Assembly: GCA_037893245.1 (NCBI GenBank)
Contig: JBAIAA010000117.1
Span: 3,720,001-3,784,000, forward strand
DNA: 64,000 nt
Source of the DNA: Crossaster papposus
Taxonomy: Eukaryota; Echinodermata; Asteroidea; Velatida; Solasteridae
Direction of reading: 5' to 3'
Part shown: piece by piece, positions 1-64,000 of the stretch
Layout of the letters: each line of letters starts with the position of its first letter
Numbering within the stretch: position 1 is the first letter of the stretch
Position numbers and translations under genes: made by a program
The notes under the pieces: model-generated
Databases searched by the model: none
What the model saw: only the letters and a program-made list of their open reading frames with translations
What the model was told of the DNA's origin: nothing

Positions 1-120
1 CATCACAGTGTGACTGAGAGCAGTCACTGTGCTGAGCAAAATAGTGAGTGTTCCCATCACAGTGTGACTGAGAGAAGTCACTGTGCTGAGCAGAATAGTG
101 AGTGTTCCCATCACAGTGTG

Positions 121-3100
121 ACCGAGAGCTGTCAATATGCTGAGCAAAATAGTTAGTGTTCACATCACAGTGTGACCGAGAGCTCTCACTGTGCTGAGCA
201 GAATAGTGAGTGTTCCCATCACAGTGTGACTGAGAGCAGTCAATGTGCTGAGCAGAATAGTGAGTGTTCCCATCACAATGTGACTGAGAGCTGTCACTGT
301 GCTGAACAGAATAGTGAGTGTTCCCATCACAGTGTGACTGAGAGCAGTCACTTGGCTGATCAGAATAGTGAGTGTTTTCTTTACAGTGTGACTGTGAGAG
401 CAGTCACTGTGCTGAGCAGAATAGTGAGTGTTCCAATCACAGTATGGCTAAGAGCTGTCACTGTGCTGAGCAGAATAGTGAGTGTTCACATCACTGTGTG
501 ACTGAGAGCAGTCACTGTGCTGAGTTGAATAGTGAATGTTCCCGCCACAGTGTGACTGAGAGCAGTCACTGTGCTGAGCAGAATAGTGAGTGTTCCCATC
601 ACAGTGTGACTGCGAGAGCATTCACTGTGCAGAGCAGAATAGTTAGTGTTCACATCACAGTGTGACCGAGAGCTCTCACTGTGCTGAGCAGAATAGTGAG
701 TGTTCCCATCACAGTGTGACTGAGAGCAGTCACTGTGCTGAGCAGAATAGTGAGTGTTCCCATCACAATGTGACTGAGAGCTGTCACCGTGCTGAACAGA
801 ATAGTGAGTGTTCCCATCACAGTGTGACTGAAAGCTGTCAATGTGCTGAGCAGAATAGTTAGTGTTCACATCACAGTGTGACCGAGAGCTCTCACTGTGC
901 TGAGCATCAGAGTGAGTGTTCCCATCACAGTGTGACTGAGAGCAGTCACTGTGCTGAGCAAAATAGTAAGTGTTCCCATCACAGTGTGACTGAGAGCTGT
1001 CACTGTGCTAAGCAGAATAGTGAGTGTTCCGATCACAGTGTGACTGTGAGAGCAGTCACTATGCTGAGCAGAATAGTAATTGTTTCCATCACAGTGTAAC
1101 TGAGAGCTGTCATTGTACTGAGCAGAATAGTGGGTGTTCCCATCACATTGTTACTGAGAGCAGTCACTGTGCTGAGCAGAATAGTGAGTGTTCCCATCAC
1201 AGTGTGACTTTGAGAGCATTCACTGTCCAGAGCAGAATAGTGAGTGTGACTTTGAGAGCAGTCACTGTGCTGGGCAGAATAGTGAGTGTTCTTATCACAG
1301 TGTGACTGAGAGCAGTCAATGTGCTGAACAGAATAGTGAGTGTTCCCATCACAGTGTGACTTAGAGCAGTCACTGTGCTGAGCAGAATAGTGAGTATTCC
1401 TATCACAATGCGACTGTGAGAACAGTCACTGTGCAGAGCAGAATAGTGAGTGTTCCCATCACAGCTGTGACTAAGAGCTGTCACTGTGCTGAGCAGAATA
1501 GTGAGTGTTCACATCACTGTGTGACTGAGAGCAGTCACTGTGCAGAGCAGAATAGTGAGTGTTCCCATCACAGTGTGACTGAGAGCTGTCAGTGTGCTGA
1601 GCAGAATAGTGAGTGTTCACATCACTGTGTGACTGAGAGCAGTCACTGTGCTGAGCAGAATAGTGAGTGTTCCCATCACAGTGTGACTGAGAGCAGTCAC
1701 TTGGCTGATCAGAATAGTGAGTGTTCCCATCACAGTGTGACCGAGAGCTGTCAATATGCTGAGCAAAATAGTTAGTGTTCACATCACAGTGTGACCGAGA
1801 GCTCTCACTGTGCTGAGCAGAATAGTGAGTGTTCCCATCACAGTGTGACTGAGAGCAGTCACTGTGCTGAGCAGAATAGTGAGTGTTCCCATCACAATGT
1901 GACTGAGAGCTGTCACTGTGCTGAACAGAATAGTGAGTGTTCCCATCACAGTGTGACTGAGAGCAGTCACTTGGCTGATCAGAATAGTGAGTGTTTTCTT
2001 TACAGTGTGACTGTGAGAGCAGTCACTGTGCTGAGCAGAATAGTGAGTGTTCCAATCACAGTATGGCTAAGAGCTGTCACTGTGCTGAGCAGAATAGTGA
2101 GTGTTCACATCACTGTGTGACTGAGAGCAGTCACTGTGCTGAGTTGAATAGTGAATGTTCCCACCACAGTGTGACTGAGAGCAGTCACTGTGCTGAGCAG
2201 AATAGTGAGTGTTCCCATCACAGTGTGACTGCGAGAGCATTCACTGTGCAGAGCAGAATAGTTAGTGTTCACATCACAGTGTGACCGAGAGCTCTCACTG
2301 TGCTGAGCAGAATAGTGAGTGTTCCCATCACAGTGTGACTGAGAGCAGTCACTGTGCTGAGCAGAATAGTGAGTGTTCCCATCACAATGTGACTGAGAGC
2401 TGTCACTGTGCTGAACAGAATAGTGAGTGTTCCCATCACAGTGTGACTGAAAGCTGTCAATGTGCTGAGCAGAATAGTTAGTGTTCACATCACAGTGTGA
2501 CCGAGAGCTCTCACTGTGCTGAGCATCAGAGTGAGTGTTCCCATCACAGTGTGACTGAGAGCAGTCACTGTGCTGAGCAAAATAGTAAGTGTTCCCATCA
2601 CAGTGTGACTGAGAGCTGTCACTGTGCTAAGCAGAATAGTGAGTGTTCCGATCACAGTGTGACTGTGAGAGCAGTCACTATGCTGAGCAGAATAGTAATT
2701 GTTTCCATCACAGTGTAACTGAGAGCTGTCATTGTACTGAGCAGAATAGTGGGTGTTCCCATCACAGTGTTACTGAGAGCAGTCACTGTGCTGAGCAGAA
2801 TAGTGAGTGTTCCCATCACAGTGTGACTTTGAGAGCATTCACTGTCCAGAGCAGAATAGTGAGTGTGACTTTGAGAGCAGTCACTGTGCTGGGCAGAATA
2901 GTGAGTGTTCTTATCACAGTGTGACTGAGAGCAGTCAATGTGCTGAACAGAATAGTGAGTGTTCCCATCACAGTGTGACTTAGAGCAGTCACTGTGCTGA
3001 GCAGAATAGTGAGTATTCCTATCACAATGCGACTGTGAGAGCAGTCACTGTGCAGAGCAGAATAGTGAGTGTTCCCATCACAGCTGTGACTAAGAGCTGT

Positions 3101-3345
3101 CACTGTGCTGAGCAGAATAGTGAGTGTTCACATCACTGTGTGACTGAGAGCAGTCACTGTGCAGAGCAGAATAGTGAGTGTTCCCATCACAGTGTGACTG
3201 AGAGCTGTCAGTGTGCTGAGCAGAATAGTGAGTGTTCACATCACTGTGTGACTGAGAGCAGTCACTGTGCTGAGCAGAATAGTGAGTGTTCCCATCACAG
3301 TGTGACTGAGAGCAGTCACTTGGCTGATCAGAATAGTGAGTGTTT
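121..3345. repeat. Tandem pair of a 1,619-bp higher-order unit
   Basis: Sequence from about 121 recurs 1,619 bp downstream with the same ordered variants, for example the AATATGCTGAGCAAAATAG monomer at about 132 and 1,751, the GATCACAGTG monomer near 1,031 and 2,650, and the 40-bp short monomer near 1,207 and 2,826. Similarity ends at about 1,726/3,345, where one copy continues into CCCATCACAG and the other into TTTTCTTTACAG. A few substitutions separate the copies, so this is a recent unequal-exchange product. Ends are approximate. Confidence 0.85.
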
Positions 3346-3439
3346 TCTTTACAGTGTGACTGTGAGAGCAGTCACTGTGCTGAGCAGAATAGTGAGTGTT
3401 CCAATCACAGTATGGCTAAGAGCAGTCACTGTGCTGAGC

Positions 3440-6400
3440 AGAATAGTGAGTGTTCCCATCACAGTGTGACTGAAACAGTCACTGTGCTGAGCTGAATAGT
3501 GAATGTTCCCACCACAGTGTGACTGAGAGCAGTCACTGTGCTGAGCAGAATAGTGAGTGTTCCCATCACAGTGTGACTGCGAGAGCATTCACTGTGCAGA
3601 GCAGAATAGTGAGTGTTCACATCACAGTGTAACTGAGAGCTGTCACTGTGCTGAGCAGAATAGTGAGTGTTGCCACCACAGTGTGACTGTGAAAGCAGTC
3701 ACTGTGCTGAGCAGAATAGTAAGTGTTTCCATCACAGTGTGACTGAGAGCTGTCAATGTGCTGAGCAGAATAGTGGGTGTTCCCATCACAGTGTGACTTA
3801 GAGCTCTCACTTTGCTGAGCAGAATAGTGAGTGTTCCCATTACAGTGTTACCGAGAGCAGTCACTCTGCTGAGCAGAATAGTGAGTGTTTCCATCACAGT
3901 GCGACTGTGAGAGCATTCAATGTGCAGAGCAGAATAGTGAGTGTTCCCATCACAGTGTGACTGAGAGCTGTCAGAGTGCTGAGCAGAATAGTGAGTGTTC
4001 CCATCACAGTGTGACTCAAACAGTCACTGTGCTGAGCAGAATAGTGAATGTTCCCGCCACAGTGTGACTGAGAGCAGTCACTGTGCTGAGCAGAACAGTG
4101 AGTGTTCCCATCACAGTGTGACCGAGAGCTCTCACTGTGCTGAGCAGCAGAGTGAGTGTTCCCATCACAGTGTGACTGAGAGCAGTCACTGTGCTGAGCA
4201 AAATAGTGAGTGTTCCCATCACAGTGTGACTGAGAGCTGTCAATATGCTGAGGAGAATAGTTAGTGTTCACATCACAGTGTGACCGAGAGCTCTCACTGT
4301 GCTGAGCAGAATAGTGAGTGTTCCCATCACAGTGTGACTGAGAGCAGTCACTTGGCTGATCAGAATAGTGAGTGTTTTCTTTACAGTGTGACTGTGAGAG
4401 CAGTCACTGTGCTGAGCAGAATAGTGAGTGTTCCAATCACAGTATGGCTAAGAGCTGTCACTGTGCTGAGCAGAATAGTGAGTGTTCACATCACTGTGTG
4501 ACTGAGAGCAGTCACTGTGCTGAGCTGAATAGTGAATGTTCCCGCCACAGTGTGACTGAGAGCAGTCACTGTGCTGAGCAGAATAGTGAGTGTTCCCATC
4601 ACAATCACAGTGTGACTGCGAGAGCATTCACTGTGCAGAGCAGAATAGTGAGTGTTCACATCACAGTGTGACTGAGAGCAGTCACTGTGCTGAGCAGAAT
4701 AGTGAGTGTTCCCATCACAGTGTGACTGAGAGCAGTCACTGTGCTGAGCAGAATAGTGAGTGTTCCCATCACAGTGTGACCGAGAGCTGTCAATATGCTG
4801 AGCAGAATAGTTAGTGTTCACATCACAGTGTGACCGAGAGCTCTCACTGTGCTGAGCAGAATAGTGAGTGTTCCCATCACAGTGTGACTGAGAGCAGTCA
4901 CTGTGCTGAGCAGAATAGTGAGTGTTCCCATCACAATGTGACTGAGAGCTGTCACTGTGCTGAACATAATAGTGAGTGTTCCCATCACAGTGTGACTGAA
5001 AGCTGTCAATGTGCTGAGCAGAATAGTTAGTGTTCACATCACAGTGTGACCGAGAGCTCTCACTGTGCTGAGCATCAGAGTGAGTGTTCCCATCACAGTG
5101 TGACTGAGAGCAGTCACTGTGCTGAGCAAAATAGTAAGTGTTCCCATCACAGTGTGACTGAGAGCTGTCACTGTGCTAAGCAGAATAGTGAGTGTTCCGA
5201 TCACAGTGTGACTGTGAGAGCAGTCACTATGCTGAGCAGAATAGTAATTGTTTCCATCACAGTGTAACTGAGAGCTGTCATTGTACTGAGCAGAATAGTG
5301 GGTGTTCCCATCACAGTGTTACTGAGAGCAGTCACTGTGCTGAGCAGAATAGTGAGTGTTCCCATCACAGTGTGACTTTGAGAGCATTCACTGTCCAGAG
5401 CAGAATAGTGAGTGTGACTTTGAGAGCAGTCACTGTGCTGGGCAGAATAGTGAGTGTTCTTATCACAGTGTGACTGAGAGCAGTCAATGTGCTGAACAGA
5501 ATAGTGAGTGTTCCCATCACAGTGTGACTTAGAGCAGTCACTGTGCTGAGCAGAATAGTGAGTATTCCTATCACAATGCGACTGTGAGAGCAGTCACTGT
5601 GCAGAGCAGAATAGTGAGTGTTCACATCACAGTGTGACTGAGAGCAGTCACTGTGCTGAGCAGAATAGTGAGTGTTCCCATCACAGTGTGACTGAGAGCA
5701 GTCACTGTGCTGAGCAGAATAGTGAGTGTTCCCATCACAGTGTGACTGCGAGAGCATTCACTGTGCAGAGCAGAATAGTGAGTGTTCACATCACAGTGTG
5801 ACTGAGAGCAGTCACTGTGCTGAGCAGAATAGTGAGTGTTCCCATCACAGTGTGACTGAAACAGTCACTGTGCTGAGCTGAATAGTGAATGTTCCCACCA
5901 CAGTGTGACTGAGAGCAGTCACTGTGCTGAGCAGAATAGTGAGTGTTCCCATCACAGTGTGACTGCGAGAGCATTCACTGTGCAGAGCAGAATAGTGAGT
6001 GTTCACATCACAGTGTAACTGAGAGCTGTCACTGTGCTGAGCAGAATAGTGAGTGTTGCCACCACAGTGTGACTGTGAAAGCAGTCACTGTGCTGAGCAG
6101 AATAGTAAGTGTTTCCATCACAGTGTGACTGAGAGCTGTCAATGTGCTGAGCAGAATAGTGGGTGTTCCCATCACAGTGTGACTTAGAGCTCTCACTTTG
6201 CTGAGCAGAATAGTGAGTGTTCCCATTACAGTGTTACCGAGAGCAGTCACTCTGCTGAGCAGAATAGTGAGTGTTTCCATCACAGTGCGACTGTGAGAGC
6301 ATTCAATGTGCAGAGCAGAATAGTGAGTGTTCCCATCACAGTGTGACTGAGAGCTGTCAGAGTGCTGAGCAGAATAGTGAGTGTTCCCATCACAGTGTGA

Positions 6401-8200
6401 CTCAAACAGTCACTGTGCTGAGCAGAATAGTGAATGTTCCCGCCACAGTGTGACTGAGAGCAGTCACTGTGCTGAGCAGAACAGTGAGTGTTCCCATCAC
6501 AGTGTGACCGAGAGCTCTCACTGTGCTGAGCAGCAGAGTGAGTGTTCCCATCACAGTGTGACTGAGAGCAGTCACTGTGCTGAGCAAAATAGTGAGTGTT
6601 CCCATCACAGTGTGACTGAGAGCTGTCAATATGCTGAGGAGAATAGTTAGTGTTCACATCACAGTGTGACCGAGAGCTCTCACTGTGCTGAGCAGAATAG
6701 TGAGTGTTCCCATCACAGTGTGACTGAGAGCAGTCACTTGGCTGATCAGAATAGTGAGTGTTTTCTTTACAGTGTGACTGTGAGAGCAGTCACTGTGCTG
6801 AGCAGAATAGTGAGTGTTCCAATCACAGTATGGCTAAGAGCTGTCACTGTGCTGAGCAGAATAGTGAGTGTTCACATCACTGTGTGACTGAGAGCAGTCA
6901 CTGTGCTGAGCTGAATAGTGAATGTTCCCGCCACAGTGTGACTGAGAGCAGTCACTGTGCTGAGCAGAATAGTGAGTGTTCCCATCACAGTGTGACTGCG
7001 AGAGCATTCGCTGTGCAGAGCAGAATAGTGAGTGTTCACATCACAGTGTGACTGAGAGCAGTCACTGTGCTGAGCAGAATAGTGAGTGTTCCCATCACAG
7101 TGTGACTGAGAGCAGTCACTGTGCTGAGCAGAATAGTGAGTGTTCCCATCACAGTGTGACCGAGAGCTGTCAATATGCTGAGCAGAATAGTTAGTGTTCA
7201 CATCACAGTGTGACCGAGAGCTCTCACTGTGCTGAGCAGAATAGTGAGTGTTCCCATCACAGTGTGACTGAGAGCAGTCACTGTGCTGAGCAGAATAGTG
7301 AGTGTTCCCATCACAATGTGACTGAGAGCTGTCACTGTGCTGAACATAATAGTGAGTGTTCCCATCACAGTGTGACTGAAAGCTGTCAATGTGCTGAGCA
7401 GAATAGTTAGTGTTCACATCACAGTGTGACCGAGAGCTCTCACTGTGCTGAGCATCAGAGTGAGTGTTCCCATCACAGTGTGACTGAGAGCAGTCACTGT
7501 GCTGAGCAAAATAGTAAGTGTTCCCATCACAGTGTGACTGAGAGCTGTCACTGTGCTAAGCAGAATAGTGAGTGTTCCGATCACAGTGTGACTGTGAGAG
7601 CAGTCACTATGCTGAGCAGAATAGTAATTGTTTCCATCACAGTGTAACTGAGAGCTGTCATTGTACTGAGCAGAATAGTGGGTGTTCCCATCACAGTGTT
7701 ACTGAGAGCAGTCACTGTGCTGAGAAGAATAGTGAGTGTTCCCATCACAGTGTGACTTTGAGAGCATTCACTGTCCAGAGCAGAATAGTGAGTGTGACTT
7801 TGAGAGCAGTCACTGTGCTGGGCAGAATAGTGAGTGTTCTTATCACAGTGTGACTGAGAGCAGTCAATGTGCTGAACAGAATAGTGAGTGTTCCCATCAC
7901 AGTGTGACTTAGAGCAGTCACTGTGCTGAGCAGAATAGTGAGTATTCCTATCACAATGCGACTGTGAGAGCAGTCACTGTGCAGAGCAGAATAGTGAGTG
8001 TTCACATCACAGTGTGACTGAGAGCAGTCACTGTGCTGAGCAGAATAGTGAGTGTTCCCATCACAGTGTGACTGAGAGCAGTCACTGTGCTGAGCAGAAT
8101 AGTGAGTGTTCCCATCACAGTGTGACTGCGAGAGCATTCACTGTGCAGAGCAGAATAGTGAGTGTTCACATCACAGTGTGACTGAGAGCAGTCACTGTGC
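3440..8200. repeat. Tandem pair of a 2,386/2,380-bp higher-order unit
   Basis: The order of variants from about 3,440 repeats 2,386 bp downstream (3,557/5,943; 3,885/6,271; 4,280/6,666). After about 4,605 the offset drops to 2,380, because the first copy carries a 6-bp local duplication (CATCACAATCACAG) that the second lacks. The pair overlaps the start of the 1,130-bp tandem that follows. Ends are approximate. Confidence 0.8.
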
Positions 8201-9160
8201 TGAGCAGAATAGTGAGTGTTCCCATCACAGTGTGACTGAGAGCAGTCACTGTGCTGAGCAGAATAGTGAGTGTTCCCATCACAGTGTGACCGAGAGCTGT
8301 CAATATGCTGAGCAGAATAGTTAGTGTTCACATCACAGTGTGACCGAGAGCTCTCACTGTGCTGAGCAGAATAGTGAGTGTTCCCATCACAGTGTGACTG
8401 AGAGCAGTCACTGTGCTGAGCAGAATAGTGAGTGTTCCCATCACAATGTGACTGAGAGCTGTCACTGTGCTGAACATAATAGTGAGTGTTCCCATCACAG
8501 TGTGACTGAAAGCTGTCAATGTGCTGAGCAGAATAGTTAGTGTTCACATCACAGTGTGACCGAGAGCTCTCACTGTGCTGAGCATCAGAGTGAGTGTTCC
8601 CATCACAGTGTGACTGAGAGCAGTCACTGTGCTGAGCAAAATAGTAAGTGTTCCCATCACAGTGTGACTGAGAGCTGTCACTGTGCTAAGCAGAATAGTG
8701 AGTGTTCCGATCACAGTGTGACTGTGAGAGCAGTCACTATGCTGAGCAGAATAGTAATTGTTTCCATCACAGTGTAACTGAGAGCTGTCATTGTACTGAG
8801 CAGAATAGTGGGTGTTCCCATCACAGTGTTACTGAGAGCAGTCACTGTGCTGAGCAGAATAGTGAGTGTTCCCATCACAGTGTGACTTTGAGAGCATTCA
8901 CTGTCCAGAGCAGAATAGTGAGTGTGACTTTGAGAGCAGTCACTGTGCTGGGCAGAATAGTGAGTGTTCTTATCACAGTGTGACTGAGAGCAGTCAATGT
9001 GCTGAACAGAATAGTGAGTGTTCCCATCACAGTGTGACTTAGAGCAGTCACTGTGCTGAGCAGAATAGTGAGTATTCCTATCACAATGCGACTGTGAGAG
9101 CAGTCACTGTGCAGAGCAGAATAGTGAGTGTTCCCATCACAGCTGTGACTAAGAGCTGTC
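6980..9160. repeat. Tandem pair of a 1,130-bp higher-order unit
   Basis: Variants at 6,976, 7,210, 7,426, 7,572 and 7,745 recur at 8,106, 8,340, 8,556, 8,702 and 8,875, a constant 1,130-bp shift. Both copies carry the rare GAACATAATAG and CTGAGCATCAG monomers. This unit was duplicated on top of the 2.4-kb repeat to its left, so amplification is layered. Confidence 0.8.
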
Positions 9161-9449
9161 ACTGTGCTGAGCAGAATAGTGAGTGTTCACATCACTGTGT
9201 GACTGAGAGCAGTCACTGTGCAGAGCAGAATAGTGAGTGTTCCCATCACAGTGTGACTGAGAGCTGTCAGTGTGCTGAGCAGAATAGTGAGTGTTCACAT
9301 CACTGTGTGACTGAGAGCAGTCACTGTGCTGAGCAGAATAGTGAGTGTTCCCATCACAGTGTGACTGAGAGCAGTCACTTGGCTGATCAGAATAGTGAGT
9401 GTTTTCTTTACAGTGTGACTGTGAGAGTAGTCACTGTGCTGAGCAGAAT

Positions 9450-11480
9450 AGTGAGTGTTCCAATCACAGTATGGCTAAGAGCAGTCACTGTGCTGAGCAG
9501 AATAGTGAGTGTTCCCATCACAGTGTGACTGAAACAGTCACTGTGCTGAGCTGAATAGTGAATGTTCCCACCACAGTGTGACTGAGAGCAGTCACTGTGC
9601 TGAGCAGAATAGTGAGTGTTCCCATCACAGTGTGACTGCGAGAGCATTCACTGTGCAGAGCAGAATAGTGAGTGTTCACATCACAGTGTAACTGAGAGCT
9701 GTCACTGTGCTGAGCAGAATGGTGAGTGTTGCCACCACAGTGTGACTGTGAAAGCAGTCACTGTGCTGAGCAGAATAGTAAGTGTTTCCATCACAGTGTG
9801 ACTGAGAGCTGTCAATGTGCTGAGCAGAATAGTGGGTGTTCCCATCACAGTGTGACTTAGAGCTCTCACTTTGCTGAGGAGAATAGTGAGTGTTCCCATT
9901 ACAGTGTTACCGAGAGCAGTCACTCTGCTGAGCAGAATAGTGAGTGTTTCCATCACAGTACGACTGTGAGAGCATTCAATGTGCAGAGCAGAATAGTGAG
10001 TGTTCCCATCACAGTGTGACTGAGAGCTGTCAGAGTGCTGAGCAGAATAGTGAGTGTTCCCATCACAGTGTGACTGAAACAGTCACTGTGCTGAGCAGAA
10101 TAGTGAATGTTCCCGCCACAGTGTGACTGAGAGCAGTCACTGTGCTGAGCAGAACAGTGAGTGTTCCCATCACAGTGTGACCGAGAGCTCTCACTGTGCT
10201 GAGCAGCAGAGTGAGTGTTCCCATCACAGTGTGACTGAGAGCAGTCACTGTGCTGAGCAAAATAGTGAGTGTTCCCATCACAGTGTGACTTTGAGAGCAT
10301 TCACTGTCCAGAGCAGAATAGTGAGTGTGACTTTGAGAGCAGTCACTGTGCTGGGCAGAATAGTGAGTGTTCTTATCACAGTGTGACTGAGAGCAGTCAA
10401 TGTGCTGAACAGAATAGTGAGTGTTCCCATCACAGTGTGACTTAGAGCAGTCACTGTGCTGAGCAGAATAGTGAGTGTTCCAATCACAGTATGGCTAAGA
10501 GCAGTCACTGTGCTGAGCAGAATAGTGAGTGTTCCCATCACAGTGTGACTGAAACAGTCACTGTGCTGAGCTGAATAGTGAATGTTCCCACCACAGTGTG
10601 ACTGAGAGCAGTCACTGTGCTGAGCAGAATAGTGAGTGTTCCCATCACAGTGTGACTGCGAGAGCATTCACTGTGCAGAGCAGAATAGTGAGTGTTCACA
10701 TCACAGTGTAACTGAGAGCTGTCACTGTGCTGAGCAGAATGGTGAGTGTTGCCACCACAGTGTGACTGTGAAAGCAGTCACTGTGCTGAGCAGAATAGTA
10801 AGTGTTTCCATCACAGTGTGACTGAGAGCTGTCAATGTGCTGAGCAGAATAGTGGGTGTTCCCATCACAGTGTGACTTAGAGCTCTCACTTTGCTGAGGA
10901 GAATAGTGAGTGTTCCCATTACAGTGTTACCGAGAGCAGTCACTCTGCTGAGCAGAATAGTGAGTGTTTCCATCACAGTACGACTGTGAGAGCATTCAAT
11001 GTGCAGAGCAGAATAGTGAGTGTTCCCATCACAGTGTGACTGAGAGCTGTCAGAGTGCTGAGCAGAATAGTGAGTGTTCCCATCACAGTGTGACTGAAAC
11101 AGTCACTGTGCTGAGCAGAATAGTGAATGTTCCCGCCACAGTGTGACTGAGAGCAGTCACTGTGCTGAGCAGAACAGTGAGTGTTCCCATCACAGTGTGA
11201 CCGAGAGCTCTCACTGTGCTGAGCAGCAGAGTGAGTGTTCCCATCACAGTGTGACTGAGAGCAGTCACTGTGCTGAGCAAAATAGTGAGTGTTCCCATCA
11301 CAGTGTGACTTTGAGAGCATTCACTGTCCAGAGCAGAATAGTGAGTGTGACTTTGAGAGCAGTCACTGTGCTGGGCAGAATAGTGAGTGTTCTTATCACA
11401 GTGTGACTGAGAGCAGTCAATGTGCTGAACAGAATAGTGAGTGTTCCCATCACAGTGTGACTTAGAGCAGTCACTGTGCT
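9450..11480. repeat. Tandem pair of a 1,020-bp higher-order unit
   Basis: Sequence from about 9,450 recurs with a constant 1,020-bp shift (9,616/10,636; 9,944/10,964; 10,123/11,143). Shared rare variants include CAGAATGGTGAGTGTTGCC, TTGCTGAGGAGAATAG and CATCACAGTACGACTG. The same pair, same spacing, occurs in block B at about 50,250-52,280. Confidence 0.85.
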
Positions 11481-14400
11481 GAGCAGAATAGTGAGTGTTC
11501 CTATCACAATGCGACTGTGAGAGCAGTCACTGTGCAGAGCAGAATAGTGAGTGTTCCCATCACAGCTGTGACTAAGAGCTGTCACTGTGCTGAGCAGAAT
11601 AGTGAGTGTTCACATCACTGTGTGACTGAGAGTAGTCACTGTGCTGAGCAGAATAGTGAGTGTTCCCATCACAGTGTGACCGAGAGCTGTCAATATGCTG
11701 AGCAGAATAGTTAGTGTTCACATCACAGTGTGACCGAGAGCTCTCACTGTGCTGAGCAGAATAGTGAGTGTTCCCATCACAGTGTGACTGAGAGCAGTCA
11801 CTGTGCTGAGCAGAATAGTGAGTGTTCCCATCACAATGTGACTGAGAGCTGTCACTGTGCTGAACAGAATAGTGAGTGTTCCCATCACAGTGTGACTGAA
11901 AGCTGTCAATGTGCTGAGCAGAATAGTTAGTGTTCACATCACAGTGTGACCGAGAGCTCTCACAGTGCTGAGCATCAGAGTGAGTGTTCCCATCACAGTG
12001 TGACTGAGAGCAGTCACTGTGCTGAGCAAAATAGTAAGTGTTCCCATCACAGTGTGACTAAGAGCTGTCACTGTGCTAAGCAGAATAGTGAGTGTTCCGA
12101 TCACAGTGTGACTGTGAGAGCAGTCACTATGCTGAGCAGAATAGTAATTGTTTCCATCACAGTGTAACTGAGAGCTGTCATTGTACTGAGCAGAATAGTG
12201 GGTGTTCCCATCACAGTGTTACTGAGAGCAGTCACTGTGCTGAGCAGAATAGTGAGTGTTCCCATCACAGTGTGACTTTGAGAGCATTCACTGTCCAGAG
12301 CAGAATAGTGAGTGTGACTTTGAGAGCAGTCACTGTGCTGGGCAGAATAGTGAGTGTTCTTATCACAGTGTGACTGAGAGCAGTCAATGTGCTGAACAGA
12401 ATAGTGAGTGTTCCCATCACAGTGTGACTTAGAGCAGTCACTGTGCTGAGCAGAATAGTGAGTGTTCCTATCACAATGCGACTGTGAGAGCAGTCACTGT
12501 GCAGAGCAGAATAGTGAGTGTTCCCATCACAACTGTGACTAAGAGCTGTCACTGTGCTGAACAGAATAGTGAGTGTTCACATCACTGTGTGACTGAGAGC
12601 AGTCACTGTGCTGAGCAGAATAGTGAGTGTTCCCATCACAGTGTGACTGAGAGCAGTCATTGTGCTGAGCAGAATAGTGAGTGTTTCCATCACAGTGTGA
12701 CCGAGAGCTGTCAATATGCTGAGCAGAATAGTTAGTGTTCACATCACAGTGTGACCGAGAGCTCTCACTGTGCTGAGCAGAATAGTGAGTGTTCCCATCA
12801 CAGTGTGACTGAGAGCAGTCACTGTGCTGAGCAGATTAGTGAGTGTTTCCATCACAGTGCGACTGTGAGAGCATTCAATGTGCAGAGCAGAATAGTGAGT
12901 GTTCCCATCACAGTGTGACTGAGAGCTGTCAGAGTGCTGAGCAGAATAGTGAGTGTTCCCATCACAGTGTGACTGAAACAGTCACTGTGCTGAGCAGAAT
13001 AGTGAATGTTCCCGCCACAGTGTGACTGAGAGCAGTCACTGTGCTGAGCAGAACAGTGAGTGTTCCCATCACAGTGTGACCGAGAGCTCTCACTGTGCTG
13101 AGCAGCAGAGTGAGTGTTCCCATCACAGTGTGACTGAGAGCAGTCACTGTGCTGAGCAAAATAGTGAGTGTTCCCATCACAGTGTGACTTTGAGAGCATT
13201 CACTGTCCAGAGCAGAATAGTGAGTGTGACTTTGAGAGCAGTCACTGTGCTGGGCAGAATAGTGAGTGTTCTTATCACAGTGTGACTGAGAGCAGTCAAT
13301 GTGCAGAACAGAATAGTGAGTGTTCCCATCACAGTGTGACTTAGAGCAGTCACTGTGCTGAGCAGAATAGTGAGTGTTCCTATCACAATGCGACTGTGAG
13401 AGCAGTCACTGTGCAGAGCAGAATAGTGAGTGTTCCCATCACAGCTGTGACTAAGAGCTGTCACTGTGCTGAGCAGAATAGTGAGTGTTCACATCACTGT
13501 GTGACTGAGAGCAGTCACTGTGCTGAGCAGAATAGTGAGTGTTCCCATCACAGTGTGACCGAGAGCTGTCAATATGCTGAGCAGAATAGTTAGTGTTCAC
13601 ATCACAGTGTGACCGAGAGCTCTCACTGTGCTGAGCAGAATAGTGAGTGTTCCCATCACAGTGTGACTGAGAGCAGTCACTGTGCTGAGCAGAATAGTGA
13701 GTGTTCCCATCACAATGTGACTGAGAGCTGTCACTGTGCTGAACAGAATAGTGAGTGTTCCCATCACAGTGTGACTGAAAGCTGTCAATGTGCTGAGCAG
13801 AATAGTTAGTGTTCACATCACAGTGTGACCGAGAGCTCTCACAGTGCTGAGCATCAGAGTGAGTGTTCCCATCACAGTGTGACTGAGAGCAGTCACTGTG
13901 CTGAGCAAAATAGTAAGTGTTCCCATCACAGTGTGACTGAGAGCTGTCACTGTGCTAAGCAGAATAGTGAGTGTTCCGATCACAGTGTGACTGTGAGAGC
14001 AGTCACTATGCTGAGCAGAATAGTAAATGTTTCCATCACAGTGTAACTGAGAGCTGTCATTGTACTGAGCAGAATAGTGGGTGTTCCCATCACAGTGTTA
14101 CTGAGAGCAGTCACTGTGCTGAGCAGAATAGTGAGTGTTCCCATCACAGTGTGACTTTGAGAGCATTCACTGTCCAGAGCAGAATAGTGAGTGTGACTTT
14201 GAGAGCAGTCACTGTGCTGGGCAGAATAGTGAGTGTTCTTATCACAGTGTGACTGAGAGCAGTCAATGTGCTGAACAGAATAGTGAGTGTTCCCATCACA
14301 GTGTGACTTAGAGCAGTCACTGTGCTGAGCAGAATAGTGAGTGTTCCTATCACAATGCGACTGTGAGAGCAGTCACTGTGCAGAGCAGAATAGTGAGTGT

Positions 14401-14621
14401 TCCCATCACAGCTGTGACTAAGAGCTGTCACTGTGCTGAGCAGAATAGTGAGTGTTCACATCACTGTGTGACTGAGAGCAGTCACTGTGCTGAGCAGAAT
14501 AGTGAGTGTTCCCATCACAGTGTGACTGAGAGCAGTCATTGTGCTGAGCAGAATAGTGAGTGTTCCCATCACAGTGTGACCGAGAGCTGTCAATATGCTG
14601 AGCAGAATAGTTAGTGTTCAC
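10964..14621. repeat. Tandem pair of a 1,879-bp higher-order unit
   Basis: Offsets of 1,879 bp connect 10,964/12,843, 11,143/13,022, 11,946/13,825 and 12,484/14,363. Each unit holds two 40-bp short monomers, 967 and 912 bp apart. The unit recurs at 17,000-20,000 and at about 52,500-55,400, so it is a favoured amplification unit. Confidence 0.8.
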
Positions 14622-16959
14622 ATCACAGTGTGACCGAGAGCTCTCACTGTGCTGAGCAGAATAGTGAGTGTTCCCATCACAGTGTGACTGAGAGCAGTCA
14701 CTGTGCTGAGCAGAATAGTGAGTGTTCCAATCACAGTATGGCTAAGAGCAGTCACTGTGCTGAGCAGAATAGTGAGTGTTCCCATCACAGTGTGACTGAA
14801 ACAGTCACTGTGCTGAGCAGAATAGTGAATGTTCCCGCCACAGTGTGACTGAGAGCAGTCACTGTGCTGAGCAGAACAGTGAGTGTTCCCATCACAGTGT
14901 GACCGAGAACTCTCACTGTGCTGAGCAGCAGAGTGAGTGTTCCCATCACAGTGTGACTGAGAGCAGTCACTGTGCTGAGCAAAATAGTGAGTGTTCCCAT
15001 CACAGTGTGACTTTGAGAGCATTCACTGTCCAGAGCAGAATAGTGAGTGTGACTTTGAGAGCAGTCACTGTGCTGGGCAGAATAGTGAGTGTTCTTATCA
15101 CAGTGTGACTGAGAGCAGTCAATGTGCTGAACAGAATAGTGAGTGTTCCCATCACAGTGTGACTTGAAGCAGTCACTGTGCTGAGCAGAATAGTGAGTGT
15201 TCCTATCACAATGTGACTGTGAGAGCAGTCACTGTACAGAGCAGAATAGTGAGTGTTCCCATCACAGCTGTGACTAAGAGCTGTCACTGTGCTGAGCAGA
15301 ATAGTGAGTGTTCACATCACTGTGTGACTGTGAGAGCAGTCACTATGCTGAGCAGAATAGTAATTGTTTCCATCACAGTGTAACTGAGAGCTGTCATTGT
15401 ACTGAGCAGAATAGTGGGTGTTCCCATCACAGTGTTACTGAGAGCAGTCACTGTGCTGAGCAGAATAGTGAGTGTTCCCATCACAGTGTGACTGTGAGAG
15501 CATTCACTGTGCTGAGCAGAATAGTGAGTGTTCCCGTCACAGTGTGACTGAGAGCTCTCAATGTGCTGAGCAGAATAGTGAGTGTTCCCATCACAGTGTG
15601 ACTGCGAGCAGTCACTATGCTTAGCAGAATAGTAAGTGTTTCTATCACAGTGTGACTGAGAGCTGTCATTGTGCTGATCAGAATAATGGGTGTTGCCATC
15701 ACAGTGTGACTTAGAGCTCTCACTTTGCTGAGCAGAATAGTGAGTGTTCCCATTACAGTGTTACCGAGAGCAGTCACTCTGCTTAGCAGAATGTTAAGTG
15801 TTTCTATCACAGTGTGACTGAGAGCTGTCATTGTGCTGAGCAGAATAATGGGTGTTCCCATCACAGTGTGACTTAGAGCTCTCACTTTGCTGAGCAGAAT
15901 AGTGAGTGTTCCCATTACAGTGTCACCAAGAGCAGTCAATCTGCTTAGCAGAATAGTGAGTGTTCCCATCACAGTGTTACTGAGAGCAGTCACTGTGCTG
16001 AGCATAATAGTGAGTGTTCCCATCACAGTGTGACTGAGAGCTGTCACTGTGCTGAGCAGAATAGTGAGTGTTCACATCAATGTGTGACTGAAAGCAGTCA
16101 CTGTGCTGAGCAGAATAGTGAGTGTTCCCATCACAGTGTGACTGAGAGCAGTCACTGTACAGAGCAGAATATTAAGTGTTTTCATCACAGTGCGACTGTC
16201 AGAGCAGTCACTGTGCTGAGCAGAATAGTGAATGTTCCCGCCACAGTGTGACTGAGAGCAGTCACTGTGCTGAGCAGAATAGTGAGTGTTCCCATCACAG
16301 TGTGACTGCGAGAGCATTCACTGTGCAGAGCAGAATAGTGAGTGTTCCCATCACAGTGTGACTGAGAGCTGTCAGTGTGCTGAGCAGAATAGTGAGTGTT
16401 CACATCACTGTGTGACTGAGAGCAGTCACTGTGCTGAGCAGAATAGTGAGTGTTCCCATCACAGTGTGACTGAGTGCAGTCACTTGGCTGATCAGAATAG
16501 TGAGTGTTTTCTTTACAGTGTGACTGTGAGAGCAGTCACTGTGCTGAGCAGAATAGTGAGTGTTCCAATCACAGTATGGCTAAGAGCAGTCACTGTGCTG
16601 AGCAGAATAGTGAGTGTTCCCATCACAGTGTGACTGAAACAGTCACTGTGCTGAGCTGAATAGTGAATGTTCCCGCCACAGTGTGACTGAGAGCAGTCAC
16701 TGTGCTGAGCAGAATAGTGAGTGTTCCCATCACAGTGTGACTGCGAGAGCATTCACTGTGCAGAGCAGAATAGTGAGTGTTCACATCACAGTGTAACTGA
16801 GAGCTGTCACTGTGCTGAGCAGAATAGTGAGTGTTCCCACCACAGTGTGACTGTGAAAGCAGTCACTGTGCTGAGCAGAATAGTAAGTGTTTCCATCACA
16901 GTGTGACTGTGAGAGCATTCACTGTGCAGAGCAGAATAGTGAGTGTTCCCATCACAGTG

Positions 16960-19900
16960 TGACTGAGAGCTGTCAGAGTGCTGAGCAGAATAGTGAGTGT
17001 TCCTATCACAGTGTGACTGAAACAGTCACTGTGCTGAGCAGAATAGTGAATGTTCCCGCCACAGTGTGACTGAGAGCAGTCACTGTGCTGAGCAGAACAG
17101 TGAGTGTTCCCATCACAGTGTGACCGAGAGCTCTCACTGTGCTGAGCAGCAGAGTGAGTGTTCCCATCACAGTGTGACTGAGAGCAGTCACTGTGCTGAG
17201 CAAAATAGTGAGTGTTCCCATCACAGTGTGACTTTGAGAGCATTCACTGTCCAGAGCAGAATAGTGAGTGTGACTTTGAGAGCAGTCACTGTGCTGGGCA
17301 GAATAGTGAGTGTTCTTATCACAGTGTGACTGAGAGCAGTCAATGTGCTGAACAGAATAGTGAGTGTTCCCATCACAGTGTGACTTAGAGCAGTCACTGT
17401 GCTGAGCAGAATAGTGAGTGTTCCTATCACAATGCGACTGTGAGAGCAGTCACTGTGCAGAGCAGAATAGTGAGTGTTCCCATCACAGCTGTGACTAAGA
17501 GCTGTCACTGTGCTGAGCAGAATAGTGAGTGTTCACATCACTGTGTGACTGAGAGCAGTCACTGTGCTGAGCAGAATAGTGAGTGTTCCCATCACAGTGT
17601 GACCGAGAGCTGTCAATATGCTAAGCAGAATAGTTAGTGTTCACATCACAGTGTGACCGAGAGCTCTCACTGTGCTGAGCAGAATAGTGAGTGTTCCCAT
17701 CACAGTGTGACTGAGAGCAGTCACTGTGCTGAGCAGAATAGTGAGTGTTCCCATCACAATGTGACTGAGAGCTGTCACTGTGCTGAACAGAATAGTGAGT
17801 GTTCCCATCACAGTGTGACTGAAAGCTGTCAATGTGCTGAGCAGAATAGTTAGTGTTCACATCACAGTGTGACCGAGAGCTCTCACAGTGCTGAGCATCA
17901 GAGTGAGTGTTCCCATCACAGTGTGACTGAGAGCAGTCACTGTGCTGAGCAAAATAGTAAGTGTTCCCATCACAGTGTGACTAAGAGCTGTCACTGTGCT
18001 AAGCAGAATAGTGAGTGTTCCGATCACAGTGTGACTGTGAGAGCAGTCACTATGCTGAGCAGAATAGTAATTGTTTCCATCACAGTGTAACTGAGAGCTG
18101 TCATTGTACTGAGCAGAATAGTGGGTGTTCCCATCACAGTGTTACTGAGAGCAGTCACTGTGCTGAGCAGAATAGTGAGTGTTCCCATCACAGTGTGACT
18201 TTGAGAGCATTCACTGTCCAGAGCAGAATAGTGAGTGTGACTTTGAGAGCAGTCACTGTGCTGGGCAGAATAGTGAATGTTCTTATCACAGTGTGACTGA
18301 GAGCAGTCAATGTGCTGAACAGAATAGTGAGTGTTCCCATCACAGTGTGACTTAGAGCAGTCACTGTGCTGAGCAGAATAGTGAGTGTTCCTATCACAAT
18401 GCGACTGTGAGAGCAGTCACTGTGCAGAGCAGAATAGTAAGTGTTCCCATCACAGCTGTGACTAAGAGCTGTCACTGTGCTGAACAGAATAGTGAGTGTT
18501 CACATCACTGTGTGACTGAGAGCAGTCACTGTGCTGAGCAGAATAGTGAGTGTTCCCATCACAGTGTGACTGAGAGCAGTCATTGTGCTGAGCAGAATAG
18601 TGAGTGTTCCCATCACAGTGTGACCGAGAGCTGTCAATATGCTGAGCAGAATAGTTAGTGTTCACATCACAGTGTGACCGAGAGCTCTCACTGTGCTGAG
18701 CAGAATAGTGAGTGTTCCCATCACAGTGTGACTGAGAGCAGTCACTGTGCTGAGCAGATTAGTGAGTGTTTCCATCACAGTGCGACTGTGAGAGCATTCA
18801 ATGTGCAGAGCAGAATAGTGAGTGTTCCCATCACAGTGTGACTGAGAGCTGTCAGAGTGCTGAGCAGAATAGTGAGTGTTCCCATCACAGTGTGACTGAA
18901 ACAGTCACTGTGCTGAGCAGAATAGTGAATGTTCCCGCCACAGTGTGACTGAGAGCAGTCACTGTGCTGAGCAGAACAGTGAGTGTTCCCATCACAGTGT
19001 GACCGAGAGCTCTCACTGTGCTGAGCAGCAGAGTGAGTGTTCCCATCACAGTGTGACTGAGAGCAGTCACTGTGCTGAGCAAAATAGTGAGTGTTCCCAT
19101 CACAGTGTGACTTTGAGAGCATTCACTGTCCAGAGCAGAATAGTGAGTGTGACTTTGAGAGCAGTCACTGTGCTGGGCAGAATAGTGAGTGTTCTTATCA
19201 CAGTGTGACTGAGAGCAGTCAATGTGCTGAACAGAATAGTGAGTGTTCCCATCACAGTGTGACTTAGAGCAGTCACTGTGCTGAGCAGAATAGTGAGTGT
19301 TCCTATCACAATGCGACTATGAGAGCAGTCACTGTGCAGAGCAGAATAGTGAGTGTTCCCATCACAGCTGTGACTAAGAGCTGTCACTGTGCTGAGCAGA
19401 AGAGTGAGTGTTCACATCACTGTGTGACTGAGAGCAGTCACTGTGCTGAGCAGAATAGTGAGTGTTCCCATCACAGTGTGACCGAGAGCTGTCAATATGC
19501 TGAGCAGAATAGTTAGTGTTCACATCACAGTGTGACCGAGAGCTCTCACTGTGCTGAGCAGAATAGTGAGTGTTCCCATCACAGTGTGACTGAGAGCAGT
19601 CACTGTGCTGAGCAGAATAGTGAGTGTTCCCATCACAATGTGACTGAGAGCTGTCACTGTGCTGAACAGAATAGTGAGTGTTCCCATCACAGTGTGACTG
19701 AAAGCTGTCAATGTGCTGAGCAGAATAGTTAGTGTTCACATCACAGTGTGACCGAGAGCTCTCACAGTGCTGAGTATCAGAGTGAGTGTTCCCATCACAG
19801 TGTGACTGAGAGCAGTCACTGTGCTGAGCAAAATAGTAAGTGTTCCCATCACAGTGTGACTGAGAGCTGTCACTGTGCTAAGCAGAATAGTGAGTGTTCC

Positions 19901-20250
19901 GATCACAGTGTGACTGTGAGAGCAGTCACTATGCTGAGCAGAATAGTAATTGTTTCCATCACAGTGTAACTGAGAGCTGTCATTGTATTGAGCAGAATAG
20001 TGGGTGTTCCCATCACAGTGTTACTGAGAGCAGTCACTGTACTGAGCAGAATAGTGAGTGTTCCCATCACAGTGTGACTTTGAGAGCATTCACTGTCCAG
20101 AGCAGAATAGTGAGTGTGACTTTGAGAGCAGTCACTGTGCTGGGCAGAATAGTGAGTGTTCTTATCACAGTGAGACTGAGAGCAGTCAATGTGCTGAACA
20201 GAATAGTGATTGTTCCCATCACAGTGTGACTTAGAGCAGTCACTGTGCTG
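16960..20250. repeat. Second tandem pair of the 1,879-bp unit
   Basis: Positions 17,066, 17,221, 17,440, 17,653 and 17,869 recur at 18,945, 19,100, 19,319, 19,532 and 19,748, a constant 1,879-bp shift. The unit matches that at 10,964-14,621 with offsets of 4,044 and 5,923 bp. Private substitutions, for example GAAGAGTGAG near 19,399, mark individual copies. Ends are approximate. Confidence 0.75.
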
Positions 20251-21321
20251 AGCAGAATAGTGAGTGTTCCTATCACAATGCGACTGTGAGAGCAGTCACT
20301 GTGCAGAGCAGAATAATGGGTGTTGCCATCACAGTGTGACTTAGAGCTCTCACTTTGCTGAGCAGAATAGTGAGTGTTCCCATTACAGTGTTACCGAGAG
20401 CAGTCACTCTGCTTAGCAGAATGTTAAGTGTTTCTATCACAGTGTGACTGAGAGCTGTCATTGTGCTGAGCAGAATAATGGGTGTTCCCATCACAGTGTG
20501 ACTTAGAGCTCTCACTTTGCTGAGCAGAATAGTGAGTGTTCCCATTACAGTGTCACCAAGAGCAGTCAATCTGCTTAGCAGAATAGTGAGTGTTCCCATC
20601 ACAGTGTGACTGAGAGCAGTCACTTGGCTGATCAGAATAGTGAGTGTTTTCTTTACAGTGTGACTGTGAGAGCAGTCACTGTGCTGAGCAGAATAGTGAA
20701 TGTTCCCGCCACAGTGTGACTGAGAGCAGTCACTGTGCTGAGCAGAATAGTGAGTGTTCCCATCACAGTGTGACTGCGAGAGCATTCACTGTGCAGAGCA
20801 GAATAGTGAGTGTTCCCATCACAGTGTGACTGAGAGCTGTCAGTGTGCTGAGCAGAATAGTGAGTGTTCACATCACTGTGTGACTGAGAGCAGTCACTGT
20901 GCTGAGCAGAATAGTGAGTGTTCCCATCACAGTGTGACTGCGAGAGCATTCACTGTGCAGAGCAGAATAGTGAGTGTTCCCATCACAGTGTGACTGAGAG
21001 CTGTCAGTGTGCTGAGCAGAATAGTGAGTGTTCACATCACTGTGTGACTGAGAGCAGTCACTGTGCTGAGCAGAATAGTGAGTGTTCCCATCACAGTGTG
21101 ACTGCGAGAGCATTCACTGTGCAGAGCAGAATAGTGAGTGTTCACATCACAGTGTAACTGAGAGCTGTCACTGTGCTGAGCAGAATAGTGAGTGTTCCCA
21201 CCACAGTGTGACTGTGAAAGCAGTCACTGTGCTGAGCAGAATAGTAAGTGTTTCCATCACAGTGTGACTGAGAGCTGTCAATGTGCTGAGCAGAATAGTG
21301 GGTGTTCCCATCACAGTGTGA

Positions 21322-21325
21322 CTTA
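21322..21325. repeat. Left target-site duplication CTTA
   Basis: The last satellite bases before the island are GTGACTTA, and the satellite resumes after the island with CTTAGAGCTC. The uninterrupted satellite reads GTGACTTAGAGCTC, for example at 40,358-40,371. CTTA is therefore present once in the empty site and twice around the island. Confidence 0.85.
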
Positions 21326-21360
21326 CACGGCTGTTTCACACGTTAATAAAGTGCGCCCTC
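21326..21360 (+). repeat. Left terminal inverted repeat of the island
   Basis: The outermost bases are CACGGC. TAATAAAGT lies at 21,344-21,352 and GCGCCCTC at 21,353-21,360. The same three words occur in the same order, reading inward, at the right end, with different spacing. This is an imperfect, indel-rich inverted repeat. Confidence 0.65.
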
Positions 21361-21665
21361 TGTCGTCAAAACTTTCCCGCGGCGTATATGACGTCATTGT
21401 GTTTATGCACGCGCGTTGTTTACGCGATAACCTTTGACCAAATACACAGCCATTCATAAAAACACCTATTGCAGGATCTTACAGGCATGTCATACATATT
21501 CATTGGGGTCACCATCATAAATAATAATTTATCTGACCCCACAAAGAATTTTCCAGACTGGTGCACTCCGTGAACTCCCCTTTGTGCTGATTCAATTGCG
21601 TGATCACATGGCTTTTAGAGGCGCGATAAAATTAACGGCTGTCGGAGAGACGGTTATTTTTATAA

Positions 21666-21741
21666 ATGAAAATGTATTACAAAGTCCTTCAAATTCTCAG
21701 TGAGGACACTTCAGATGTTGCTTTCTACAATAACACCAGTG
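21666..21741 (+). other. Possible short first coding exon (plus strand)
   Basis: ATG at 21,666, with a second in-frame ATG at 21,672, follows a TATAAA-like stretch (21,661-21,666). The frame gives MKMYYKVLQILSEDT and about ten more residues up to a strong donor, G|GTAAGT, at 21,742-21,747. If unspliced, the frame stops within about ten codons. No matching downstream exon was found and I do not recognise the peptide. It points toward the minus-strand gene, so the two would be convergent. It may be a relic or chance. Confidence 0.2.
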
Positions 21742-22288
21742 GTAAGTGCAGGACATTTTGATTTGGTTGAGGACAAGTTGGGGTGAAAATGAGCAAGAAA
21801 TTCCGTTGCTCGCGTGTACGTTTGCCCCCAAATCATAAACACGCACACCGTGTATGTACGTAACATGTACATGTGTTTGGGGCGAGATTGCACCGCGCGC
21901 GGTACGTGCACACAACGGTTATAATTTAAAGGTCCAAACGCATGGCGTTCGTACTGCTGGGTATTACTGGGCCTAAAATACGTTGTTGCATGGACATGGT
22001 TCATCTATAAAATTCATTTCGTGGTCTGTAAACGTTAGGCCTATTCTGTATTCAGCACGAAAGATCAATAACATTAAAAATAACATGTTAAACTTTCAAG
22101 AATACACATTGGCCATTGCATTTAAAATTGTTAAAATGTTACTGTTACTAGTAAAAACTAAAATGAAATGGGTCAACTTGTGTACGAGTTTATCTAGTCT
22201 ACGAGTACGACTAGGAGTACGGGAATAGGGACATCATGTATGTAGTTAACTTTTATCATAAATACCCGAGTTTAACTACCATACTAGT

Positions 22289-22341
22289 TTTGAGAATTGA
22301 GATCATCTTATAAATTTTATGAGATGATCTCAATTCTCAAA
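22289..22341. repeat. Near-perfect 53-nt palindrome (hairpin)
   Basis: The left arm 22,289-22,308 (TTTGAGAATTGAGATCATCT) is exactly complementary to the right arm 22,322-22,341. The 13 nt between them also pair in part: ATAAA with TTTAT, leaving about one unpaired base and one T-G pair. It lies outside coding sequence in the island. Confidence 0.95.
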
Positions 22342-22493
22342 TCGTAAACAAATTAAAAAACTGTAGGCCTAAGGCTAAGCCTTGTACTTTTGTACAGTAC
22401 AGGCCAAATGTACGACATTGTAAAAACAACAACAATTGCAAGTGAGAAAGGAATTGTTTATACATTGTACAATAAATGTACATGTATATTTTT

Positions 22494-22499
22494 TTTATT
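22494..22499 (-). terminator. Candidate poly(A) signal of the RAG1-N-like gene
   Basis: The minus strand reads AATAAA here, about 220 nt downstream of the TAA at 22,722-22,720. Position and hexamer fit a 3' end signal. Nothing else supports it, and other A/T-rich hexamers occur nearby. Confidence 0.35.
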
Positions 22500-22719
22500 T
22501 ATGATGTCATGGTTGCAACACATAACTTATTAACTTAACTCATAAGCAAGAAGTAAAGAATTGTCATCCTGGTCATGCTACCTTAAACTGCGGAAGCGTA
22601 TTAAATACACTTGCAGAGTACAGATACATGTACATGATGAAAAAAGTACATTTGCATAGTCATGACTTGCATGTAAAAGGGCTCAAGCAAGATAATGGCT
22701 TTATATTTTGTTTGCCGAA

Positions 22720-24359
22720 TTATATTAATTTCCTCATTTGGTTCCAACCCAGGTGGCAGTCTTGCATCATGGCTAAAGCACCATCAGCAGTTGAAGTTGT
22801 GTGGTGGTTGGTCTGTGACGAACTGGATGGCAGACACTGGTTTTCATCGTCCTGCTGGATTTCGGGAGCTCCTTTGCTGATATTTTGCCGGAAAGCTGCT
22901 ATTGCAACAGTTCGTTGTCTCTTGTATGAGGTGGAGATATTTTTACTTGACTTTGATGGCTTAGTCACCTTTTGAATATGAGCAGGCTGGGAGAAAAATG
23001 ATGCATTAAAAAAACAATTGGTTTTTTTAAACGAGACAGACCTGATCCTTCCTCGATCACTCTAAATGTCATGTGTTTTGAAATTTTAAAATGGAATGAA
23101 CTCGACTAAAGTCTAAAGTAAACAGAAGGAAAAAAAGTGAAATGAAATAATATTCATAAAATAAAATATTAATGAAATTTAATATTTACGAAATAAAATG
23201 GTATGCGATATTGTGTTACCTTATACAGTATCTTGAAATCATGTTAATTTATGTGTAAGGTAATGCCCATGTGTGTACTTACTCGACCTCCAGTTCGTAT
23301 GGGTGTGGCCATTCCTGGCTGGGCATTTTGAAGCTTGAGCCACACCCACTTGTCAGTGGCCTCTTCGATTTCAGTGGGAATCGGTTTGCCAGATTCGTGC
23401 GTTTGAGCCAGACGTTTGAGTAAACGGGCCGCATTGGTTGGGTTTAGAATTTCAGGCTGCTCTTTCATTGGGCTTACTGGCCATTGTGATGAAGAGGCAA
23501 CGGATGAGTGTTTAGCGAACTTAACTTGACAGTCGTGATGCAGTAATCGTTGAACTTTGCCAATATCGTTACACCTGGTACAGATTACATTCAGGTTTTC
23601 CAGCTGAAACCTGAGAACCCTGGGACTTTCAGTTACATCTTGAAATCTGATTTTTTGATTGCATATGGGGCAGTTTATTACTTCATTTGTTGCATACCTG
23701 TAACACAGTGTCAAACATCTTGCACAGTAATTGTGTTGGCATGGTGTTTGTACACAAGGTTGTCCAATGATGCAAAGGCAAATTCCACATGTGAAGAGTG
23801 ACTGCTCCCAATCATGACCAATGATGTCAAATTCGACGGGGTATTCAATTTCAAAAGTGTCCGTTTTCACAGTTACATGCTGGAAGATGTTTCCTTCAAT
23901 CAGTGAAAAGGGGAGAGGAGGAGAGGGGCTGCGACTTTGTGAAGCTTTTGGTCTGCCACGCTTAGGTTTGCACTGTACATGTGATCCTGCTGAAATTTGT
24001 TCATTGTACAAATCACAGACGAAACAGTGGCCAGTTCTTGTATGCTTTGGCCAAGTTCTTTGAATAGGCTGCGTTCTACTCAAAGTGCTCAGAGTGTAAC
24101 ACCTCGTATCACTTCTACAGTGCCTTAATTTTCTGCAGCACTTTTCGCACAAATTTGATGGATGCTGATCCACACTGTCCTCCCAGGTACTTATTTCATA
24201 GATGCTAAACAACTCCTTTCTGTACTCACGCACTAATGATATTTTACTCCTGCTTCCACGAAGAGTAATTTTAATTCTGTTCGCACAAACTCTGCAGATC
24301 TTTCCGAGTGCGTCTTGGTGGAATTTAAAACTCATGACACTGATAAAACTTTGAATCAT
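22720..24359 (-). CDS. RAG1-like N-terminal (non-core) zinc-finger protein, two exons
   Basis: Exon 1 is 24,359-23,283 (359 aa) and exon 2 is 22,986-22,720 (88 aa plus TAA). They join in phase 0. Residues counted from the first Met: C22-X2-C25, C71-X2-C74 and C112-X2-C115 match the spaced Cys pairs of the RAG1 N-terminal region, including the HPSNLCEKC segment. An AT-hook-like KRGRPK lies at 133-138. A complete C3HC4 RING is C191, C194, C207, H209, C212, C215, C230, C233. A finger follows (C260, C263, H274/H275, C277), preceded by ESPRVLRFQLENLNV as in RAG1. The splice restores GGRP (357-360), which opens the RAG1 nonamer-binding region. GALAMMQDCHLGWNQMRKLI near the C-terminus resembles the early dimerisation/DNA-binding helix. 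RAG1 N-termini act as E3 ligase and dimerisation modules. The DDE core is missing. The second Met (24,335) has the better start context. Truncated transposon gene or domain-only relative: unresolved. Confidence 0.8.
22987..23282 (-). other. 296-bp GT-AG intron of the RAG1-N-like gene
   Basis: Minus-strand donor CGA|GTAAGT (23,282-23,277) is a full consensus. The acceptor TTTTTCTCCCAG|CCT ends at 22,987 after a pyrimidine-rich tract. Both sites are phase 0. Reading through the donor instead gives only 12 more codons before a stop. Splicing extends the protein by 88 aa and creates the conserved GGRP across the junction. Confidence 0.75.
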
Positions 24360-25045
24360 CCATGTACTTTATATAACGCTTACTAAAACTTAAGAATAAC
24401 CCTCTTGAGAGAGAACAAAAAATTTCGCCTAGTGTGGTTTTTGGGAGCAACCGGTGAGACAACTCGACCGCGCGACACGCAATACCGCACACTACACGCT
24501 GTACACAGTCGAGTTGTCCCACATTGCGTTGTTTTGTATTGCCCGCCGTTTCCGATTGTATCGCTGGTATCCGCCAACGAGCGCGCTAACTTAATGCGTC
24601 GATGGGAGCCAACACGGGACGACGTGTGAACGTCCGCGCGAATTTGGATTTGCGGGGTTCCGGGGCACATTTAACAAGGCTAAACAAACTATTTAACAAA
24701 ATGTCCCACATTTTTATATATTATAAACGTATAGTAAATGTCATTAACTTTACTGGTATGAATTTATACCGAAGGATTGAACTTTGTTTTGTTTTTACGA
24801 GTCATTTTCAAGAGCCGATAATTATTTAACGAACGTTACGACCGATGCAATAATGCATCCAAAAGTCCTCAAAATCTGTTCTGTGTAAATATTATGCATA
24901 TGCACGAGTGAAAAGTCTGTTCATTGTTAAGCTTTTATAATTTAAACTGTTTTTTAAAGTCCTTGTTACGTTTTTTATCAATTTTTACATTGTAATTAGG
25001 CGACCCTGGGCGCCGCCATCTTTGATTGGATTTTAAAAAACTATT
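24360..25045 (-). promoter_or_regulatory. Right arm of the island: likely promoter and CpG-rich region
   Basis: The minus strand reads TTATATAAAG at 24,376-24,367, a good TATA box. A start site 25-30 nt further on would fall near 24,340, just before the second in-frame ATG at 24,335. Upstream, about 24,420-24,680 is rich in CpG, including GACAACTCGAC at 24,458-24,468 facing its complement at 24,508-24,518. Further out, 24,690-25,045 is A/T-rich with no gene visible. Open frames here on either strand are short and unrecognisable. Confidence 0.45.
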
Positions 25046-25110
25046 GAGGGCGCTGCAGCGAGCGCTCTTTACTTTATTAGCACATATCCTATGCGCGCGG
25101 ATATGCCGTG
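25046..25110 (-). repeat. Right terminal inverted repeat of the island
   Basis: Read inward from 25,110 on the minus strand: CACGGC at the tip, TAATAAAGT at 25,079-25,071 and GCGCCCTC at 25,053-25,046, the same words in the same order as at the left end. It is 30 bp longer than its partner. Confidence 0.65.
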
Positions 25111-25114
25111 CTTA
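25111..25114. repeat. Right target-site duplication CTTA
   Basis: CTTA immediately follows GCCGTG and continues into GAGCTCTCACTTTGCTGAG, the continuation of the interrupted satellite monomer. Confidence 0.85.
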
Positions 25115-27379
25115 GAGCTCTCACTTTGCTGAGCAGAATAGTGAGTGTTCCCATTACAGTGTTACCGAGAGCAGTCACTCTGCTGAGCAGAATAGTGAGT
25201 GTTTCCATCACAGTGCGACTGTGAGAGCATTCACTGTGCAGAGCAGAATAGTGAGTGTTCCCATCACAGTGTGACTGAGAGCTGTCAGTGTGCTGAGCAG
25301 AATAGTGAGTGTTCACATCACTGTGTGACTGAGAGCAGTCACTGTGCTGAGCAGAATAGTGAGTGTTCCCATCACAGTGTGACTGAGAGCAGTCACTTGG
25401 CTGATCAGAATAGTGAGTGTTTTCTTTACAATGTGACTGTGAGAGCAGTCACTGTGCTGAGCAGATTAGTGAGTGTTCCAATCACAGTATGGCTAAGAGC
25501 AGTCACTGTGCTGAGCAGAATAGTGAGTGTTCCCATCACAGTGTGACTGAAACAGTCACTGTGCTGAGCAGAATAGTGAATGTTCCCGCCACAGTGTGAC
25601 TGAGAGCAGTCACTGTGCTGAGCAGAACAGTGAGTGTTCCCATCACAGTGTAACCGAGAGCTCTCACTGTGCTATGCAGCAGAGTGAGTGTTCCCATCAC
25701 AGTGTGACTGAGAGCAGTCACTATGCTGAGCAGAATAGTAATTGTTTCCATCACAGTGTAACTGAGAGCTGTCATTGTACTGAGCAGAATAGTGGGTGTT
25801 CCCATCACAGTGTTACTGAGAGCAGTCACTGTGCTGAGCAGAATAGTGAGTGTTCCCATCACAGTGTGACTTTGAGAGCATTCACTGTCCAGAGCAGAAT
25901 AGTGAGTGTGACTTTGAGAGCAGTCACTGTGCTGGGCAGAATAGTGAGTGTTCTTATCACAGTGTGACTGAGAGCAGTCAATGTGCTGAACAGAATAGTG
26001 AGTGTTCCCATCACAGTGTGACTTAGAGCAGTCACTGTGCTGAGCAGAATAGTGAGTGTTCATATCACAATGCGACTGTGAGAACAGTCACTGTGCAGAG
26101 CAGAATAGTGAGTGTTCCCATCACAGCTGTGACTAAGAGCTGTCACTGTGCTGAGCAGAATAGTGAGTGTTCACATCACTGTGTGACTGAGAGCAGTCAC
26201 TGTGCAGAGCAGAATAGTGAGTGTTCCCATCACAGTGTGACTGAGAGCTGTCAGTGTGCTGAGCAGAATAGTGAGTGTTCACATCACTGTGTGACTGAGA
26301 GCAGTCACTGTGCTGAGCAGAATAGTGAGTGTTCCCATCACAGTGTGACTGAGAGCAGTCACTTGGCTGATCAGAATAGTGAGTGTTTTCTTTACAGTGT
26401 GACTGTGAGAGCAGTCACTGTGCTGAGCAGAATAGTGAGTGTTCCAATCACAGTATGGCTAAAAGCAGTCACTGTGCTGAGCAGAATAGTGAGTGTTCCC
26501 ATCACAGTGTGACTGAAACAGTCACTGTGCTGAGCTGAATAGTGAATGTTCCCGCCACAGTGTGACTGAGAGCAGTCACTGTGCTGAGCAGAATAGTGAG
26601 TGTTGCCATCACAGTGTGACTGCGAGAGCATTCACTGTGCAGAGCAGAATAGTGAGTGTTCACATCACAGTGTAACTGAGAGCTGTCACTGTGCTGAGCA
26701 GAATAGTGAGTGTTGCCACCACAGTGTGACTGTGAAAGCAGTCACTGTGCTGAGCAGAATAGTAAGTGTTTCCATCACAGTGTGACTGAGAGCTGTCAAT
26801 GTGCTGAGCAGAATAGTGGGTGTTCCCATCACAGTGTGACTTAGAGCTCTCACTTTGCTGAGCAGAATAGTGAGTGTTCCCATTACAGTGTTACCGAGAG
26901 CAGTCACTCTGCTGAGCAGAATAGTGAGTGTTTCCATCACAGTGCGACTGTGAGAGCATTCACTGTGCAGAGCAGAATAGTGAGTGTTCCCATCACAGTG
27001 TGACTGAGAGCTGTCAGAGTGCTGAGCAGAATAGTGAGTGTTCCCATCACAGCTGTGACTAAGAGCTGTCACTGTGCTGAGCAGAATAGTGAGTGTTCAC
27101 ATCACTGTGTGACTGAGAGCAGTCACTGTGCTGAGCAGAATAGTGAGTGTTCCCATCACAGTGTGACCGAGAGCTGTCAATATGCTGAGCAGAATAGTTA
27201 GTGTTCACATCACAGTGTGACCGAGAGCTCTCACTGTGCTGAGCAGAATAGTGAGTGTTCCCATCACAGTGTGACTGAGAGCAGTCACTGTGCTGAGCAA
27301 AATAGTGAGTGTTCCCATCACAGTGTGACTGAGAGCTGTCAATATGCTGAGGAGAATAGTTAGTGTTCACATCACAGTG

Positions 27380-30300
27380 TGACCGAGAGCTCTCACTGTG
27401 CTGAGCAGAATAGTGAGTGTTCCCATCACAGTGTGACTGAGAGCAGTCACTTGGCTGATCAGAATAGTGAGTGTTTTCTTTACAGTGTGACTGTGAGAGC
27501 AGTCACTGTGCTGAGCAGAATAGTGAGTGTTCCAATCACAGTATGGCTAAGAGCTGTCACTGTGCTGAGCAGAATAGTGAGTGTTCACATCACTGTGTGA
27601 CTGAGAGCAGTCACTGTGCTGAGTTGAATAGTGAATGTTCCCGCCACAGTGTGACTGAGAGCAGTCACTGTGCTGAGCAGAATAGTGAGTGTTCCCATCA
27701 CAGTGTGACTGCGAGAGCATTCACTGTGCAGAGCAGAATAGTTAGTGTTCACATCACAGTGTGACCGAGAGCTCTCACTGTGCTGAGCAGAATAGTGAGT
27801 GTTCCCATCACTGTGTGACTGAGAGCAGTCACTGTGCTGAGCAGAATAGTGAGTGTTCCCATCACAGTGTGACTGAGAGCAGTCATTGTGCTGAGCAGAA
27901 TAGTGAGTGTTCCCATCACAGTGTGACCGAGAGCTGTCAATATGCTGAGCAGAATAGTTAGTGTTCACATCACAGTGTGACCGAGAGCTCTCACTGTGCT
28001 GAGCAGAATAGTGAGTGTTCCCATCACAGTGTGACTGAGAGCAGTCACTGTGCTGAGCAGATTAGTGAGTGTTTCCATCACAGTGCGACTGTGAGAGCAT
28101 TCAATGTGCAGAGCAGAATAGTGAGTGTTCCCATCACAGTGTGACTGAAACAGTCACTGTGCTGAGCAGAATAGTGAATGTTCCCGCCACAGTGTGACTG
28201 AGAGCAGTCACTGTGCTGAGCAGAACAGTGAGTGTTCCCATCACAGTGTGACCGAGAGCTCTCACTGTGCTGAGCAGCAGAGTGAGTGTTCCCATCACAG
28301 TGTGACTGAGAGCAGTCACTGTGCTGAGCAAAATAGTGAGTGTTCCCATCACAGTGTGACTTTGAGAGCATTCACTGTCCAGAGCAGAATAGTGAGTGTG
28401 ACTTTGAGAGCAGTCACTGTGCTGGGCAGAATAGTGAGTGTTCTTATCACAGTGTGACTGAGAGCAGTCAATGTGCTGAACAGAATAGTGAGTGTTCCCA
28501 TCACAGTGTGACTTAGAGCAGTCACTGTGCTGAGCAGAATAGTGAGTGTTCCTATCACAATGCGACTGTGAGAGCAGTCACTGTGCAGAGCAGAATAGTG
28601 AGTGTTCCCATCACAGCTGTGACTGAGAGCTGTCAGTGTGCTGAGCAGAATAGTGAGTGTTCACATCACTGTGTGACTGAGAGCAGTCACTGTGCTGAGC
28701 AGAATAGTGAGTGTTCCCATCACAGTGTGACTGCGAGAGCATTCACTGTGCAGAGCAGAATAGTGAGTGTTCACATCACAGTGTAACTGAGAGCTGTCAC
28801 TGTGCTGAGCAGAATAGTGAGTGTTCCCACCACAGTGTGACTGTGAAAGCAGTCACTGTGCTGAGCAGAATAGTAAGTGTTTCCATCACAGTGTGACTGA
28901 GAGCTGTCAATGTGCTGAGCAGAATAGTGGGTGTTCCCATCACAGTGTGACTTAGAGCTCTCACTTTGCTGAGCAGAATAGTGAGTGTTCCCATTACAGT
29001 GTTACCGAGAGCAGTCACTCTGCTGAGCAGAATAGTGAGTGTTTCCATCACAGTGCGACTGTGAGAGCATTCACTGTGCAGAGCAGAATAGTGAGTGTTC
29101 CCATCACAGTGTGACTGAGAGCTGTCAGTGTGCTGAGCAGAATAGTGAGTGTTCACATCACTGTGTGACTGAGAGCAGTCACTGTGCTGAGCAGAATAGT
29201 GAGTGTTCCCATCACAGTGTGACTGAGAGCAGTCACTTGGCTGATCAGAATAGTGAGTGTTTTCTTTACAATGTGACTGTGAGAGCAGTCACTGTGCTGA
29301 GCAGATTAGTGAGTGTTCCAATCACAGTATGGCTAAGAGCAGTCACTGTGCTGAGCAGAATAGTGAGTGTTCCCATCACAGTGTGACTGAAACAGTCACT
29401 GTGCTGAGCAGAATAGTGAATGTTCCCGCCACAGTGTGACTGAGAGCAGTCACTGTGCTGAGCAGAACAGTAAGTGTTCCCATCACAGTGTAACCGAGAG
29501 CTCTCACTGTGCTGAGCAGAATAGTGAGTGTTCCCATCACAGTGTGACTGAGAGCAGTCACTTGGCTGATCAGAATAGTGAGTGTTTTCTTTACAGTGTG
29601 AATGTGAGAGCAGTCACTGTGCTGAGCAGAATAGTGAGTGTTCCAATCACAGTATGGCTAAGAGCTGTCACTGTGCTGAGCAGAATAGTGAGTGTTCACA
29701 TCACTGTGTGACTGAGAGCAGTCACTGTGCTGAGCAGAATAGTGAGTGTTCCCATCACAGTGTGACTGAGAGCAGTCACTTGGCTGATCAGAATAGTGAG
29801 TGTTTTCTTTACAATGTGACTGTGAGAGCAGTCACTGTGCTGAGCAGATTAGTGAGTGTTCCAATCACAGTATGGCTAAGAGCAGTCACTGTGCTGAGCA
29901 GAATAGTGAGTGTTCCCATCACAGTGTGACTGAAACAGTCACTGTGCTGAGCAGAATAGTGAATGTTCCCGCCACAGTGTGACTGAGAGCAGTCACTGTG
30001 CTGAGCAGAACAGTGAGTGTTCCCATCACAGTGTAACCGAGAGCTCTCACTGTGCTGAGCAGAATAGTGAGTGTTCCCATCACAGTGTGACTGAGAGCAG
30101 TCACTTGGCTGATCAGAATAGTGAGTGTTTTCTTTACAGTGTGACTGTGAGAGCAGTCACTGTGCTGAGCAGAATAGTGAGTGTTCCAATCACAGTATGG
30201 CTAAGAGCTGTCACTGTGCTGAGCAGAATAGTGAGTGTTCACATCACTGTGTGACTGAGAGCAGTCACTGTGCTGAGTTGAATAGTGAATGTTCCCGCCA

Positions 30301-32070
30301 CAGTGTGACTGAGAGCAGTCACTGTGCTGAGCAGAATAGTGAGTGTTCCCATCACAGTGTGACTGCGAGAGCATTCACTGTGCAGAGCAGAATAGTTAGT
30401 GTTCACATCACAGTGTGACCGAGAGCTCTCACTGTGCTGAGCAGAATAGTGAGTGTTCCCATCACTGTGTGACTGAGAGCAGTCACTGTGCTGAGCAGAA
30501 TAGTGAGTGTTCCCATCACAGTGTGACTGAGAGCAGTCATTGTGCTGAGCAGAATAGTGAGTGTTCCCATCACAGTGTGACCGAGAGCTGTCAATATGCT
30601 GAGCAGAATAGTTAGTGTTCACATCACAGTGTGACCGAGAGCTCTCACTGTGCTGAGCAGAATAGTGAGTGTTCCCATCACAGTGTGACTGAGAGCAGTC
30701 ACTGTGCTGAGCAGATTAGTGAGTGTTTCCATCACAGTGCGACTGTGAGAGCATTCAATGTGCAGAGCAGAATAGTGAGTGTTCCCATCACAGTGTGACT
30801 GAAACAGTCACTGTGCTGAGCAGAATAGTGAATGTTCCCGCCACAGTGTGACTGAGAGCAGTCACTGTGCTGAGCAGAACAGTGAGTGTTCCCATCACAG
30901 TGTGACCGAGAGCTCTCACTGTGCTGAGCAGCAGAGTGAGTGTTCCCATCACAGTGTGACTGAGAGCAGTCACTGTGCTGAGCAAAATAGTGAGTGTTCC
31001 CATCACAGTGTGACTTTGAGAGCATTCACTGTCCAGAGCAGAATAGTGAGTGTGACTTTGAGAGCAGTCACTGTGCTGGGCAGAATAGTGAGTGTTCTTA
31101 TCACAGTGTGACTGAGAGCAGTCAATGTGCTGAACAGAATAGTGAGTGTTCCCATCACAGTGTGACTTAGAGCAGTCACTGTGCTGAGCAGAATAGTGAG
31201 TGTTCCTATCACAATGCGACTGTGAGAGCAGTCACTGTGCAGAGCAGAATAGTGAGTGTTCCCATCACAGCTGTGACTGAGAGCTGTCAGTGTGCTGAGC
31301 AGAATAGTGAGTGTTCACATCACTGTGTGACTGAGAGCAGTCACTGTGCTGAGCAGAATAGTGAGTGTTTCCATCACAGTGTGACTGCGAGAGCATTCAC
31401 TGTGCAGAGCAGAATAGTGAGTGTTCACATCACAGTGTAACTGAGAGCTGTCACTGTGCTGAGCAGAATAGTGAGTGTTCCCACCACAGTGTGACTGTGA
31501 AAGCAGTCACTGTGCTAAGCAGAATAGTAAGTGTTTCCATCACAGTGTGACTGAGAGCTGTCAATGTGCTGAGCAGAATAGTGGGTGTTCCCATCACAGT
31601 GTGACTTAGAGCTCTCACTTTGCTGAGCAGAATAGTGAGTGTTCCCATTACAGTGTTACCGAGAGCAGTCACTCTGCTGAGCAGAATAGTGAGTGTTTCC
31701 ATCACAGTGCGACTGTGAGAGCATTCACTGTGCAGAGCAGAATAGTGAGTGTTCCCATCACAGTGTGACTGAGAGCTGTCAGTGTGCTGAGCAGAATAGT
31801 GAGTGTTCACATCACTGTGTGACTGAGAGCAGTCACTGTGCTGAGCAGAATAGTGAGTGTTCCCATCACAGTGTGACTGAGAGCAGTCACTTGGCTGATC
31901 AGAATAGTGAGTGTTTTCTTTACAATGTGACTGTGAGAGCAGTCACTGTGCTGAGCAGATTAGTGAGTGTTCCAATCACAGTATGGCTAAGAGCAGTCAC
32001 TGTGCTGAGCAGAATAGTGAGTGTTCCCATCACAGTGTGACTGAAACAGTCACTGTGCTGAGCAGAATAG
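27380..32070. repeat. Tandem pair of a 2,654-bp higher-order unit
   Basis: Positions 27,471, 27,749, 28,078, 28,797 and 29,039 recur at 30,125, 30,403, 30,732, 31,451 and 31,693, a constant 2,654-bp shift. Inside it, about 29,257-29,580 recurs 543 bp downstream (29,257/29,800; 29,436/29,979), a smaller nested duplication. Ends are approximate. Confidence 0.75.
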
Positions 32071-35000
32071 TGAATGTTCCCGCCACAGTGTGACTGAGAG
32101 CAGTCACTGTGCTGAGCAGAACAGTGAGTGTTCCCATCACAGTGTAACCGAGAGCTCTCACTGTGCTATGCAGCAGAGTGAGTGTTCCCATCACAGTGTG
32201 ACTGAGAGCAGTCACTATGCTGAGCAGAATAGTAATTGTTTCCATCACAGTGTAACTGAGAGCTGTCATTGTACTGAGCAGAATAGTGGGTGTTCCCATC
32301 ACAGTGTTACTGAGAGCAGTCACTGTGCTGAGCAGAATAGTGAGTGTTCCCATCACAGTGTGACTTTGAGAGCATTCACTGTCCAGAGCAGAATAGTGAG
32401 TGTGACTTTGAGAGCAGTCACTGTGCTGGGCAGAATAGTGAGTGTTCTTATCACAGTGTGACTGAGAGCAGTCAATGTGCTGAACAGAATAGTGAGTGTT
32501 CCCATCACAGTGTGACTTAGAGCAGTCACTGTGCTGAGCAGAATAGTGAGTGTTCATATCACAATGCGACTGTGAGAGCAGTCACTGTGCAGAGCAGAAT
32601 AGTGAGTGTTCCCATCACAGCTGTGACTAAGAGCTGTCACTGTGCTGAGCAGAATAGTGAGTGTTCACATCACTGTGTGACTGAGAGCAGTCACTGTGCA
32701 GAGCAGAATAGTGAGTGTTCCCATCACAGTGTGACTGAGAGCTGTCAGTGTGCTGAGCAGAATAGTGAGTGTTCACATCACTGTGTGACTGAGAGCAGTC
32801 ACTGTGCTGAGCAGAATAGTGAGTGTTCCCATCACAGTGTGACTGAGAGCAGTCACTTGGCTGATCAGAATAGTGAGTGTTTTCTTTACAGTGTGACTGT
32901 GAGAGCAGTCACTGTGCTGAGCAGAATAGTGAGTGTTCCAATCACAGTATGGCTAAAAGCAGTCACTGTGCTGAGCAGAATAGTGAGTGTTCCCATCACA
33001 GTGTGACTGAAACAGTCACTGTGCTGAGCTGAATAGTGAATGTTCCCGCCACAGTGTGACTGAGAGCAGTCACTGTGCTGAGCAGAATAGTGAGTGTTCC
33101 CATCACAGTGTGACTGCGAGAGCATTCACTGTGCAGAGCAGAATAGTGAGTGTTCACATCACAGTGTAACTGAGAGCTGTCACTGTGCTGAGCAGAATAG
33201 TGAGTGTTGCCACCACAGTGTGACTGTGAAAGCAGTCACTGTGCTGAGCAGAATAGTAAGTGTTTCCATCACAGTGTGACTGAGAGCTGTCAATGTGCTG
33301 AGCAGAATAGTGGGTGTTCCCATCACAGTGTGACTTAGAGCTCTCACTTTGCTGAGCAGAATAGTGAGTGTTCCCATTACAGTGTTACCGAGAGCAGTCA
33401 CTCTGCTGAGCAGAATAGTGAGTGTTTCCATCACAGTGCGACTGTGAGAGCATTCACTGTGCAGAGCAGAATAGTGAGTGTTCCCATCACAGTGTGACTG
33501 AGAGCTGTCAGAGTGCTGAGCAGAATAGTGAGTGTTCCCATCACAGCTGTGACTAAGAGCTGTCACTGTGCTGAGCAGAATAGTGAGTGTTCACATCACT
33601 GTGTGACTGAGAGCAGTCACTGTGCTGAGCAGAATAGTGAGTGTTCCCATCACAGTGTGACCGAGAGCTGTCAATATGCTGAGCAGAATAGTTAGTGTTC
33701 ACATCACAGTGTGACCGAGAGCTCTCACTGTGCTGAGCAGAATAGTGAGTGTTCCCATCACAGTGTGACTGAGAGCTCTCACTGTGCTGAGCAGCAGAGT
33801 GAGTGTTCCCATCACAGTGTGACTGAGAGCAGTCACTGTGCTGAGCAAAATAGTGAGTGTTCCCATCACAGTGTGACTGAGAGCTGTCAATATGCTGAGG
33901 AGAATAGTTAGTGTTCACATCACAGTGTGACCGAGAGCTCTCACTGTGCTGAGCAGAATAGTGAGTGTTCCCATCACAGTGTGACTGAGAGAGCATTCAC
34001 TGTGCAGAGCAGAATAGTGAGTGTTCACATCACAGTGTAACTGAGAGCTGTCACTGTGCTGAGCAGAATAGTGAGTGTTCCCACCACAGTGTGACTGTGA
34101 AAGCAGTCACTGTGCTAAGCAGAATAGTAAGTGTTTCCATCACAGTGTGACTGAGAGCTGTCAATGTGCTGAGCAGAATAGTGGGTGTTCCCATCACAGT
34201 GTGACTTAGAGCTCTCACTTTGCTGAGCAGAATAGTGAGTGTTCCCATTACAGTGTTACCGAGAGCAGTCACTCTGCTGAGCAGAATAGTGAGTGTTTCC
34301 ATCACAGTGCGACTGTGAGAGCATTCACTGTGCAGAGCAGAATAGTGAGTGTTCCCATCACAGTGTGACTGAGAGCTGTCAGTGTGCTGAGCAGAATAGT
34401 GAGTGTTCACATCACTGTGTGACTGAGAGCAGTCACTGTGCTGAGCAGAATAGTGAGTGTTCCCATCACAGTGTGACTGAGAGCAGTCACTTGGCTGATC
34501 AGAATAGTGAGTGTTTTCTTTACAATGTGACTGTGAGAGCAGTCACTGTGCTGAGCAGATTAGTGAGTGTTCCAATCACAGTATGGCTAAGAGCAGTCAC
34601 TGTGCTGAGCAGAATAGTGAGTGTTCCCATCACAGTGTGACTGAAACAGTCACTGTGCTGAGCAGAATAGTGAATGTTCCCGCCACAGTGTGACTGAGAG
34701 CAGTCACTGTGCTGAGCAGAACAGTGAGTGTTCCCATCACAGTGTAACCGAGAGCTCTCACTGTGCTATGCAGCAGAGTGAGTGTTCCCATCACAGTGTG
34801 ACTGAGAGCAGTCACTATGCTGAGCAGAATAGTAATTGTTTCCATCACAGTGTAACTGAGAGCTGTCATTGTACTGAGCAGAATAGTGGGTGTTCCCATC
34901 ACAGTGTTACTGAGAGCAGTCACTGTGCTGAGCAGAATAGTGAGTGTTCCCATCACAGTGTGACTTTGAGAGCATTCACTGTCCAGAGCAGAATAGTGAG

Positions 35001-36510
35001 TGTGACTTTGAGAGCAGTCACTGTGCTGGGCAGAATAGTGAGTGTTCTTATCACAGTGTGACTGAGAGCAGTCAATGTGCTGAACAGAATAGTGAGTGTT
35101 CCCATCACAGTGTGACTTAGAGCAGTCACTGTGCTGAGCAGAATAGTGAGTGTTCATATCACAATGCGACTGTGAGAGCAGTCACTGTGCAGAGCAGAAT
35201 AGTGAGTGTTCCCATCACAGCTGTGACTAAGAGCTGTCACTGTGCTGAGCAGAATAGTGAGTGTTCACATCACTGTGTGACTGAGAGCAGTCACTGTGCA
35301 GAGCAGAATAGTGAGTGTTCCCATCACAGTGTGACTGAGAGCTGTCAGTGTGCTGAGCAGAATAGTGAGTGTTCACATCACTGTGTGACTGAGAGCAGTC
35401 ACTGTGCTGAGCAGAATAGTGAGTGTTCCCATCACAGTGTGACTGAGAGCAGTCACTTGGCTGATCAGAATAGTGAGTGTTTTCTTTACAGTGTGACTGT
35501 GAGAGCAGTCACTGTGCTGAGCAGAATAGTGAGTGTTCCAATCACAGTATGGCTAAAAGCAGTCACTGTGCTGAGCAGAATAGTGAGTGTTCCCATCACA
35601 GTGTGACTGAAACAGTCACTGTGCTGAGCTGAATAGTGAATGTTCCCGCCACAGTGTGACTGAGAGCAGTCACTGTGCTGAGCAGAATAGTGAGTGTTCC
35701 CATCACAGTGTGACTGCGAGAGCATTCACTGTGCAGAGCAGAATAGTGAGTGTTCACATCACAGTGTAACTGAGAGCTGTCACTGTGCTGAGCAGAATAG
35801 TGAGTGTTGCCACCACAGTGTGACTGTGAAAGCAGTCACTGTGCTGAGCAGAATAGTAAGTGTTTCCATCACAGTGTGACTGAGAGCTGTCAATGTGCTG
35901 AGCAGAATAGTGGGTGTTCCCATCACAGTGTGACTTAGAGCTCTCACTTTGCTGAGCAGAATAGTGAGTGTTCCCATTACAGTGTTACCGAGAGCAGTCA
36001 CTCTGCTGAGCAGAATAGTGAGTGTTTCCATCACAGTGCGACTGTGAGAGCATTCACTGTGCAGAGCAGAATAGTGAGTGTTCCCATCACAGTGTGACTG
36101 AGAGCTGTCAGAGTGCTGAGCAGAATAGTGAGTGTTCCCATCACAGCTGTGACTAAGAGCTGTCACTGTGCTGAGCAGAATAGTGAGTGTTCACATCACT
36201 GTGTGACTGAGAGCAGTCACTGTGCTGAGCAGAATAGTGAGTGTTCCCATCACAGTGTGACCGAGAGCTGTCAATATGCTGAGCAGAATAGTTAGTGTTC
36301 ACATCACAGTGTGACCGAGAGCTCTCACTGTGCTGAGCAGAATAGTGAGTGTTCCCATCACAGTGTGACTGAGAGCTCTCACTGTGCTGAGCAGCAGAGT
36401 GAGTGTTCCCATCACAGTGTGACTGAGAGCAGTCACTGTGCTGAGCAAAATAGTGAGTGTTCCCATCACAGTGTGACTGAGAGCTGTCAATATGCTGAGG
36501 AGAATAGTTA
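31600..36510. repeat. Tandem pair of a 2,600-bp higher-order unit
   Basis: Positions 31,693, 32,090, 32,572, 33,180 and 33,711 recur at 34,293, 34,690, 35,172, 35,780 and 36,311, a constant 2,600-bp shift. The first copy also matches the satellite just right of the island (25,199) at an offset of 6,494, giving a second uninterrupted version of the insertion site near 31,605. Confidence 0.75.
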
Positions 36511-39500
36511 GTGTTCACATCACAGTGTGACCGAGAGCTCTCACTGTGCTGAGCAGAATAGTGAGTGTTCCCATCACAGTGTGACTGAGAGCAGTCACTT
36601 GGCTGATCAGAATAGTGAGTGTTTTCTTTACAGTGTGACTGTGAGAGCAGTCACTGTGCTGAGCAGAATAGTGAGTGTTCCAATCACAGTATGGCTAAGA
36701 GCTGTCACTGTGCTGAGCAGAATAGTGAGTGTTCACATCACTGTGTGACTGAGAGCAGTCACTGTGCTGAGTTGAATAGTGAATGTTCCCGCCACAGTGT
36801 GACTGAGAGCAGTCACTGTGCTGAGCAGAATAGTGAGTGTTCCCATCACAGTGTGACTGCGAGAGCATTCACTGTGCAGAGCAGAATAGTTAGTGTTCAC
36901 ATCACAGTGTGACCGAGAGCTCTCACTGTGCTGAGCAGAATAGTGAGTGTTCCCATCACTGTGTGACTGAGAGCAGTCACTGTGCTGAGCAGAATAGTGA
37001 GTGTTCCCATCACAGTGTGACTGAGAGCAGTCATTGTGCTGAGCAGAATAGTGAGTGTTCCCATCACAGTGTGACCGAGAGCTGTCAATATGCTGAGCAG
37101 AATAGTTAGTGTTCACATCACAGTGTGACCGAGAGCTCTCACTGTGCTGAGCAGAATAGTGAGTGTTCCCATCACAGTGTGACTGAGAGCAGTCACTGTG
37201 CTGAGCAGATTAGTGAGTGTTTCCATCACAGTGCGACTGTGAGAGCATTCAATGTGCAGAGCAGAATAGTGAGTGTTCCCATCACAGTGTGACTGAAACA
37301 GTCACTGTGCTGAGCAGAATAGTGAATGTTCCCGCCACAGTGTGACTGAGAGCAGTCACTGTGCTGAGCAGAACAGTGAGTGTTCCCATCACAGTGTGAC
37401 CGAGAGCTCTCACTGTGCTGAGCAGCAGAGTGAGTGTTCCCATCACAGTGTGACTGAGAGCAGTCACTGTGCTGAGCAAAATAGTGAGTGTTCCCATCAC
37501 AGTGTGACTTTGAGAGCATTCACTGTCCAGAGCAGAATAGTGAGTGTGACTTTGAGAGCAGTCACTGTGCTGGGCAGAATAGTGAGTGTTCTTATCACAG
37601 TGTGACTGAGAGCAGTCAATGTGCTGAACAGAATAGTGAGTGTTCCCATCACAGTGTGACTTAGAGCAGTCACTGTGCTGAGCAGAATAGTGAGTGTTCC
37701 TATCACAATGCGACTGTGAGAGCAGTCACTGTGCAGAGCAGAATAGTGAGTGTTCCCATCACAGCTGTGACTAAGAGCTGTCACTGTGCTGAGCAGAATA
37801 GTGAGTGTTCACATCACTGTGTGACTGAGAGCAGTCACTGTGCTGAGCAGAATAGTGAGTGTTCCCATCACAGTGTGACCGAGAGCTGTCAATATGCTGA
37901 GCAGAATAGTTAGTGTTCACATCACAGTGTGACCGAGAGCTCTCACTGTGCTGAGCAGAATAGTGAGTGTTCCCATCACAGTGTGACTGAGAGCAGTCAC
38001 TGTGCTGAGCAGAATAGTGAGTGTTCCCATCACAATGTGACTGAGAGCTGTCACTGTGCTGAACAGAATAGTGAGTGTTCCCATCACAGTGTGACTGAAA
38101 GCTGTCAATGTGCTGAGCAAAATAGTAAGTGTTCCCATCACAGTGTGACTGAGAGCTGTCACTGTGCTGAGCATCAGAGTGGGTGTTCCCATCACAGTGT
38201 GACTGAGAGCAGTCACTGTGCTGAGCAAAATAGTAAGTGTTCCCATCACAGTGTGACTGAGAGCTGTCACTGTGCTAAGCAGAATAGTGAGTGTTCCGAT
38301 CACAGTGTGACTGTGAGAGCAGTCACTATGCTGAGCAGAATAGTAATTGTTTCCATCACAGTGTAACTGAGAGCTGTCATTGTACTGAGCAGAATAGTGG
38401 GTGTTCCCATCACAGTGTGACTTTGAGAGCATTTACTGTCCAGAGCAGAATAGTGAGTGTGACTTTGAGAGCAGTCACTGTGCTGGGCAGAATAGTGAGT
38501 GTTCTTATCACAGTGTGACTGAGAGCAGTCACTGTGCTGAGCAGAACTGTGAGTGTTCCCATCACAGTGTAACCGAGAGCTCTCACTGTGCTGAGCAGCA
38601 GAGTGAGTGTTCCCATCACAGTGTGACTGAGAGCAGTCACTGTGCTGAGAAAAATAGTGAGTGTTCCCATCACAGTGTGACTTTGAGAGCATTCACTGTC
38701 CAGAGCAGAATAGTGAGTGTGACTTTGAGAGCAGTCACTGTGCTGGGCAGAATAGTGAGTGTTCTTATCACAGTGTGACTGAGAGCAGTCAATGTGCTGA
38801 ACAGAATAGTGAGTGTTCCCATCACAGTGTGACTTAAAGCAGTCACTGTGCTGAGCAGAATAGTGAGTGTTCCTATCACAATGTGACTGTGAGAGCAGTC
38901 ACTGTGCAGAGCAGAATAGTGAGTGTTCCCATCACAGCTGTGACTAAGAGCTGTCACTGTGCTGAGCAGAATAGTGAGTGTTCACATCACTGTGTGACTG
39001 TGAGAGCAGTCACTATGCTGAGCAGAATAGTAATTGTTTCCATCACAGTGTAACTGAGAGCTGTCATTGTACTGAGCAGAATAGTGGGTGTTCCCATCAC
39101 AGTGTTACTGAGAGCAGTCACTGTGCTGAGCAGAATAGTGAGTGTTCCCATCACAGTGTGACTGTGAGAGCATTCACTGTGCTGAGCAGAATAGTGAGTG
39201 TTCCCGTCACAGTGTGACTGAGAGCTCTCACTGTGCTGAGCAGAATAGTGAGTGTTCCCATCACAGTGTGACTGAGAGCAGTCACTATGCTTAGCAGAAT
39301 AGTAAGTGTTTCTATCACAGTGTGACTGAGAGCTGTCATTGTGCTGATCAGAATAATGGGTGTTGCCATCACAGTGTGACTTAGAGCTCTCACTTTGCTG
39401 AGCAGAATAGTTAGTGTTCCCATTACAGTGTTACCGAGAGCAGTCACTCTGCTTAGCAGAATGTTAAGTGTTTCTATCACAGTGTGACTGAGAGCTGTCA

Positions 39501-40121
39501 TTGTGCTGAGCAGAATAATGGGTGTTCCCATCACAGTGTGACTTAGAGCTCTCACTTTGCTGAGCAGAATAGTGAGTGTTCCCATTACAGTGTCACCAAG
39601 AGCAGTCAATCTGCTTAGCAGAATAGTGAGTGTTCCCATCACAGTGTGACTGAGAGCAGTCACTGTACAGAGCAGAATATTAAGTGTTTTCATCACAGTG
39701 CGACTGTCAGAGCAGTCACTGTGCTGAGCAGAATAGTGATTGTTCCCGCCACAGTGTGACTGAGAGCAGTCACTGTGCTGAGCAGAATAGTGAGTGTTCC
39801 CATCACAGTGTGACTGCGAGAGCATTCACTGTGCAGAGCAGAATAGTGAGTGTTCCCATCACAGTGTGACTGAGAGCTGTCAGTGTGCTGAGCAGAATAG
39901 TGAGTGTTCACATCACTGTGTGACTGAGAGCAGTCACTGTGCTGAGCAGAATAGTGAGTGTTCCCATCACAGTGTGACTGCGAGAGCATTCACTGTGCAG
40001 AGCAGAATAGTGAGTGTTCCCATCACAGTGTGACTGAGAGCTGTCAGTGTGCTGAGCAGAATAGTGAGTGTTCACATCACTGTGTGACTGAGAGCAGTCA
40101 CTGTGCTGAGCAGAATAGTGA

Positions 40122-40966
40122 GTGTTCCCATCACAGTGTGACTGCGAGAGCATTCACTGTGCAGAGCAGAATAGTGAGTGTTCACATCACAGTGTAACTG
40201 AGAGCTGTCACTGTGCTGAGCAGAATAGTGAGTGTTCCCACCACAGTGTGACTGTGAAAGCAGTCACTGTGCTGAGCAGAATAGTAAGTGTTTCCATCAC
40301 AGTGTGACTGAGAGCTGTCAATGTGCTGAGCAGAATAGTGGGTGTTCCCATCACAGTGTGACTTAGAGCTCTCACTTTGCTGAGCAGAATAGTGAGTGTT
40401 CCCATTACAGTGTTACCGAGAGCAGTCACTCTGCTGAGCAGAATAGTGAGTGTTTCCATCACAGTGCGACTGTGAGAGCATTCACTGTGCAGAGCAGAAT
40501 AGTGAGTGTTCCCATCACAGTGTGACTGAGAGCTGTCAGTGTGCTGAGCAGAATAGTGAGTGTTCACATCACTGTGTGACTGAGAGCAGTCACTGTGCTG
40601 AGCAGAATAGTGAGTGTTCCCATCACAGTGTGACTGAGAGCAGTCACTTGGCTGATCAGAATAGTGAGTGTTTTCTTTACAATGTGACTGTGAGAGCAGT
40701 CACTGTGCTGAGCAGATTAGTGAGTGTTCCAATCACAGTATGGCTAAGAGCAGTCACTGTGCTGAGCAGAATAGTGAGTGTTCCCATCACAGTGTGACTG
40801 AAACAGTCACTGTGCTGAGCAGAATAGTGAATGTTCCCGCCACAGTGTGACTGAGAGCAGTCACTGTGCTGAGCAGAACAGTGAGTGTTCCCATCACAGT
40901 GTAACCGAGAGCTCTCACTGTGCTATGCAGCAGAGTGAGTGTTCCCATCACAGTGTGACTGAGAGC
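40122..40966. repeat. Empty site corresponding to the island insertion
   Basis: This stretch matches 21,082-21,325 on its left and 25,111-25,715 on its right, without the 3,785-bp island. The target CTTA is single at 40,362-40,365. It gives direct within-window evidence for precise insertion of the island. Confidence 0.85.
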
Positions 40967-41302
40967 AGTCAATGTGCTGAACAGAATAGTGAGTGTTCCC
41001 ATCACAGTGTGACTTAGAGCAGTCACTGTGCTGAGCAGAATAGTGAGTGTTCCTATCACAATGCGACTGTGAGAGCAGTCACTGTGCAGAGCAGAATAGT
41101 GAGTGTTCCCATCACAGCTGTGACTAAGAGCTGTCACTGTGCTGAGCAGAATAGTGAGTGTTCACATCACTGTGTGACTGAGAGCAGTCACTGTGCTGAG
41201 CAGAATAGTGAGTGTTCCCATCACAGTGTGACTGAGAGCAGTCACTGTGCTGAGCAGAATAGTGAGTGTTCCCATCACAGTGTGACTGAGAGCTGTCAAT
41301 AT

Positions 41303-41461
41303 TGTAACGTAGATTTATCTGGGTTCTACACCACACACAAGAAGGACTCTTGACGCAAGTATTATGTATTTCCGGTGATTCCCTCTGGTTTATTGTGACC
41401 TCTTGCCGACCAAAACATGGACTACAGGCTCCCGCAATCACGCGGCACCTGAACTGGTTAT
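41303..41461. mobile_element. 159-bp non-satellite insert, copy 1
   Basis: The satellite is broken after GAGCTGTCAATAT by TGTAACGTAGATTTATCTGG and resumes with TCACATCACAG. Compared with an uninterrupted unit, 21 bp of monomer are replaced. The minus strand carries AATAAA and ends in GTTACA, and its first bases can be read as TGTGAATAACC, loosely like a short solo LTR. There is no clear target duplication. No coding potential of its own. Confidence 0.6.
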
Positions 41462-44313
41462 TCACATCACAGTGTGACCGAGAGCTCTCACTGTGCTGAG
41501 CAGAATAGTGAGTGTTCCCATCACAGTGTGACTGAGAGCAGTCACTTGGCTGATCAGAATAGTGAGTGTTTTCTTTACAGTGTGACTGTGAGAGCAGTCA
41601 CTGTGCTGAGCAGAATAGTGAGTCTTCCAATCACAGTATGGCTAAGAGCTGTCACTGTGCTGAGCAGAATAGTGAGTGTTCACATCACTGTGTGACTGAG
41701 AGCAGTCACTGTGCTGAGCTGAATAGTGAATGTTCCCGCCACAGTGTGACTGAGAGCAGTCACTGTGCTGAGCAGAATAGTGAGTGTTCCCATCACAGTG
41801 TGACTGCGAGAGCATTCACTGTGCAGAGCAGAATAGTGAGTGTTCACATCACAGTGTGACTGAGAGCAGTCACTGTGCTGAGCAGAATAGTGAGTGTTCC
41901 CATCACAGTGTGACTGAGAGAAGTCACTGTGCTGAGCAGAATAGTGAGTGTTCCCATCACAGTGTGACCGAGAGCTGTCAATATGCTGAGCAAAATAGTT
42001 AGTGTTCACATCACAGTGTGACCGAGAGCTCTCACTGTGCTGAGCAGAATAGTGAGTGTTCCCATCACAGTGTGACTGAGAGCAGTCACTGTGCTGAGCA
42101 GAATAGTGAGTGTTCCCATCACAATGTGACTGAGAGCTGTCACTGTGCTGAACAGAATAGTGAGTGTTCCCATCACAGTGTGACTGAGAGCAGTCACTTG
42201 GCTGATCAGAATAGTGAGTGTTTTCTTTACAGTGTGACTGTGAGAGCAGTCACTGTGCTGAGCAGAATAGTGAGTGTTCCAATCACAGTATGGCTAAGAG
42301 CTGTCACTGTGCTGAGCAGAATAGTGAGTGTTCACATCACTGTGTGACTGAGAGCAGTCACTGTGCTGAGTTGAATAGTGAATGTTCCCGCCACAGTGTG
42401 ACTGAGAGCAGTCACTGTGCTGAGCAGAATAGTGAGTGTTCCCATCACAGTGTGACTGCGAGAGCATTCACTGTGCAGAGCAGAATAGTTAGTGTTCACA
42501 TCACAGTGTGACCGAGAGCTCTCACTGTGCTGAGCAGAATAGTGAGTGTTCCCATCACAGTGTGACTGAGAGCAGTCACTGTGCTGAGCAGAATAGTGAG
42601 TGTTCCCATCACAATATGACTGAGAGCTGTCACTGTGCTGAACAGAATAGTGAGTGTTCCCATCACAGTGTGACTGAAAGCTGTCAATGTGCTGAGCAGA
42701 ATAGTTAGTGTTCACATCACAGTGTGACCGAGAGCTCTCACTGTGCTGAGCATCAGAGTGAGTGTTCCCATCACAGTGTGACTGAGAGCAGTCACTGTGC
42801 TGAGCAAAATAGTAAGTGTTCCCATCACAGTGTGACTGAGAGCTGTCACTGTGCTAAGCAGAATAGTGAGTGTTCCGATCACAGTGTGACTGTGAGAGCA
42901 GTCACTATGCTGAGCAGAATAGTAATTGTTTCCATCACAGTGTAACTGAGAGCTGTCATTGTACTGAGCAGAATAGTGGGTGTTCCCATCACATTGTTAC
43001 TGAGAGCAGTCACTGTGCTGAGCAGAATAGTGAGTGTTCCCATCACAGTGTGACTTTGAGAGCATTCACTGTCCAGAGCAGAATAGTGAGTGTGACTTTG
43101 AGAGCAGTCACTGTGCTGGGCAGAATAGTGAGTGTTCTTATCACAGTGTGACTGAGAGCAGTCAATGTGCTGAACAGAATAGTGAGTGTTCCCATCACAG
43201 TGTGACTTAGAGCAGTCACTGTGCTGAGCAGAATAGTGAGTATTCCTATCACAATGCGACTGTGAGAGCAGTCACTGTGCAGAGCAGAATAGTGAGTGTT
43301 CCCATCACTGCTGTGACTAAGAGCTGTCACTGTGCTGAGCAGAATAGTGAGTGTTCACATCACTGTGTGACTGAGAGCAGTCACTGTGCAGAGCAGAATA
43401 GTGAGTGTTCCCATCACAGTGTGACTGAGAGCTGTCAGTGTGCTGAGCAGAATAGTGAGTGTTCCAATCACAGTATGGCTAAGAGCAGTCACTGTGCTGA
43501 GCAGAATAGTGAGTGTTCCCATCACAGTGTGACTGAAACAGTCACTGTGCTGAGCTGAATAGTGAATGTTCCCGCCACAGTGTGACTGAGAGCAGTCACT
43601 GTGCTGAGCAGAATAGTGAGTGTTCCCATCACAGTGTGACTGCGAGAGCATTCACTGTGCAGAGCAGAATAGTGAGTGTTCACATCACAGTGTAACTGAG
43701 AGCTGTCACTGTGCTGAGCAGAATAGTGAGTGTTCCCACCACAGTGTGACTGTGAAAGCAGTCACTGTGCTGAGCAGAATAGTAAGTGTTTTCATCACAG
43801 TGTGACTGAGAGCTGTCAATGTGCTGAGCAGAATAGTGGGTGTTCCCATCACAGTGTGACTTAGAGCTCTCACTTTGCTGAGCAGAATAGTGAGTGTTCC
43901 CATTACAGTGTTACCGAGAGCAGTCACTCTGCTGAGCAGAATAGTGAGTGTTTCCATCACAGTGCGACTGTGAGAGCATTCACTGTGCAGAGCAGAATAA
44001 TGAGTGTTCCCATCACAGTGTGACTTAGAGCAGTCACTGTGCTGAGCAGAATAGTGAGTGTTCCTATCACAATGCGACTGTGAGAGCAGTCACTGTGCAG
44101 AGCAGAATAGTGAGTGTTCCCATCACAGCTGTGACTAAGAGCTGTCACTGTGCTGAGCAGAATAGTGAGTGTTCACATCACTGTGTGACTGAGAGCAGTC
44201 ACTGTGCTGAGCAGAATAGTGAGTGTTCCCATCACAGTGTGACTGAGAGCAGTCACTGTGCTGAGCAGAATAGTGAGTGTTCCCATCACAGTGTGACTGA
44301 GAGCTGTCAATAT

Positions 44314-44472
44314 TGTAACGTAGATTTATCTGGGTTCTACACCACACACAAGAAGGACTCTTGACGCAAGTATTATGTATTTCCGGTGATTCCCTCTGGT
44401 TTATTGTGACCTCTTGCCGACCAAAACATGGACTACAGGCTCCCGCAATCACGCGGCACCCGAACTGGTTAT
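44314..44472. mobile_element. 159-bp non-satellite insert, copy 2
   Basis: Nearly identical to copy 1 (CACCCGAAC here, CACCTGAAC there) and at the same satellite junctions. It was amplified with the surrounding higher-order unit rather than inserted independently. Confidence 0.6.
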
Positions 44473-47400
44473 TCACATCACAGTGTGACCGAGAGCTCTC
44501 ACTGTGCTGAGCAGAATAGTGAGTGTTCCCATCACAGTGTGACTGAGAGCAGTCACTTGGCTGATCAGAATAGTGAGTGTTTTCTTTACAGTGTGACTGT
44601 GAGAGCAGTCACTGTGCTGAGCAGAATAGTGAGTCTTCCAATCACAGTATGGCTAAGAGCAGTCACTTGGCTGATCAGAATAGTGATTGTTTTCTTTACA
44701 GTGTGACTGTGAGAGCAGTCACTGTGCTGAGCAGAATAGTGAGTGTTCCAATCACAGTATGGCTAAGAGCTGTCACTGTGCTGAGCAGAATAGTGAGTGT
44801 TCACATCACTGTGTGACTGAGAGCAGTCACTGTGCTGAGTTGAATAGTGAATGTTCCCGCCACAGTGTGACTGAGAGAAGTCACTGTGCTGAGCAGAATA
44901 GTGAGTGTTCCCATCACAGTGTGACTGCGAGAGCATTCACTGTGCAGAGCAGAATAGTTAGTGTTCACATCACAGTGTGACCGAGAGCTCTCACTGTGCT
45001 GAGCAGAATAGTGAGTGTTCCCATCACAGTGTGACTGAGAGCAGTCACTGTGCTGAGCAGAATAGTGAGTGTTCCCATCACAATGTGACTGAGAGCTGTC
45101 ACTGAGCTGAACAGAATAGTGAGTGTTCCCATCACAGTGTGACTGAAAGCTGTCAATGTGCTGAGCAGAATAGTTAGTGTTCACATCACAGTGTGACCGA
45201 GAGCTCTCACTGTGCTGAGCATCAGAGTGAGTGTTCCCATCACAGTGTGACTGAGAGCAGTCACTGTGCTGAGCAAAATAGTAAGTGTTCCCATCACAGT
45301 GTGACTGAGAGCTGTCACTGTGCTAAGCAGAATAGTGAGTGTTCCGATCACAGTGTGACTGTGAGAGCAGTCACTATGCTGAGCAGAATAGTAATTGTTT
45401 CCATCACAGTGTAACTGAGAGCTGTCATTGTACTGAGCAGAATAGTGGGTGTTCCCATCACATTGTTACTGAGAGCAGTCACTGTGCTGAGCAGAATAGT
45501 GAGTGTTCCCATCACAGTGTGACTTTGAGAGCATTCACTGTCCAGAGCAGAATAGTGAGTGTGACTTTGAGAGCAGTCACTGTGCTGGGCAGAATAGTGA
45601 GTGTTCTTATCACAGTGTGACTGAGAGCAGTCAATGTGCTGAACAGAATAGTGAGTGTTCCCATCACAGTGTGACTTAGAGCAGTCACTGTGCTGAGCAG
45701 AATAGTGAGTATTCCTATCACAATGCGACTGTGAGAACAGTCACTGTGCAGAGCAGAATAGTGAGTGTTCCCATCACAGCTGTGACTAAGAGCTGTCACT
45801 GTGCTGAGCAGAATAGTGAGTGTTCACATCACTGTGTGACTGAGAGCAGTCACTGTGCAGAGCAGAATAGTGAGTGTTCCCATCACAGTGTGACTGAGAG
45901 CTGTCAGTGTGCTGAGCAGAATAGTGAGTGTTCACATCACTGTGTGACTGAGAGCAGTCACTGTGCTGAGCAGAATAGTGAGTGTTCCCATCACAGTGTG
46001 ACTGAGAGCAGTCACTTGGCTGATCAGAATAGTGAGTGTTCCCATCACAGTGTGACCGAGAGCTGTCAATATGCTGAGCAAAATAGTTAGTGTTCACATC
46101 ACAGTGTGACCGAGAGCTCTCACTGTGCTGAGCAGAATAGTGAGTGTTCCCATCACAGTGTGACTGAGAGCAGTCACTGTGCTGAGCAGAATAGTGAGTG
46201 TTCCCATCACAATGTGACTGAGAGCTGTCACTGTGCTGAACAGAATAGTGAGTGCTCCCATCACAGTGTGACTGAGAGCAGTCACTTGGCTGATCAGAAT
46301 AGTGAGTGTTTTCTTTACAGTGTGACTGTGAGAGCAGTCACTGTGCTGAGCAGAATAGTGAGTGTTCCAATCACAGTATGGCTAAGAGCTGTCACTGTGC
46401 TGAGCAGAATAGTGAGTGTTCACATCACTGTGTGACTGAGAGCAGTCACTGTGCTGAGTTGAATAGTGAATGTTCCCACCACAGTGTGACTGAGAGCAGT
46501 CACTGTGCTGAGCAGAATAGTGAGTGTTCCCATCACAGTGTGACTGCGAGAGCATTCACTGTGCAGAGCAGAATAGTTAGTGTTCACATCACAGTGTGAC
46601 CGAGAGCTCTCACTGTGCTGAGCAGAATAGTGAGTGTTCCCATCACAGTGTGACTGAGAGCAGTCACTGTGCTGAGCAGAATAGTGAGTGTTCCCATCAC
46701 AATGTGACTGAGAGCTGTCACTGTGCTGAACAGAATAGTGAGTGTTCCCATCACAGTGTGACTGAAAGCTGTCAATGTGCTGAGCAGAATAGTTAGTGTT
46801 CACATCACAGTGTGACCGAGAGCTCTCACTGTGCTGAGCATCAGAGTGAGTGTTCCCATCACAGTGTGACTGAGAGCAGTCACTGTGCTGAGCAAAATAG
46901 TAAGTGTTCCCATCACAGTGTGACTGAGAGCTGTCACTGTGCTAAGCAGAATAGTGAGTGTTCCGATCACAGTGTGACTGTGAGAGCAGTCACTATGCTG
47001 AGCAGAATAGTAATTGTTTCCATCACAGTGTAACTGAGAGCTGTCATTGTACTGAGCAGAATAGTGGGTGTTCCCATCACAGTGTTACTGAGAGCAGTCA
47101 CTGTGCTGAGCAGAATAGTGAGTGTTCCCATCACAGTGTGACTTTGAGAGCATTCACTGTCCAGAGCAGAATAGTGAGTGTGACTTTGAGAGCAGTCACT
47201 GTGCTGGGCAGAATAGTGAGTGTTCTTATCACAGTGTGACTGAGAGCAGTCAATGTGCTGAACAGAATAGTGAGTGTTCCCATCACAGTGTGACTTAGAG
47301 CAGTCACTGTGCTGAGCAGAATAGTGAGTATTCCTATCACAATGCGACTGTGAGAGCAGTCACTGTGCAGAGCAGAATAGTGAGTGTTCCCATCACAGCT

Positions 47401-50249
47401 GTGACTAAGAGCTGTCACTGTGCTGAGCAGAATAGTGAGTGTTCACATCACTGTGTGACTGAGAGCAGTCACTGTGCAGAGCAGAATAGTGAGTGTTCCC
47501 ATCACAGTGTGACTGAGAGCTGTCAGTGTGCTGAGCAGAATAGTGAGTGTTCACATCACTGTGTGACTGAGAGCAGTCACTGTGCTGAGCAGAATAGTGA
47601 GTGTTCCCATCACAGTGTGACTGAGAGCAGTCACTTGGCTGATCAGAATAGTGAGTGTTTTCTTTACAGTGTGACTGTGAGAGCAGTCACTGTGCTGAGC
47701 AGAATAGTGAGTGTTCCAATCACAGTATGGCTAAGAGCAGTCACTGTGCTGAGCAGAATAGTGAGTGTTCCCATCACAGTGTGACTGAAACAGTCACTGT
47801 GCTGAGCTGAATAGTGAATGTTCCCACCACAGTGTGACTGAGAGCAGTCACTGTGCTGAGCAGAATAGTGAGTGTTCCCATCACAGTGTGACTGCGAGAG
47901 CATTCACTGTGCAGAGCAGAATAGTGAGTGTTCACATCACAGTGTAACTGAGAGCTGTCACTGTGCTGAGCAGAATAGTGAGTGTTGCCACCACAGTGTG
48001 ACTGTGAAAGCAGTCACTGTGCTGAGCAGAATAGTAAGTGTTTCCATCACAGTGTGACTGAGAGCTGTCAATGTGCTGAGCAGAATAGTGGGTGTTCCCA
48101 TCACAGTGTGACTTAGAGCTCTCACTTTGCTGAGCAGAATAGTGAGTGTTCCCATTACAGTGTTACCGAGAGCAGTCACTCTGCTGAGCAGAATAGTGAG
48201 TGTTTCCATCACAGTGCGACTGTGAGAGCATTCAATGTGCAGAGCAGAATAGTGAGTGTTCCCATCACAGTGTGACTGAGAGCTGTCAGAGTGCTGAGCA
48301 GAATAGTGAGTGTTCCCATCACAGTGTGACTCAAACAGTCACTGTGCTGAGCACAATAGTGAATGTTCCCGCCACAGTGTGACTGAGAGCAGTCACTGTG
48401 CTGAGCAGAACAGTGAGTGTTCCCATCACAGTGTGACCGAGAGCTCTCACTGTGCTGAGCAGCAGAGTGAGTGTTCCCATCACAGTGTGACTGAGAGCAG
48501 TCACTGTGCTGAGCAAAATAGTGAGTGTTCCCATCACAGTGTGACTGAGAGCTGTCAATATGCTGAGGAGAATAGTTAGTGTTCACATCACAGTGTGACC
48601 GAGAGCTCTCACTGTGCTGAGCAGAATAGTGAGTGTTCCCATCACAGTGTGACTGAGAGCAGTCACTTGGCTGATCAGAATAGTGAGTGTTTTCTTTACA
48701 GTGTGACTGTGAGAGCAGTCACTGTGCTGAGCAGAATAGTGAGTGTTCCAATCACAGTATGGCTAAGAGCTGTCACTGTGCTGAGCAGAATAGTGAGTGT
48801 TCACATCACTGTGTGACTGAGAGCAGTCACTGTGCTGAGCTGAATAGTGAATGTTCCCGCCACAGTGTGACTGAGAGCAGTCACTGTGCTGAGCAGAATA
48901 GTGAGTGTTCCCATCACAGTGTGACTGCGAGAGCATTCACTGTGCAGAGCAGAATAGTGAGTGTTCACATCACAGTGTGACTGAGAGCAGTCACTGTGCT
49001 GAGCAGAATAGTGAGTGTTCCCAGCACAGTGTGACTGAGAGCAGTCACTGTGCTGAGCAGAATAGTGAGTGTTCCCATCACAGTGTGACCGAGAGCTGTC
49101 AATATGCTGAGCAGAATAGTTAGTGTTCACATCACAGTGTGACCGAGAGCTCTCACTGTGCTGAGCAGAATAGTGAGTGTTCCCATCACAGTGTGACTGA
49201 GAGCAGTCACTGTGCTGAGCAGAATAGTGAGTGTTCCCATCACAATGTGACTGAGAGCTGTCACTGTGCTGAACAGAATAGTGAGTGTTCCCATCACAGT
49301 GTGACTGAAAGCTGTCAATGTGCTGAGCAGAATAGTTAGTGTTCACATCACAGTGTGACCGAGAGCTCTCACTGTGCTGAGCATCAGAGTGAGTGTTCCC
49401 ATCACAGTGTGACTGAGAGCAGTCACTGTGCTGAGCAAAATAGTAAGTGTTCCCATCACAGTGTGACTGAGAGCTGTCACTGTGCTAAGCAGAATAGTGA
49501 GTGTTCCGATCACAGTGTGACTATGAGAGCAGTCACTATGCTGAGCAGAATAGTAATTGTTTCCATCACAGTGTAACTGAGAGCTGTCATTGTACTGAGC
49601 AGAATAGTGGGTGTTCCCATCACAGTGTTACTGAGAGCAGTCACTGTGCTGAGCAGAATAGTGAGTGTTCCCATCACAGTGTGACTTTGAGAGCATTCAC
49701 TGTCCAGAGCAGAATAGTGAGTGTGACTTTGAGAGCAGTCACTGTGCTGGGCAGAATAGTGAGTGTTCTTATCACAGTGTGACTGAGAGCAGTCAATGTG
49801 CTGAACAGAATAGTGAGTGTTCCCATCACAGTGTGACTTAGAGCAGTCACTGTGCTGAGCAGAATAGTGAGTATTCCTATCACAATGCGACTGTGAGAGC
49901 AGTCACTGTGCAGAGCAGAATAGTGAGTGTTCCCATCACAGCTGTGACTAAGAGCTGTCACTGTGCTGAGCAGAATAGTGAGTGTTCACATCACTGTGTG
50001 ACTGAGAGCAGTCACTGTGCAGAGCAGAATAGTGAGTGTTCCCATCACAGTGTGACTGAGAGCTGTCAGTGTGCTGAGCAGAATAGTGAGTGTTCACATC
50101 ACTGTGTGACTGAGAGCAGTCACTGTGCTGAGCAGAATAGTGAGTGTTCCCATCACAGTGTGACTGAGAGCAGTCACTTGGCTGATCAGAATAGTGAGTG
50201 TTTTCTTTACAGTGTGACTGTGAGAGCAGTCACTGTGCTGAGCAGAATA

Positions 50250-52280
50250 GTGAGTGTTCCAATCACAGTATGGCTAAGAGCAGTCACTGTGCTGAGCAGA
50301 ATAGTGAGTGTTCCCATCACAGTGTGACTGAAACAGTCACTGTGCTGAGCTGAATAGTGAATGTTCCCACCACAGTGTGACTGAGAGCAGTCACTGTGCT
50401 GAGCAGAATAGTGAGTGTTCCCATCACAGTGTGACTGCGAGAGCATTCACTGTGCAGAGCAGAATAGTGAGTGTTCACATCACAGTGTAACTGAGAGCTG
50501 TCACTGTGCTGAGCAGAATGGTGAGTGTTGCCACCACAGTGTGACTGTGAAAGCAGTCACTGTGCTGAGCAGAATAGTAAGTGTTTCCATCACAGTGTGA
50601 CTGAGAGCTGTCAATGTGCTGAGCAGAATAGTGGGTGTTCCCATCACAGTGTGACTTAGAGCTCTCACTTTGCTGAGGAGAATAGTGAGTGTTCCCATTA
50701 CAGTGTTACCGAGAGCAGTCACTCTGCTGAGCAGAATAGTGAGTGTTTCCATCACAGTACGACTGTGAGAGCATTCAATGTGCAGAGCAGAATAGTGAGT
50801 GTTCCCATCACAGTGTGACTGAGAGCTGTCAGAGTGCTGAGCAGAATAGTGAGTGTTCCCATCACAGTGTGACTGAAACAGTCACTGTGCTGAGCAGAAT
50901 AGTGAATGTTCCCGCCACAGTGTGACTGAGAGCAGTCACTGTGCTGAGCAGAACAGTGAGTGTTCCCATCACAGTGTGACCGAGAGCTCTCACTGTGCTG
51001 AGCAGCAGAGTGAGTGTTCCCATCACAGTGTGACTGAGAGCAGTCACTGTGCTGAGCAAAATAGTGAGTGTTCCCATCACAGTGTGACTTTGAGAGCATT
51101 CACTGTCCAAAGCAGAATAGTGAGTGTGACTTTGAGAGCAGTCACTGTGCTGGGCAGAATAGTGAGTGTTCTTATCACAGTGTGACTGAGAGCAGTCAAT
51201 GTGCTGAACAGAATAGTGAGTGTTCCCATCACAGTGTGACTTAGAGCAGTCACTGTGCTGAGCAGAATAGTGAGTGTTCCAATCACAGTATGGCTAAGAG
51301 CAGTCACTGTGCTGAGCAGAATAGTGAGTGTTCCCATCACAGTGTGACTGAAACAGTCACTGTGCTGAGCTAAATAGTGAATGTTCCCACCACAGTGTGA
51401 CTGAGAGCAGTCACTGTGCTGAGCAGAATAGTGAGTGTTCCCATCACAGTGTGACTGCGAGAGCATTCACTGTGCAGAGCAGAATAGTGAGTGTTCACAT
51501 CACAGTGTAACTGAGAGCTGTCACTGTGCTGAGCAGAATGGTGAGTGTTGCCACCACAGTGTGACTGTGAAAGCAGTCACTGTGCTGAGCAGAATAGTAA
51601 GTGTTTCCATCACAGTGTGACTGAGAGCTGTCAATGTGCTGAGCAGAATAGTGGGTGTTCCCATCACAGTGTGACTTAGAGCTCTCACTTTGCTGAGGAG
51701 AATAGTGAGTGTTCCCATTACAGTGTTACCGAGAGCAGTCACTCTGCTGAGCAGAATAGTGAGTGTTTCCATCACAGTACGACTGTGAGAGCATTCAATG
51801 TGCAGAGCAGAATAGTGAGTGTTCCCATCACAGTGTGACTGAGAGCTGTCAGAGTGCTGAGCAGAATAGTGAGTGTTCCCATCACAGTGTGACTGAAACA
51901 GTCACTGTGCTGAGCAGAATAGTGAATGTTCCCGCCACAGTGTGACTGAGAGCAGTCACTGTGCTGAGCAGAACAGTGAGTGTTCCCATCACAGTGTGAC
52001 CGAGAGCTCTCACTGTGCTGAGCAGCAGAGTGAGTGTTCCCATCACAGTGTGACTGAGAGCAGTCACTGTGCTGAGCAAAATAGTGAGTGTTCCCATCAC
52101 AGTGTGACTTTGAGAGCATTCACTGTCCAGAGCAGAATAGTGAGTGTGACTTTGAGAGCAGTCACTGTGCTGGGCAGAATAGTGAGTGTTCTTATCACAG
52201 TGTGACTGAGAGCAGTCAATGTGCTGAACAGAATAGTGAGTGTTCCCATCACAGTGTGACTTAGAGCAGTCACTGTGCTG
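50250..52280. repeat. Tandem pair of the 1,020-bp unit in block B
   Basis: Positions 50,415, 50,743 and 50,922 recur at 51,435, 51,763 and 51,942. This is the counterpart of the pair at 9,450-11,480. Private substitutions such as GAGCTAAATAG (51,368) and GTCCAAAGCAG (51,106) distinguish this copy. Confidence 0.8.
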
Positions 52281-52499
52281 AGCAGAATAGTGAGTGTTCC
52301 TATCACAATGCGACTGTGAGAGCAGTCACTGTGCAGAGCAGAATAGTGAGTGTTCCCATCACAGCTGTGACTAAGAGCTGTCACTGTGCTGAGCAGAATA
52401 GTGAGTGTTCACATCACTGTGTGACTGAGAGTAGTCACTGTGCTGAGCAGAATAGTGAGTGTTCCCATCACAGTGTGACCGAGAGCTGTCAATATGCTG

Positions 52500-55420
52500 A
52501 GCAGAATAGTTAGTGTTCACATCACAGTGTGACCGAGAGCTCTCACTGTGCTGAGCAGAATAGTGAGTGTTCCCATCACAGTGTGACTGAGAGCAGTCAC
52601 TGTGCTGAGCAGAATAGTGAGTGTTCCCATCACAATGTGACTGAGAGCTGTCACTGTGCTGAACAGAATAGTGAGTGTTCCCATCACAGTGTGACTGAAA
52701 GCTGTCAATGTGCTGAGCAGAATAGTTAGTGTTCACATCACAGTGTGACCGAGAGCTCTCACAGTGCTGAGCATCAGAGTGAGTGTTCCCATCACAGTGT
52801 GACTGAGAGCAGTCACTGTGCTGAGCAAAATAGTAAGTGTTCCCATCACAGTGTGACTAAGAGCTGTCACTGTGCTAAGCAGAATAGTGAGTGTTCCGAT
52901 CACAGTGTGACTGTGAGAGCAGTCACTATGCTGAGCAGAATAGTAATTGTTTCCATCACAGTGTAACTGAGAGCTGTCATTGTACTGAGCAGAATAGTGG
53001 GTGTTCCCATCACAGTGTTACTGAGAGCAGTCACTGTGCTGAGCAGAATAGTGAGTGTTCCCATCACAGTGTGACTTTGAGAGCATTCACTGTCCAGAGC
53101 AGAATAGTGAGTGTGACTTTGAGAGCAGTCACTGTGCTGGGCAGAATAGTGAGTGTTCTTATCACAGTGTGACTGAGAGCAGTCAATGTGCTGAACAGAA
53201 TAGTGAGTGTTCCCATCACAGTGTGACTTAGAGCAGTCACTGTGCTGAGCAGAATAGTGAGTGTTCCTATCACAATGCGACTGTGAGAGCAGTCACTGTG
53301 CAGAGCAGAATAGTGAGTGTTCCCATCACAACTGTGACTAAGAGCTGTCACTGTGCTGAACAGAATAGTGAGTGTTCACATCACTGTGTGACTGAGAGCA
53401 GTCACTGTGCTGAGCAGAATAGTGAGTGTTCCCATCACAGTGTGACTGAGAGCAGTCATTGTGCTGAGCAGAATAGTGAGTGTTCCCATCACAGTGTGAC
53501 CGAGAGCTGTCAATATGCTGAGCAGAATAGTTAGTGTTCACATCACAGTGTGACCGAGAGCTCTCACTGTGCTGAGCAGAATAGTGAGTGTTCCCATCAC
53601 AGTGTGACTGAGAGCAGTCACTGTGCTGAGCAGATTAGTGAGTGTTTCCATCACAGTGCGACTGTGAGAGCATTCAATGTGCAGAGCAGAATAGTGAGTG
53701 TTCCCATCACAGTGTGACTGAGAGCTGTCAGAGTGCTGAGCAGAATAGTGAGTGTTCCCATCACAGTGTGACTGAAACAGTCACTGTGCTGAGCAGAATA
53801 GTGAATGTTCCCGCCACAGTGTGACTGAGAGCAGTCACTGTGCTGAGCAGAACAGTGAGTGTTCCCATCACAGTGTGACCGAGAGCTCTCACTGTGCTGA
53901 GCAGCAGAGTGAGTGTTCCCATCACAGTGTGACTGAGAGCAGTCACTGTGCTGAGCAAAATAGTGAGTGTTCCCATCACAGTGTGACTTTGAGAGCATTC
54001 ACTGTCCAGAGCAGAATAGTGAGTGTGACTTTGAGAGCAGTCACTGTGCTGGGCAGAATAGTGAGTGTTCTTATCACAGTGTGACTGAGAGCAGTCAATG
54101 TGCTGAACAGAATAGTGAGTGTTCCCATCACAGTGTGACTTAGAGCAGTCACTGTGCTGAGCAGAATAGTGAGTGTTCCTATCACAATGCGACTGTGAGA
54201 GCAGTCACTGTGCAGAGCAGAATAGTGAGTGTTCCCATCACAGCTGTGACTAAGAGCTGTCACTGTGCTGAGCAGAAGAGTGAGTGTTCACATCACTGTG
54301 TGACTGAGAGCAGTCACTGTGCTGAGCAGAATAGTGAGTGTTCCCATCACAGTGTGACCGAGAGCTGTCAATATGCTGAGCAGAATAGTTAGTGTTCACA
54401 TCACAGTGTGACCGAGAGCTCTCACTGTGCTGAGCAGAATAGTGAGTGTTCCCATCACAGTGTGACTGAGAGCAGTCACTGTGCTGAGCAGAATAGTGAG
54501 TGTTCCCATCACAATGTGACTGAGAGCTGTCACTGTGCTGAACAGAATAGTGAGTGTTCCCATCACAGTGTGACTGAAAGCTGTCAATGTGCTGAGCAGA
54601 ATAGTTAGTGTTCACATCACAGTGTGACCGAGAGCTCTCACAGTGCTGAGCATCAGAGTGAGTGTTCCCATCACAGTGTGACTGAGAGCAGTCACTGTGC
54701 TGAGCAAAATAGTAAGTGTTCCCATCACAGTGTGACTGAGAGCTGTCACTGTGCTAAGCAGAATAGTGAGTGTTCCGATCACAGTGTGACTGTGAGAGCA
54801 GTCACTATGCTGAGCAGAATAGTAATTGTTTCCATCACAGTGTAACTGAGAGCTGTCATTGTACTGAGCAGAATAGTGGGTGTTCCCATCACAGTGTTAC
54901 TGAGAGCAGTCACTGTACTGAGCAGAATAGTGAGTGTTCCCATCACAGTGTGACTTTGAGAGCATTCACTGTCCAGAGCAGAATAGTGAGTGTGACTTTG
55001 AGAGCAGTCACTGTGCTGGGCAGAATAGTGAGTGTTCTTATCACAGTGAGACTGAGAGCAGTCAATGTGCTGAACAGAATAGTGAGTGTTCCCATCACAG
55101 TGTGACTTAGAGCAGTCACTGTGCTGAGCAGAATAGTGAGTGTTCCTATCACAATGCGACTGTGAGAGCAGTCACTGTGCAGAGCAGAATAGTGAGTGTT
55201 CCCATCACAGCTGTGACTAAGAGCTGTCACTGTGCTGAGCAGAATAGTGAGTGTTCACATCACTGTGTGACTGAGAGCAGTCACTGTGCTGAGCAGAATA
55301 GTGAGTGTTCCCATCACAGTGTGACTGAGAGCAGTCATTGTGCTGAGCAGAATAGTGAGTGTTCCCATCACAGTGTGACCGAGAGCTGTCAATATGCTGA
55401 GCAGAATAGTTAGTGTTCAC
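52500..55420. repeat. 1,879-bp unit pair in block B
   Basis: Positions 52,529, 52,745, 52,891 and 53,283 recur at 54,408, 54,624, 54,770 and 55,162. This is the counterpart of 11,730-14,621 at offset 40,799. It carries the GAAGAGTGAG variant near 54,275 that block A shows at 19,399, which suggests exchange between units. Confidence 0.75.
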
Positions 55421-58400
55421 ATCACAGTGTGACCGAGAGCTCTCACTGTGCTGAGCAGAATAGTGAGTGTTCCCATCACAGTGTGACTGAGAGCAGTCAC
55501 TGTGCTGAGCAGAATAGTGAGTGTTCCAATCACAGTATGGCTAAGAGCAGTCACTGTGCTGAGCAGAATAGTGAGTGTTCCCATCACAGTGTGACTGAAA
55601 CAGTCACTGTGCTGAGCAGAATAGTGAATGTTCCCGCCACAGTGTGACTGAGAGCAGTCACTGTGCTGAGCAGAACAGTGAGTGTTCCCATCACAGTGTG
55701 ACCGAGAGCTCTCACTGTGCTGAGCAGCAGAGTGAGTGTTCCCATCACAGTGTGACTGAGAGCAGTCACTGTGCTGAGCAAAATAGTGAGTGTTCCCATC
55801 ACAGTGTGACTTTGAGAGCATTCACTGTCCAGAGCAGAATAGTGAGTGTGACTTTGAGAGCAGTCACTGTGCTGGGCAGAATAGTGAGTGTTCTTATCAC
55901 AGTGTGACTGAGAGCAGTCAATGTGCTAAACAGAATAGTGAGTGTTCCCATCACAGTGTGACTTAAAGCAGTCACTGTGCTGAGCAGAATAGTGAGTGTT
56001 CCTATCACAATGTGACTGTGAGAGCAGTCACTGTGCAGAGCAAAATAGTGAGTGTTCCCATCACAGCTGTGACTAAGAGCTGTCACTGTGCTGAGCAGAA
56101 TAGTGAGTGTTCACATCACTGTGTGACTGTGAGAGCAGTCACTATGCTGAGCAGAATAGTAATTGTTTCCATCACAGTGTAACTGAGAGCTGTCATTGTA
56201 CTGAGCAGAATAGTGGGTGTTCCCATCACAGTGTTACTGAGAGCAGTCACTGTGCTGAGCAGAATAGTGAGTGTTCCCATCACAGTGTGACTGTGAGAGC
56301 ATTCACTGTGCTGAGCAGAATAGTGAATGTTCCCGCCACAGTGTGACTGAGAGCAGTCACTGTGCTGAGCAGAACAGTGAGTGTTCCCATCACAGTGTGA
56401 CCGAGAGCTCTCACTGTGCTGAGCAGCAGAGTGAGTGTTCCCATCACAGTGTGACTGAGAGCAGTCACTGTGCTGTGCAAAATAGTGAGTGTTCCCATCA
56501 CAGTGTGACTTTGAGAGCATTCACTGTCCAGAGCAGAATAGTGAGTGTGACTTTGAGAGCAGTCACTGTGCTGGGCAGAATAGTGAGTGTTCTTATCACA
56601 GTGTGACTGAGAGCAGTCAATGTGCTAAACAGAATAGTGAGTGTTCCCATCACAGTGTGACTTAAAGCAGTCACTGTGCTGAGCAGAATAGTGAGTGTTC
56701 CTATCACAATGTGACTGTGAGAGCAGTCACTGTGCAGAGCAGAATAGTGAGTGTTCCCATCACAGCTGTGACTAAGAGCTGTCACTGTGCTGAGCAGAAT
56801 AGTGAGTGTTCACATCACTGTGTGACTGTGAGAGCAGTCACTATGCTGAGCAGAATAGTAATTGTTTCCATCACAGTGTAACTGAGAGCTGTCATTGTAC
56901 TGAGCAGAATAGTGGGTGTTCCCATCACAGTGTTACTGAGAGCAGTCACTGTGCTGAGCAGAATAGTGAGTGTTCCCATCACAGTGTGACTGTGAGAGCA
57001 TTCACTGTGCTGAGCAGAATAGTGAGTGTTCCCGTCACAGTGTGACTGAGAGCTCTCACTGTGCTGAGCAGAATAGTGAGTGTTCCCATCACAGTGTGAC
57101 TGAGAGCAGTCACTATGCTTAGCAGAATAGTAAGTGTTTCTATCACAGTGTGACTGAGAGCTGTCATTGTGCTGATCAGAATAATGGGTGTTGCCATCAC
57201 AGTGTGACTTAGAGCTCTCACTTTGCTGAGCAGAATAGTGAGTGTTCCCATTACAGTGTTACCGAGAGCAGTCACTCTGCTTAGCAGAATGTTAAGTGTT
57301 TCTATCACAGTGTGACTGAGAGCTGTCATTGTGCTGAGCAGAATAATTGGTGTTCCTATCACAGTGTGACTTAGAGCTCTCACTTTGCTGAGCAGAATAG
57401 TGAGTGTTCCCATTACAGTGTCACCAAGAGCAGTCAATCTGCTTAGCAGAATAGTGAGTGTTCCCATCACAGTGTTACTGAGAGCAGTCACTGTGCTGAG
57501 CATAACAGTGAGTGTTCCCATCACAGTGTGACTGAGAGCTGTCACTGTGCTGAGCAGAATAGTGAGTGTTCACATCAATGTGTGACTGAAAGCAGTCACT
57601 GTGCTGAGCAGAATAGTGAGTGTTCCCATCACAGTGTGACTGAGAGCAGTCACTGTACAGAGCAGAATATTAAGTGTTTTCATCACAGTGCGACTGTCAG
57701 AGCAGTCACTGTGCTGAGCAGAATAGTGAATGTTCCCGCCACAGTGTGACTGAGAGCAGTCACTGTGCTGAGCAGAATAGTGAGTGTTCCCATCACAGTG
57801 TGACTGCGAGAGCATTCACTGTGCAGAGCAGAATAGTGAGTGTTCCCATCACAGTGTGACTGAGAGCTGTCAGTGTGCTGAGCAGAATAGTGAGTGTTCA
57901 CATCACTGTGTGACTGAGAGCAGTCACTGTGCTGAGCAGAATAGTGAGTGTTCCCATCACAGTGTGACTGAGAGCAGTCACTTGGCTGATCAGAATAGTG
58001 AGTGTTTTCTTTACAGTGTGACTGTGAGAGCAGTCACTGTGCTGAGCAGAATAGTGAGTGTTCCAATCACAGTATGGCTAAGAGCAGTCACTGTGCTGAG
58101 CAGAATAGTGAGTGTTCCCATCACAGTGTGACTGAAACAGTCACTGTGCTGAGCTGAATAGTGAATGTTCCCGCCACAGTGTGACTGAGAGCAGTCACTG
58201 TGCTGAGCAGAATAGTGAGTGTTCCCATCACAGTGTGACTGCGAGAGCATTCACTGTGCAGAGCAGAATAGTGAGTGTTCACATCACAGTGTAACTGAGA
58301 GCTGTCACTGTGCTGAGCAGAATAGTGAGTGTTCCCACCACAGTGTGACTGTGAAAGCAGTCACTGTGCTGAGCAGAATAGTAAGTGTTTCCATCACAGT

Positions 58401-59551
58401 GTGACTGAGAGCTGTCAATGTGCTGAGCAGAATAGTGGGTGTTCCCATCACAGTGTGACTTAGAGCTCTCACTTTGCTGAGCAGAATAGTGAGTGTTCCC
58501 ATTACAGTGTTACCGAGAGCAGTCACTCTGCTGAGCAGAATAGTGAGTGTTTCCATCACAGTGCGACTGTGAGAGCATTCACTGTGCAGAGCAGAATAGT
58601 GAGTGTTCCCATCACAGTGTGACTGAGAGCTGTCAGTGTGCTGAGCAGAATAGTGAGTGTTCACATCACTGTGTGACTGAGAGCAGTCACTGTGCTGAGC
58701 AGAATAGTGAGTGTTCCCATCACAGTGTGACTGAGAGCAGTCACTTGGCTGATCAGAATAGTGAGTGTTTTCTTTACAATGTGACTGTGAGAGCAGTCAC
58801 TGTGCTGAGCAGAATAGTGAGTGTTCCAATCACAGTATGGCTAAGAGCAGTCACTGTGCTGAGCAGAATAGTGAGTGTTCCCATCACAGTGTGACTGAAA
58901 CAGTCACTGTGCTGAGCAGAATAGTGAATGTTCCCGCCACAGTGTGACTGAGAGCAGTCACTGTGCTGAGCAGAACAGTGAGTGTTCCCATCACAGTGTG
59001 ACCGAGAGCTCTCACTGTGCTATGCAGCAGAGTGAGTGTTCCCATCACAGTGTGACTGAGAGCAGTCACTGTGCTGAGCAAAATAGTGAGTGTTCCCATC
59101 ACAGTGTGACTTTGAGAGCATTCACTGTCCAGAGCAGAATAGTGAGTGTGACTTTGAGAGCAGTCACTGTGCTGGGCAGAATAGTGAGTGTTCTTATCAC
59201 AGTGTGACTGAGAGCAGTCAATGTGCTGAACAGAATAGTGAGTGTTCCCATCACAGTGTGACTTAGAGCAGTCACTGTGCTGAGCAGAATAGTGAGTGTT
59301 CCTATCACAATGCGACTGTGAGAGCAGTCACTGTGCAGAGCAGAATAGTGAGTGTTCCCATCACAGCTGTGACTAAGAGCTGTCACTGTGCTGAGCAGAA
59401 TAGTGAGTGTTCACATCACTGTGTGACTGAGAGCAGTCACTGTGCTGACCAGAATAGTGAGTGTTCCCATCACAGTGTGACTGAGAGCAGTCACTGTGCT
59501 GAGCAGAATAGTGAGTGTTCCCATCACAGTGTGACTGAGAGCTGTCAATAT

Positions 59552-59710
59552 TGTAACGTAGATTTCTCTGGGTTCTACACCACACACAAGAAGGACTCTT
59601 GACGCAAGTATTCTGTATTTCCGGTAATTCTCTCTGGTTTATTGTGACCTCTTGCCGACCAAAACATGGACTACAGGCTCCCGCAATCACGCGGCACCCG
59701 AACTGGTTAT
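59552..59710. mobile_element. 159-bp non-satellite insert, copy 3
   Basis: Same junctions as copies 1 and 2, with shared differences that group it with copy 4: GATTTCTCTGG, AGTATTCTGTATT and ATTCTCTCTGG. A private change gives CCGGTAATTC. Confidence 0.6.
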
Positions 59711-62700
59711 TCACATCACAGTGTGACCGAGAGCTCTCACTGTGCTGAGCAGAATAGTGAGTGTTCCCATCACAGTGTGACTGAGAGCAGTCACTTGGCT
59801 GATCAGAATAGTGAGTGTTTTCTTTACAGTGTGACTGTGAGAGCAGTCACTGTGCTGAGCAGAATAGTGAGTGTTCCAATCACAGTATGGCTAAGAGCTG
59901 TCACTGTGCTGAGCAGAATAGTGAGTGTTCACATCACTGTGTGACTGAGAGCAGTCACTGTGCTGAGCTGAATAGTGAATGTTCCCGCCACAGTGTGACT
60001 GAGAGCAGTCACTGTGCTGAGCAGAATAGTGAGTGTTCCCATCACAGTGTGACTGCGAGAGCATTCACTGTGCAGAGCAGAATAGTGAGTGTTCACATCA
60101 CAGTGTGACTGAGAGCAGTCACTGTGCTGAGCAGAATAGTGAGTGTTCCCATCACAGTGTGACTGAGAGCAGTCACTGTGCTGAGCAGAATAGTGAGTGT
60201 TCCCATCACAGTGTGACCGAGAGCTGTCAATGTGCAGAGCAGAATAGTTAGTGTTCACATCACAGTGTGACCGAGAGCTGTCACTGTGCTGAGCAGAATA
60301 GTGAGTGTTCCCATCACAGTGTGACTGAGAGCAGTCACTGTGCTGAGCAGAATAGTGAGTGTTCCCATCACAATGTGACTGAGAGCTGTCACTGTGCTGA
60401 ACAGAATAGTGAGTGTTCCCATCACAGTGTGACTGAAAGCTGTCAATGTGCTGAGCAGAATAGTTAGTGTTCACATCACAGTGTGACCGAGAGCTCTCAC
60501 TGTGCTAAAGATCAGAGTGAGTGTTCCCATCACAGTGTGACTGAGAGCAGTCACTGTGCTGAGCAAAATAGTAAGTGTTCCCATCACAGTGTGACTGAGA
60601 GCTGTCACTGTGCTAAGCAGAATAGTGAGTGTTCCGATCACAGTGTGACTGTGAGAGCAGTCACTATGCTGAGCATAATAGTAATTGTTTCCATCACAGT
60701 GTAACTGAGAGCTGTCATTGTACTGAGCAGAATAGTGGGTGTTCCCACCACAGTGTTACTGAGAGCAGTCACTGTGCTGAGCAGAATAGTGAGTGTTCCC
60801 ATCACAGTGTGACTTTGAGAGCATTCACTGTCCAGAGCAGAATAGTGAGTGTGACTTTGAGAGCAGTCACTGTGCTGGGCAGAATAGTGAGTGTTCTTAT
60901 CACAGTGTGACTGAGAGCAGTCAATGTGCTGAACAGAATAGTGAGTGTTCCCATCACAGTGTGACTTAGAGCAGTCACTGTGCTGAGCAGAATAGTGAGT
61001 ATTCCTATCACAATGCGACTGTGAGAGCAGTCACTGTGCAGAGCAGAATAGTGAGTGTTCCCATCACAGCTGTGACTAAGAGCTGTCACTGTGCTGAGCA
61101 GAATAGTGAGTGTTCACATCACTGTGTGACTGAGAGCAGTCACTGTGCAGAGCAGAATAGTGAGTGTTCCCATCACAGTGTGACTGAGAGCTGTCAGTGT
61201 GCTGAGCAGAATAGTGAGTGTTCACATCACTGTGTGACTGAGAGCAGTCACTGTGCTGAGCAGAATAGTGAGTGTTCCCATCACAGTGTGACTGAGAGCA
61301 GTCACTCGGCTGATCAGAATAGTGAGTGTTTTCTTTACAGTGTGACTGTGAGAGCAGTCACTGTGCTGAGCAGAATAGTGAGTGTTCCAATCACAGTATG
61401 GCTAAGAGCAGTCACTGTGCTGAGCAGAATAGTGAGTGTTCCCATCACAGTGTGACTGAAACAGTCACTGTGCTGAGCTGAATAGTGAATGTTCCCGCCA
61501 CAGTGTGACTGAGAGCAGTCACTGTGCTGAGCAGAATAGTGAGTGTTCCCATCACAGTGTGACTGCGAGAGCATTGACTGTGCAGAGCAGAATAGTGAGT
61601 GTTCACATCACAGTGTAACTGAGAGCTGTCACTGTGCTGAGCAGAATAGTGAGTGTTCCCACCACAGTGTGACTGTGAAAGCAGTCACTGTGCTGAGCAG
61701 AATAATAAGTGTTTCCATCACAGTGTGACTGAGAGCTGTCAATGTGCTGAGCAGAATAGTGGGTGTTCCCATCACAGTGTGACTTAGAGCTCTCACTTTG
61801 CTGAGCAGAATAGTGAGTGTTCCCATTACAGTGTTACCGAGAGCAGTCACTCTGCTGAGCAGAATAGTGAGTGTTTCCATCACAGTGCGACTGTGAGAGC
61901 ATTCACTGTGCAGAGCAGAATAGTGAGTGTTCCCATCACAGTGTGACTGAGAGCTGTCAGTGTGCTGAGCAGAATAGTGAGTGTTCACATCACTGTGTGA
62001 CTGAGAGCAGTCACTGTGCTGAGCAGAATAGTGAGTGTTCCCATCACAGTGTGACTGAGAGCAGTCACTTGGCTGATCAGAATAGTGAGTGTTTTCTTTA
62101 CAATGTGACTGTGAGAGCAGTCACTGTGCTGAGCAGAATAGTGAGTGTTCCAATCACAGTATGGCTAAGAGCAGTCACTGTGCTGAGCAGAATAGTGAGT
62201 GTTCCCATCACAGTGTGACTGAAACAGTGACTGTGCTGAGCAGAATAGTGAATGTTCCCGCCACAGTGTGACTGAGAGCAGTCACTGTGCTGAGCAGAAC
62301 AGTGAGTGTTCCCATCACAGTGTGACAGAGAGCTCTCACTGTGCTATGCAGCAGAGTGAGTGTTCCCATCACAGTGTGACTGAGAGCAGTCACTGTGCTG
62401 AGCAAAATAGTGAGTGTTCCCATCACAGTGTGACTTTGAGAGCATTCACTGTCCAGAGCAGAATAGTGAGTGTGACTTTGAGAGCAGTCACTGTGCTGGG
62501 CAGAATAGTGAGTGTTCTTATCACAGTGTGACTGAGAGCAGTCAATGTGCTGAACAGAATAGTGAGTGTTCCCATCACAGTGTGACTTAGAGCAGTCACT
62601 GTGCTGAGCAGAATAGTGAGTGTTCCTATCACAATGCGACTGTGAGAGCAGTCACTGTGCAGAGCAGAATAGTGAGTGTTCCCATCACAGCTGTGACTAA

Positions 62701-62875
62701 GAGCTGTCACTGTGCTGAGCAGAATAGTGAGTGTTCACATCACTGTGTGACTGAGAGCAGTCACTGTGCTGAGCAGAATAGTGAGTGTTCCCATCACAGT
62801 GTGACTGAGAGCAGTCACTGTGCTGAGCAGAATAGTGAGTGTTCCCATCACAGTGTGACTGAGAGCTGTCAATAT

Positions 62876-63034
62876 TGTAACGTAGATTTCTCTGGGTTCT
62901 ACACCACACACGAGAAGGACTCTTGACGCAAGTATTCTGTATTTCCGGTGATTCTCTCTGGTTTATTGTGACCTCTTGCCGACCAAAACATGGACTTCAG
63001 GCTCCCGCAATCACGCGGCACCCGAACTGGTTAT
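62876..63034. mobile_element. 159-bp non-satellite insert, copy 4
   Basis: Groups with copy 3 by shared substitutions. Private changes are ACACGAGAAGG and TGGACTTCAGG. Same junctions with the satellite on both sides. Confidence 0.6.
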
Positions 63035-64000
63035 TCACATCACAGTGTGACCGAGAGCTCTCACTGTGCTGAGCAGAATAGTGAGTGTTCCCATCACAGT
63101 GTGACTGAGAGCAGTCACTTGGCTGATCAGAATAGTGAGTGTTTTCTTTACAGTGTGACTGTGAGAGCAGTCACTGTGCTGAGCAGAATAGTGAGTCTTC
63201 TAATCACAGTATGGCTAAGAGCTGTCACTGTGCTGAGCAGAATAGTGAGTGTTCACATCACTGTGTGACTGAGAGCAGTCACTGTGCTGAGCTGAATAGT
63301 GAATGTTCCCGCCACAGTGTGACTGAGAGCAGTCACTGTGCTGAGCAGAATAGTGAGTGTTCCCATCACAGTGTGACTGCGAGAGCATTCACTGTGCAGA
63401 GCAGAATAGTGAGTGTTCACATCACAGTGTGACTGAGAGCAGTCACTGTGCTGAGCAGAATAGTGAGTGTTCCCATCACAGTGTGACTGAGAGAAGTCAC
63501 TGTGCTGAGCAGAATAGTGAGTGTTCCCATCACAGTGTGACCGAGAGCTGTCAATATGCTGAGCAGAATAGTTAGTGTTTACATCACAGTGTGACCGAGA
63601 GCTCTCACTGTGCTGAGCAGAATAGTGAGTGTTCCCATCACAGTGTGACTGAGAGCAGTCACTGTGCTGAGCAGAATAGTGAGTGTTCCTATCACAATGT
63701 GACTGAGAGCTGTCACTGTGCTGAACAGAATAGTGAGTGTTCCCATCACAGTGTGACTGAAAGCTGTCAATGTGCTGAGCAGAATAGTTAGTGTTCACAT
63801 CACAGTGTGACCGAGAGCTCTCACTGTGCTGAGCATCAGAGTGAGTGTTCCCATCACAGTGTGACTGAGAGCAGTCACTGTGCTGAGGAAAATAGTAAGT
63901 GTTCCCATCACAGTGTGACTGAGAGCTGTCACTGTGCTAAGCAGAATAGTGAGTGTTCCGATCACAGTGTGACTGTGAGAGCAGTCACTATGCTGAGCAG

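Follow-up and report, generated by a model that had tools for sequence, protein, structure and literature searches.

The window, the whole 64-kb stretch of DNA analyzed here, contains a minus-strand gene (positions 24359 to 22720) that lies within a complete transposon copy. This element very probably derives by internal deletion from a Chapaev (CMC group) transposon, is non-autonomous, and lies where it inserted in a satellite array; full-length relatives would move it in trans. It has defined termini, flanking duplications and an empty site, a full-length relative, and counterparts with the same deletion at other sites, while its gene is homologous to the N-terminal region of RAG1 and retains a conserved splice junction. 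In the history that we propose, a Chapaev cut-and-paste element would have inserted into the array with a 4-bp duplication. Its gene would represent exons 1 and 2 of a Chapaev transposase, encoding a Chapa-type zinc region and a RING with homology to the N-terminal third of RAG1, and the catalytic exons (the DUF1280/DDE core) would have been lost by internal deletion. The transposase of full-length relatives may then act on the retained ends and move the deleted element in trans; the truncated protein, if made, would have no transposase activity of its own. All coordinates are collected in Table 1.

TABLE 1 Features of the transposon copy, its gene, and the surrounding satellite in the window
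Feature	Positions	Strand	Remarks
54-bp satellite array, left of insertion	1..21321	.	Repeat analysis
Target-site duplication CTTA, left	21322..21325	.	Ends and flanks compared
Chapaev-type transposon copy, complete, non-autonomous	21326..25110	-	3785 bp, CACGGC...GCCGTG; same ends in copies elsewhere
3' terminal inverted repeat CACGGC	21326..21331	+	Subterminal TAATAAAGT further in
3' part of element retained	21326..22726	-	Comparison with full-length copy
Exon 2	22720..22986	-	Ends just short of the normal end; final codons and stop supplied from beyond the deletion junction
Internal deletion junction	22726..22728	-	2960 bp missing (full-length coordinates 2379-5338)
Intron	22987..23282	-	Phase 0, GT-AG, directly after TGGR; position conserved across the family
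Exon 1	23283..24359	-	359 codons; Chapa-type Cys/His region, RING, finger; ends TGGR
Cys/His finger past RING, residues 260-277	23529..23582	-	C260-x2-C263...H275/C277
C3HC4 RING, residues 191-233	23661..23789	-	Ligand spacing and family alignment
Three Cys pairs, C22/C25, C71/C74, C112/C115	24015..24296	-	RAG1 N-terminal / Chapa region
5' terminal inverted repeat CACGGC	25105..25110	-	Subterminal TAATAAAGT further in
Target-site duplication CTTA, right	25111..25114	.	Empty site gtgaCTTAgagc in other satellite units
54-bp satellite array, right of insertion	25115..64000	.	Repeat analysis

A transposon copy within a satellite array

The original prediction described the gene as sitting alone inside a satellite. 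The satellite is indeed present on both sides of the insertion and fills the rest of the window, but the gene does not stand alone: it belongs to a transposon copy with exact ends, CTTA duplications, and an empty site, and in full-length copies it is accompanied by catalytic exons. Each transposon end occurs once in the window. The uninterrupted site gtgaCTTAgagc, with a single CTTA, is found in three other satellite units, near positions 31605, 34205, and 40362; the flanks of the first two are 99.9% (right) and 90% (left) identical to those of the insertion, and the flanks of the third are 98.7% (left) and 94.9% (right) identical. The inverted repeats are short, and the two ends align best over the subterminal TAATAAAGT, with a local score that was reached in 41 of 2,000 shuffles. 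This alignment test is weak; the case for a transposon rests on the shared ends and the duplications. Published hallmarks of Chapaev comprise a target-site duplication of 3 to 4 bp, CAC/GTG ends, and the C(2)C, LH, and H(4)H motifs (PMC4079192). The window copy has the CAC...GTG ends and a 4-bp duplication, and the DUF1280 core is found in its full-length relatives and is absent from the copy itself.

The satellite has a higher-order organization of its own, with stretches of about 1 kb that are 98.7 to 99.9% identical at distant places. The two insertion flanks have different best partners (39363-40365 for the left, 31601 and 34201 for the right), and the array has thus undergone reshuffling. 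A nearly identical 162-bp non-satellite block recurs in three units (41301-41462, 44312-44473, and 59550-59711), which suggests that the array grew by the copying of many-unit blocks. Within the 3' part of the element lies a 26-bp palindrome (22289-22341) whose arms are 96% complementary around a 1-base loop.

Gene structure and the conserved splice junction

From the ATG at 24359 to a TAA stop, the spliced gene encodes 447 amino acids. The Cys pairs, C3HC4 RING, finger, donor, acceptor, and TGGR-PAHIQK reading of the original prediction are all present as given. The RING follows the pattern C191-x2-C194-x12-C207-x-H209-x2-C212-x2-C215-x14-C230-x2-C233. In an alignment of 12 family members that includes the window protein (A1), every member keeps the cysteines of pairs 2 and 3 as well as the eight RING ligands, and pair 1 is almost as constant, with that stretch missing from L023. 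The invariance of pairs 2 and 3 and of the RING ligands indicates that the Cys/His anatomy is more than chance. A structure predicted for exon 1 from its sequence alone was unusable (mean pLDDT 32.5, pTM 0.21, 331 of 359 residues below 50).

The donor is CGA/GTAAGT (the slash marks the exon boundary; GT at 23282-23281) and the acceptor is CTCCCAG/CCT (AG at 22988-22987), and the spliced window gene reads ...TGGR/PAHIQK in phase 0. Among 15 copies of the family, 13 (L013 and L015-L026) have a GT donor directly after [GP]GR, two of these (L015 and L022) with frameshifts; in L028 the GT donor follows GAL instead, and none was assigned in L027. The acceptor yields GR/P[AT]x[IV][QH] in L013, L016, L017, L019, L024, L025, and L026 (the last with its frame open) and GGR/RTYIQ in L020, L021, and L023. 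Exon 2 of L018 is broken, and no exon 2 was identified for L027 or L028 when the splice junctions of the copies were read. A junction of the TGGR/PAHIQ type is kept in relatives that are about 40% identical. The predicted phase-0 join is thus borne out by the conservation of intron position and phase across the family, from which we infer that the junction of the window gene is in use.

Kinship with the N-terminal region of RAG1

Searching the PDB with a profile of the 12 family members returned RAG1 residues 101-380 as the best match (E 5.8e-19, 71.8 bits; the chain is given by molecule name alone, and we take it to be mouse), against 38.2 bits for the best non-RAG1 RING. The alignment is co-linear over the Cys-pair region, the RING, and the finger, and the RAG1 chain 21wb_A was matched outside the RING (3.1e-8). 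Since the best PDB match of the family profile is to residues 101-380, the kinship reaches beyond the RING, and on this profile evidence the window gene is a true relative of the RAG1 N-terminal region, as originally proposed. Queried alone, the window protein is weak evidence for this: it matched BRCA1 first in the PDB, with RAG1 at 1.2e-4 over the RING and finger only, and in Pfam it gave RING matches, all below threshold.

The Pfam model RAG1_imp_bd matched 4 of the 12 members of A1 (best 1.8e-4), the window copy not among them. Across the whole genome it gave 49 matches at E up to 10 (best 8.6e-5), none of them in the window's own subfamily, and it gave none in any of 14 control genomes. 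Of these 49 matches, 24 fall in the exon-1 family; 28 are followed on the same strand, no more than 6 kb away, by a DUF1280 match; and 18, scoring 14.4 to 21.9 bits, are in neither set. The loci of this genome that are most similar to vertebrate RAG1-N by Pfam (L029-L032, on C616, C630, C117:2901849, and C545) have a DUF1280 match 1.5 to 3 kb downstream and represent another Chapaev subgroup, whose RING region is about 26 to 28% identical to that of the window gene.

Likeness to vertebrate RAG1 is confined to residues of about 100 to 380, where Cys pairs, RING, and finger are co-linear; for the nonamer-binding region and the core, no sequence homology was detectable in the window family. The Chapaev core profile matched no RAG1 chain in the PDB. 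The RAG1 core model PF12940 gave six weak matches across the genome (E 0.01 to 0.1), none at family loci, and because all are weak, strong RAG1L core genes are not seen in this genome. These six matches (L033-L038, on C59, C466, C52, and C669) are possibly Transib transposases.

The original prediction also equated the motif restored by splicing with the GGRP signature of the RAG1 nonamer-binding region, and this equation is not supported by the comparisons made here. Of the 10 copies in which the motif was read, 7 have GGRP or PGRP and the other 3 (L020, L021, and L023) have GGRR, so that its P is replaced in one subfamily. A profile of the GGRP region and the next exon found no RAG1 in the PDB, only unrelated weak matches. 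The RAG1 match of the family profiles ends at residue 380-381, and adding exon 2 to the N-terminal profile did not carry the alignment past residue 381. Moreover, about 80 residues separate the finger from GGR in the window protein, compared with a short link, presumably of roughly 15 residues, in RAG1.

Full-length relatives and the family in the genome

The genome that contains the window (1.02 Gb in 1841 contigs) holds at least 98 exon-1 matches, which merge to at least 74 loci. A full-length copy of 6,755 bp on contig C152 has the same CAC...GTG ends and a TAAC duplication; its identity to the window copy is 99.5% through base 2,378 and 97.8% in the final part. It holds 2,960 internal bases (2379-5338) that are absent from the window copy, and further exons lie there. 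Another copy (L014, on C293; match 3058-8901, with L039) is near-full-length, its 3' end falling about 140 bp short of the element end.

Thirteen divergent copies (L016-L028), whose exon 1 is 24 to 47% identical, carry downstream transposase exons in the same order, with all seven core pieces in L016-L026, five in L027, and three in L028, whose examined sequence ends soon after. Pfam DUF1280 was matched by all eight core sequences, one per chosen copy (best 5.7e-21). Genome-wide, DUF1280 has 104 matches; among the 74 family loci listed, 52 are followed by such a match on the same strand at a distance of up to 6 kb and 22 are not, where the chance expectation is roughly estimated at 0.0003 per locus. 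An alignment of the core (A2) contains CCxYC, LH, and H-x4-H motifs, and the Asp of GGDxGG and the Glu of EQGGE are invariant; the assignment of these residues as catalytic is our own. A putative second Asp (DHV) occurs in L013, L017, L018, L020, L024, and L026, is not found in L025 or L027, and is Asn in L014.

Both ends were read in 13 copies of the window subfamily, and all 13 have CACGGC...GCCGTG with perfect 4-bp duplications, at 12 distinct sites. This count covers the window subfamily, takes C653 and C1255 as one site, and leaves out C293 (3' end cut), C613, C630, C549, C209, and C117:4280248. A search with the 5' end of the element gave 21 matches at 20 places, the one on C751 at 75%. 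Searches of viral contigs, prokaryote genomes, and plasmids confirmed no relatives, and an NCBIfam search gave nothing useful. Beside the copy on C282, the host sequence of the 3' flank (L043) begins with taacgtgtgaaa, which equals 12 bases of the element's own 3' subterminal stretch and is perhaps an older element end at the target. The COX1 gene on the mitochondrial contig C1841 (L056) has AAA where Asn, and ATA where Ile, would presumably be usual, together with TGA for Trp and AGA for Ser, a pattern that fits the echinoderm (also flatworm) mitochondrial code and makes an echinoderm the probable host.

Internal deletions and the spread of the short form

Within the window's subfamily (at least 85% identity), and among the matches listed, DUF1280 is present at 5 loci (partially on C613) and lacking at 14, including the window; this count omits a 24-amino-acid fragment on C209, certain pairs of loci may be alleles of a single site, and C630, counted among those that lack DUF1280, keeps other core parts. 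In full-length coordinates, the deletion 2379-5338 is shared by the window and six further contig copies. Others span 2399-5414 in C332, 2617-5817 in C117:1192050, 2809-5886 in C871 and C641 (different sites), 1242-4876 in C79, and 1929-3217, with others, in C630, and C613 breaks after 3008.

The six copies that share the exact window junction (C282, C409, C431, C653, C1255, and C188) occupy five sites with duplications of their own. Over 1,400 aligned bases, each differs from the window copy by two mismatches, and all lack the same 30 bp and 11 bp of exon 1, so that the reading frame is broken. A mobile element whose one protein is RAG1-N-like is represented by the window copy, its siblings being frame-broken or carrying other deletions. 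Because the short element spreads without an intact protein, mobilization is best placed in trans, and the deletion form probably moves in this way.

Alternative explanations

The short form might instead be kept because its Chapa-RING protein is a trans-acting regulator, either a repressor or a RING ubiquitin ligase that targets the transposase; truncated P-element proteins act as repressors. Of six deletion classes that were mapped, four begin either within the final few bases of exon 2 (2379) or beyond it (2399, 2617, and 2809); these four spare nearly all of exons 1 and 2, which C613, mapped on one side, keeps as well. Exon 1 is open in the window, C332, C117:1192050, C871, and C641, and 19 of the 20 places with a 5' end adjoin an exon-1 match, one of them (C209) 24 amino acids long. 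The remaining classes, however, start at 1242 and 1929, and the pattern of breakpoints is not statistically telling. Ratios of pN/pS between divergent copies, 0.42 to 0.57 in seven pairs with pS saturated, favor this reading but include full-length copies. Against it, the most multiplied class, found in six contig copies (five sites) in addition to the window, is frame-broken by the 30-bp and 11-bp losses, so that spread does not need the protein. We regard a regulatory role as improbable.

Still less probable is an origin in the opposite direction, with the N-terminal gene being an independent transposon like Aplysia N-RAG-TP, which has been reported to consist of nothing but RAG1-N-like sequence (PMC8355894), and with full-length Chapaev copies arising by its fusion to a separate transposase. 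All 13 divergent copies (L016-L028) have the same exon order and the transposase exons, so that the joined head-core form is the older. The mapped short forms, in a mapping that covered the window's subfamily, all belong to that subfamily and differ in their breakpoints. These observations make such a fusion very unlikely. An intact reading frame and a conserved RAG1-N match could also mark a stand-alone host gene or a RAG1L-family locus, the least credible of the readings considered. Exact transposon ends, duplications, an empty site, and near-identical copies at many sites speak against it, as do the catalytic exons of the full-length copies and the placement of all weak PF12940 matches at other loci, and we rejected it. 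A deletion derivative of Chapaev is the reading that we retain.

Relation to known elements and implications

P and Ac/Ds elements with internal deletions of the transposase gene keep their ends and move in trans. The window element is alike in its lost transposase interior, retained ends, and probable movement in trans, and differs in belonging to another superfamily. A Chapa and RING head on a Chapaev transposase is already published: the Chapa domain was named after Chapaev transposons of lancelet and sea anemone, two Chapaev subgroups add a RING as in RAG1, and the RAG1L of echinoderm TransibSU is described there as having no RING (Kapitonov and Koonin 2015, PMC4411706). The window family resembles those Chapaev elements in having a Chapaev transposase headed by a Chapa-type zinc region and then a RING, and Chapaev as described in PMC4079192 in its CAC...GTG ends and duplication length; the window copy differs in having no catalytic exons, and its host has an echinoderm-type mitochondrial code and is thus probably not a lancelet or sea anemone. 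DUF1280 proteins have been equated with Chapaev transposases and grouped in a single clade with RAG1 (PMC3985635). Amphioxus RAG1L of the ProtoRAG group shares the likeness, with Cys regions C1-C3 and a RING-type ZDD that are also found in molluscs (PMC7204232). Transib and RAG transposons, in contrast, have 5-bp duplications and a RAG1 core, where the window family has 4 bp and a Chapaev core. Going by its published description, Aplysia N-RAG-TP is similar in being a mobile element whose gene is RAG1-N-like only (PMC8355894). Our literature search, which extended to sources other than subscription journals and Repbase, found no paper that derives RAG1-N-only elements from Chapaev by deletion.

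Two views of the RAG1 N-terminal third have been put forward, that it was kept from an ancestral Chapa-RING transposase (PMC4411706) or that it was taken from an N-RAG transposon (PMC8355894). Here, a RAG1-N-only element occurs alongside its parent: one genome contains Chapaev copies of full length, a number of deletion classes, and short forms at various sites. Deletion within Chapaev points to a way in which standalone RAG1-N elements, Aplysia N-RAG-TP for example, could arise, and it offers a concrete and testable route to them. More tentatively, RAG1-N-only transposons in general, Aplysia N-RAG-TP and the present forms included, may have arisen from RING-bearing Chapaev by internal deletion and move as short units, a generalization that we consider possible but doubtful. 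A lone "RAG1-N gene" in an invertebrate genome should be treated with caution, as it may be a Chapaev remnant. If the generalization is true, it would replace the idea of an independent N-RAG transposon of unexplained origin, and a Transib-type core could readily have acquired the RAG1 N-terminal region from a short unit of this kind, with its conserved intron in a GGRP-type motif.
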